Shown here: piece by piece, positions 1 through 64,000 of the stretch
Layout: each line of letters starts with the position of its first letter
How positions within the stretch are numbered: the stretch's first letter is position 1
NCBI RefSeq assembly: GCF_964204865.1
Contig: NC_135252.1
Span: 5,291,383-5,355,382 of the forward strand
DNA length: 64,000 nt
DNA from: Styela clava
Lineage: Eukaryota > Chordata > Ascidiacea > Stolidobranchia > Styelidae
Direction of reading: 5' to 3'
Position numbers and translations under genes: made by a program
Notes under the pieces: model-generated
What the model saw: the letters and a program-made list of their open reading frames with translations, nothing else
What the model was told of the DNA's origin: nothing
Database searches by the model: none

Positions 1-642
1 TGAATCCTTCAACACTGACTTGTAATTTCTGTTGAGATCACGACCAGCTAGTGAACATCTTAAAGAATATTTAATAAAAATGATTAAAATTTAGGGCGGC
101 ACAAAATACCAATCAAAACATCAAACTAGAGGATAGAGGAATCTCATTAAATTATGTCTGCTTCACAAATGTTGTAGGCATTGAAAAACAAATAAAAGTT
201 ATAGTATAGTCATTGTACTTCATTATTCAATTACGGATGGTTAGTTCAATTTCAAATACACAAAAATCGATACCACTTGTATTTGATCTCACTTGCTCAA
301 CATAATCTCAATCGGATACAAAAGTGGCACCAATCGTGGTGCCAATTTGGTATTTGTTTAATCAAATGAAAACATTCTCATAGAATTCAGTGCCTAACTC
401 TGTCATCATTGAGATAGGTTGATACTAAAATCACTGAGATCACACAACCGCTGGAGTCGCATACCAAAGTGGCACCCAAATATTTATAAATCTACTTATA
501 TAACAAGACCAGCATTAAAAAAATACTAAGTTCTGTTATGACTTCGAATCCATTTTATTATTAATGTTTTATCTTATAGATTTGTACAACATAGAATAAT
601 ATTAAAATGAAAAAACATGAATAAAAGTTAGTTTGCACATAC

Positions 643-3600
643 CTGTAGTTTCCAACAATCACTCCATCTGGGTTCAACATTGGAACAATTTTAAAAATAA
701 AATTGTTTCGGAGCAGCTGAATGAAAAACACATTTCAGTGAAAATAAGTTAAGAATATACATTATTAAATCTACATTTAAAAGTATTATTCATGCTTTCC
801 TATAGAAACAAATTGGCAGGAAAAAAGAAGTCACACCCATAATTCTGTTGCACATGAATGTGTTTACACTTACATTGTAAATGTGTTGTATGCATTTCAT
901 TTTAGTGTTAAGGTACTTTGGTCTTGTTTAAACAAGCACAGAAGTAAGTACACACAAAAAAAGTTGAGACATTTGGTAAGAATTGGTTTTTACTGATAAT
1001 AGAAAAAGGGGCGCTCCAGAAGTATGTGTAGCAATATGAAAGTACGGTAACTAACTTTGTTCGCACACTTTACATCAAGTTATGTATAGGGAGTATTCCC
1101 TTGGCTAACACAAACAGTTCCCGAACGAAATAGAACTAAAATGAGGAAAATCGGAATAAAATTATGGTCTAACCCTAACCTGGTACACATACTACGGGAG
1201 TACGTAAAATCATGCATATCATAATGCTAACGCTAATCTATATATCGAAACTAACCTTAGCATCAGCTGAATTTCCAGACAAAAAATCAAGAAATCCTTT
1301 CATCATCCACGATGAATTAGTTTCACCAGGATGAACTCGTGCTGTGATTACAACTGCTTTCTTCATTCGAGCAATTTCTGGATTTCGAGATGGTGACGTT
1401 ATGGTGAGAATATACACAAGATTGCCTGAAAGAATACAATATGACAATAATAAAAGACAATCTTGGCAATCACGACTGAAATTCTGCTTGAAAGAAAAAC
1501 AGCTCAATGTCCTGCCCTAGGTAGATAAACCAAAGATTTGTTACAATTCCTCATATCAATGCTTGAAATGACCAGCATGTCATGCGAAAATTAATTTAAA
1601 ATATTAATCCTGATTCTTCTGAAGAATATTGAATATAATATATACCAGCTAGTGTCCTGCACAGAACCCTTTGTTTGCAGAATCGTGATCGAACTGGATC
1701 GTTGGCAAGTTTCAGAAGATATTCCTGTTTTAAAAAAACTTTAAATTTAGCAATATCCAAGCATCAAAAGATGGTCAAATATCATCCAAGTCTAACAATA
1801 AAACATCTACACATTTTTTGTAAAAAAAAAAATGGGACCTGTAGTGACCTGAAGTTTCAAAATTTACCAATCCTGACATTTGACCTGGCTGAGAGTGTTT
1901 TAATTTGAAAGTCATTCTTTGAGTCGCACTGCTTTAAAATACTCAGATCTTATTTGAGCTAATAAAACCCTACGCATGCACTTGTTTATTTATGTGTTAT
2001 GCTCTTCACAAGGACTACAATAAAAGCACAAGGTATTTTTCAAAGTATTTGTCAACAACAAATTTACATCATTCTCTTCATCTTTCATTTAATTCAAATA
2101 CATTTAATGGTAAGTCTTATTTTCCTCATATAAAAAAACAAAAAAGTAATTTCTTTCAATCATGCAACACACACCTGTAAATCTGTGTAGGTGTAAGGAT
2201 AACAGTGAGCAAAATAACAAGTATCTCCTTTGTGTGGAAATTGTATCGTCCATGTCAATGAATAATACGTTCTACCCGACATAGTCCCTAAGTTATTTCT
2301 ATAATATCGAATATCATTTCCAGCTCGGGTCCATCCAATCTAAAAAATAAACAAATCAACTAAAAGGTTCCTGTGACGTGAAAGGACATGCTATTATATC
2401 CTGAAGTGAAAAAAATGGTCAAGCTAACTAGCAAAATGTCCCAAATATAGTGAATGTAGCTATAACTGACCAAAGACTACTTGAAGCACTGTAAATCACA
2501 ACCACAAAGTACATAAAAGCGACTAGTTTGAACTCAACCATTGACCAGTTGACCGCAATTGATATGTTGACTACCACCATATGGCAGGATAACTATTAGG
2601 TATACCTTTAGTGATGTGCATGTATATTCAATGCTTCATAATGTATATTTATTATTATTTGTGCCTAAAATATTTTGATTGAATTTGCATGTTTTGGAAG
2701 ATGGTCAGTCAGTTAGTTAAAATCTAAATATTTTACAATCTTTTCAGTGTCAAATATCTAATAACACAATAAATCTTTACGGAATATTTCAATTACAAGA
2801 ATTTTACATAAAACAAAATTTTACTAAATATAGATTCAAACAATGTATTTGATCAAATTTTAATTTCAACAGCTTCCTAATAACTTAATTACAGCATATA
2901 AAAATATTATATAAATTGAATTATATTGTGTTATTTTAAAAGTGTATAATGACAAGACGATATCTTCACCTTGCTTTTCTTTGCATTCATATCGGAATAA
3001 AACAAAGGCTTCATTCCATTGTTATACAAACTTGATGGTTTCATCAAATTTACAATTGTAAATCTGTAAGTTTCACCAGGTACCATGTTTTTCACCCTGA
3101 GAACATAAATAAAATAAACTCATAGATACGTTCATTAAGAACAAAAGTAATAAAACATTGTCTAACTTTACAGCCATTTACATGTTTAAATTGATTTCAT
3201 CACAACCGTATTATTGAAATAAGAACTCATTTGCCAAGTTGGTTATAAAACTGACAGGATCTACCGTAAATTTATTTTAACACAAAAAGTAACTCAAGTT
3301 GCAACTTTAAGGCAAGTGAAATCATTTTCTAACTTGTCGAACAAAATATACAGCTTTCAATTAAGTTCATGATTTCTCATATCATTCTACAATAACATCA
3401 TTATATAGCTCACCTGAAGAAAAACCATTGAGTATGTCTGTCAGTATAAAGATCAGGTCGAAGTGTGAGTTCGTAGTCATAATTATTTCTGCAAATAAAC
3501 ATTGAGTAAGATGTGTGCTTATATAAATAAGAGCAAACTTTCATACAAAAAAGTAGTTTTTTGATACAAAAGGAAACAAAAGTGTATTGGGAAACAAAGT

Positions 3601-6600
3601 AGCATTGGATAAAATATAAAAAATAATATACTCTTAAATGAAAAAAAAATCCATTGTACATTTCTTATATTGAAGCACGCATTTCTTGTATTAATGCATG
3701 TATCTATGTTTTTCAATATTTTCACTTCATATAAAAACGGCGGATAATAATGGATTATGTGAAAAAGGTTCTAGCAAAATTGGCAGCAGGAAATATCGAC
3801 GTAGAAAATCACGTCGCAGGAAATTTCACAGCATAGGAAAAATCGCCACATGAAAAAACGCTGAAAGAGCATTTTGCTGTAGAACAAGTATTTGTGATTT
3901 GTAAAACAATTACCTAAGTTTTTGAAGTTACCTTTTCATTTAAAAAAGATTCTTTATTTAAGAGCATACCCTAACCCTATAAACCTAACTGTTTTTATCA
4001 CAAATACTTGTTTCACAGCAAAATGCTATTTCGGCCAGTTTTCATGCTATTGAAAATACTTGTTTTACAGCAATTTTTCATGCGACGAATTTTCTTATGC
4101 TGCGAAATTTCCTGCGACTAGATTTCCTGTGGCTAGATTTCCTACGACGAATTTTTCGGACACGGTAAGATAATTATTTATAAGATAACTTCTCTAACAT
4201 TTTAACAACTTTCAGCAAATTTCCACACTCGAATCTTGACTCAAATTCCAGAGTAAAGTTTCCTTCATCAATTGATTCTCTAGGCGTCAGACTTATATCG
4301 CGCATAGCTAGTCGACAGCCAGCGACCCTTGACCTCATAAAATAAACATCTCGACCAGGATCATTCAAATATATAATCTGAAAAAATAAATGACAATAAA
4401 AACAATGACTTAAGATACTTCACTATAATTTTTTTTTTAAATTTACTCAAAGAAAGATCATGAAAACTCACTCAGATATTTTTTCTTGTAGAATAAGTAA
4501 TCAATGCAAGGTAACGAAAACTCACTCAAAAAGTATTTTTTGAAGAATATTTGCTCAAAGCAAGGTCACGAAAACTCACTCAGAAATTTTTTTGAAGAAT
4601 ATTTGCTCAAAGCAAGGTAACGAAAACTCACTCAGAAATTTTTTTGAAGAATATTTGCTCAAAGAAAAGTCACGAAAACTCACTCAGAAATTGTTTTTTG
4701 AAGAATATTTGCTCAAAGCAAGGTAACGAAAACTCACTCAGAAATTGTTTTTTGAAGAATATTTGCTCAAAGCAAGGTAACGAAAACTCATTCAGAAATT
4801 GTTTTTTGAAGAATATTTGCTCAAAGCAAGGTAATGAAAACTCACTCAGAAATTGTTTTTTGAGAAATATTTGCTCAAAGCGAAGTAACGAAAACTCATT
4901 CAGAAATTGTTTTTTGAAGAATATTTGCTCAAAGCAAGGTAACGAAAACCCACTCAGAAAAAAAGAGAATGATATCCGAGTAATCTATGTGCAACCACTA
5001 AAATAATTTACCAACACTAAGTACCATATGTTTACAGATTACCATATGTTCCGAATAAGCATACTTATCAACAGCATATTTGTTTTACCTCTCCGTTTGG
5101 AGTGCCTCGAACAGCAGGAGTTGACTCTTTTCCGGTTGGAATATAAAAAGGATCAGGGACTGGTGGTATATATTCAATGAAATGTACTGATGAACAAACA
5201 ACTTGCATATGGGACGGCCATCTAGGTAAAGATAAATTCCAAGTCATATGAAGAAAACAAGATAATAAAAAGACTCAATAAACACAGCTATCACATTTGG
5301 ATCTTTAAATAATCTCTGGCATATGGAAACCACTTGTGATTTAATGTAGCATTAATTTGAAGCACATTTAGATATGGAAAAGGGGAAAAAATATCAAAAC
5401 AAATATTTGTTATTCTGTATATTTGTAAAAAATACTACTAAATAGATATACTGATACTGTTTCAATACTGATACTGAATATGACGCTTCATCAGTATGTG
5501 TAACAATATGGAGGTAATTAATTTTGTTCGCCTACTTTTTACATCAAGTTGTGTGACGAGATGTAAGTCTATGAAAAGGGGGTATTTTCACTTGGCTAAC
5601 ACAAACAGTCCCCGAACTGGCAATAGAACTAAAATAAGAAAAAAACGGAATAAAATTATGGCCCAACACTAATCTGGTACACATACTACAGGAACACTTA
5701 GATCATATACATTTTATGTCAATACTTTTATACTTGGTAAAACTTTTACAGAATAAAAGAGAGATAACCATACGCTTGAAGCCGAAACATAATTTACGTA
5801 ATAAACATTCCCTGACTAAGTTCAGAAATTATAACATTGGTAAAAAAAATAAACTTGGAATTAAATAAACGTGGTTTTGCTACCTTGTAGCTTGTTGTGG
5901 TCCAGCCTCTTTTGTTAAAGCATATAAATTCCTTGGTTCTCTTAGTTTAGGTATTTTCTTCCCAGCTTGATAATGAAAAACGAGCTGTGTTGTTCTGGTT
6001 AATAAATCATCTGCTGGTTGCCCTTCACCAAAAACTAAAAAATGTAAAGTTTCATAAAATATAAAAGTGAGATCAATCTGTAAAAATATATTTTTAATCA
6101 TGAATAAAGTCTGTCCACACCAACAATATACCGGAGAATAGTATTGGTCATCCCTACTCACAATATCGCGAGGTAATTTTATGTAATAAACAAGCAGATG
6201 GTAATAACTCATTCATACAACGAAAAAGTTCCGAATTTCAAGTAAACATTTTTGGTGCATAAGTATTTATTTATATTGAAGCAATAGATATATATTCAGC
6301 ACTTGAACACATATTCAATACTAGGTGATATAAAAAAACCTACATTGGCCTAAATTAGGGTCCACTGCTGCATTTTTGTGAGCTGAAAGATGTCCCCTTT
6401 TTCGCAATTGTTCGTCATCCACAGATAAGTTCTGCATTCCACTGAGACGTAAATCGTAATTTCGATGCCAATTTTCTAAACCATCATAATTATTCCTATA
6501 AGATGCATTACGGCCTGTCAAAAAATAAGTGTATACAGTGAAAGATTTAGGTTTTTCAAAATATAGTACTTGTTAGGTATCAGTGCATACTTATACAGCG

Positions 6601-9600
6601 CCTTGTTTTGAGCAAAAAGCATTTGTACCGGCTATATAAAAAAGAGTGTCTATTTCCTATATTTTTTAAGCTTATGCATAATTAAATAATTTGAAAAATT
6701 TATCCCTGCTAGAAATAATTTACAAATAAATAAGTTTTAAATGATATTTCAAATTGAAAGTCAACAATATCGTTAACATTGAAAAGATGATATTTCAAAT
6801 AATCTAATCAATACCTTGCGACTAATACGATTCATGACGAATACAAAAACGTAGTCAAAAAATTTGAATAATTCAATAGATACTTGTGTATGTATTCATA
6901 TGGTATAACAAAGCATTTTTGTTAAACACCTTGTTATTTGGGACAAACTCAATTTGTTGCATTTTTTCCATTTTATTTCGAAACATTGTTACATCCCCAA
7001 ATCAGTATTATTTCAAGCTGTATCATACTGAATATATTAGTTTAGATCATATTTAGAGCGATAACCAATTATCCAAATTAATGAATCCCTTATTTGAAAA
7101 TGGTTTAATCAAAATAACTACTGCTATGTCTGCATAAACTAATCTGCCTACATGAAATGATGAATTGGTGTAAATAAGCAATAAAATCTCTCAAAGTCAA
7201 ATATTCATTACACAACAATTAAATTAACTAGATCCTTCTCATGATGATCTTTTATTATGAATCCCGAAAATATGTCCCTTCTTGTCTAAATATCTACCTA
7301 AGTTTGAGTTAATCATGTTGGTTGGTCACTGGGCAATGATAACTGACAGTCCTGTCTGACAGACAGACAGCCTGATTGCGATGAAATTTAGCTTTGGCAC
7401 GATACTTATCGTTTTCCGCATTTACTTTTGTAACACTGTATATATTGTTCATAAAATGTAACTTTTTACGTCACACTTAGATGGCCCGCCAGTCTAGGTG
7501 GGCAAAATTTTTTGCCCCTGGTCCAGAAACCTTGTCCATCTCTGATCTACACCATTCATTGCATTCAAGCAACATCAGGTGAACAATGAAAACTGTAGCT
7601 GTAGTAATAGTAACTACATGGCAAGTTTGTTACAAGAGGATAAACTGTGTAACAATCAACTTAAACATTAATCTTACATTAAAGCATTATATATCTCATT
7701 AAATGACAAATTCTGAATCTTGATATTTCCTAACCTTTTTAACTAACTCACGACTACAGAATATGACAGAATGGAAATAAAACTAGTCGTTAGTTTCTTC
7801 ATTCCGGATTGTTAAATCCAATGTTTCTATATCTCACATAACAATTATCTAACAAGAATTTCTAACACACAGAACACAGTCAAACAGAACTTTTACAACA
7901 AATGTAATTATACTTTGTTATGTGAACAGCATGTAAGCAATTGTATGAAAGGAGACAATAGATGAAGACAATTGTTATTTTAGAGTACCGCCACTCAATA
8001 GCTAGCTACACAGTATTACTTTAAACAACTGACACACGCAGAAGCTTCTCAAGACGTAAGCTGAATAATCACTACATCTCTCTTCAGTGCTTGATAATCA
8101 TTACTACAGACAGATGTCAGATTGTATAGTTAATGAAATTGAAGCATTTAATAAATGGCCAGGAGTATGCTTGAAATAACATAAATAAGATTATTTATGT
8201 ATTGGTTGGAGCTATACCATACATCTGCAACTTTGTAGACTACTAAAATGGTTATCCACTTGATAAAAGTGAAAAATGAACTGTATTTACACAGTAAAAA
8301 TCCTCCTAAATAAATATTTCAAAATATATGTGCATAGAATTAAGATTTACCCAATGGATTAACAATAATTCCTAAACCTAATCAATCTCGGCCTACTTGA
8401 AATATGATTAATTATGACTCCTATTTTCGAAAATAAAGTTATGGTTTTGATGGACAAAACACCTGTCCCTACAAATAAACAGTATTCTCTACACCAGTGG
8501 TTCTCAAACTTTTTAGAGTTGGGACCCACTATCTATTACTACAGCTTATGGTGACCCATCTCGTGATTTTCTACAATGTAATTTTATTTTTGATAAATGA
8601 ACACAAACGACCTCTTCCAAAAAAAAAAACATAGTGTTCTTCTTCAAAAGAAAATAAATCTAAATCCTGTCTAAATTTCGGGGGAAACACGGTAAGAAGT
8701 GCTTACAGTGTATAGAATTGCTATGCGTAAAAAAGCCACAGGGTCATTCTTTGTGTAGCAAATTTTTGTTCCTTTGAGAAGATCATAAAAAGAAAACTTT
8801 CACAGATTAGAATTTAAATTCAATTTATTTTTTTTTGTTTTTTTGAAGATTTACGTATTCAAGTCGCCACCGATCCTAATAACCAGTATAATTAACCAAA
8901 GCTTTTTACATCTTTTCACGACCCACTAAGATTCCTTTTGCGGCCCATTGTTTGGAACCGCTGCTCTACAGTATCCAATTCAAGAGTCCTGCTGCACACT
9001 AACACAAATATATTTCTGTAACGTTTCGTCCGACCAAAGTCAGACTTCTTCAGACAAGCAGTTTACAACAATGGTGTCTACAGTGCTATTATAAGAAATC
9101 CAATAACCACAAAACTTGTTTCGAGATTTTCTCTCTAACCAATTAAAAAATCTTTTTGTGAATCACCACACGACATCATCTCAAGAAAACCAAGAGAGTT
9201 CACTTAAGAGTTCAAGATGCCACTGAAAAAGTATTTTCCACTGACATGTATGGGAAAAATTCAACGAACAATTCAAGTATCTCTTGACACCACTCCAGGT
9301 ATCTTAGTAATAGGTGTGAATAACTGATAACAATGACTAATTCACATCATAGGTAGGCAAATATGACGAAAGACTTTCTTTTCATTAAGTTCAAATATTT
9401 GTGCTTAACAAATAACTAGTAATGTTTTTCATTTGTGACAATATTCGTGGTGCATCACAATCTAGTCAGTATACCTGGTATGGTGGTTGTTTCCTAACTA
9501 GCAACATATGTAGTGCTATTCGAAATAATCGCATAATCGAAATAAAAAAGAATTTCCTCGCCAAACGCTAAATTCTTCAGTGGGGGTGTTATATAAAGCT

Positions 9601-12578
9601 CTTCTTTTTCAGATAACCTTACTCAAAATAATATGACTTGTATTGGTTTGATAGCGGAACATCCCTGATTGCTAAAAAATATTTGTTTTCTAAGTTATCA
9701 CATGCCAGGTCCTAGAGCTTTCCAGGAGGTCTTTTTAGTAGATATTTGAGAGGGTCTCCGACCCCTCATGTTGTTTGAGTTTATTTTTTATAGTATTGTT
9801 TAGAAAAAAAAAACGAAACCCATAAATTTTTTAAATACATCTACAAAAATGAAAAAAAAAATATTTTATTTTGTTTGAGCTTGAACTTCTGTTTGTGTAT
9901 AAATATAAAAAAAATTTCAAAAAATTTCAGAAATTTAGGATGCTCATACAAAAGTCATGTTCTGTCCAGGACATGTTCCAAATTACATCAGAGACAGGCA
10001 TCCATTACACAAAATTGTCAATCACCCGCTTGGTTTTCTGCTGGAGCGCGCTTCCTGCTGTCAGGACATGTCAATAGCAACAATAATGTTTATTGGGAGT
10101 TTGGGACGCAGCAGCTCAGAAAGATATTTAACATAAATTGTTACACCCAGTAAAATGCATGGTATGGGTAAACATTTCCATACATGCCGTAATCGGTCCT
10201 TAAATAATTAGTGCAACTGCAGCAAAAAACTAAAAAATCCCCATACAGGAGTGTGTGCGGGTGATTGACAAATTGGCCCAACAGATGCAAGTCCGTTACT
10301 AATGTTGAGGTAGTAATTAGGATCATATTCAAGATCCTCTTATAATACTTGAAGTTTAAAATTTTCGATGAAAACTTTATAATTTACAAAAAAAATAGTG
10401 TTTACGATTATTTCTGTTATCATATTCAGTTTTTCAATGTGATAAAAAGCTATTCGTGTTACCAATAATCTAACCCTGACATGGGCAAACTACAGCCCGC
10501 AAGCTAAATTTGGCTCATTGGATAATTTAATCTTGCCCACCTGATGCTGCCATAACCAAACTAAAACCAATTTTAATGGTTTAGCTGAAATATAGCTCAA
10601 GGAATTAGTCAGAAATGTAACCCAGATCTTTAGCAATAAAAAAACCTCAGACAAGAGAATAAAGCATACCAGTAAAGTAGCCATAATGTTGCAAATGTCT
10701 TCGCATGAAGTTGTCGTAAGGATCCTGAAAATAAATATAATGAATTTCTGAAGTATATACGGTAGTTCCACTATGAATAAATACATATAATATAGAATCA
10801 ATGAATATTATGTAAAAAAAAAGATAAATTAGTTCATAGTAGAAAAAAATTAAATTACTGGAACAAATCGGGCTGTAAGTATAAACTCTTTAACAGTCTT
10901 CTATAAAAGTTCTATTAGTATATCTCTGTACTTTATTTAGACCAGTTTGTTCCAATTGTCTTTACTCGACTGTTTCTCTTTCTTTAACTTTTTGAAATTA
11001 TACGTAAAAATTTATATCAACCCCTACTTTGTTGCTAAACTTTGAAAAGTCTCAAGTTTCTCTTTGTGTCCATTTTTTTTTACTTTCTAATTTTTATTTT
11101 AACTCGTTTTGAATCTTGGTGTCGCATATTTTTGAAGACCAGATCTGGTCCTTCGCGACCTCCTGTCAATTGCGATAAAATCTGGTATTCTAATGTATAA
11201 TAATATGTGTTTGCCTGACTAAATTATCTGTGATTCTTCCCATGATGAAATAAACTTTTTGTCTACTGTCTTTCTGTCACTTTCCAAATCTTGAACATAG
11301 GCTCTAAATCCTTTTTCTCAAACATATCAGTAATTTATGAATATTTCTTACCAAACACAATCTAAATCATCTATATTCTACAAAGTTTCTTTTACTATAA
11401 CTAGTATATAAATATATTGTCACTCACTCCTCCCTGAATTTCCTCAACACATTCGATATCACCGTCATAATCGCGTGTCTCAGGATACCATCCTGCTCTT
11501 GGCTTGTACATCCAACTATATCTGTTCTATCAAATACCATAAACAATAACATATAATAGGAGAAGAGTTTAAGCTGAATATATAATAACATAAACATGGC
11601 CTGCACTTGAGCACTGGATTATTACTCATGGTAAACTATATGGCAGATTCGAATGATATTTCACAATTACAGACATACTCGAGGGTTTATCAAAATATGT
11701 ATCCCAAAGAAAATATGAAATTTGAAATATATTTCTATTACGCCATATTTTATAAAAAAAAAGTGGCACCGTCAGACAACAATAAAGAGAAATTCGAAAA
11801 AGAACTGCATTGACAATTTTCACGTTAAACTATTTTATGTCATTCAATAGATTAATGCTTGATATAGCGCGCTGCTATTTGCTTTCATTTTTTTTAGTGG
11901 ACCGCATGTCACCAGAAAAATTTCAAGGGGACCGTTATGCAAAATTTTTCAAAAAGTTTGAGAATCACCTTTCTAGAAGCATATTCCATTATCTACCTAC
12001 CGTATATTATTTCATATGCAAAGTGGATAATGCTAGCTTATCCCAACTCCAACCTCAGAACAAAATGGCAAGGAATTAATTGAAAACCCTGTTAAATTCC
12101 TATTTATTTTCACTCACATCTGAATAACCCAAATTTCATCTGATTTTTTGACTTAATTTGAAAATTTTTTAATATAATTATATCTTACTGACACATATCC
12201 TTCAGTGCCGCATTATTAATACATTCCCAATTAGAGCATCATATGCACACCACAAAATAGGAAAGAAAGCTGTGGTTCTGCTATAAAAAAGCTGGAAGTC
12301 AGTGACTTACTAGGTGTCATATATACCACAGTATCATATTGTTAAACACTTAAATTACCACATAGACAGGAGTATGAATCATATGAATAGGCCTTAGTCT
12401 GTCCCAAAAAATAAAAAAAAATATAATATAACAATAATGTTACCTGTGCATCTAACTCATTTTTGTCTTCAACGTCATCCAGAATGACATTTGGATCTTC
12501 ATCATCATCCAATATATCTTCATCATCCAGAATCACACTACTGGAAAGTTCATTCATTTCAAGACCTTTGTCCTCCAT
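643..12578 (-). CDS. AGBL2: Cytosolic carboxypeptidase, CCP2/3 (AGBL2/AGBL3) type; 5' part, runs off left edge
   Basis: Coding exons in transcript order: 12578-12444, 11526-11428, 10724-10670, 6514-6344, 6034-5884, 5221-5089, 4377-4190, 3488-3414, 3096-2970, 2339-2175, 1724-1646, 1425-1256, 716-643. All have GT/AG borders and their phases join to 540 codons plus 2 nt. The family consists of M14 zinc carboxypeptidases that remove C-terminal glutamates from tubulin, mostly in cilia and centrioles. Visible signs: an acidic N terminus ([16 protein letters not shown]), [17 protein letters not shown], the CCP N-domain with [14 protein letters not shown] and [20 protein letters not shown], then the zinc motif [14 protein letters not shown] (His and Glu ligands) and [14 protein letters not shown]. 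The third zinc ligand and catalytic Glu lie beyond the window. [17 protein letters not shown] resembles AGBL2 more than AGBL3, but the gene may predate that split. The 4190 donor (gttatc) is weak but forced by phase. ATG 12578 was chosen because an acceptor lies 11 nt upstream, which implies a 5'UTR exon further right. Confidence 0.93.
1010..1204. mobile_element. MITE copy 1 (TIR element, about 200 bp)
   Basis: The ends form a terminal inverted repeat: left gcgctccagaagtatgtgt, right acacatactacgggagtac. The interior contains a motif shared by all copies (ggaaaatcggaataaaatta, then a taaccctaacc run). The copy sits in an AGBL2-like intron. Related copies are at 5482, 51574, 55735 and 59641, and a larger relative is at 14243. 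No coding capacity. Confidence 0.75.
3785..4160. mobile_element. Fold-back element in AGBL2-like intron
   Basis: Two long imperfect inverted arms: left about 3785-3900 (gtcgcaggaaatttcacagc), right about 4000-4160 (gctgcgaaatttcctgcgac). They flank a short AT-rich centre containing aaccctataaacctaac. Within the arms, motifs such as agcaaaatgct and acaagtatttgtga also pair. No ORF. Probably a non-autonomous fold-back/MITE insertion; no target-site duplication was resolved. Confidence 0.65.
4446..4956. repeat. 54-bp minisatellite, about 9-10 copies
   Basis: Tandem array built on a 54-bp unit with the core caaggtaacgaaaactcact followed by cagaaattgttttttgaaga. The left copies are the most diverged and the right ones nearly identical. 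It lies in the AGBL2-like intron between exons 5221-5089 and 4377-4190. Because 54 is a multiple of three, it leaves a long plus-strand open frame (4644-5006) repeating [19 protein letters not shown] treat that ORF as a by-product. Confidence 0.9.
5482..5700. mobile_element. MITE copy 2
   Basis: Same family as the element at 1010. The left end has decayed (gacgcttcatcagtatgtgt) and the right end is intact (acacatactacaggaacac). The interior motif cacttggctaacacaaacag is shared with copies 1, 4 and 5. Located in an AGBL2-like intron. Confidence 0.7.
8495..8963. mobile_element. hAT-like non-autonomous element with 8-bp TSD
   Basis: The ends are cagtggttctcaaact and gtttggaaccgctg, a terminal inverted repeat of the common hAT type. 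It is flanked by ctctacac (8487-8494) and ctctacag (8964-8971), which match at seven of eight positions as expected for a hAT target-site duplication. No transposase ORF is inside. It sits in the 4.1-kb AGBL2-like intron (6515-10669), whose remainder holds only AT-rich, featureless sequence and short inverted-repeat traces near 10012-10274. Confidence 0.75.
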
Positions 12579-12589
12579 CACAGTGTTGT

Positions 12590-14242
12590 CTGATAATGAA
12601 TATAACACAAGTTTAATGTTTCACACAGTGAAAGTGATTTTGAGTAAAATAGCAATGGTGTCAATGTCAAATCATGAGACAAATCCAGCCCATAATTCAG
12701 AAATCACATTTGAAACATTGGCAAAATGGAAATTAGGCTATTGAAAAATGTGAAAGTGCAGGTGAACACGAAAGAAATCTTTAAACAATTGGACTGTTTG
12801 AATTCGCTTTTCCTATAGTTGAGTATAAGACAAGAAGTCGTCAGCTAATGATAACCTGATTTCTTCTTCTTCGAGTCACAGATCACTAGTTCACAAAACG
12901 TTCAAGTTATTGGACAAGTAATGATTCATATCGAGCTACTTTCCATATTTCAAGTCGATTCATTCAATTTTTATAATAATTTTTTTATAATAATTAATTT
13001 CTCCGAAATCATATAGCTAACGTTAGACGTAAGCAAAAATGTGAGTCAAATTATTCCACCAATCATATTTATGCATTTAGGTTCTGCTTACCTAAACCTG
13101 AAATAACATTACATTCCCCCTTCTTGTATGGCTGTGGATGATGTGGTATGGCTGATGTAATATATTGATGGGTGAATTTTAACAGGCGAGAGACTTTAAA
13201 GCAATAAAATAAAAAAACATCAGACAAAACAAAACATCAAACCTATTCAACTCAATGCTTTGATTTATCATAAAAGAGTTTGTTTACCTGGCTTGCTAGA
13301 CTATTCCAAAGATTGCTTAAATATCTGGAGATAGTGAATTGCAAATTACTTGTATGAAAAACCCAGCATTGGAAACAAAAAAGTGTACATTTTATTGTAA
13401 TAGAAATCAAAAAAATTATTCCTAACCTCTGAACAAATAGTAAATGATTAATTCATCAGCATGTCAGCGACGTCCAACTTGTATAAGCCAGTTAAATAAA
13501 ATTCAGAACCAGTAGATAGATACAGAGATACATTTCAATAGACCTTTGAAGCAATCAGAATCATGAATCAAACGTTGTAGCTTAGCAACGAGAAAATCTG
13601 CCCAATATCGCCATCTTCCGTCAATCTTTTCGAACCTGAAGGATGTTTCCACGCGCATCGATTTTCTCGTTTAGGTCCGTAACAATTACAAATCAGCGAT
13701 AAGTTCACAATGACATAACAATTGACATTTACGTCGCTGCTCAGACAGATATTCAAGCGTTGTGGTTGTGAACATTGCCTCGTTTTCGTGGTTTCATGTA
13801 TTATTTGTCAGATTTCAAGTAGTTGTATAACAAATACCTCAATTGTCGTTATGTCTTTCGAGGAGCTTTAGTTTAGTTGCAGTAATTAAAAATTAACATC
13901 ACAATCTCTGCGATAGACTAGCGCGAAATTAGGTATCGGTACCTGTACGGCGTACGCGGAACGTTATTTAATGTTTTAAATAAAAACGACAGTTTTGAAA
14001 ATTTAAGCAAGCTTGTGAGCGCTAACTCTCTAAAACGCTCTCAAGATTAGCGTAAGCGTTGAATATTTTGCAATGGTAAAGTATAATAGCAATATTTAAG
14101 GGGTCGCGGGTCGAAGAAACATCCATAGATCGTTAGTAATCATAAATTCATTTCTAGCTAAATTGAATTAATAATCCACAAGCGTTCCTTCGAAATTGAG
14201 GTTCAGTTTATTTATTTTCTGTATTTGGTACTTTAAATTTTC
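12590..14242. other. Upstream region of the AGBL2-like gene, no gene found
   Basis: About 1.65 kb right of the first recognised AGBL2-like exon. It should contain the 5'UTR exon(s) and promoter of that gene, but I could not place a transcription start. Only short ORFs with no family likeness occur. No TATA or CRE element comparable to those of the array genes was seen. Confidence 0.4.
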
Positions 14243-14477
14243 GGCGCTCCCGAAGTATGCGAACTAAGATGGCGGACATCGGAACGTAACATGGGTAACA
14301 GGTTAGGGTTAGGCGATAATTTTTTTCCAATTTTCCTTTTTTTAGTCCTATTATCAGTTCGAAGACTAGCCAAGAGCCTCCCGTAGTATTTATACCTAAA
14401 ATTATGGCCTAACCCTAACCTAGTACACATATTACATTCCGATGTCCGCCATCTTGGTTCGCATACTTCGGGAGCCC
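14243..14477. mobile_element. MITE with about 41-bp terminal inverted repeats
   Basis: The left end begins ggcgctcccgaagtatgcga and continues through aagatggcggacatcgga. The right end is its inverse (tccgatgtccgccatctt, then tcgcatacttcgggagcc). The arms match over about 41 bp with two or three differences. The interior keeps aaattatggcctaaccctaa as in the shorter MITE copies, so this looks like a longer relative of the same family. Confidence 0.8.
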
Positions 14478-14889
14478 CAAATTTTTTATCAAAATCAAAA
14501 CTTCAGTTCGAGTCGTCAGAAATTAAGAAAATGAGTTCGGAGGATTTCAATATCTAAGTACAGAACCGAGACCCAAACAAATGCCAATTTCATTACGAAT
14601 CGTTTTAAAAGCGGAATCAATAAGGAGAATCATTTATCAAATTTCTAGGATTCCAGAGGTATTTTCCAGTGTTTCAGCAACAAAACGTTTGAGTAACCCA
14701 AAGGGATTACTTTCAAGAGCGCGTTTGTAAAACAAGCCCCGAGAAACAACGTTTTTAGCGACTATTTCAGTCTTCAGAAAAAAATTTTGCGCCCCTGATC
14801 CGGCCCGCAGTCGCAATTCTAGTCCTATCCGACTCTCTGAGAAACGGTTTGGTGACCCATGCATTGGACACTTATGATCATGATCGACA

Positions 14890-15417
14890 TTGTGGCTGGT
14901 CAAAATCGCGCTGAAGTTGATTGAAAACTTGGCTTGCTTAAAGTATAATAGGTTATCAAAACGTAAAGTGGCTCAAAAAACATATTGCAATTATATGACT
15001 AAACCGTCTTATCGACTATCCTCACTACCGATGATAGATTTAAAAACTTTATTTCATCATCAATTGCAGCAAACTATACCGGCTCTTACGCGATTGCTTT
15101 TTAAGTTAAGTAATATTACGTCACTAAAGATTTCAATGACCTTATATAAATCACTCAAGTTTATGGATATTGTATTTCACTCTGATATCAACGTCTATGT
15201 GGTAAGTTGGCCTTTGTTGTTCGCTGACTGTTAGATAGCCTTTTGGATTTTACTCACCTATTTCTTTGCAGGAAATGGGAAAAGGAAGGAGAATTAAGAG
15301 TTTTTCGCCGTCAACTCGACTGGCAAAAGTCGATTAATATAGCTGCCAAAGCTGTGAAAAAATATGCAAAATTTTGTTGCAAACGACAAAAAGAGACTTT
15401 GAAAAGGTTGGATAAAT
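14890..15417 (+). CDS. Possible spliced gene fragment, unknown product
   Basis: An open frame of about 310 nt (14884-15201) ends at a consensus donor (gtaagt at 15202) and is followed by a 70-nt intron and a ttgcag acceptor at 15271. In the phase-consistent frame, exon 2 reads EMGKGRRIKSFSPSTRLAKV and stops at 15337. The other frame, which needs a different donor phase, stays open to a stop at 15415-15417 and is Lys/Arg-rich (INIAAKAVKKYAKFCCKRQK). No ATG lies near the 5' end; the first in-frame ATG is at 14996, so an upstream exon may be missing. I do not recognise the protein. It could be a decayed gene at the edge of the tandem array. Confidence 0.3.
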
Positions 15418-15687
15418 AGATGTTAACTAGTATAACTCTACAAAGCTATTTATATGAAAACAAGGGTTGATTTTCTCTGCATTAATGGTGGGCAGATAAG
15501 GTAGCGTGATTCTCTTTTTTCTAATACAAGTGTTAAAGGGTTGTACCAAATGCAACATTAACAGCTTAGAATAGCCACTTTTTCATTACGCCAAAGCAAT
15601 TTTGCAAAACGATCTTTAGGTCTATTTCTGATTTAGTGTGCCAGAAATTGGGACAACTATTTTTTACAATTACTTTTGCATTCATAG

Positions 15688-16660
15688 CTTTATACAAGGC
15701 CAAAGAAGATTTAATTCGGACCGCTGACGGAGACGCAAAAGGTAAATATAGTAATACAATCAAAGGCATCTGAAATGAATATATTTCTTCTAGGACGTTA
15801 ATTAATTTAAAATTGGCTCACGCACCAAGTGACGAAAAGGACAATGAATTGAAACTTTCACTTTTTCTAGACATGTTATTACAACAACAAGCTAAAGTCA
15901 TTGTGGACGAAGGTGATTGTAATGTATGTTGGATAAGATAGTTCAGAAGAAACAAGGTTTGGCAAAATTTTTCTTTGCAAGGGCCGCATTCGGAAAATAT
16001 TTCTTGTAAAGGGTCGAATTTAATGATGGATGACATTGTTGAACTGGAGAGGAAAAAAACCTTAATATTATTGTAACAATTCATAATTTAGATATTTTGA
16101 ATAAAGTTTAAAAATAAATCGAAATTGTGTAGTTGTGAGAAAGAACTTCTCCACAAGCATGAGCCACACAGAATACTTTAGCGTGCCACATGCGACCCGT
16201 CGGCAGTATTTTCCCCATCCCCGATCTAAATAGTAAGGTTAGCAGCCTTGGAACAATTGATTTGCCAACAGATCTATGACACTAAAAGTTCAATCACAAT
16301 AAAATTAATGAAATAGAAGTAAATTTATTTCTGTAACGGGAATGATTTTTGCCTTAGTAAGGCCTCACACTCACTGACATTTCTTTTTCTGCTCACAGCA
16401 ATTTACGTGGCCATGAACATTCTCATGAAAGACCCTGCTGTGAAGCAGTCAGGTATGTTCACCTAAGATTTACATTAATTCAATGGATTGGATTTCAAAG
16501 ATTTGATTGAAGTCACCAATTTCACAAAAGTCCTTATCCTTATTATATATATGTATATATTAAATGATAATCTCTTTACATTTTTCAAATATTGGAGATG
16601 GCAAATGAATGGGCGTATTTTATTGTTTATTTATTTTCTATTAATAAAACTTACAAATAA
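15688..16660 (+). pseudogene. Truncated left copy (unit 0) of the array gene: exons 8b, 9, 10 only
   Basis: Exons 15688-15741, 15871-15912 and 16399-16452 correspond to exons 8b, 9 and 10 of the complete genes (peptides ALYKAKEDLIRTADGDAK, DMLLQQQAKVIVDE, AIYVAMNILMKDPAVKQS). The acceptor of the last exon, cag in the other units, is caa here (tttttcaaatattggagatg near 16587), so the normal terminal exon cannot be joined. Exons 1-8a are absent; homology starts at 15528. An AATAAA remains at 16643. Differences such as PAVKQS and ADGDAK set it apart from the inner units, and the Ser recurs in unit 6. Confidence 0.8.
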
Positions 16661-17620
16661 AATCAACTCTGGTATTATCAACGAATTGTACGTTACGTGA
16701 GAAAGAATCCAACATTGAATTGTATTATTACTTAAACTTAGATATATCAAAGATTTTTTGACGGATGTAGTTCTGAGATATGATCGATTGTAGTACTCAA
16801 TATCGATATTTCACGCAAAAAGTTGGGGTACCACTGATCTAATACATGACTCCAAAATGTCAAATAAAACGTGAATTGTGCGGCTGTCATCTAATGCCTG
16901 AAAAAGAACAGGTACGATGATATTACCTATATTCCAAGAAAGGGTTCGCGCGGACCCACATATTGGTTGCATGGCTACGATGATTCAAATATTAGTGTAA
17001 CACAGGTGAGAAAAGAAATAGAATTCAAATCTATACGGGTGCAAATATTTTCGTAGCTTAAAATGTTCGCGGGTGCAAAGGTAGCGTCGGTGAAAATGAA
17101 CGTAGATGCGAATTTCTGTGATTGTTAACGTTCGTGGGCACAAATCATCAGAGGTTCACGCGAAAACTTCCAAGTGTACCATACGGTACTTGTATGGCGG
17201 TTAAGATGTCGCGTATTTCTATTTTCAATATTCTATACAAGGGGAAAGGCGTGCTGACTGAAAAGTACATGCTGATCATGTGTTGCCTGTAGTTGTAACC
17301 TGTGATAATGCTCCCAACGCATCGTTTATTCTCCTCACAACTTACTTGAGCGGGCAATCATTTTTTAGGTGTTACACAGTAAAATTAAACATTGATCGCA
17401 CTAATGTTTAGTATGAAATGTTTGAAATAAATACTTTTGTTGATATTCTTGGTAATATCATTTCCAATTGCTAATTCATCGACTTTATATTATTGATTAA
17501 TTTGGTGCCAGCTTGCCGAGAATTCCAGCTGATTGTTTCATGCCTCAGAATTGGGCTACTTAACGGGGAGAAAGTTAAGTTTACCTGATCTAAAAGATTC
17601 CAAATGGAGGGTTTTACTTA

Positions 17621-17653
17621 TGACGTCATAATATACATTTGAATTGTATAAAT
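17621..17653 (+). promoter_or_regulatory. CRE plus TATA box, gene 1
   Basis: A perfect palindromic CRE, TGACGTCA, lies at 17621-17628, with TATAAAT at 17647-17653, about 75-80 bp before the ATG. The start codon context is aaaATGG, with A at -3 and G at +4. The close CRE-TATA spacing resembles promoters driven by CREB/CREM; that reading is inference. Confidence 0.7.
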
Positions 17654-17727
17654 ATCATAATTAAATTGAAGTTCAAATTCAGTATTTTGTTGAGGAAGTC
17701 GTTTCAAACGTCAAACCTTTATCAAAA

Positions 17728-20700
17728 ATGGATAACAATTCTGAAACAAGAGGAGAGAATAAACGAGGCGGCAAGGTAGGTTGTTACTTCGAATAGGATA
17801 GGTGACAAATAGGCGTTACACCTGATCAAGTTCACTACTTTGGAACAATAGTTTTCAAACTTTCCAAGTGACCCAAATTTTGTAAAAAAAATGGAGTTCG
17901 TAAAATCTTGCGATCCAACGTTATGCTCAAATACTAAACGACATGCAGTGCTTTTATGATGGCAGAATTTATTTACTACTTAAAAAAATAATCTTTCTTA
18001 TTTAACAGTTTTCCTTATTATTTATTTCAATATTTATTATTGTTTGTCATGAGCGATTTGTTGAAACCGTCGCGTGGCTTTACTTGAGAAAAATAGATAT
18101 TTCACAGGTTTTAGGCTGCGAAACCTCAATACCAAGTACAAATTAAATATACTAGAAATGAAAACCAATAACTTTTGGGTTTTTGTTCAAAGAATTTTCC
18201 GGCAACCAAGATTTGAATCGCGACCCATAGGTTGGGAATCACTGCTTTAAAAGATCAAAATTGATGATTCATATTTTAATTTTGTATTGAAACAATATAA
18301 TTAATAATTTTAGACTTTTTAATTATATTACGCAATTAGAAATACTCATCAAGCTGGTGTAATTACCGAATATACAATATATATATATATATACGTGATT
18401 TTATTGAATAGCCTAATTAACTTTATTTATGTGAAATACATAAATTTAAACTACGTCCAACGCAGCTAGTACGCAAATAAATTATATTTATCCACATTAC
18501 AGAAATGGAGGAAATTCAAAGGCTTTGTGAAGATCTTCTTTTGTTTGGCATGCATTTTTCCGAAAGTAAGTTTGTTTTTACGAGGTATGAATAGGTACCT
18601 ATTGAGCTTTATTGATTTATAAACAAAGAAAACTACATTAAACATATAGCAATGTTAATTGCCTTCACGTAAAACTAATGTTCTCTAATTGAATATATAT
18701 ACATTCACTTAGAAATCTAAAACAAGAAGACGCGGAGATGAATCAGTTGGTAAGAAAATTACTGCTAGTATTTAGAAGTTATATTATCGTCAATCAATAT
18801 TACAAAACTTGGAAAATGGACGTAGTATTTTATTAGAAAATGAATAACCCAAGCATTCATTTGTTTTGGAAATGTGTTTGTTAATTCCCAAGTATTATAT
18901 ATATATATATTTTTGGCAGGGGTAAACAATATTATTATAAATAAATATATGTACAATCACTCAAATATCAATTTATGAAACAATCAGAGTTAATAATTAC
19001 AAATATTTGTGTTGTCTTTCAATATATATAAATATAAAAGTTAATATTTTTTATTCGTTTGTATGTGTGATATGGAAGTATATGGCGATTTTAACAATTT
19101 AGGTTTTTGTGCCATGCAATTTTTTCGGCATTACTTTTTTAATTTTATTCAACTACAGATTGTGCAACCTTGACTGAGGAACATTTCCGTGAAAACGTCG
19201 AAAAAGAGATCGCAAAATGTGAGTGTGAAGTATAATTAAATGGTTTCTAATAATCGTCGTGTTGACAACCCAAAATATCAAAATAGAATATTTCAAACAA
19301 GTGCCGTAAAGATGTAATGATAACCTGATTGTTTAAAAAATGAGACATTCCTATTTCTACCGTGATCTCACGTATGATTGTCGGTTAGTATGTGGAGTGA
19401 ATCGCGTAGAAATTATATTTTTTTCTTTAAAAACTCAATGTTTACGCCCAAGCTTTAGGTGTAGGCTCAGAGAGGACATAAATGAATGAAATCATTTCGC
19501 ACAAAAATCTATTCTACTTCTCTTCAATTAAAAGCGAAGAATATACGTCGTAACAATGTTTATGTATCCTGTGGTAATTGTTTAAAATGAATAAAAAAAT
19601 GTTTATTTTATAACCAGGTACGTTGAAGACTGTTGTGGTGGATCCAAAGATTGAGGATGAGAAATCAGTTCACAGCATTGGTAATGATAATACATTATAC
19701 GAAATATATGGTATTATGTTTAATTCAGGCACTTTTACATGTAGTAACCATAAATGAATATGATACTTACGAAAAATGACATTAAAAAAATATTGCACAT
19801 GTTTCGAATTTTGCTATATTAATTACAGTTATGCTCATATTTAACTAAATTTATTAATTAAAATACCGTACTATAACAAATATTTCTAACTCGATTGCTC
19901 AAGAAAATATGTGTTTAACCTTCGTCATAACGGTCACTCAGTCAGTAACAAAATACGAAGGAATTGATGAAAGCAAGTGTCTATAAATATTGAAACTGTG
20001 TTTTCTGTATTTTAGAATCAGTTGCGAAGCCACCAGCAGTTCCAGTATCAAAAATGCTCCAGGGAGGAGGTTTGATAATAACATTTTTAACGAAATAGAA
20101 AATAATTGTAAAACGAAAAACTTGAGCAGCTCATCTTAGATTCTCATCATTATATAAAAATCCACCAATGTTAGTAAATGTCGATTTTGTTGATTGGTTT
20201 TTGGGTCTAATACGCTTTATTTCGACAAGATTGTTACAAATTTTTCTGATACATTCAAAAATTAATTTCAGGTGATTTTCTTGTGGACCTTGAAGCCCAG
20301 AATTTAGTACAAGCTGGTAAGTTTTCAAATCGATATGCACATTCTGTTTTTCATTATATTATATATTGCAATGTTGAATGTTAGTTTCTCACTTAGCGGC
20401 TCAAGAATTTGCAACGAGCAAGATGTTGGAAACGTATAATCTGCAGTATTTAACTAACAAGAAATTAATGTTAAGAAATTAATTAAGTGTTAACGGGTTG
20501 TACCAAATGCAACATTAAGACATGTTTGTGATTTATAAAAACGGCACAAGTTGAGGTGAAATATCGAGAAAAGGCTTGGAATAGCAACTTTTTCATTGCC
20601 CCAAAATCAATTTTGCAAAACGATCCTTAGGTCCATTTCTGTTGAATGATTTAGTGCCAAAAATTGGGACAACTATTTTTTACAATCACTTTTGCATTCA

Positions 20701-21619
20701 TAGCTTTATACAAGGCCAAAGAAGATTTAATTCGGACCGCTGACGGAGACGAAAAAGGTAAATATATCAATACAATCAAAGACACCTGAAATGAATATAT
20801 ATATTTTTAGGTCGTCAATTAATTTACACACCAAGCGACGAAAAGGCCAACTGATTCAAACTTTTACTTTTTTAGACGTGATACTACAGCAACAAGCCAA
20901 AGTCATTGTGGACGAAGGTGATTGTATTGTATGTCAGATATAATAGTTCAGAATTCCAAGTCCCAAGGTTGGGCAAAGTATTTCTTTGCAAAGGCCGTAT
21001 TCGGAAAATATTCCTTGCAAAGGGTCGAATTTAATAATGGATGACACTGTTGAACTGCAGAGGAAAAAAACCTTAATATTATTGTAACAATTCATAGATA
21101 TTTTGAGTAAAGTTTAAAAATAAATCGAAATTGTGTAGTTGCGAGAAAAAACGTTCTCCAAAAGCATGAGCCACACAGAATATTTTAGTGTTCAAATGCG
21201 ACCCGTCGGCATATTTTAACCATCCCCGACCTAAGTAGTAAGGTTAGCAGCTTTGGTACTTCTACACGACTCAATTGATTTACCAACAGATCTAAGTCAC
21301 TAAAAGTTCAAAAACAATAAAATTGATATAATAGAAGTAAATTTATTTTAGTAACGGGAATGATTTTTGTCTTAGCAAGGCCTTACACTCACTGACATTT
21401 TTTTTTCTGCTCACAGCAATTTACGTGGCCATGAACATTCTCATGAAAGACCCTGTTGTGAAGCAGTTAGGTATGTTCACTTAAGATTTACATTAATTCA
21501 ATGAATTTGATTTAAAAGATTTGACTGAAGTCGCCATATCCCTAAAAGTCATTATCCTCATTATATTAAAAGATATTCAATCCCTTTATATTTTTTCAGA
21601 TATTGGAGATGGCAAATGA
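17728..21619 (+). CDS. AKAP-like small anchoring protein, array gene 1
   Basis: Exons: 17728-17775, 18503-18565, 18713-18749, 19159-19218, 19618-19680, 20016-20069, 20272-20316, then either terminal exon 8a (20397-20482, stop) or 8b-11 (20704-20757, 20876-20917, 21417-21470, 21600-21619, stop); AATAAA at 21654. Exons 1-3 join in phase 0, all later ones in phase 1. The long form is about 179 aa, the short about 151. Layout: MDNNSETRGENKRGGK; exon 2 basic/hydrophobic with two Cys (FKGFVKIFFCLACIFPK); exon 3 basic (KSKTRRRGDESV); exons 4-6 charged, then Pro-rich (AKPPAVPVSKM); exons 7/8b give AQNLVQAALYKA; exons 9/10 give AKVIVDEAIYVA. Both 12-mers fit the published RII-anchoring consensus, and the second resembles the designed peptide AKAP-IS (core AKQIVDNAIQQA). 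Inferred role: a membrane-linked PKA anchor comparable to AKAP7-alpha in size. No named homologue is recognised. Unit-specific: exon 2 reads KWRKF where other units have RNF. Confidence 0.75.
17846..18244. mobile_element. hAT-like MITE in intron 1 of the array gene
   Basis: The left end caatagttttcaaactttcc and right end aacctatgggttgggaatcactg-type terminus (18222-18244) form a decayed hAT-style inverted repeat. Flanks ctttggaa and ctttaaaa match at six of eight positions. The same insertion is present in intron 1 of every complete unit (for example 22857-23257 and from 27807), so it predates amplification. A short minus-strand ORF (23050-23241 in unit 2) inside it recurs for that reason and is not a gene. 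Confidence 0.6.
20964..21232. mobile_element. Possible hAT-like MITE in intron 9 of the array gene
   Basis: The left end aaggttgggcaaag with ggccgtattcgg nearby and the right end acccgtcggcatattttaac catccccgacc look like facing termini of a hAT-type element (G/T-rich ggttgggcaaa and ggggatggttaaaa when inverted). It is present in all units, including truncated unit 0 (about 15950-16230). The target-site duplication is unclear. Confidence 0.4.
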
Positions 21620-22632
21620 ATGGGCGTATTTTATTGTTTATTTATTTTCTATTAATAAAATTTACAAAATAAATTTACTCTGGTATTATCAACGAATTGT
21701 ACGTTACGTGAGAAAGAATCCAACATTGAATTGTATTATTACTTAAACTTAGATATATCAAAGATTTTTGACGGATGTAGTTCTGAGTTTATGATCGATT
21801 GTAGTACTAAATATCGATATTTCACGCAAAAAGTTGGCGAACCACTGATCTAATACATTACTCCAAAATGTCAAATAAAACGTGAATTGTGCGGCTGTCA
21901 TCTAATGCCTGAAAAAGAACAGGTATGCTGATATTCCAAGAAAGGGTTCGCGCGGACCCACATATTGGTTGCATGGCTACGATGATTAAAATATTAGTGC
22001 TTGTAAATGTAACACAGGTGAGAAAAGAAATAGAATCCAAATCTATATGGGTGCAAATATTTGCGTAGCTTAAAATGTTCGCGGGTGCAAAGGTAGCGTG
22101 GGTGAAAATGAACGTAGATGCGAATTTCTGTGATTGTTAACGTTCGTGGGCACAAATCATCAGAGGTTCACGCGAAAACTTCCAAGTGTACCATACGGTA
22201 CTTGTATGGCGGTTAAGATGTCGCGTATTTCTATTTTCAATATTCTATACTAGGGGAAAGGCGTGCTGACTGAAAAGTACATGCTGATCATGTGTTGCCT
22301 GTAGCTGTAACCTGTGATAATGCTCCCAACGCATCGCTTATTCTCCTCACAACTTACTTGAGCGGGCAATCATTTTTTAGGTGTTACACAGTAAAATTAA
22401 ACATTGATCGCACTAATGTTTAGTATGAAATGTTTGAAATAAATACTTTTGTTGATATTCTTGGTAATATCATTTCCAATTGCTAATTCATCGACTTTAT
22501 ATTATTGATTAATTTGGTGCCAGCTTGCCGAGAATTCCAGCTGATTGTTTCATGACTCAGAATTGGGCTACTTAACGGAGAGAAAGTTAAGTTTACCTGA
22601 TCTAAAAGATTCCAAATGGAGGGTTTTACTTA
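21620..22632. other. Intergenic spacer between array genes 1 and 2
   Basis: About 1.0 kb that repeats between all units. It starts with the poly(A) signal, then a hAT-like terminus (inverted cagtggttcgccaacttttt near 21830-21850), then a GC-richer stretch (cgcgggtgcaaaggtagcg, ttcacgcgaaaacttccaag), then the next promoter. A minus-strand frame of about 69 codons recurs here in most units but starts at TTG and is interrupted in this unit, so I do not call it a gene. Confidence 0.6.
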
Positions 22633-22665
22633 TGACGTCATAATATACATTTGAATTGTATAAAT
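22633..22665 (+). promoter_or_regulatory. CRE plus TATA box, gene 2
   Basis: TGACGTCA at 22633-22640 and TATAAAT at 22659-22665, with spacing to the ATG as in gene 1. Confidence 0.7.
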
Positions 22666-22739
22666 ATCATAATTAAATTGAAGTTCAAATTCAGTATTTT
22701 GTTGAGGAAGTCGTTTCAAACGTCAAACCTTTATCAAAA

Positions 22740-25700
22740 ATGGATAACAATTCTGAAACAAGAGGAGAGAATAAACGAGGCGGCAAGGTAGGTTGTTACT
22801 CGAATAGGATAGGTGACAAATAGGCGTTACACCTGATCAAGTTCACTACTTTGGAACAATAGTTTCCAAACTTCCTTCAAGTGACCCAAATTTTGTAAAA
22901 AAAATGGAGTTCGTAAAATCTCGCGATCCAACGTTATGCACAAATGCTAAACGACATGCAGTGCTTTTATGATGGCAGAATTTATTTACTAATTAAAAAA
23001 ATAATCTTTCTTATTTAACAGTTTTCCTTATTATTTATTTCAATATTAATTATTGTTTGTCATGAGCGATTTGTTGAAACCGTCGCGTGGCTTTACTTGA
23101 GAAAAATAGATATTTCACAGGTTTTAGGCTGCGAAACCTCAATACCAAGTACAAATTAAATATACTAGAAATGAAAACCAATAACTTTTGGGTTTTTGTT
23201 CGAAGAATTTTCAGGCAACCAAGATTTGAATCGCGACCCATAGGTTGGGAATCACTGCTTTAAAAGATCAAAATTGATGATTCATATCTTAATTTTGTAT
23301 TGAAACAATATAAATAATAATTTTAGACTTTTTAATTATATTACGCAATTAGAAATACTCATCAAGCTGGTGTAATTACCGAATATACAATATATATATA
23401 TATACGTGATTTTATTGAATAGCCTAATTAACTTTATTTATGTGAAATACCTAAATTTAAACTACGTCCAACGCAGCTAGTACGCAAATAAATTATATTT
23501 ATCCACATTACAGAAATGGAGGAATTTCAAAGGCTTTGTGAAGATCTTCTTTTGTTTGGCATGCATTTTTCCGAAAGTAAGTTTGTTTTTACGAGGTATG
23601 AATAGGTACCTATTGAGCTTTATTGATTTATAAACAAAGAAAACTACATTAAACATATAGCAATGTTAATTGCCTTCACGTAAGACTAATGTTCTCTAAT
23701 TGAATATATATACATTCACTTAGAAATCTAAAACAAGAAGACGCGGAGATGAATCAGTTGGTAAGAAAATTACTGCTAGTATTTAGAAGTTATATTATCG
23801 TCAATCAATATTACAAAACTTGGAAAATGGACGTAGTATTTTATTAGAAAATGAAGAACCCAAGCATTCATTTGTTTTGGAAATGTGTTTGTTAATTCCC
23901 AGGTATTATATATATATATTTTTTTTGCAGGGGTAAACAATATTATTATAAATAAATATATGTACAATCACTCAAATATCAATTTAAGAAACAATCAGAG
24001 TTAATAATTACAAATATTTGTGTTGTCTTTCAATATATATAAATATAAAAGTTAATATTTTTTATTCGTTTGTATGTGTGATATGGAAGTATATGGCGAT
24101 TTTAACAATTTAGGTTTTTGTGCCATGCAATTTTTTCGGCATTACTTTTTTAATTTTATTTAACTACAGATTGTGCAACCTTGACTGAGGAACATTTCCG
24201 TGAAAACGTCGAAAAAGAGATCGCAAAATGTGAGTGTGAAGTATAATTAAATGGTTTCTAAAAAGCGTCGTGTTGACAACCCAACATATCAAAATAGAAT
24301 ATTTCAAACAAGTGCCGTAAAGATGTAATGATAACCTAATTGTTTGAAAAATGAGATATTCCTATTTCTACCGTGATCTCACGTATGATTGTCGGTTAGT
24401 ATGTGGAGTGAATCGCGTAGAAATTATATTTTTTTTCTTTAAAAACCTCAACGTTTACGCCCAAGCTTTAGGTGTAGGCTCAGAGAGGACATAAATGAAT
24501 GAAATCATTTCGCACAAAAATCTGTTCTACTTCTCTTCAATTAAAAGCAAAGAATATACGTCGTAACAATGTTTATGTATCCTGTGGTAATTGTTTAAAA
24601 TGAAAAAAAAAATGTTTATTATATAACCAGGTACGTTGAAGAGTGTTGTGGTGGATCCAAAGATTGAGGATGAGAAATCAGTTCACAGCATTGGTAATGA
24701 TAATACATTATACGAAGTATATGTTGTTGAGTTTAATTCAGGCACTTTTACATGTAGTAACCATAAATGAATATGATACTTAACGAAAAATGACATTAAA
24801 AAAAATATTGCCCATGTTTCGAATTTTGTTATAATAATTACAGTTATGCTCATTTAACTAAATTTATTATTTAAAATACCGTAATATGACAATTATTTCT
24901 AAATCGATTGCTCAAGAAAATAGGTTTTTAATATAAATATTGAAACTGTGTTTTCTGTATTTTAGAATCAGTTGCGAAGCCACCAGCAGGCCCAGTATCA
25001 AAAATGCTCCAGGGAGGAGGTTTGATAATAATATTTTTGACAAAATATAAAATAATCGTGAAACGGAAAATTTGAGCAGTTCATCTTAGATTCTCATCAT
25101 TACAATAAAAATCCACCAATGTTAGTAAATGTCGATTTTCTGGATAGGTTTTTGGCTCCTTGACGCTTGATTTCGATAAGATTGTTATAAATTTTTCTGA
25201 TACATTCAAAAATTATTTTCAGGTGATTTTCTTGTGGACCTTGAAGCCCAGAATTTAGTACAAGCTGGTAAGTTTTTGAATCTCAATATGCACATTCTGT
25301 TTTCCAATAATTCTTATTGCAATGTTGAATGTTAGTTTCTCACTTAGCGGCTCAAGAATTTGCAACGAGCAAGATGTTGGAAACGTATAATCTGCAGTAT
25401 TTAACTAACAAGAAATTAATGTTAAGAAATTAATTAAGTGTTAACGGGTTGTACCAAATGCAACATTAAGACATGTTTGTGATTTATAAAAACAGCACAA
25501 GTTGAGGTGAAATATCGAGAAAAGGCTTGGAATAGCAACTTTTTCATTACCCCAAAATCAATTTTGCAAAACGATCCTTAGGTCCATTTCTGTTGAATGA
25601 TTTAGTGCCAAAAATTGGGAAAACTATTTTTTACAATCACTTTTGCATTCATAGCCCTATACAAGGCCAAAGAAGATTTAATTCGGACCGCTGACGGAGA

Positions 25701-26572
25701 CGAAAAAGGTAAATATATTAATACAATCAAAGACACCTGAAATGAATATATATATTTTTAAGTCGTCAATTAATTTACACACCAAGCGACGAAAAGGCCA
25801 ACTGATTCAAACTTTTACTTTTTTAGACGTGATACTACAGCAACAAGCCAAAGTCATTGTGGACGAAGGTGATTATATTGTATGTCAGATATAATAGTTC
25901 AGAATTCCAAGTCCCAGGGTTGGGCAAAGTTTTTCTTTGCAAAGGCCGTATTCGGAAAATATTTCTTGCAAATGGTCGAATTTCATAATGGATGACACCG
26001 TTGAACTGCAGAGGAAAAAAAACCTTAATATTATTGTAACACTTCATAGATATTTTGAGTAAAGTTTGAAAATAAATCGAAATTGTGTAGTTGTGAGAAA
26101 AAACGTTCTCCAAAAGCATGAGCCACACAGAATATTTTAGTGTTCCACATGCGACCCGTCGGCATATTTTAACCATCCCCGACCTAAGTAGTAAGGTTAG
26201 CAGCTTTAGTACTTCTACACGACTCAATTGATTTACCAACAGATCTATGTCACTAAAAGTTCAAACACAATAAAATTGATATAATAGAAGTAAATTTATT
26301 TTAGTAACGGGAATGATTTTTGTCTTAGTAAGGCCTTACACTCACTGACATTTCTTTTTCTGCTCACAGCAATTTACGTGGCCATGAACATTCTAATGAA
26401 AGACCCTGTTGTGAAGCAGTTAGGTATGTTCACTTCAGATTTACATTAATTCAATGGATTTGATTTAAAAGATTTGACTGAAGTCGCCAATTCCCTAAAA
26501 GTCATTATCCTCATTATATTAAAAGATATTCAATCCCTTTATATTTTTTCAGATATTGGAGATGGCAAATGA
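22740..26572 (+). CDS. AKAP-like small anchoring protein, array gene 2
   Basis: Exons: 22740-22787, 23514-23576, 23724-23760, 24180-24239, 24631-24693, 24966-25019, 25223-25267, alternative terminal 8a 25348-25433, or 8b-11 25655-25708, 25827-25868, 26370-26423, 26553-26572; AATAAA at 26607. All frames are open and all splice borders kept. Differences from gene 1: KWRNF in exon 2, TLKSVV for TLKTVV in exon 5, PPAGPVS for PPAVPVS in exon 6. The intron before exon 6 lacks about 60 bp (the cataacggtcactcagtcag segment), a deletion shared with gene 4. Both predicted anchoring helices are unchanged. Confidence 0.75.
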
Positions 26573-27586
26573 ATGGGCGTATTTTATTGTTTATTTATTT
26601 TCTATTAATAAAACTTACAAATAAAATCAACTCTGGTATTATCAACGAATTGTACGTTACGTGAGAAAGAATCCAACATTGAATTGTATTATTACTTAAA
26701 CTTAGATATATCAAAGATTTTTTGACGGATGTAGTTCTGAGTTTATGATCGATTGTAGTACTAAATACCGATATTTCACCCAAAAAGTTGGCGAACCACT
26801 GATCTAATACATGACTCCAAAATGTCAAATAAAACGTGAATTGTGCGGCTGTCATCTAATGCCTGAAAAAGAACAGGTATGCTGATATTCCAAGAAAGGG
26901 TTCGCGCGGACCCACATATTGGTTGCATGGCTACGATGATTCAAATATTAGTGCTTGTAAATGTAACACAGGTGAGAAAAGAAATAGAATCCAAATCTAT
27001 ATGGGTGCAAATATTTGCGTAGCTTAAAATGTTCGCGGGTGCAAAGGTAGCGTGGGTGAAAATGAACGTAGATGCGAATTTCTGTGATTGTTGACGTTCG
27101 TGGGCACAAATCATCGGAGGTTCACGCGAAAACTTCCAAGTGTACCATACGGTACTTGTATGGCGGTTAAGATGTCGCGTATTTCTATTTTCAATATCCT
27201 ATACAAGGGGAAAAGCGTGCTGACTGAAAAGTACATGCTGATCATGTGTTGCCTGTAGCTGTAACCTGTGATAATGCTCCCAACGCATCGCTTATTCTCC
27301 TCAGAACTTTCTTGAGCGGGCAATCATTTTTTAGGTGTTACACAGTAAAATTAAACATTGATCGCACTAATGTTTAGTATGAAATGTTTGAAATAAATAC
27401 TTTTGTTGATATTCTTGGCAATATCATTTCCAATTGCTAATTTATCGACTTTATATTATTGATTAATTTGGTGCCAGCTTGCCGAGAATTCCAGCTGATT
27501 GTTTCATGACTCAGAATTGGGCTACTTAACGGGGAGAAAGTTAAGTTTACCTGATCTAAAAGATTCCAAATGGAGGGTTTTACCTA

Positions 27587-27616
27587 TGACGTCATAATAT
27601 ACATTTGAATTATATA
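27587..27616 (+). promoter_or_regulatory. CRE plus altered TATA, gene 3
   Basis: The CRE is intact at 27587-27594. The usual gtataaatat is replaced by a shortened tatatat (27611-27617) after a small deletion, so basal promoter strength may differ from the other units. Confidence 0.6.
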
Positions 27617-27689
27617 TCATAATTAAATTGAAGTTCAAATTCAGTATTTTGTTGAGGAAGTCGTTTCAAACGTCAAACCTTTATCAAAA

Positions 27690-30600
27690 ATGGATAACAA
27701 TTCTGAAACAAGAGAAAGGAATAAACGAGGTGGCAAGGTAGGTTGTTACTCGAATAGGATAGGTGACAAATAGGCGTTACACCTGATCAAGTTCACTACT
27801 TTGGAACAATAGTTTCCAAACTTTCTTCAAGAAACCCAAATTTTGTAAAAAAAAATGGAGTTCGTAAAATCTCGCGATCCAACGTTATGCTCAAATACTA
27901 AACGACATGCAGTGCTTTTATGATGGCAGAATTTATTTACTACTTAAAAAAATAATCTTTCTTATTTAACAGTTTTCCTTATTATTTATTTCAATATTAA
28001 TTATTGTTTGTCATGAGCGATTTGTTGAAACCGTCGCGTGGCTTTACTTGAGAAAAATAGATATTTCACAGGTTTTAGGCTGCAAAACTTCAATACCAAG
28101 TACAAATTAAATATACTAGAAATGAAAACCAATAACTTTTGGGTTTTTGTTCGAAGAATTTTCAGGCAACCAAGATTTGAATCGCGACCCATAGGTTGGG
28201 AATCACTGCTTTAGAAGATCAAAATTGATGATTCATATTTTAATTTTGTATTGAAACAATATAATTAATAATTTTAGACTTTTTAATTATATTACGCAAT
28301 TAGAAATACTCATCAAGCTGGTGTAATTACCGAATATACAATATATATATATATACGTGATTTTATTGAATAGCCTAATTAACTTTATTTATGTGAAATA
28401 CATAAATTTAAACTACGTCCAACGCAGCTAGTACGCAAATAAATTATATTTATCCCCATTACAGAAATGGAGGAATTTCGAAGGCTTTGTGAAGATCTTC
28501 TTTTGTTTGGCATGCATTTTTCCGAAAGTAAGTTTGTTTTTACGAGGTATGAATAGGTACCTATTGAGCTTTATTGATTTATAAACAAAGAAAACTACAT
28601 TAAACATATAGCAATGTTAATTGCCTTCACGTAAGACTAATGTTCTCTAATTGAATATATATACATTCACTTAGAAATCTAAAACAAGAAGACGCGGAGA
28701 TGAATCAGTTGGTAAGAAAATTACTGCTAGTATTTAGAAGTTATATTATCGTCAATCAATATTACAAAACTTGGAAAATGGACGTAGTATTTTATTAGAA
28801 AATGAATAACCCAAGCATTCATTTGTTTTGGAAATGTGTTTGTTAATTCCCAAGTATTATATATATATATATTTTTGGCAGGGGTAAACAATATTATTAT
28901 AAATAAATATATGTACAATCACTCAAATATCAATTTATGAAACAATCAGAGTTAATAATTACAAATATTTGTGTTGTCTTTCAATATATATAAATATAAA
29001 AGTTAATATTTTTTATTCGTTTGTATGTGTGATATGGAAGTATATGGCGATTTTAACAATTTAGGTTTTTGTGCCATGCAATTTTTTCGGCATTACTTTT
29101 TTAATTTTATTTAACTACAGATTGTGCAACCTTGACTGAGGAACATTTCCGTGAAAACGTCGAAAAAGAGATCGCAAAATGTGAGTGTGAAGTATAATTA
29201 AATGGTTTCTAATAATCGTCGTGTTGACAACCCAAAATATCAAAATAGAATATTTCAAACAAGTGCCGTAAAGATGTAATGATAACCTAATTGTTTAAAA
29301 AATGAGACATTCCTATTTCTACCGTGATCTCACGTATGATTGTCGGTTAGTATGTGGAGTGAATCGCGTAGAAATTATATTTTTTTCTTTAAAAACTCAA
29401 TGTTTACGCCCAAGCTTTAGGTGTAGGCTCAGAGAGGACATAAATGAATGAAGTCATTTCGCACAAAAATCTATTCTACTGCTCTTCAATTAAAAGCAAA
29501 GAATATACGTCGTAACAATGTTTATGTATCCTGTGGTAATTGTTTAAAATGAAAAAAAAATGTTTATTATATAACCAGGTACGTTGAAGACTGTTGTGGT
29601 GGATCCAAAGATTGAGGATGAGAAATCAGTTCACAGCATTGGTAATGATAATACATTATACGAAATATATGGTATTATGTTTAATTCAGGCACTTTTACA
29701 TGTAGTAACCATAAATGAATATGATACTTACGAAAAATGACATTAAAAAAATATTGCACATGTTTCGAATTTTGCTATATTAATTACAGTTATGCTCATA
29801 TTTAACTAAATTTATTAATTAAAATACCGTACTATAAGAAATATTTCTAACTCGATTGCTCAAGAAAATATGTGTTTAACCTTCGTCATAACGGTCACTC
29901 AGTCAGTAACAAAATACGAAGGAATTGATGAAAGCAAGTGTCTATAAATATTGAAACTGTGTTTTCTGTATTTTAGAATCAGTTGCGAAGCCACCAGCAG
30001 GTCCAGTATCAAAAATGCTCCAGGGAGGAGGTTTGATAATAACATTTTTAACGAAATAGAAAATAATTGTAAAACGAAAAACTTGAGCAGCTCATCTTAG
30101 ATTCTCATCATTACATAAAAATCCACCAATGTTAGTAAATCTCGATTTGGTTGATGGGTTTTTGTGTCTAATACGCTTTATTTCGACAAGATTGTTACAA
30201 ATTTTTCTGATACATTCAAAAATTAATTTCAGGTGATTTTCTTGTGGACCTTGAAGCCCAGAATTTAGTACAAGCTGGTAAGTTTTCAAATCGATATGCA
30301 CATTCTGTTTTTCATTATATTATATATTGCAATGTTGAATGTTAGTTTCTCACTTAGCGGCTCAAGAATTTGCAACGAGCAAGATGTTGGAAACGTATAA
30401 TCTGCAGTATTTAACTAACAAGAAATTAATGTTAGGAAATTAATTAAGTGTTAACGGGTTGTACCAAATGCAACATTAAGACATGTTTGTGATTTATAAA
30501 AACAGCACAAGTTGAGGTGAAATATCGAGAAAAGGCTTGGAATAGCAACTTTTTCATTGCCCCAAAATCAATTTTGCAAAACGATCCTTATGTCCATTTC

Positions 30601-31580
30601 TGTTGAATGATTTAGTGCCAAAAATTGGGACAACTATTTTTTACAATCACTTTTGCATTCATAGCTTTATACAAGGCCAAAGAAGATTTAATTCGGACCG
30701 CTGACGGAGACGAAAAAGGTAAATATATTAATACAATCAAAGACACCTGAAATGAATATATATATTTTTAGGTCGTCAATTAATTTACACACCAAGCGAC
30801 GAAAAGGCCAACTGATTCAAACTTTTACTTTTTTAGACGTGATACTACAGCAACAAGCCAAAGTCATTGTGGACGAAGGTGATTGTATTGTATGTCAGAT
30901 ATAATAGTTCAGAATTCCAAGTCCCAAGGTTGGGCAAAGTTTTTCTTTGCAAAGGCCGTATTCGGAAAATATTCCTTGCAAAGGGTCGAATTTAATAATG
31001 GATGACACTGTTGAACTGCAGAGGAAAAAAACCTTAATATTATTGTAACAATTCATAGATATTTTGAGTAAAGTTTAAAAATAAATCGAAATTGTGTAGT
31101 TGCGAGAAAAAACGTTCTCCAAAAGCATGAGCCACACAGAATATTTTAGTGTTCAAATGCGACCCGTCGGCATATTTTAACCATCCCCGACCTAAGTAGT
31201 AAGGTTAGCAGCTTTGGTACTTCTACACGACTCAATTGATTTACCAACAGATCTATGTCACTAAAAGTTCAAAAACAATAAAATTGATATAATAGAAGTA
31301 AATTTATTTTAGTAACGGGAATGATTTTTGTCTTAGCAAGGCCTTACACTCACTGACATTTTTTTTACTGCTCACAGCAATTTACGTGGCCATGAACATT
31401 CTCATGAAAGACCCTGTTGTGAAGCAGTTAGGTATGTTCACTTAAGATTTACATTAATTCAATGAATTTGATTTAAAAGATTTGACTGAAGTCGCCATAT
31501 CCCTAAAAGTCATTATCCTCATTATATTAAAAGATATTCAATCCCTTTATATTTTTTCAGATATTGGAGATGGCGAATGA
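27690..31580 (+). CDS. AKAP-like small anchoring protein, array gene 3
   Basis: Exons: 27690-27737, 28465-28527, 28675-28711, 29121-29180, 29579-29641, 29977-30030, 30233-30277, alternative terminal 8a 30358-30443, or 8b-11 30665-30718, 30837-30878, 31378-31431, 31561-31580; AATAAA at 31615. Intact. It carries the most changes at the N terminus: exon 1 reads ETRERNKRGGK and exon 2 KWRNFEGF, which lowers the positive charge before the hydrophobic stretch. Exon 8a ends MLGN rather than MLRN, and exon 11 ends DIGDGE. The helix 12-mers are identical to gene 1. Confidence 0.75.
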
Positions 31581-32595
31581 ATGGGCGTATTTTATTGTTT
31601 ATTTATTTTCGATAAATAAAATTTACAAATAAAATCAACTCTGGTATTATCAACAAATTGTACGTTACGTGAGAAAGAATCCAACATTGAATTGTATTAT
31701 TACTTAAACTTAGATATATCAAAGATTTTTTGACGGATGTAGTTCTGAGTTTATGATCGATTGTAGTACTAAATAATAATATTTCACGCAAAAAGTTTGG
31801 CGAACCACTGATCTAATACATGACTCCAAAATGTCAAATAAAACGTTAATTGTGCAGCTGTCATCCAATGCCTGAAAAAGAACAGGTACGCTGATATTCC
31901 AAGAAAGGGTTCGCGCGGACCCACATATTGGTTGCATGGCTACGATGATTCAAATATTAGTGCTTGTAAATGTAACACAGGTGAGAAAAGAAATAGAATC
32001 CAAATCTATATGGGTGCAAATATTTGCGTAGCTTAAAATGTTCGCGGGTGCAAAGGTAGCGTGGGTGAAAATGAACGTAGATGCGAATTTCTGTGATTGT
32101 TAACGTTCGTGGGCACAAATCATCAGAGGTTCACGCGAAAACTTCCAAGTGTACCATACGGTACTTGTATGGCGGTTAAGATGTCGCGTATTTCTATTTT
32201 CAATATTCTATACAAGGGGAAAGGCGTGCTGACTGAAAAGTACATGCTGATCATGTGTTGCCTGTAGCTGTAACCTGTGATAATGCTCCCAACGCATCGT
32301 TTATTCTCCTCACAACTTACTTGAGCGGGCAATCATTTTTTAGGTGTTACACAGTAAAATTAAACATTGATCGCACTAATGTTTAGTATGAAATGTTTGA
32401 AATAAATACTTTTGTTGATATTCTTGGTAATATCATTTCCAATTGCTAATTCATCGACTTTATATTATTGATTAATTTGGTGCCAGCTTGCCGAGAATTC
32501 CAGCTGATTGTTTCATGCCTCAGAATTGGGCTACTTAACGGGGAGAAAGTTAAGTTTACCTGATCTAAAAGATTCCAAATGGAGGGTTTTACTTA

Positions 32596-32628
32596 TGACG
32601 TCATAATATACATTTGAATTGTATAAAT
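32596..32628 (+). promoter_or_regulatory. CRE plus TATA box, gene 4
   Basis: TGACGTCA at 32596-32603 and TATAAAT at 32622-32628. Confidence 0.7.
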
Positions 32629-32702
32629 ATCATAATTAAATTGAAGTTCAAATTCAGTATTTTGTTGAGGAAGTCGTTTCAAACGTCAAACCTTTATCAA
32701 AA

Positions 32703-35700
32703 ATGGATAACAATTCTGAAACAAGAGGAGAGAATAAACGAGGCGGCAAGGTAGGTTGTTACTCGAATAGGATAGGTGACAAATAGGCGTTACACCTGAT
32801 CAAGTTCACTACTTTGGAACAATAGTTTTCAAACTTTCCAAGTGACCCAAATTTTGTAAAAAAAATGGAGTTCGTAAAATCTCGCGATCCAACGTTATGC
32901 TCAAATACTAAACGACATGCAGTGCTTTTATGATGGCAGAATTTATTTACTACTTAAAAAAATAATCTTTCTTATTTAACAGTTTTCCTTATTATTTATT
33001 TCAATATTAATTATTGTTTGTCATGAGCGATTTGTTGAAACCGTCGCGTGGCTTTACTTGAGAAAAATAGATATTTCACAGGTTTTAGGCTGCGAAACCT
33101 CAATACCAAGTACAAATTAAATATACTAGAAATGAAAACCAATAACTTTTGGGTTTTTGTTCGAAGAATTTTCAGGCAACCAAGATTTGAATCGCGACCC
33201 ATAGGTTGGGAATCACTGCTTTAAAAGATCAAAATTGATGATTCATATCTTAATTTTGTATTGAAACAATATAAATAATAATTTTAGACTTTTTAATTAT
33301 ATTACGCAATTAGAAATACTCATCAAGCTGGTGTAATTACCGAATATACAATATATATATATATACGTGATTTTATTGAATAGCCTAATTAACTTTATTT
33401 ATGTGAAATACATAAATTTAAACTACGTCCAACGCAGCTAGTACGCAAATAAATTATATTTATCCACATTACAGGAATGGAGGAATTTCAAAGGCTTTGT
33501 GAAGATCTTCTTTTGTTTGGCATGCATTTTTCCGAAAGTAAGTTTGTTTTTACGAGGTATGAATAGGTACCTATTGAGCTTTATTGATTTATAAACAAAG
33601 AAAACTACATTAAACATATAGCAATGTTAATTGCCTTCACGTAAGACTGATGTTCTCTAATTGAATATATATACATTCACTTAGAAATCTAAAACAAGAA
33701 GACGCGGAGATGAATCAGTTGGTAAGAAAATTACTGCTAGTATTTAGAAGTTATATTATCGTCAATCAATATTACAAAACTTGGAAAATGGACGTAGTAT
33801 TTTATTAGAAAATGAATAAGCCAAGCATTCATTTGTTTTGGAAATGTGTTTGTTAATTCCCAGGTATTATATATATTTTTGGCAGGGGTAAACAATATTA
33901 TTATAAATAAATATATGTACAATCACTCAAATATCAATTTAAGAAACAATCACAGTTAATAATTACAAATATTTGTGTTGTCTTTCAATATATATAAATA
34001 TAAAAGTTAATATTTTTTATTCGTTTGTATGTGTGATATGAAAGTATATGGCGATTTTAACAATTTAGGTTTTTGTGCCATGCAATTTTTTCGGCATTAC
34101 TTTTTTAATTTTATTTAACTACAGATTGTGCAACCTTGACTGAGGAACATTTCCGTGAAAACGTCGAAAAAGAGATCGCAAAATGTGAGTGTGAAGTATA
34201 ATCAAATGGTTTCTAAAAAGCGTCGTGTTGACAACCCAACATATCAAAATAGAATATTTCAAACAAGTGCCGTAAAGAAGTAATGATAACCTAATTGTTT
34301 GAAAAATGAGATATTCCTATTTCTACCGTGATCTCACGTATGATTGTCGGTTAGTATGTGGAGTGAATCGCGTAGAAATTATATTTTTTTTCTTTAAAAA
34401 CCTCAATGTTTACGCCCAAGCTTTAGGTGTAGACTCAGAGATGACATAAATGAATGAAATCATTTTGCACAAAAATCTATTCTACTTCTCTTCAATTAAA
34501 AGCAAAGAATATACGTCGTAACAATGTTTATGTATCCTGTGATAATTGTTTAAAATGAAAAAAAAATGTTTATTTTATAACCAGGTACGTTGAAGACTGT
34601 TGTGGTGGATCCAAAGATTGAGGATGAGAAATCAGTTCACAGCATTGGTAATGATAATACATTATACAAAGTATATGTTGTTATGTTTAATTCAGGCACT
34701 TTTACATGTAGTAACCATAAATGAATATGATACTTACGAAAAATGACATTAAAAAAAATATTGCCCATGTTTCGAATTTTGTTATAATAATTAGTTACAG
34801 TTATGCTCATTTAACTAAATTTATTATTTAAAATACCGTAATATGACAATTATTTCTAAATCGATTGCTCAAGAAAATAGGTTTTTAATATAAATATTGA
34901 AACTGTGTTTTCTGTATTTTAGAATCAGTTGCGAAGCCACCAGCAGGCCCAGTATCAAAAATGCTCCAGGGAGGAGGTTTGATAATAATATTTTTGACAA
35001 AATATAAAATAATCGTGAAACGGAAAATTTGAGCAGTTCATCTTAGATTCTCATCATTACAATAAAAATCCACCAATGTTAGTAAATGTCGATTTTCTGG
35101 ATAGGTTTTTGGCTCCTTGACGCTTGATTTCGATAAGATTGTTATACATTTTTCTGATACATTCAAAAATTATTTTCAGGTGATTTTCTTGTGGACCTTG
35201 AAGCCCAGAATTTAGTACAAGCTGGTAAGTTTTTAAATCTCAATATGCACATTCTGTTTTCCAATAATTCTTATTGCAATGTTGAATGTTAGTTTCTCAC
35301 TTAGCGGCTCAAGAATTTGCAACGAGCAAGATGTTGGAAACGTATAATCTGCAGTATTTAACTAACAAGAAATTAATTTCTTAACATTAATTTCTTGTTA
35401 GTTAAATACTGCAGTGTTAACGGGTTGTACCAAATGCAACATTAAGACATGTTTGTGATTTATAAAAACAGCACAAGTTGAGGTGAAATATCGAGAAAAG
35501 GCTTGGAATAGCAACTTTTTCATTACCCCAAAATCAATTTTGCAAAACGATCCTTAGGTCCATTTCTGTTGAATGATTTAGTGCCAAAAATTGGGACAAC
35601 TATTTTTTACAATCACTTTTGCATTCATAGCTTTATACAAGGCCAAAGAAGATTTAATTCGGACCGCTGACGGAGACGAAAAAGGTAAATATATTAATAC

Positions 35701-36547
35701 AATCAAAGACACCTGAAATGAATATATATATTTTTAAGTCGTCAATTAATTTACACACCAAGCGACGAAAAGGCCAACTGATTCAAACTTTTACTTTTTT
35801 AGACGTGATACTACAGCAACAAGCCAAAGTCATTGTGGACGAAGGTGATTATATTGTATGTCAGATATAATAGTTCAGAATTCCAAGTCCCAGGGTTGGG
35901 CAAAGTTTTTCTTTGCAAAGGCTGTATTCGGAAAATATTTCTTGCAAATGGTCGAATTTCATAATGGATGACACCGTTGAACTGCAGAGGAAAAAAAACC
36001 TTAATATTATTGTAACACTTCATAGATATTTTGAGTAAAGTTTAAAAATAAATCGAAATTGTGTAGTTGTGAGAAAAAACGTTCTCCAAAAGCATGAGCC
36101 ACACAGAATATTTTAGTGTTCCACATGCGACCCGTCGGCATATTTTAACCATCCCCGACCTAAGTAGTAAGGTTAGCAGCTTTAGTACTTCTACACGACT
36201 CAATTGATTTACCAACAGATCTATGTCACTAAAAGTTCAAACACAATAAAATTGATATAATAGAAGTAAATTTATTTTAGTAACGGGAATGATTTTTGTC
36301 TTAGTAAGGCCTTACACTCACTGACATTTCTTTTTCTGCTCACAGCAATTTACGTGGCCATGAACATTCTAATGAAAGACCCTGTTGTGAAGCAGTTAGG
36401 TATGTTCACTTCAGATTTACATTAATTCAATGGATTTGATTTAAAAGATTTGACTGAAGTCGCCAATTCCCTAAAAGTCATTATCCTCATTATATTAAAA
36501 GATATCCAATCCCTTTATATTTTTCAGATATTGGAGATGGCAAATGA
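32703..36547 (+). CDS. AKAP-like small anchoring protein, array gene 4
   Basis: Exons: 32703-32750, 33475-33537, 33685-33721, 34125-34184, 34585-34647, 34923-34976, 35180-35224, alternative terminal 8a 35305-35384, or 8b-11 35631-35684, 35803-35844, 36346-36399, 36528-36547; AATAAA at 36582. Exon 2 starts EWRNF (GAA for AAA). Exon 8a ends early with NKKLIS because a fold-back rearrangement (35349-35414) replaced its last codons and the following sequence. The long form is unaffected. Shares the shortened intron 5 with gene 2. Confidence 0.75.
35349..35414. repeat. Perfect 29-bp inverted repeat created by fold-back rearrangement
   Basis: Left arm 35349-35377 begins ctgcagtatttaactaac. Right arm 35386-35414 is its exact reverse complement (ending gttagttaaatactgcag). 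The 8-nt spacer is ttcttaac. Only this unit has it. The other units read straight through (aattaatgttaagaaattaa), and the inserted segment equals the reverse complement of their sequence, as expected from one template switch at the aaattaat motif. Confidence 0.9.
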
Positions 36548-37561
36548 ATGGGCGTATTTTATTGTTTATTTATTTTCTATTAATAAAATTTACAAAATAA
36601 ATTTACTCTGGTATTATCAACGAATTGTACGTTACGTGAGAAAGAATCCAACATTGAATTGTATTATTACTTAAACTTAGATATATCAAAGATTTTTTGA
36701 CGGATGTAGTTCTGAGTTTATGATCGATTGTAGTACTCAATATCAATATTTCACGCAAAAAGTTTGGTAACCACTGATCTAATACATGACTCCAAAATGT
36801 CAAATAAAACGTGAATTGTGCGGCTGTCATCTAATGCCTGAAAAAGAACAGGTACGCTGATATTCCAAGAAAGGGTTCGCGCAGACTCATATATTGGTTG
36901 CATGGTTATGATGATTTAAATATTAGTGCTTGTAAATGTAACACGGGTGAGAAAAGAAATAGAATCCAAATCTATATGGGTGCAAATATTTGCGTAGCTT
37001 AAAATGTTCGCGGGTGCAAAGGTAGCGTGGGTGAAAATGAACGTAGATGCGAATTTCTGTGATTGTTAACGTTCGTGGGCACAAATCATCAGAGGTTCAC
37101 GCGAAAACTTCCAAGTGTACCATACGGTACTTGTATGGCGGTTAAGATGTCGCGTATTTCTATTTTCAATATTCTATACAAGGGGAAAGACGTGCTGACT
37201 GAAAAGTACATGCTGATCATGTGTTGCCTGTAGCTGTAACCTGTGATAATGCTCCCAACGCATCGTTTATTCTCCTCACAACTTACTTGAGCGGGCAATC
37301 ATTTTTTAGGTGTTACACAGTAAAATTAAACATTGATCGCACTAATGTTTAGTATGAAATGTTTGAAATAAATACTTTTGTTGATATTCTTGGTAATATC
37401 ATTTCCAATTGCTAATTCATCGACTTTATATTATTGATTAATTTGGTGCCAGCTTGCCGAGAATTCCAGCTGATTGTTTCATGACTCAGAATTGGGCTAC
37501 TTAACGGGGAGAAAGTTAAGTTTACCTGATCTAAAAGATTCCAAATGGAGGGTTTTACTTA

Positions 37562-37594
37562 TGAAGTCATAATATACATTTGAATTGTATAAAT
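37562..37594 (+). promoter_or_regulatory. Mutated CRE plus TATA box, gene 5
   Basis: The CRE position reads TGAAGTCA (37562-37569), losing the central CpG; TATAAAT is intact at 37588-37594. This is the only unit with a broken CRE core. Confidence 0.65.
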
Positions 37595-37668
37595 ATCATA
37601 ATTCAATTGAAGTTCAAATTCAGTATTTTGTTGAGGAAGTCGTTTCAAACGTCAAACCTTTATCAAAA

Positions 37669-40600
37669 ATGGATAACAATTCTGAAACAAGAGGAGAGAA
37701 TAAACGAGGCGGCAAGGTAGGTTGTTACTTCGAATAGGATAGGTGACAAATAGGCGTTACACCTGATCAAGTTCACTACTTTGGAACAATAGTTTTCAAA
37801 CTTTCCAAGTGACCAAAATTTTGTAAAAAAAATGGAGTTCGTAAAATCTCGCGATCCAACGTTATGTTCAAATACTAAACGACATGCAGTGCTTTTATGA
37901 TGGCAGAATTTATTTACTACTTAAAAAAATAATCTTTCTTATTTAACAGTTTTCCTTATTATTTATTTCAATATTTATTATTGTTTGTCATGAGCGATTT
38001 GTTGAAACCGTCGCGTGGCTTTACTTGAGAAAAATAGATATTTCACAGGTTTTAGGCTGCGAAACCTCAATACCAAGTACAAATTAAATATACTAGAAAT
38101 GAAAACCAATAACTTTTGGGTTTTTGTTCGAAGAATTTTCAGGCAACCAAGATTTGAATCGCGACCCATAGGTTGGGAATCACTGCTTTAAAAGATCAAA
38201 ATTGATGATTCATATTTTAATTTTGTATTGAAACAATATAAATAATAATTTTAGACTTTTTAATTATATTACGCAATTAGAAATACTCATCAAGCTGGTG
38301 TAATTACCGAATATACAATATATATATATATACGTGATTTTATTGAATAGCCTAATTAACTTTATTTATGTGAAATACCTAAATTTAAACTACGTCCAAC
38401 GCAGCTAGTACGCAAATAAATTATATTTACCCACATTACAGAAATGGAGGAATTTCAAAGGCTTTGTGAAGATCTTCTTTTGTTTGGCATGCATTTTTCC
38501 GAATGTAAGTTTGTTTTTACGAGGTATGAATAGGTACCTATTGAGCTTTATTGATTTATAAACAAAGAAAACTACATTAAACATATAGCAATGTTAATTG
38601 CCTTCAAGTAAGACTGATGTTCTCTAATTGAATATATATACATTCACTTAGAAATCTAAAACAAGAAGACGCGGAGATGAATCAGTTGGTAAGAAAATTA
38701 CTGCTAGTATTTAGAAGTTATATTATCGTCAATCAATGTTACAAAACTTGGAAAATGGACGTAGTATTTTATTAGAAAATGAAGAACCCAAGCATTCATT
38801 TGTTTTGGAAATGTGTTTGTTAATTCCCAGGTATTATATATATTTTTGGCAGGGGTAAACAATATTATTATAAATAAATATATGTACAATCACTCAAATA
38901 TCAATTTAAGAAACAATCAGAGTTAATAATTACAAATATTTGTGTTGTCTTTCAATATATATAAATATAAAAGTTGATATTTTTTATTCGTTTGTATGTG
39001 TGATATGAAAGTATATGGCGATTTTAACAATTTAGGTTTTTGTGCCATGCAATTTTTTCGGCATCACTTTTTTAATTTTATTTAACCACAGATTGTGCAA
39101 CCTTGACTGAGGAACATTTCCGTGAAAACGTCGAAAAAGAGATCGCAAAATGTGAGTGTGAAGTATAATTAAATGGTTTCTAAAAAGCGTCGTGTTGACA
39201 ACCCAACATATCAAAATAGAATATTTCAAACAAGTGCCGTAAAGATGTAACGATAACCTAATTGTTTGAAAAATGAGATATTCCTATTTCTACCGTGATC
39301 TCACGTATGATTGTCGGTTAGTATGTGGAGTGAATCGCGTAGGAATTATATTTTTATCTTTAATTAAAAACTCAATGTTCACGCCCAAGCTTTAGGTGTA
39401 GACTTAGAGATGACATAAGTGTATAAAGAAAAGTCATTTCGCAATAATATCTATTCTACTTCCCTTCAATTAAAAGCGAAGAATTTACGTCGTAACAATG
39501 TTTATGTATCCTGTGGGAATTGTTTAAAATGAAAAAAAAAAAAATGTTCATTATATAACCAGGTACGTTGAAGAGTGTTGTGGTGGATCCAAAGATTGAG
39601 GATGAGAAATTAGTTCACAGCATTGGTAATGATAATACATTATACGAAGTATATGTTGTTATGTTTAATTCAGGCACTTTTACATGTTGTAATCATAAAT
39701 CAATATGATACTTAATATGATGACATTAAAAAAATATTGCCCATGTTTCGAATTTTGCTATATTAATTACAGTTATGCTCATATTTAACTAAATTTATTA
39801 ATTAAAATACCGTACAATAACAAATATTTCTAACTCGATTGCTCAAGAAAACATGTATTTAACCTTCGTCATAACGGTCACTCAGTCAGTAACAAAATAC
39901 GAAGGAATTGATGAAAGCAAGTGTCTATAAATATTGAAACTGTGTTTTCTGTATTTTAGAATCAGTTGCGAAGCCACCAGCAGTTCCAGTATCAAAAATG
40001 CTCCAGGGAGGAGGTTTGATAATAACATTTTTAACGAAATAGAAAATAATTGTAAAACGAAAAACTTGAGCAGCTCATCTTAGATTCTCATCATTATATA
40101 AAAATCCACCAATGTTAGTAAATGTCGATTTTGTTGATTGGTTTTTGGGTCTAATACGCTTTATTTCGACAAGATTGTTACAAATTTTTCTGATACATTC
40201 AAAAATTAATTTCAGGTGATTTTCTTGTGGACCTTGAAGCCCAGAATTTAGTACAAGCTGGTAAGTTTTCAAATCGATATGCACATTCTGTTTTTCATTA
40301 TATTATATATTGCAATGTTGAATGTTAGTTTCTCACTTAGCGGCTCAAGAATTTGCAACGAGCAAGATGTTGGAAACGTATAATCTGCAGTATTTAACTA
40401 ACAAGAAATTAATGTTAAGAAATTAATTAAGTGTTAACGGGTTGTACCAAATGCAACATTAAGACATGTTTGTGATTTATAAAAACGGCACAAGTTGAGG
40501 TGAAATATCGAGAAAAGGCTTGGAATAGCAACTTTTTCATTGCCCCAAAATCAATTTTGCAAAACGATCCTTAGGTCCATTTCTGTTGAATGATTTAGTG

Positions 40601-41563
40601 CCAAAAATTGGGACAACTATTTTTTACAATCACTTTTGCATTCATAGCTTTATACAAGGCCAAAGAAGATTTAATTCGGACCGCTGACGGAGACGAAAAA
40701 GGTAAATATATTAATACAATCAAAGACACCTGAAATGAATATATATATTTTTAAGTCGTCAATTAATTTACACACCAAGCGACGAAAAGGCCAACTGATT
40801 CAAACTTTTACTTTTTTAGACGTGATACTACAGCAACAAGCCAAAGTCATTGTGGACGAAGGTGATTATATTGTATGTCAGATATAATAGTTCAGAATTC
40901 CAAGTCCCAGGGTTGGGCAAAGTTTTTCTTTGCAAAGGCTGTATTCGGAAAATATTCCTTGCAAAGGGTCGAATTTAATAATGGATGACACTGTTGAACT
41001 GCAGAGGAAAAAAACCTTAATATTATTGTAACAATTCATAGATATTTTGAGTAAAGTTTAAAAATAAATCGAAATTGTGTAGTTGCGAGAAAAAACGTTC
41101 TCCAAAAGCATGAGCCACACAGAATATTTTAGTGTTCAAATGCGACCCGTCGGCATATTTTAACCATCCCCGACCTAAGTAGTAAGGTTAGCAGCTTTGG
41201 TACTTCTACACGACTCAATTGATTTACCAACAGATCTATGTCACTAAAAGTTCAAAAACAATAAAATTGATATAATAGAAGTAAATTTATTTTAGTAACG
41301 GGAATGATTTTTGTCTTAGCAAGGCCTTACACTCACTGACATTTTTTTTTCTGCTCACAGCAATTTACGTGGCCATGAACATTCTCATGAAAGACCCTGT
41401 TGTGAAGCAGTTAGGTATGTTCACTTAAGATTTACATTAATTCAATGAATTTGATTTAAAAGATTTGACTGAAGTCGCCATATCCCTAAAAGTCATTATC
41501 CTCATTATATTAAAAGATATTCAATCCCTTTATATTTTTTCAGATATTGGAGATGGCAAATGA
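37669..41563 (+). CDS. AKAP-like small anchoring protein, array gene 5
   Basis: Exons: 37669-37716, 38442-38504, 38652-38688, 39092-39151, 39563-39625, 39960-40013, 40216-40260, alternative terminal 8a 40341-40426, or 8b-11 40648-40701, 40820-40861, 41361-41414, 41544-41563; AATAAA at 41598. Intact. Exon 2 ends IFPN instead of IFPK, exon 5 reads TLKSVV and EKLVHS (Ser to Leu), and exon 6 has PPAVPVS as in gene 1. The 5' half shares variants with genes 2 and 4, while from intron 5 onward it follows gene 1, which points to a recombinant unit. Confidence 0.75.
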
Positions 41564-42576
41564 ATGGGCGTATTTTATTGTTTATTTATTTTCTATTAAT
41601 AAAATTTACAAAATAAATTTACTCTGGTATTATCAACGAATTGTACGTTACGTGAGAAAGAATCCAACATTGAATTGTATTATTACTTAAACTTAGATAT
41701 ATCAAAGATTTTTGACGGATGTAGTTCTGAGTTTATGATCGATTGTAGTACTCAATATCGATATTTCACGCAAAAAGTTGGCGAACCACTGATCTAATAC
41801 ATGACTCCAAAATGTCAAATAAAACGTGAATTGTGCGGCTGTCATCTAATGCCTGAAAAAGAACAGGTATGCTGATATTCCAAGAAAGGGTTCGCGCGGA
41901 CCCACATATTGGTTGCATGGCTACGATGATTAAAATATTAGTGCTTGTAAATGTAACACAGGTGAGAAAAGAAATAGAATCCAAATCTATATGGGTGCAA
42001 ATATTTGCGTAGCTTAAAATGTTCGCGGGTGCAAAGGTAGCGTGGGTGAAAATGAACGTAGATGCGAATTTCTGTGATTGTTAACGTTCGTGGGCACAAA
42101 TCATCAGAGGTTCACGCGAAAACTTCCAAGTGTACCATACGGTACTTGTATGGCGGTTAAGATGTCGCGTATTTCTATTTTCAATATCCTATACAAGGGG
42201 AAAGGCGTGCTGACTGAAAAGTACATGCTGATCATGTGTTGCCTGTAGCTGTAACCTGTGATAATGCTCCCAACGCATCGCTTATTCTCCTCAGAACTTT
42301 CTTGAGCGGGCAATCATTTTTTAGGTGTTACACAGTAAAATTAAACATTGATCGCACTAATGTTTAGTATGAAATGTTTGAAATAAATACTTTTGTTGAT
42401 ATTCTTGGCAATATCATTTCCAATTGCTAATTCATCGACTTTATATTATTGATTAATTTGGTGCCAGCTTGCCGAGAATTCCAGCTGATTGTTTCATGAC
42501 TCAGAATTGGGCTACTTAACGGGGAGAAAGTTAAGTTTACCTGATCTAAAAGATTCCAAATGGAGGGTTTTACTTA

Positions 42577-42609
42577 TGACGTCATAATATACATTTGAAT
42601 TGTATAAAT
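42577..42609 (+). promoter_or_regulatory. CRE plus TATA box, gene 6
   Basis: TGACGTCA at 42577-42584 and TATAAAT at 42603-42609. Confidence 0.7.
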
Positions 42610-42683
42610 ATCATAATTAAATTGAAGTTCAAATTCAGTATTTTGTTGAGGAAGTCGTTTCAAACGTCAAACCTTTATCAAAA

Positions 42684-45600
42684 ATGGATAACAATTCTGA
42701 AACAAGAGGAGAGAATAAACGAGGCGGCAAGGTAGGTTGTTACTCGAATAGGATAGGTGACAAATAGGCGTTACACCTGATCAAGTTCACTACTTTGGAA
42801 CAATAGTTTCCAAACTTTCTTCAAGTGACCCAAATTTTGTAAAAAAAATGGAGTTCGTAAAATCTCGCGATCCAACGTTATGTTCAAATACTAAACGACA
42901 TGCAGTGCTTTTATGATGGCAGAATTTATTTACTACTTAAAAAAATAATCTTTCTTATTTAACAGTTTTCCTTATTATTTATTTCAATATTAATTATTGT
43001 TTGTCATGAGCGATTTGTTGAAACCGTGGCGTGGCTTTACTTGAGAAAAATAGATATTTCACAGGTTTTAGGCTGCAAAACTTCAATACCAAGTACAAAT
43101 TAAATATACTAGAAATGAAAACCAATAACTTTTGGGTTTTTGTTCAAAGAATTTTCCGGCAACCAAGATTTGAATCGCGACCCATAGGTTGGGAATCACT
43201 GCTTTAAAAGATCAAAATTGATGATTCATATTTTAATTTTGTATTGAAACAATATAAATAATAATTTTAGACTTTTTAATTATATTACGCAATTAGAAAT
43301 ACTCATCAAGCTGGTGTAATTACCGAATATACAATATATATATTTATACGTGATTTTATTGAATAGCCTAATTAACTTTATTTATGTGAAATACATAAAT
43401 TTAAACTACGTCCAACGCAGCTAGTACGCAAATAAATTATATTTATCCACATTACAGAAATGGAGGAATTTCAAAGGCTTTGTGAAGATCTTCTTTTGTT
43501 TGGCATGCATTTTTCCGAAAGTAAGTTTGTTTTTACGAGGTATGAATAGGTACCTATTGAGCTTTATTGATTTATAAACAAAGAAAACTACATTAAACAT
43601 ATAGCAATGTTAATTGCCTTCAAGTAAGACTGATGTTCTCTAATTGAATATATATACATTCACTTAGAAATCTAAAACAAGAAGACGCGGAGATGAATCA
43701 GTTGGTAAGAAAATTACTGCTAGTATTTAGAAGTTATATTATCGTCAATCAATATTACAAAACTTGGAAAATGGACGTAGTATTTTATTAGAAAATGAAT
43801 AACCCAAGCATTCATTTGTTTTGGAAATGTGTTTGTTAATTCCCAAGTATTATATATATATATATTTTTGGCAGGGGTAAACAATATTATTATAAATAAA
43901 TATATGTACAATCACTCAAATATCAATTTATGAAACAATCAGAGTTAATAATTACAAATATTTGTGTTGTTTTTCAATATATATAAATATAAAAGTTAAT
44001 ATTTTTTATTCGTTTGTATGTGTGATATGAAAGTATATGGCGATTTTAACAATTTAGGTTTTTGTGCCATGCAATTTTTTCGGCATTACTTTTTTAATTT
44101 TATTTAACTACAGATTGTGCAACCTTGACTGAGGAACATTTCCGTGAAAACGTCGAAAAAGAGATCGCAAAATGTGAGTGTGAAGTATAATTAAATGGTT
44201 TCTAAAAAGCGTCGTGTTGACAACCCAAAATATCAAAATAGAATATTTCGAACAAGTGCCGTAAAGATGTAATGATAACCTAATTGTTTGAAAAAAGGGG
44301 ACATTCCTATTTCTACCGTGATCTCACGTATGATTGTCGGTTAGTATGTGGAGTGAATCGCGTAGAAATTATATTTTTTTTCTTTAAAAACCTCAATGTT
44401 TACGCCCAAGCTTTAGGTGTAGGCTCAGAGATGACATAAATGAATGAAGTCATTTCGCACAAAAATCTATTCTACTTCTCTTCAATTAAAAGCAAAGAAT
44501 ATACGTCGTAACAATGTTTATGTATCCTGTGGTAATTGTTTAAAATGAAAAAAAAAATGTTTATTATATAACCAGGTACGTTGAAGACTGTTGTGGTGGA
44601 TCCAAAGATTGAGGATGAGAAATCAGTTCACAGCATTGGTAATGATAATACATTATACGAAATATATGTTCTTATGTTTAATTCAGGCACTTTTACATGT
44701 AGTAACCATAAATGAATATGATACTTACGAAAAATGACATTAAAAAAAATATTGCCCATGTTTCGAATTTTGTTATATTAATTACAGTTATGCTCATTTA
44801 ACTAAATTTATTATTTAAAATACCGTAATATAACAATTATTTTTAACTCGATTGCTCAAGAAAGAATGTTTTTAACCTTTGTCATGACGGTCACTCGGTC
44901 AGTAACAAACAAAATACGAAAGACTTTCTAATAGAAAATATTGAAATTAATGAAAGCAAGTGTCTATAAATATTGAAACTGTGTTTTCTGTATATTAGAA
45001 TCAGTTGCGAAGCCACCAGCAGGTCCAGTATCAAAAATGCTCCAGGGAGGAGGTTTGATAATAACATTTTTAACGAAATAGAAAATAATTGTAAAACGGA
45101 AAACTTGAGCAGTTCATCTTAGATTCTCATCATTACATAAAAATCCACCAATGTTAGTAATGTCGATTTTGTTGATTGGTTTTTGGGTCTAATACGCTTT
45201 ATTTCGACAAGATTGTTACAAATTTTTCTGATACATTCTAAAATTAATTTCAGGTGATTTTCTTGTGGACCTTGAAGCCCAGAATTTAGTACAAGCTGGT
45301 AAGTTTTCAAATCAATATGCACATTCTGTTTTTCATTATATTATATATTGCAATGTTGAATGTTAGTTTCTCACTTAGCGGCTCAAGAATTTGCAACGAG
45401 CAAGATGTTGGAAACGTATAATCTGCAGTATTTATCTAACAAGAAAGTAATGCTAAGAAATTAAATAAAGGTAACGGGCTGTACCAAATGCAACATTAAG
45501 ACATGTTTGTGAATTATAAAACCAGCACAAGTTGAAGTGAAATATCAAGAAAAGGCTTGGAATAGCGACTTTTCATTACCCCTATATCAATTTTGCAAAA

Positions 45601-46627
45601 CGATTCTTAGGTCCATTTCTGTTTAATGATTTAGTGCCAAAAATTGGGACAACTATTTTTTACAATCACTTTTGCATTCATAGCTTTATACAAGGCAAAA
45701 GAAGATTTAACTCGGACCGCTGACGGCGACGGAAAAGGTAAATATATTAATACAATCAAAGACATCTGAAATGAATATATATTTTTTAAGACGTTAATTA
45801 ATTTAAAACTGTCTTACACACCAAGTGACGAAAAGGCCAACTACTTCGAACTATTACTTTTTTTAGACGTGATACTACAGCAACAAGCCAAAGTCATTGT
45901 GGACGAAGGTGATTATATTGCATGTTAGATATAGTAGTTCAGAATTCCAAGTCACAAGGTTGGGCAAAGTTTTTCTTAGCAAGGGCCGCATTCGGAAAAT
46001 ATTTCTTGCAAAGGGTCGAATTTAATAATGGATGACATTGTTGAACTGGAGAGGAAAAAAACCGAATATTATTGTAACAATTCATAGTTTAGATAATTTG
46101 AATAGTGTTTGAAAATAAATCGAAATTGTGTAGTTGTGAGAAAGAACGTTCTCCAAAAGCATGAGCCACACAGAATACTTTAGCGTGCCACATGCGACCC
46201 GTCGGCAGTATTTTCCCCATCCCCAACCTGAGTAGTGAGGTTAGCAGCCTTGGTACTTCTTCACGAAACAATTGATTTGCCAACAGATCTATGTCACTAA
46301 AAGTTCAAACACAATAAAATTGATAAAATAGAAGTAAATATATTTTTGTAACGAGAATAATTCTTGCCTTAGTAAGTCCTACACTCACTGACATTTCTTT
46401 TTCTGCTCACAGCAATTTACGTGGCCATGAACATTCTCATGAAAGACCCTGTTGTGAAGCAGTCAGGTATGTTCACCTAAGATTTACATTAATTCAATGG
46501 ATCGGATTTCAAAAATTTGATTGAAGTCACCAATTTTCCAAAAGTCCTTATCCTTATTATATAATATATTAAATGATAATCCCTTTATATTTTTCAGATA
46601 TTGGAGATGACAGATGAATGGGCGTAC
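42684..46627 (+). CDS. AKAP-like small anchoring protein, array gene 6 (right-end copy)
   Basis: Exons: 42684-42731, 43458-43520, 43668-43704, 44114-44173, 44576-44638, 44999-45052, 45254-45298, alternative terminal 8a 45379-45464, or 8b-11 45684-45737, 45867-45908, 46413-46466, 46608-46627; AATAAA at 46652. The 5' half matches the inner units and the 3' block is diverged: exon 8a reads YLSNKKVMLRN and is followed at once by AATAAA (about 45463-45468), exon 8b has DLTRTADGDGK, exon 10 ends VKQS as in unit 0, and exon 11 ends DIGDDR. Helix residues are conserved despite the divergence (AQNLVQAALYKA and AKVIVDEAIYVA), which suggests constraint on them. Confidence 0.75.
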
Positions 46628-46838
46628 TTTATTGTTTATTTATTTTGTATTAATAAAATTTACAAATAAAATCAACTCTGATATTATCAACGAATTGTAC
46701 GTTACGTGAGGAGGAATCAAACATTGAATTGCATTAATACTTAAACTTAGGTATATTGAAGATTTTTTGATGGATGCAGTTCTGATTTATGACCGATCGT
46801 AGCACTTAATATCGATAGTCTTTCGCAAAATTTCCAGC

Positions 46839-47168
46839 TTCTATTTCAAGTCATGGGAACATTTTTATATTCTATGGGAACACTTTACGTGTTTTTAGGT
46901 AACGAGTTGCAATAATTTCACAGTTTGTCATATTTTGCTACGCTGCTATTTTATGATGAAAATAAAAATAAATATTTCTGTGTTTGTGTTTGTTATAGGG
47001 TTGGCCCAAAATGCGTTAATAGCTAAACGTGGCTATGGAGAAAATGCCGCTCAACTCGAGGTTGACAATAATTTCCTAATAGCCTTTCGACTACTATATA
47101 TATGCTTGTTTTTCGGTTAAAGGAAAAATGAATCACTCTTTAGGTTGAAAAATAAATTCTCTACCATT
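46839..47168. other. Unassigned AT-rich DNA right of the array
   Basis: Array homology stops near 46838. A plus-strand open frame at 46935-47120 has a hydrophobic start but no family likeness or splice context. Nothing further is seen. Confidence 0.4.
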
Positions 47169-47488
47169 TTAATCAGGCAAAATAGCTTTTTCATAGATTT
47201 TTGGGAAAACGAAATTTATCCCCTGGTTTTGCCCTACCCCCAATAACATTTCTCTATGTGTCAAATTAAGGTTCAATCCATACTCAACGGTTAGCCAAGC
47301 GTTAACTATTTCCCAAAATTACTGCACAAATTGACAGAAATAAAATAAATGTAACACAGTTTCAACATGCATATTACAAAATGTACATTTTGGACTTTGT
47401 GTTTTATTTATTCTATATAGCAGGTCATTAGTGGGCACTGCCCGCAAAGCAAATTTGACATGGAATGAACGAAGTCTGAATCCAATGG
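47169..47488 (-). pseudogene. Non-LTR retrotransposon (LINE) ORF2 3'-end fragment
   Basis: Minus-strand reading gives FHVKFALRAVPTNDLLYRIN, then SPKCTFCNMHVETVLHLFYF followed by C, a Cys-x2-Cys ... His-x4-Cys pattern typical of the zinc-knuckle segment after the reverse transcriptase of L1-like elements. An in-frame stop follows, then FWEIVNAWL and LNLTHREMLLGV, which also fit that C-terminal region, ending at a stop at 47169. The upstream RT domain is absent, so this is a 5'-truncated, inactive copy. Confidence 0.7.
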
Positions 47489-47634
47489 GGCAATAAAAAA
47501 ACTTTTTTATACAATGTCAACCAATTATCTAAGTTCCTGCACAATGCTTTTGACAATTTTTCTATTTTCTCAGTTGGCGACACGAGGTGCGGCTAAAATG
47601 AAACGTGACTGACGTCACAGATTGCGCAACACGA

Positions 47635-48000
47635 TTAACCATCGGTAATCAATGCAGTGTGGCGTAATATGTGTTCTTTGTTTAACAGCTGTTTTGACAC
47701 AATATCGCAATTATTTTTGCTTTTCAGGATCCATAAGTGAATGTGATAAATTTCTTGTTGAAAAAAAAATGCTGTGCGAGGTCTGATTGAGTTTTTTGGC
47801 GATAGGGGGTTCAATTGCAGAATGACGATTGAGCAAAGAATTAACATTAAATTTTGTGTCAAACTTGGAAAAATGCATGTCAACTCGGCATGCATTCAAT
47901 CGTTGAGCTTTCTGCTCCTCAGTCAACTCAATAGCCTTTGGCATCATTTTGGCACACACCTTTCGCATTCCCAAAGTGTCAAGCAAAATGGTGCGGACCG
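47635..48000 (-). pseudogene. Possible Tc1/mariner-type transposase remnant
   Basis: The minus-strand frame 47986-47711 starts LGMRKVCAKMMPKAIELTEE and continues with QKAQRLNACR, resembling the LGMRKVCARWVP...LT.EQK segment of mariner transposases before the catalytic core. The rest does not align by eye and the frame shifts near 47710. Neither the catalytic D..D motifs nor terminal repeats were found, so this is a short decayed piece at most. Confidence 0.4.
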
Positions 48001-48150
48001 TTTCTTTGTATATATATATCGAGGGGTTTTATCAATGCTTTTAATATCTTCGATCTGACTAAAATGTGAAATACTTGTAAGGTTTTTAATCACAAGATTT
48101 TTAATATACCAACGACTAACATACCGGTCAAAACGCACAATATTCGGCAA

Positions 48151-51100
48151 GTTGATTTTTAAACGTTGGCAGCAGCGAAACTTTCATTTATTACGTAATA
48201 ATATACCGTACTCTATATTGCACACCCAGACTCGAATACCGTATGTGTACATCGTATTTTGCACATGTTGGCCACAATGATTTATTCTTCCTGCTTTAAA
48301 ACACACACGCAGTGCCTGCAATCCTGCATGAAACTGGTTCAAAGCAATTTTTAGGTTATTTTATAAAATTCACTTAACATGAAACGCGATCGACTACTCA
48401 AGAAGTTACGATCAACCTGTTGGCCACCCCTAGTATATAGTCTCGTCTAGAGCCTACCACTAGAACGGCGACTTTCAAAAAGTCGTAACGTAATCTTTTT
48501 GCTATATATATATACGATAATTTTTGCAAATCATTTGTTACAAGGTCCACGAACTGTCCTAATCCCTCCCCTGCTTAGATCAGCAGTATTAATGAATTCA
48601 AATAGTTGTGATTTATGTAAATAAAGATCCCCGCAATTTTATTCGACAGGATTCAGATGGAAGACGATCACCTGACTACATGCTGGCTCTTTTTATGTAC
48701 AAATATATGAATGATACATTCATTCATTGCATGAATTACTTAAGTGTTGCATGATTTAATTTCAATTTAAGTAAAATAATTCTACAACATAATGAGTTAG
48801 GATACTCCATGCTTGTTAAGCAAGGGAAAGTTGACAACATACCCACAGTGGCGTAACTACCCATTGGATCTTGTGGACAAATCCATCCAAAACGTTTTAA
48901 ATGAACCAAGGCAGTCACATTAAACGACCTAATTTACCACTGAAGCCAAAAAATTACACAAGATATACGTCTAAACCAGGTGTTTTATGGCTCGTGGCCC
49001 CCTTCCAGCGCCTTTTTGCACTCGCGGTCTTCGTGTTCGCCATTCCAAAAAACGAAACGTGTTGGATTGTATTATGTGTTTACGACCTATTATGGAATGC
49101 AAAAGCAAACCACAGACAAGAAAATAAACGCTCTCCAGTATACGATCAAAGGTAAGCTTGCGCTTAGGACTGTCTGACGAGGTTTCTCGTATTAGGCGCA
49201 GTCTTTTTTTATAGCTAGACGAATGTCAACATCAAGACGGTTTATAAATTTTGTTTTTGTGGTATAAAAATCGGCTTTTGCTCGGACAGAAACCCGAACT
49301 TAGTCAATGTGCGTTCCTGTCGAATCTAACTCGCTTGACAGCAAAGAAACCGATGCCAACGTGTTTCCCGGGGGTGATTTTTGTCGCGGTATGTTGGTCG
49401 TTGGTTGGACGTAATTATTTATTGCTCATTACATACCGACAGTGCCAGCATTAATCACATCATTGATACCATGATCACATTCTCTCGCATCTCAATTTAC
49501 TTTGGTAAAGTCAACGGAACTGTTGTTGTTGTTGGTACATCTGTCTGTGCTTGGAGGCCCAGGAACGCAGCTATCCATGTGTTCGTTCAAAACGGAACTG
49601 TAGTTCAATATTCGTAATTGCGTCTATAATACGCTAGCGAAGGTTATCTCGCAGTCGAGTGGAATTGTCATTCTGTAGGTTAGACCGGACGGCCTACCGG
49701 CGAACTATTTTCGTTGGTAGATTTCAAATTCCATTATGATCAAACAATTCACGCACAAGAAAGTGAATACACCCTGTGATCGCAAATAATCCTATTCAGG
49801 TAATGAAACTAACGAAGTCGCTATATAATAAATTATTAGCCCTGTGTCGTGGTCCCCCTCGTACTGCTTCGTTGTCCCTGTAGGGAGCCCCCGGATGAGA
49901 ACCACTGCACTAGTACAATCAAGTGATTTTACATTTAAAAATGACGCTACAGCGCTGGACGTCCTGCAGTGGTTAAGCAAACATCGTTTATGTGAATCAA
50001 CATCATATTTATTCATGAATCTCAAGCTTTCCTCACTGTTGCCGTTTCTTTCACAAGCTGCGAATAACGAAGTCAACACCCGAGTTGATAAAGTTTTACT
50101 TGAGATCGACCATGGGAGAAAGCAGGTTGTCTGTGCCAGCAATACTGCTCATTGAAAGTGATTTAGTCGAGACATTATTTTTTGACGATATAATTTTTGA
50201 ATTTGCTTCAATGAAACTTAGACCTTGAATTTGGAACCGATAGAATTTACTATTCACTGCTTTATTCTGTTGTGTAGAATTTTATTCAGCTTTTACGACG
50301 GTGTTGAGGGGGCGTCATTTCGCATCATACATTTATAATAGCCAAACAGCTACGAAACTTTTCATCGAATACAAATTGCTAGCGTAAGTGAAAATATAAT
50401 TATTTTATCATTTACAACTGTTAAAATGCTCCCTTCGAATGCTGAGATTTCCAGCGCTGGTGGCTGGCCTTCGAAACGAAACGTCTGCAGAAAACGAGAA
50501 TAATCTTTTTTAGACATTGAGAGCGATCTTTGCACACTTACAAAGTTACAACAAACCAATTCATGGTTACATTAATTCACGTTATTTTAATAAACCCTCG
50601 GTCTGTTTTTCAAGCTGTGCACTGTATATATCGCTCACTGCTAAGTGAGAAGGTGATAAGAACTTATGGTTTTGATAACATATTATCAGCGTATCAGCAT
50701 TGGCGAAAAGAGTGGTATCGGCAGTTGGCACACCTCTAGTGCAAATACCATGCGTGGCTTCAAATAAAGCTTAGCTGGTTGCGCAACTCTGAAGAGGAGA
50801 GAGGCGATATATTACAGTCACACTGCTAATTATCCGATTTCTGCTGGTGGCCTAAAGTCTGAACTAAAGCATAATGCAGTGATATGTGTGGATTTAGGCT
50901 GATATGTCGAGCTGATAGAGAGTAATTGTCGAAATAACTGTCTCTAAAATCTGTGCCGAAATGAAATACCCAAAGACCGTGTACACACTGACATGCAAAT
51001 ACTTTTATTCACTTTTACTGTAAAATATGGAAACGTGTATGGGAGAGAAATCAATTTAATCCGATCGATGTGTATGCATCTCGGCGACAATAACCAAACG

Positions 51101-51355
51101 ATATTTGAAGACAGGCCATTGGAAGATAGAGAGTATCTGCGAAAAAAGAAGGAACTTATCAAAAATATTCAGCTTTCGCGGAATAATTATTTAAAATTTT
51201 TGCTTTAGCGCAGGTGATCAATGCACAACAAAAAAACGTCAGAAATGAATAAACATTGATCAAACGTCATTAAAAATGTCGTTAATGCTAAAGTACTGAA
51301 ATATGAATAAGTAAGCCCCTCAGAATATGTAATAAATTGAAAAGTAGTATTACCA
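48151..51355. other. Repeat-derived intergenic DNA, no supported gene
   Basis: Contains single hAT-like termini (ggccacccctagtatatag near 48420; gatgagaaccactgcac near 49893-49910) without recognisable partners. A 300-bp stretch at 49844-50150 is open on both strands, probably old transposon sequence. I recognise no host protein and no RNA gene here. Confidence 0.4.
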
Positions 51356-54300
51356 TCAAGCATTTCCTTTCAATGTTGCCATTCCAGCTCTCATCATTTC
51401 ATCTACCAAGAGTAGATTAGACGCAATAACTTGACTATAAAAAGAAAAGAGTTCATAAAATATATGAGAAAGACCCAAGAGTGCTATACAGCCAACTACT
51501 GTGCCAACTTTTATATTTAGGCTCACACAAGATTAACACAGTAGATGTTCGGACAGGCATAAAAATCAATTTTGGGCACTCCAAAAGTATGTGTGCCATC
51601 GTGTCAACATGGAGGTAACTACTTTTTTCGCCTATTTTACATCAAGTTGTGTGAAAGGACTGAAACCTATGGGTAGGGGATATATTCACTTGGCTAACAC
51701 AGACAGTCTCCGAACTTGTAGTAGAACTAAAAGGAGGAAAATCAGAATAAAATTATGGCCTAACCGTTACCTGGTACACATACTAAGGGAGTACCTAATT
51801 TTGAAGCAAAACAAAACAGTAGTCAACAAGAAAGAATAATATGCTAGCTATTGCATTCATAGAGCCTGCTTGTTTGTAATATATTACATATATTGGCATA
51901 AAGAGTGCGATACTCTAAGAGAATAATATTTTGCAAGTTGAAATACACAATATAACATGTACTTTTACAAGTACTTGTGGGACTTCATAAATTGTAGACT
52001 ATTGGCTTAAGATATCAAGAGAGTTATGAAATGAAACAGGCAAACAGCACTTACCAGGAATTGAGTAATTGCTTCATGACGTTGTAGTTGTCAACGATTC
52101 CAGCATCAATAGGCGCTAAAACCTCTCCTGAATAAGGATTACAATTGAGCATGGTAGAAAAACCTTTCTTCATTATATAGTCAAATACACAAAATTTTAC
52201 CGGTTTGAAGATCTATTCCCACAGCTACAGTCCCACCATTCGAGTTCAATTCATGTTGCAATTTTACAATGGTTTCTTGAGGATCCAATCCTGAGTTCTG
52301 AGCCAAAACTTTCGGGATAACGAGGAGAGCATCAGCAAAAGCCTGATAAAAAACGAGCATATCATATTGCATAAAATTGGATAAAAAAAGATTAATGATT
52401 CTAGCCCGAATTATTACCAAGTACACTAATTCAATTTCTATTCCACTCTCTACCGTCTGGTACAGAAACAAAATTTAAATTAGGTAGGATAGATGTCATG
52501 ATGGTTTGCCAATGTTATGAAGGTTTTGACAGCTGATGTCTTATGTTGGTAAGCTATATTTTAAATGCTCTCCTTTTTTCACAAGTGATTCTTTAACGGC
52601 AGACAACTAAGTTCGGATTTTATATTTTTGGTAAAAATCAAATTTGTTGTTTCTGTCTATTAGCGAGAGCCATGGGTAACGTTTCACCGGATTCAAGCGC
52701 GAGTTCCCATTGTAGCAAAGAGCTGATTGATATTCAAGCGGCACCAGATACCAGAACAGTTAAATTCGTTCGCTGCACATTACACATTATTAGAATTTTT
52801 GCATAGAACAGAGGAGAAAGAGCCATAGTTTACTATATATGATTAACAATAACAAGATCAACTTTACTCCATATTCTTAGGTTCTGCCATACTTACTTGA
52901 ACTCCAAGTTGGGCTCTTCCTTTCACAGTAGGTTTGAACTTCATAAGTGCTGCATGGGCCGCTATCTCAAACGCACCTGCACCCGCAACGAAACAGCCTG
53001 TAACAAACAAATGCATCATTTTACTCCAAAAATATTCCACTTGAAAAAATGATGAATAAATAAGTTTGGTCAAGATTCTATTCAGAATATTTGAAGTCGA
53101 CGACTCGAAACTCGAATAATTCGGTAGTCGACCAGAACATTGTAGTCAAAAATACTGCATAACTCAAATGAAAATTCGGAGCTCGAACACCCGATACGAG
53201 CGTGCGCTGAGTGCGAGGATGCCATCCAAACCGTGCACATCGGCTCCCTCTCGACCATTCAACAAGTATCATTTCAAGTCAGATTGTTATTGGGATATCA
53301 CATGTTAAAATCACATGTATGTGATTCAGTGAGAGCAACTATTGAGTTAAGAAAAAATAACGTGAATTACTTTACAAGAATGGTGTTCGAGTGTCTGATC
53401 TCGTCTAACCAAGTGGCATGGCAAAGCCTATCGATTTTAAAAAATAGGAAAATGATAAAGAAAACTAATGATGCGCAGGGAATGGCAGCAATTATTGTTG
53501 TTTAGGTACACGTTTTATTACAATTTTGGGTATTTTGAAATGCATAAGATCGTATTTTTGGAACTCGAGCACCAATCTCAAACGAGTTATGCTCGACTAC
53601 CGAGGTATCACTGTAGCTTTATTTATTTTATTCCAACAATCTCTAGATCCAAATAACCGGAAGAAAATGCATGAAGTGAAACTCCCAAGTCCCCATCTGT
53701 ATATTGAAATTACTTGGACAATATCATAAGTATAATCACCATCATCTATAGCATTCTTCACAGCTCTTAAACCATCTCTCACAGCATCTTTGATTTGTGT
53801 TATTGTGTGACTGTTAGGTCCTCGAACGAGTATAGTAACACTTTGCGGATTGGCGCATTTTTCAACAAATGTATATTTGCTTTCACCCTGGAATAATGAA
53901 AGAATCAAAAACAATGCCTGAAAAAATATGTTAATCAAATATTTTTTACTGCAAAGTTTGATGTCAATGCCGAATGTGAGTGTGTATATAGCGTATGCAT
54001 CATCAATTTAATAAAATTAGTTTTCTGGTAGAAAGATATTTTTCATGTACTGGTTCATGCCGATTGCGAGTACATCTCGAGTGATGAGTATAAAATTAAA
54101 ATCCAACACCCCTAATTAAAGAAAAAAAAGCCAGATTGACTGCATAGTAGTGGCTGTTATGGAATAAATAAATCAAAAATTCTAGATAGAGACATATTGT
54201 CCAAAAACTGTGCTTACCAGAACATGCTCATACACAAGACCAGCTTTACCGAGGCATTCTGGTGTTAAATCATCTACAGAATTCATCGCAATTCCCCCAC

Positions 54301-57300
54301 AAGCTAAGACAAGTCGTTCCATATTTCTAAAAATAAAAATGAAATCATGATATTTACTTGGCACCCAACATCAGCTTATCATGATATTCACTCCCAACAG
54401 TAGCTTTTCTAAAAAAATATGGGCAACAAAACTAAAATATTTTTAATATGAAAGTCACAATACCTTAATTAAATCATGCACTTAATAAAAACTCGATAGA
54501 ATTGAGAATCGAGAATAACACAACACCATTAATATCCAAGGAATAATATCATACATACCTTCTCTTAGCTCTTCTCAATGCAACAATTCCATTCTTCGCC
54601 AGCATATCAAGAGACATTGGATCAATACCCTGGGTTAAATACAGATTATTGTTCCAAATGCTGGTAATCTTTACATAAATTACAGAACCGGACTCGTATG
54701 TATGTATGCATGCATGCAAACCTTTAAAATATTTGTGAATACGTCAATAGGTTTTTCACTGATGTTTGCAAACAGCTGCATCACTCATTTATTTAATAAC
54801 ATCAATTCAGAAAAAAATGGACCCAGTCTAGACATTTTTATCTAATCCCAGCCATTCATTGAAGTATAATAGAATTCTCAGTGTTTTGATTCAGTGAAAA
54901 AAGAGAGATACTTTTATAAAAACAGCAACAGGAATAAATGCAGATTAAAGAATAACAGATTTGGAATTTATACTGAAATCTTCATCTTCTAGAAATTTAT
55001 ATATACAGTATCATTTTACCTTCTGGTTCACAACAACAAATCCAATTTCACCATCACCACTGCTTTTCGCCACCTAAAATTGCGTCAGATAATAAATTAT
55101 GTTGAAAATGAGTATGAAAAATGTTTAAATGAAAAATATGGGTCATTGTAGTTGTGCTTTTCAAACAAAACAATCTGGCAGTTTATCATTAGATTTTGAA
55201 CTGACCTGTTTTTTTAATTCAACAATTTTTGCTACTTTATCGTCTGTAAATTTTCGTTCTGCAGCTACGAGTTTCTCCCTTTCTTCTGCTGATTTGTAGA
55301 AAAATCCTGAATTAACTTCACTGAAAAAAAGGTCATACTGATAAGTTATTTGGTCGCCAACCAACGCAACGCAGGTAAATCTATTTGCGGTAATAGCAGA
55401 ACAGAATACAGTAATTCAAGTACTCTAGAACAGGTACTTTACCTTTTTTCATATTCCATGGAAACATTACATGTGAGGATATAAGCATTTTCTACACGTT
55501 TCTTCATATCTGGATGCCGAGCACCATGATCCATCACCAAACCTTGCACAAGTTTTGTATCAGAATCTACTCTGTGTTGCATTTCCATAATCTCAACCAT
55601 ATGAAGATTGATTGCTTCGTTTTCTTTTTTTACTGCTAAAACTGCATCAACGACAACCTTGAACAAAAATTTTCAATCGTAGTTGAAAGGAGTTTCTAGC
55701 AATGTTTATTTAAATGCAAATAATCTTTAAAATCAGCGCTCCAGAAGTGTGTGTACCAACATGGAATTAACAAATTTTGTTCACCCACTTCACATCAAGT
55801 TGTGTGAAGGGAATGAAACCTATGGACAGGGGGGTATATTCACTTGGCTAATGCAGACAGTCCCCGAATTCATAATAGAACTAAAATGAGGAAAATCGGA
55901 ATAAAATTATGGCCTAACCCTAACCTGGTACACACACTACGGGAGTACCTTAGATTCAACTATAAAATGGGGAAGTTCTCATTTCCAAAATTTGCAAGAT
56001 GATTTTACGTCTAACCCTAAAACAATCATTTAAAAGGGCAAGGCAGCAAAAGCATTCAACACATACAACCATTGTCACACATACCTCTGTAAGTTTTTCA
56101 GCAAGTTTCTGGTGAACTTTTGTAGCAAGTGAAGTTCTGGCAACATTTAATAGTTCGTCTCTATTCATTTCCTTAAATACTCTCATTGAATCTAAAACTT
56201 CTTCAGCCTTAACTTTTGCAAGCTCAAAGCCCTCCGTAATTATTCTTGGATGGACACCCTGCAATTAATAAAAAAAAGTCGGCTGAACAATCCAGTAATT
56301 TATCGGATACCATTTGAAGTCATCATACTAATAAGTTATGATCAGGACAAATAACTGAAATTTCTTTTTAACAATTTCTACATTTGTCTCTTAACAAAAA
56401 GTTATATCTTATTAATCTTACATTTCATAATTGGCATGACATGAATTTGCATGATTTAAAATCTTGATCGAAGTGGGGTACTAATGCAATTACTCAATAA
56501 AAATAGAAGATCCTCCATTATCTTCTAAAACATTCTGAATCTGCGTGAAATAAAATCCAAAAACACTACTAGAATCTGTTTAATTAAAATACAGTTTTCA
56601 AAACTCGGATTTAAAAACAAATTTACCTCCTGTACATATAAGTCCGCCTGTTTAAGTAATTCACCGATTATGAGAACATTGGAAGTTGTACCATCACCAG
56701 TAATATCATCCTGTGCCGTAGCAACCTATGAATAAATTTTGTAGTTCGCATTAATTATAGAGATAGCATTGATTAAGTGCCAAAAAGAGTCAATGTAATT
56801 GTTTGATCAGCTTATCCTAGTTTCTCTGCCTCCAGATATGAGTGAATATCTTATTACCGTACATTTATTTGACTCTGTCTATAAAGGGCAGTAGGAATGG
56901 TTAATGATCAGAAATACACAAACTAGATAAATCAATCTATCGCCCAAGTATTAATGGGGCTTTTCCTGACCTTTTTTCAAATGGAAAAGTAAAAGCTTGA
57001 AAATCGGATAATTAAATTTATAGGCCTACTTTAGCTATTAAACTGGCTGTAGGATGTTGAATCTGCATTTCATTCAATAAAACATTTCCATCTTTTGTTA
57101 GTTTTATGTCTCCAGACCCAGATACAAGCCTAAAAAATAAAATGTGATAAAATAAGAAGGTTACCAAAATTGGATAGACAACATCGCTTGAATTTACAGA
57201 AATATACTTTCATAAAAAGTTTACAACTTAATACAAGACAGTCAATTTTGATAGGCCTATACCAGTAATGAAGAATCCAACAACAAGTCTGCATCTACAG

Positions 57301-57821
57301 TTGTTTTATTCAAGTATCATTCGGAACAGTGGTTCTCATTAGGCCGCGCCCCTTTTTTCGAATTTGTCATGTCTCGCACCCCACCTCAAAAATAACTACC
57401 GTGGTTAACAATAAGCTACAAATACCAGATAAGGCAAAAGTATGTTTTGTTTCCAAAAAAATGTTGAAAATGCGAGGATGGAACGCAAATATCATAAATA
57501 AAGGAATGTAAATATCCAAACATTTGAGAACCACTGATTTAGAAGTATATTATCTACTTTTAATCTACATGACAAATGGTATCCAGATGAAAAAGTTGGA
57601 TGTATTCAAATAATTTAATCAAGCATCTTTGATAATCCTTCATTTTCAAACCTATGAAATCATTAAAAACCGCTAATTTCTTACATTTTCATCGTGCCTT
57701 TAGGCCCCAAGTTTGTCCTCAGAACATCTTGTAGACCTTTCGCAGCACTAATATTGATTGCAAGAGCCTGTGTTGAACGAGCTACTTCTGCTTTCGGATT
57801 TAGAGATTTTATTGCCGACAT
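51356..57821 (-). CDS. CCT6: T-complex protein 1 subunit zeta (CCT6), complete
   Basis: Fourteen coding exons in transcript order: 57821-57685, 57129-57030, 56725-56627, 56258-56085, 55657-55443, 55320-55206, 55073-55020, 54629-54559, 54326-54218, 53887-53740, 52997-52897, 52342-52201, 52127-52055, 51434-51356. They join in phase to 538 codons plus stop; human CCT6A has 531. CCT6 is one of eight subunits of the cytosolic TRiC/CCT chaperonin, which folds actin, tubulin and other proteins with ATP. Visible family signs: [20 protein letters not shown] at the start, [42 protein letters not shown] (nucleotide-binding GDGTT), [54 protein letters not shown], and the end [19 protein letters not shown]. 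The donor of exon 53887-53740 (gtgatt) is atypical but fixed by phase and homology. ATG 57821 matches the family start. Confidence 0.97.
51574..51795. mobile_element. MITE copy 4
   Basis: Ends gggcactccaaaagtatgtg and acacatactaagggagtacc; the interior motif attcacttggctaacacaga is shared with the copy at 55735. Lies in the first 0.5 kb inside the 3' end of CCT6, in the intron between 52055 and 51434. Confidence 0.75.
55735..55950. mobile_element. MITE copy 5
   Basis: Ends agcgctccagaagtgtgtgt and acacacactacgggagtacc, in the CCT6 intron between exons 56258-56085 and 55657-55443. The closest full-length match in the window is the copy at 51574. Confidence 0.75.
57327..57536. mobile_element. 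Short hAT-like MITE with 8-bp flanking repeat
   Basis: Ends cagtggttctca and tgagaaccactg are exact inverted repeats. Flanks attcggaa (57319-57326) and atttagaa (57537-57544) match at six of eight positions. It lies in the first CCT6 coding intron. The interior is unrelated to the 8495 element beyond the ends. Confidence 0.75.
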
Positions 57822-59640
57822 TGAATATGTTAATTCCAATAAATATTATAACTTTAGAAAATTAGGCTTCAAAATAAGTGGAACAGATCATTCAGTATTC
57901 ATCAACAAAGATCGAATGTCCCTAACACAAAATTCATTAAAATGTGACCCTGCAGTTGTAAAGGCTTTAGTTATTCTACTGAAAGAAGATAAAAAATGGC
58001 TTCAAAAGAGACCAAGACCTCAAATTTTCAGTAGATAAACCAAACAATTAGTTGGGGTATGCAAGACTAACTCCAGAACTCCCAAGTCCTCTTAGGGACT
58101 ACGGCAGTACTATACAGATCAAGAGACATTGTCTCGTTTCAGAGAAACCCATTTTACCGATGATCAGACACCCCTTCTTTGGGAGACGTCTGGACATTGT
58201 TGTCGCTCAATATCAGTAATAATACAGTATAATGAAGTTGCGCAAAATACTACAAAAAAGCGCAATCTAATAACATGTATATTGCAAGAATGCTGTGCCA
58301 GAAATACAGATGATTATACTCCAGTAGTCTACTATGTAATGCAGTACGGTACCGGTCTGCCGGTATAGAATAGTTCTCCGATTCCAAGATGTTCAGACAT
58401 TCCGTCCAATAAAACGAACATCCAATTTGTCGCGAAAACGAGGGCATCTAGCGCGACTGCAGATGCGTTTGATCGTGTCATGCTTGTCTCGATAATAATT
58501 TAAATCAATCATACAATACAGCAAAACACCAGTACCTAATATCCTAGTTTGGGAATGATTCAAATTCATTTTCGCTGCATTAATTTAATTCTCATATGGC
58601 ACGGCAGCTTTACATCACTTTTGCACATACAGACATCACTGCAATATACAATTAGCCTATACTGAAAACAGCGACACGCCCGATACCGCCTAACAACTAT
58701 ATAAGCAGCAGCACGTGCGATATGAAAACGATGAAACATTTTGTTAAAACCGTTATTGCTATGTTCACGCGCCACTGCATACTGGTTCTAGAAGATTCGA
58801 ACACTGTGATTGATTGGGGCGAACAAAGTCATCATCATAGTTAATTTTGATGCCTTCAGAAAACGCAAAATCAATTTATTAAAGCAATATAGACACCAAG
58901 CAATGTCTAAATCAAACTGTCGAGTAGAAACCCCACTGAAAATCTCGCGCTCACTCACCAATATACAAAAATGGCTCAAATAGAAACGGAAAAGATTCGA
59001 GCTATTCAATTTGAATCAACTTTATCCTATGTACGCAAGCTATATATTTTTAATTTGAATATATGTTGTTAATATTTAGCCACTGAAACAGACAAATTGA
59101 AATTTTTAGTACGTGAATACGTGTAAACATGACATCAGTTTGATTTGAGGCAAGGTGACAACTACTGTCATATAGATTATAGCAAGAATACGGTGGCTGA
59201 CTCGACGTAGCCGGGGAATATTTCAAACGTCATTGTCATTCCCAACTGAATTAGAGGCACTGGCAGTATGACATACAACTTGTAGACAACGTCTTTTTCG
59301 TCCTTGATTCGCCAAATTTTAGCTGCTTTTCCAACACCCATACAATGCTAGAGTTGTCAGGTATTATAAGAACACATGTTTCTACGCATAAATTGACGCA
59401 TATTTTGTTATTTGTGTCGTGATTTAAGTGTTTTCGGCCAGAATTGTTTGGTCTTTAGTTTCAGTGATCCTTATTCTACCAAACGATCCAATCGAGATAG
59501 TTGAGTTCAAGAACCTGAATAACAGCGGAGTAAATCTGTCGAGAACTTCTTTGGGATCGAAAATCGAACACGAATTTAGCAGGAGCTTTTGTTAGTGCTC
59601 GAGATTAACCAAGTGTTGCCCATCGTGGCGTGGCCAGCAC
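57822..59640. other. CCT6 upstream region, no gene found
   Basis: The CCT6 promoter should lie just right of 57821, but no TATA box is obvious, as expected for a housekeeping gene. A 54-codon minus-strand ORF at 59177-59341 (starting MGVGKAAKIWRIKDEKDVV) is the only tidy small frame; it has no family likeness. Remaining sequence looks unconstrained. Confidence 0.4.
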
Positions 59641-59726
59641 CAAGCTCCCGAACTCGTAATAGAACTAAATAAGGAAAATCGGAATAAAATATTGGCCAAA
59701 CCTGGTACACATACTATGGGAGTACC
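59641..59726. mobile_element. MITE copy 6, right-end fragment
   Basis: Only the right part of the family is present: caatagaacta-like segment, ggaaaatcggaataaaat, and the end acacatactatgggagtacc. Confidence 0.65.
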
Positions 59727-60644
59727 ATGTAAACAAACAAATTCTTCAGCTTAATTTAATGCCTCGTTAACCTCAAAAAATCTTCCCGGTTGAGAAAAAA
59801 ACTCAATGAATTTTGACTCCTCAATCATAAGTTTGAGGGCTTCACTTTTCCTTTTCCCAGCCAGTGAATACATGCGCTCCTACCATAGCCTTTGCTTGAA
59901 TTTTTACTCGGGTAACAATGTATGGCACTAACATGAATAACCCTCCTACCTTTACATGGCACTAACATGAATAACCCGCCTATCTTTAACGCCGCCGGTT
60001 TATTCAGCTCTGCTAGAAATCTCGAATGCTAGTTTATTGTAAATGCCACTAACCATTATGATTATGACTGTAATTTACAAGCCATTTATTGTTATGCATG
60101 CTATTTAGTGGGACTTCTGTCATTTCTTAGATTGAACAATTCTGTTCAAATTTGGCTTGTATGTCGTTGTAGCCAATCGAAGCAGTCCTTTCACAGTCAG
60201 TCAAAACTAATCAATGCTTTGATTTCGCATGCATTAGGGCAGAAAAGACAGATTCGCTGACGTATGTTTAACCAAAAATTGACATCCTAAGCGCAGCTCG
60301 TATTTTTTCATTGGCATGCTTTTCCATAACTTAATGGTCCCTTCCCTTAAAGCGCATTTCGGTTGGTCTTCGCCTTGAAAATAATCTTCAACTCAGTTGC
60401 AGCCTCATCTGAGACTAGAGGGAATTTCAAACGATCCGTCTCAGAATTAAATGAGTCGTCGACACTTGTGACGTTTTATATGCACTTCAATCAAATGGTA
60501 AATTGTGCGTTTGTCGCCCAACTTCGTTTTCGATACGATTATGACAGCATTTGCTTCGTAGTGCAATAGAGGCGTCTCACTAGTGACTACAATTTTATTG
60601 TGACGCAATTATGAACGATGGCGTGGTGAATTGAATGAAGGCAT
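59727..60644. other. Intergenic DNA with a short direct repeat
   Basis: A motif atggcactaacatgaataac occurs twice about 35 bp apart (near 59921 and 59957). No gene or RNA is recognised. Confidence 0.4.
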
Positions 60645-63406
60645 TTATGTATCATTGACGTAAACGAACAGTGCACGATAAAATGCAATATGTATAAATC
60701 GAAAAAGCAAGATGAATCGTAGATTTTTCACCGAAGTGGTATCCTCGTCTCTCTGAATAAATTTTATTTTCTCTCGTTTGGTACAAGGCTTCACGCTTAG
60801 CCCTTTTGTCTTAGTCTGCATTCTACTACTAACTGAGGGGTATGTATCTATTACAAGATGCACAACTTTCCTGAGAAATTTCCCCAAACTTTTTGGGGGG
60901 TAGTGCGGCGAGATCTTCAAATGTTTTGGGGATATTTCTGTGATTGATGTTTTGTAGAACGGCCATTGCATCCAAACCCATTTACTTGGTAATAATTTAT
61001 CAATAGAGGATGGTACCTTTAGCTTGAGTATTGTATGAATTTTGCTTTGGACGTCCTCATTAGGCCTCCGTCTGTGTAAGCTAACGACAAGGGCAAAGGT
61101 CCGAGAGAGTATTTGAGCAAATTTTTAATTTTGATACCATTCTCCCTTCCCTAATTGCATGACGCGCCAGCAGATTTCTTTCAAACTTAAATCTGTCTCA
61201 TTTTGACTGTATTATGTCTTAATTATTTTTCGAACACTTGAGAACGATTTCAACTTCAAATCACTTATGGTATTATGAAAACCTCCTTATTTGATAAAAG
61301 CTGATTCTTGCAGAACTGAGTGAAGCAGAAATATTCTCTCACTTCAGCAGTCATAATATCACTGGCGATTACTTTGAAAACCTCGACTCCAGAAACAACA
61401 TGTATAAGAAAAGATGAAGGCTGAAATGAGCGTTTTCTCTCACGTGGAAGTCTTGCTGTAGGTTTTAAATCAGCGTCACATGCCGATTTGGTACACGATG
61501 GAATACAGATAGAGCCCAATCAGATCTTATAATGTAGCCAGAGCAGTGTCGTGCTTTAAAACAATTGGACACATAATGCCCCAGACCATTGAAGAGGGTA
61601 ATCAACGAGGTTGATCCAGTCAAATGACGGACTGCCATAGCAAGTGATACCACATGTGCTGGGACATGTTCATTTTTCCGCCGTTAGAGAGGTAAACGAT
61701 ATCCTGACAGATGGGGTAGATTTTTTCAGACGTTTTTTCTTCTATATATACACAAAAAATACCAGAACTGAACCTAGTTATCCAACTAAGAAATTTACCC
61801 AGCAAGTTTGTACACATATTTTCACCGCATTATCATCGAAGTGCCCTGAAGTCGAGGAGGCCAGTAAAAATAAGAGTCATGATTATTTATAACCTTTCTG
61901 TAGATACATTGCGTAAAAAAATATTTTCCGTATATTAGCGCAGTTGAAGGAGATGCAGGTGGTTTCGAACACGTTAGTAGCTCATTCTCAGAATCGTCTT
62001 CAGTTTCCGTATCCGAAACAGTGAGCCTTATGATCGGCATCGGTTACTGTTTCTTCAATGACATCGCCATCTAAAATAGTATCCACGATCACCAGATGAT
62101 GGCACGTCGGCTTTTTGGACCGTATAAATGCAAGTTGAGAAAGTCTTTTTTCAAACGCCCCTTTATGTTGGAGGTACGGTAACCAGACGAGTCAACAAGC
62201 TCAAACTGATTGATGTACCTCTTGAAAAGGGTGTTTAAGAATGTTAAACGAAATATCTTCTTGTTTTCGCAATTACCCTTGGTACAATGAATTCTTCGCA
62301 CAATATTTTGAATGCTGTAGCATATTGCATATTGACTGCTCTTTCTTTCCTATCATGAATCGAGTATAACCTCGATAGCAACTTGAACGGTACCGGACTT
62401 GCACTCAGATGCACTAGCATCAACATCCCGTTGCTGGAGTAGCAAAACATGAAACTGATATAATCCACGTGAGCAAACGAGGGATATAAAAGTTTATCAA
62501 CGAAACATTACACATAACAATTATAACAGACGAGTTTGAAGGTTATATTTCAAACTCACCTCTTCCTTTCGCTTAAATCTTGCAATTTCGCATATTGCAC
62601 ATTTCACGGAAAATAAGCGGCTGTTCAATTGTTCTGAAACCCTTTGTGGGTATGGAAGAGCGTAGCAATATTTTAGGTGGTGTAAGTCGGTCGAAATCAG
62701 GCTTTATTTTCAAATTACCAAATTTTCGGCCATTCACTGCCTGTCATCACATTTTTCATCGCACCTTACCGGTACTGTACATAATTTATGAATACACTAG
62801 TCTATCTAAAGTTATAAACTGTTTGCAATTGTTACGATTTAGATTCTCTTATATATACCTTTACTCTTTTCTTCGCAACTTCTTCTTCAACCCATTTTAT
62901 TTTTACAAGTATAGCGCTGATAGCAGCAGCGATGGTAGCTTGCGTTCAATTTGATAGACGGAACATCGCCCCTTTTCGTTTGCAGTTCAGTATCTAAAAT
63001 GATGAATAAAATCATATTTGGAACAACATGCGTGTTTTTCAGGGAATAAAAATACCACTAAATACCGGCTAATACTACACATACATAAGGCATTCAACTG
63101 GTGCATTCCAGTCCATATTTTCCATATTTTAAAACATCAACCGTCGGCCTACAACTTGATAGGCTACATGAATTTTCAATCTATTCCAATACTACATTTT
63201 TTCAACTCCTGCATAACTTATCAGTGCTGGGCTGTCCAGGTACTTGTACCAGGTAACTCTATGAATATAGACCAACTGACATCAGTAAAATTGGTTACTT
63301 TCCCCTCTTTTTCACAACGTGCATTACACAAACGACCATTATTTTCCGAATAAAATATGCTGTAGTCTATATAGTAGTATAATTCGGATGAATACTCACG
63401 AATCAT
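60645..63406 (-). pseudogene. Decayed transposon-associated coding region, minus strand
   Basis: A chain of minus-strand frames broken by stops and shifts: 63406-63221 (LCNARCEKEGKVTNFTDVSW, possible zinc-binding start), 62468-62244, 62301-62089 (SGYRTSNIKGRLKKDF), 62040-61822 (acidic DTETEDDSENELL), 61817-61620 (DIVYLSNGGKMNMSQHMWYH), 61653-61465 (AVRHLTGSTSLITLFNGLGH) and 60971-60645. The segments DIVY.S.GGK and AVRHLTGS..LI.LFN.LGH resemble a large uncharacterised, repetitive protein family I associate with transposons in invertebrate genomes. The breaks show it is inactive. Identification is from memory of the pattern and is tentative. Confidence 0.4.
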
Positions 63407-64000
63407 TATTAAATAAACTTTTCATACAAGCATGAAAATATCCCTCGTTACTCAACGCAAAAGCGAGCACTAATAACTGAAATTTATCCGACTAATAAAA
63501 TCCGCTAATAAAATAAAACAGCTGATTGTTACGTCATGCAGAAGTCAGCGTTCATTTGCCACTGTTGCCGAAAAAGCGGAGAATATAGAACAGATGATAA
63601 CAAAAATTCCTTGAATTAAAATCGTCTTTTCGTATTACGTGCTACCTTTTGAAATGAAAACAAAGTATTATTTGTTACTAAATTTCTAAGGAGCATTTTA
63701 AATTTATTTTCAGGCAGTCTTATACGAAAAATTATTCCGTATTAGCAACTGTGGGAAATTTAAAGTTAAAAATTTTTCAACGGTTTTTGAAGTACAACCA
63801 GCGCCTAAATGAACATGATGAACCTGTCTTCCACTAATTGGATACGTCAGTGTACATAACGATCGTTTTAATATTATGGTGCTGTTGTTGTTATTCTTCT
63901 CCTTCGTCATGATGAGGTCGCTATTACTTTTACTTAGAATGATACTTTTACTTATTTCAAAAATTTCTGTGGACTTCAAGAGATTGTTTTATATGTGGCA
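63407..64000. other. Right edge, nothing recognised
   Basis: AT-rich sequence with one 89-codon minus-strand frame (63979-63710) without family likeness. It may be intronic or intergenic. Confidence 0.3.

Follow-up and report, generated by a model that had tools for sequence, protein, structure and literature searches.

What does a tandem array of small, near-identical genes in Styela clava encode, and do two helices near the C-terminus of its product dock PKA, as an earlier note proposed? In the 64-kb stretch of DNA analyzed (hereafter, the window), the array comprises six intact tandem copies, in units of ~5 kb that span 17728-46617, and one truncated copy (Table 1). Unit 1 was modeled as 11 coding exons specifying a 179-residue protein, with an open spliced frame and AG/GT at each intron; introns lie in phase 0 after exons 1 and 2 and in phase 1 after every later exon. 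The truncated copy (unit 0), whose exon 11 acceptor is AA, not AG, is probably a relic. Identity between units was 95.3-98.8%, and the six copies differed from one another in 23 of 540 exon columns vs 256 of 3264 intron columns (counting intron columns without gaps). Since units 1, 3, and 5 are closer to each other, as are units 2 and 4 (window 17500-46830), these resemblances suggest that the array grew by duplication of 10-kb pairs. A stretch at ~21022-21140, within the exon 9/10 intron of unit 1, matches many sites on other chromosomes and is probably a dispersed repeat. Elsewhere in the window, a 54-base tandem repeat (4441-4960; 9.7 copies) is partly open as a repetitive peptide, and a TCP-1/cpn60 chaperonin exon (PF00118) lies on the minus strand at 53597-54007.

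Table 1. Features of the array, in window coordinates.
Feature	Position	Strand	Basis or remark
Unit 0, 5'-truncated copy	15688..16608	+	matches only exons 8b, 9, 10, and an exon-11-like end
Palindromic CRE	17621..17628	+	107 bases before the unit 1 ATG
Unit 1 gene	17728..21619	+	open spliced frame, AG/GT
Exons 2-3, KWxxFKxFV...FCLxCIFPKKSKTRRR, candidate membrane-targeting segment	18503..18749	+	conservation
Exon 7, helix 1 up to position 7	20272..20316	+	AG/GT, frame, diverged loci
"Exon 8a," probably no exon	20397..20433	+	37 nt, frame break
Exon 8b, remainder of helix 1	20704..20757	+	AG/GT, frame, diverged loci
Exon 9, helix 2 up to position 7	20876..20917	+	AG/GT, frame, diverged loci
Exon 10, remainder of helix 2	21417..21470	+	AG/GT, frame, diverged loci
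Unit 2 gene	22740..26572	+	splice sites, frame
Unit 3 gene	27690..31580	+	splice sites, frame
Unit 4 gene	32703..36547	+	splice sites, frame
Unit 5 gene	37669..41563	+	splice sites, frame; CRE with one mismatch
Unit 6 gene	42684..46617	+	splice sites, frame

Outside the window, the genome holds at least three further intact loci (C9, C19, and C5) and one relic (C18), copy numbers being lower bounds as genome searches score the best candidates only. The intact loci have 11 exons each, bordered by AG/GT, with open frames of 540, 555, and 522 bases, respectively. Matching by peptide found 11 exons in C9, 7 in C19, and 8 in C5 (true places only); exons first placed by eye, with splice sites and frame checked afterwards, include 1, 4, 5, and 6 of C19 and 4, 5, and 11 of C5. 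Since three diverged loci thus keep 11 exons, AG/GT borders, and an open frame, the gene model is supported. At the fourth locus (C18:16570500-16579500, minus strand), exons 1, 2, 5, 6, and 7 are unmatched and the exon 4 match contains a stop; exons 8b-10 are still readable, and the locus looks like a decayed relic copy. Over the whole gene, dN/dS in six pairs of loci was 0.27-0.47. Exon 1 gave 2.39, 2.76, and 1.20 in three pairs with C19, and the tail 1.39 for unit 1 vs C19, in each case from very few codons; exon 1, the middle (exons 3-6), and the tail are the more diverged parts of the gene. Tunicates are the animals known to carry a cellulose-synthase-type gene, and an exon of this type, pointing to a tunicate unless it is a contaminant, was seen at C9:16177457-16177855 (PF03552 above cut-off, PF13632 with the best score; TED and QxxRW motifs recognized by eye).

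The earlier note had read exons 7 and 8b as encoding one helix, AQNLVQAALYKA, and exons 9 and 10 as encoding another, AKVIVDEAIYVA (20272-21470). AG/GT borders and in-frame joins in the genomic sequence confirm this, the joined exons reading ...EAQNLVQA/ALYKAKEDL... in helix 1 and ...QQQAKVIVDE/AIYVAMNIL... in helix 2 (slash, exon join). Exon 8b is the right partner of exon 7, since the alternative, exon 8a, breaks the frame and has neither AG/GT nor a well-matched counterpart elsewhere: its best match in C9 and C19 is without an AG acceptor and has GC as donor, and it is poorly matched in C5 (20/37 bases) and C18 (19/37). The phase-1 intron, described as falling between positions 7 and 8, cuts codon 8 after its first base in both helices, so the description was nearly exact. 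Duplication of one exon pair is the probable origin of the two helices, a proposal with moderate support: their introns share codon and phase, and hhalign places the two profiles in register (P 0.0024, with a probability of only 12%), while similarity outside the anchor positions is modest (617 of 20000 shuffles were as good). Equal phase is not independent evidence here, because all introns after exon 3 are in phase 1.

On the strength of a 12-residue consensus, the earlier note had likened both helices to RII-anchoring ones. Taken alone, this loose pattern is weak evidence, since shuffled versions of the unit 1 protein contained it at least once in 1138 of 5000 trials (23%) and at least twice in 228 of 5000, and we dismissed it as proof. 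What stood is the fit of helix 2, LQQQAKVIVDEAIYVA, to a stricter RII consensus, LxxxAxxIVxxAIxxA (PMC3682517, in excerpt), at 7/7 positions in every one of the four loci except C19, which has M in place of L. Helix 1 has 4/7 exact consensus positions (5 in C5), and a conservative seven-position pattern is fitted by both helices in all four loci. Of 200000 shuffles, 7 contained the exact core A..IV..AI..A and 29 the conservative pattern at least once, with none containing the latter twice; for the complete 16-residue motif, residue composition predicts 1.6e-6 exact occurrences per protein. Because we picked the motif with the sequence already in view, these numbers are somewhat too favorable.

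The earlier note also proposed that, across copies, substitutions should avoid positions 1, 4, 5, 8, 9, and 12, and this was borne out in both helices among four diverged loci (unit 1, C9, C19, and C5). No anchor column varied (0/12) vs 7/12 of the other core columns (Fisher one-sided 0.0023), although these columns and substitutions do not count as independent events, because the four loci share ancestry. Among 924 choices of six positions, a single one did as well, namely 1, 4, 5, 8, 9, and 12. Over the 16-residue motif, 2/14 anchor columns varied (V/L and L/M) vs 11/18 others (p 0.0091). Sliding the register by 1 to 3 positions either way gave p > 0.4, and a shift of +4, approximately one helical turn, gave 0.098. 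Selective constraint on the docking positions, a mark by which A-kinase anchoring proteins (AKAPs) may be judged, was thus found (12/12 anchors invariant, others 5/12). Mean column identity was 88% in helix 1 vs 79% in helix 2. The helix cores were not among the four highest helical-moment windows reported for each of the four proteins.

Resemblance to known anchoring peptides was measured against sequences from Table 1 of PMC4526808 (in excerpt), as the number of shuffles out of 5000 that matched as well, in the order unit 1, C9, C19, C5. The likeness of helix 2 to AKAP-is, already remarked upon, held up, being closer than in most shuffles (23, 10, 122, and 0), and Super-AKAP-is gave 10, 12, 84, and 15. 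For the RII peptide Ht31 the counts were 241, 95, 34, and 13; for AKB-RII, 530, 95, 736, and 206; for the RI peptide RIAD, 238, 269, 917, and 424; and for AKB-RI, 3188, 1487, 1068, and 1142. Over six published peptides and four loci, 18 of the 24 best matches fell in helix 2, one in helix 1 (C19, Super-AKAP-is), and five elsewhere. AKAP-is, for which an RII affinity of 0.4 nM is given in the same excerpt (PMC4526808), and Super-AKAP-is are designed RII-binding peptides, and their core, AK.IVD.AI..A, equals helix 2 at 8/12 positions; they are synthetic and single-helix, whereas here a natural gene carries two. In unit 1, RIAD (238) matches as well as Ht31 (241) and better than AKB-RII (530). 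A preference for RII over RI is therefore only weakly supported, and we lean to RII because of the two AKAP-is peptides and the consensus. Together, the consensus, the likeness to AKAP-is, and the six anchors, which alone are substitution-free in both helices, support the proposal that these are AKAP-like anchoring helices, as far as sequence can indicate.

A Pfam search of the four proteins returned no AKAP domain, its sole matches being unrelated families at E ~0.05. PF10470 (AKAP7_RIRII_bdg) had no match in the four proteins, nor in the genome at E up to 10, in a search for which the only control matching was Methanocaldococcus, below cut-off, and which had no positive control genome; such models are also poor at picking up short helices. 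On this negative result we set aside kinship with AKAP7. Kinship with AKAP-110, a family that we take to include AKAP3/4/11 and SPHKAP, was likewise set aside as PF05716 (AKAP_110) had no match in the four proteins; the PF05716 genome search was uninformative, since no control matched either. Among matches to solved structures (chains of at least 20 residues), searched with the C-terminal half and with each helix profile, no AKAP appeared, and the best were unrelated (Phi92 gp146, 0.81; SYCP1, 0.23; p97, 0.47; Shank1, 0.41). When the D-AKAP2 helix served as query, the matches were the D-AKAP2 entry itself, a designed protein, and a short "A Kinase binding peptide"; since a true AKAP helix found so little, the structure search is weak for such helices.

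Two further features are conserved. In the N-terminal segment, 21 of 29 residues (16-44) are invariant across the four loci, comparable to helix 1 and its flank (108-131; 18/24), and in three of the four proteins the helical moment peaks in windows from residue 12 onward. The segment is basic and aromatic, with two cysteines adjoining basic residues, and by its composition and conservation it may serve as a palmitoylated tether to a membrane or, alternatively, as a nuclear signal. Upstream, a CRE lies at -99 to -107 from the ATG in 9/9 intact copies examined, exact in seven and with one mismatch in two (unit 5 and C5); the palindrome TGACGTCA occurs six times in the window, five times at this upstream position. 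Conservation is not confined to the CRE, because the stretch from it to the ATG is conserved too.

Candidate partners are encoded in the same genome, where at least seven RIIa domain matches were found, five above the Pfam cut-off (three prokaryotic controls matched, none above cut-off). The RIIa match on C18 presumably resembles PKA RI, and a cNMP-binding exon lies ~4.3 kb further on; that on C8 presumably resembles PKA RII, with no cNMP-binding match nearby at E 1e-6. The others we take to be SPA17-like (C4 and C1), CATIP (C17), ROPN1 (C10, below cut-off), and TPGS1 (C16, below cut-off). PKA and R2D2 partners thus both seem to be available, and availability does not tell them apart. With a probability of roughly 0.6, we infer that the product of the array is a small A-kinase anchoring protein with two docking sites, which may be bound to a membrane. 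Each C-terminal amphipathic helix would dock in the groove of one PKA regulatory-subunit dimer (RII over RI, weakly), and therefore one molecule could hold two holoenzymes. The basic, aromatic, two-cysteine N-terminus may fix the protein to the membrane, perhaps by S-palmitoylation and charge; the CRE near the start may let cAMP signaling raise expression of its own anchor; and the second docking site would stem from a duplicated exon pair whose intron interrupts the helix. The fuller picture, a cAMP-inducible, tandem-amplified two-site PKA anchor of tunicates, with a CRE feedback loop, cross-linked regulatory dimers, and clustered membrane kinase, we put forward as doubtful.

A narrower reading, which overlaps the preferred one, is that only helix 2 holds PKA and helix 1 is degenerate or differently specific. 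The disparity in exact consensus positions (7/7 vs 4/7) speaks for it, as does the concentration of best peptide matches in helix 2 (18/24, with one in helix 1), yet helix 1 is the more conserved of the two and its six anchors are invariant in four loci; such a single-site anchor is conceivable and, in our judgment, rather doubtful. Alternatively, the two segments might be generic amphipathic helices, such as a self-packing hairpin or coiled coil, whose AKAP likeness is convergent or due to chance. A hairpin core would likewise keep small and aliphatic residues, the loose consensus is frequent in shuffles, short-profile searches match unrelated proteins, and by helical moment the helix cores are unremarkable. 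Against this, chance would hardly produce all seven consensus residues of helix 2, and the positions that stay constant in both helices coincide exactly with the six used for docking, so that we regard generic helices as quite unlikely.

It is also conceivable, if unlikely, that the helices dock not PKA but ROPN1-like or SPA17-like R2D2 proteins in sperm tails or cilia, the product being a structural adaptor, not a kinase anchor. Amplified small genes are frequent in the male germ line, and RIIa exons that we take to be ROPN1-, SPA17-, and CATIP-like are present in the genome. R2D2 proteins do bind AKAP helices, with the SPA17-ROPN1L heterodimer binding AKAP18 at 82 nM and SPA17 alone at 9.6 uM (PMC8339350, in excerpt). 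However, PKA suits the exact RII consensus of helix 2 no less well, the conserved N-terminus with its basic residues and cysteines points to a membrane more than to an axoneme, and tunicate sperm are reported, in the excerpted text of PMC11276731, to be without a fibrous sheath.

A two-site A-kinase anchoring protein would have partial counterparts among known anchors. We take smAKAP to have one helix where the gene here has two. Like it, smAKAP is small, with a PKA-anchoring helix and membrane anchorage by an N-terminal lipid (PMC13025221, in excerpt), but by the same excerpt it is RI-specific and both myristoylated and palmitoylated, whereas here the consensus is of the RII type and only the C9 copy begins Met-Gly. 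In AKAP7 alpha/beta (AKAP15/18), the PKA-binding helix of the short forms is encoded at the 3' end, as here (PMC3508976, in excerpt); AKAP7 differs in the PF10470 domain, unmatched in the proteins and genome here, albeit in a search with no positive control genome. These short forms are membrane-targeted, and SPHKAP and AKAP11 are far larger proteins. According to the AKAP7 excerpt (PMC3508976), Ciona lacks the AKAP7 docking domain, whose earliest appearance is in lamprey. SPHKAP and AKAP11 can hold two PKA holoenzymes per molecule, as proposed here, but they serve type I PKA (PMC10460453, in excerpt), and their AKAP_110 domain has no match in the proteins here. Because two-holoenzyme AKAPs and a small membrane AKAP already exist, the gene is best filed as a new putative member of this known functional class. 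Among the literature titles surveyed, a partial coverage, none describes small size, two intron-split helices, tandem array, and CRE together.

Since AKAP helices are short and hard to recognize by homology, anchors outside the vertebrates are little known. A gene family that pairs two helices with a conserved CRE, and whose natural copies have diverged to differing extents, would allow tests of how anchors originate, of whether a double site clusters PKA, and of whether anchoring is under the control of cAMP itself.
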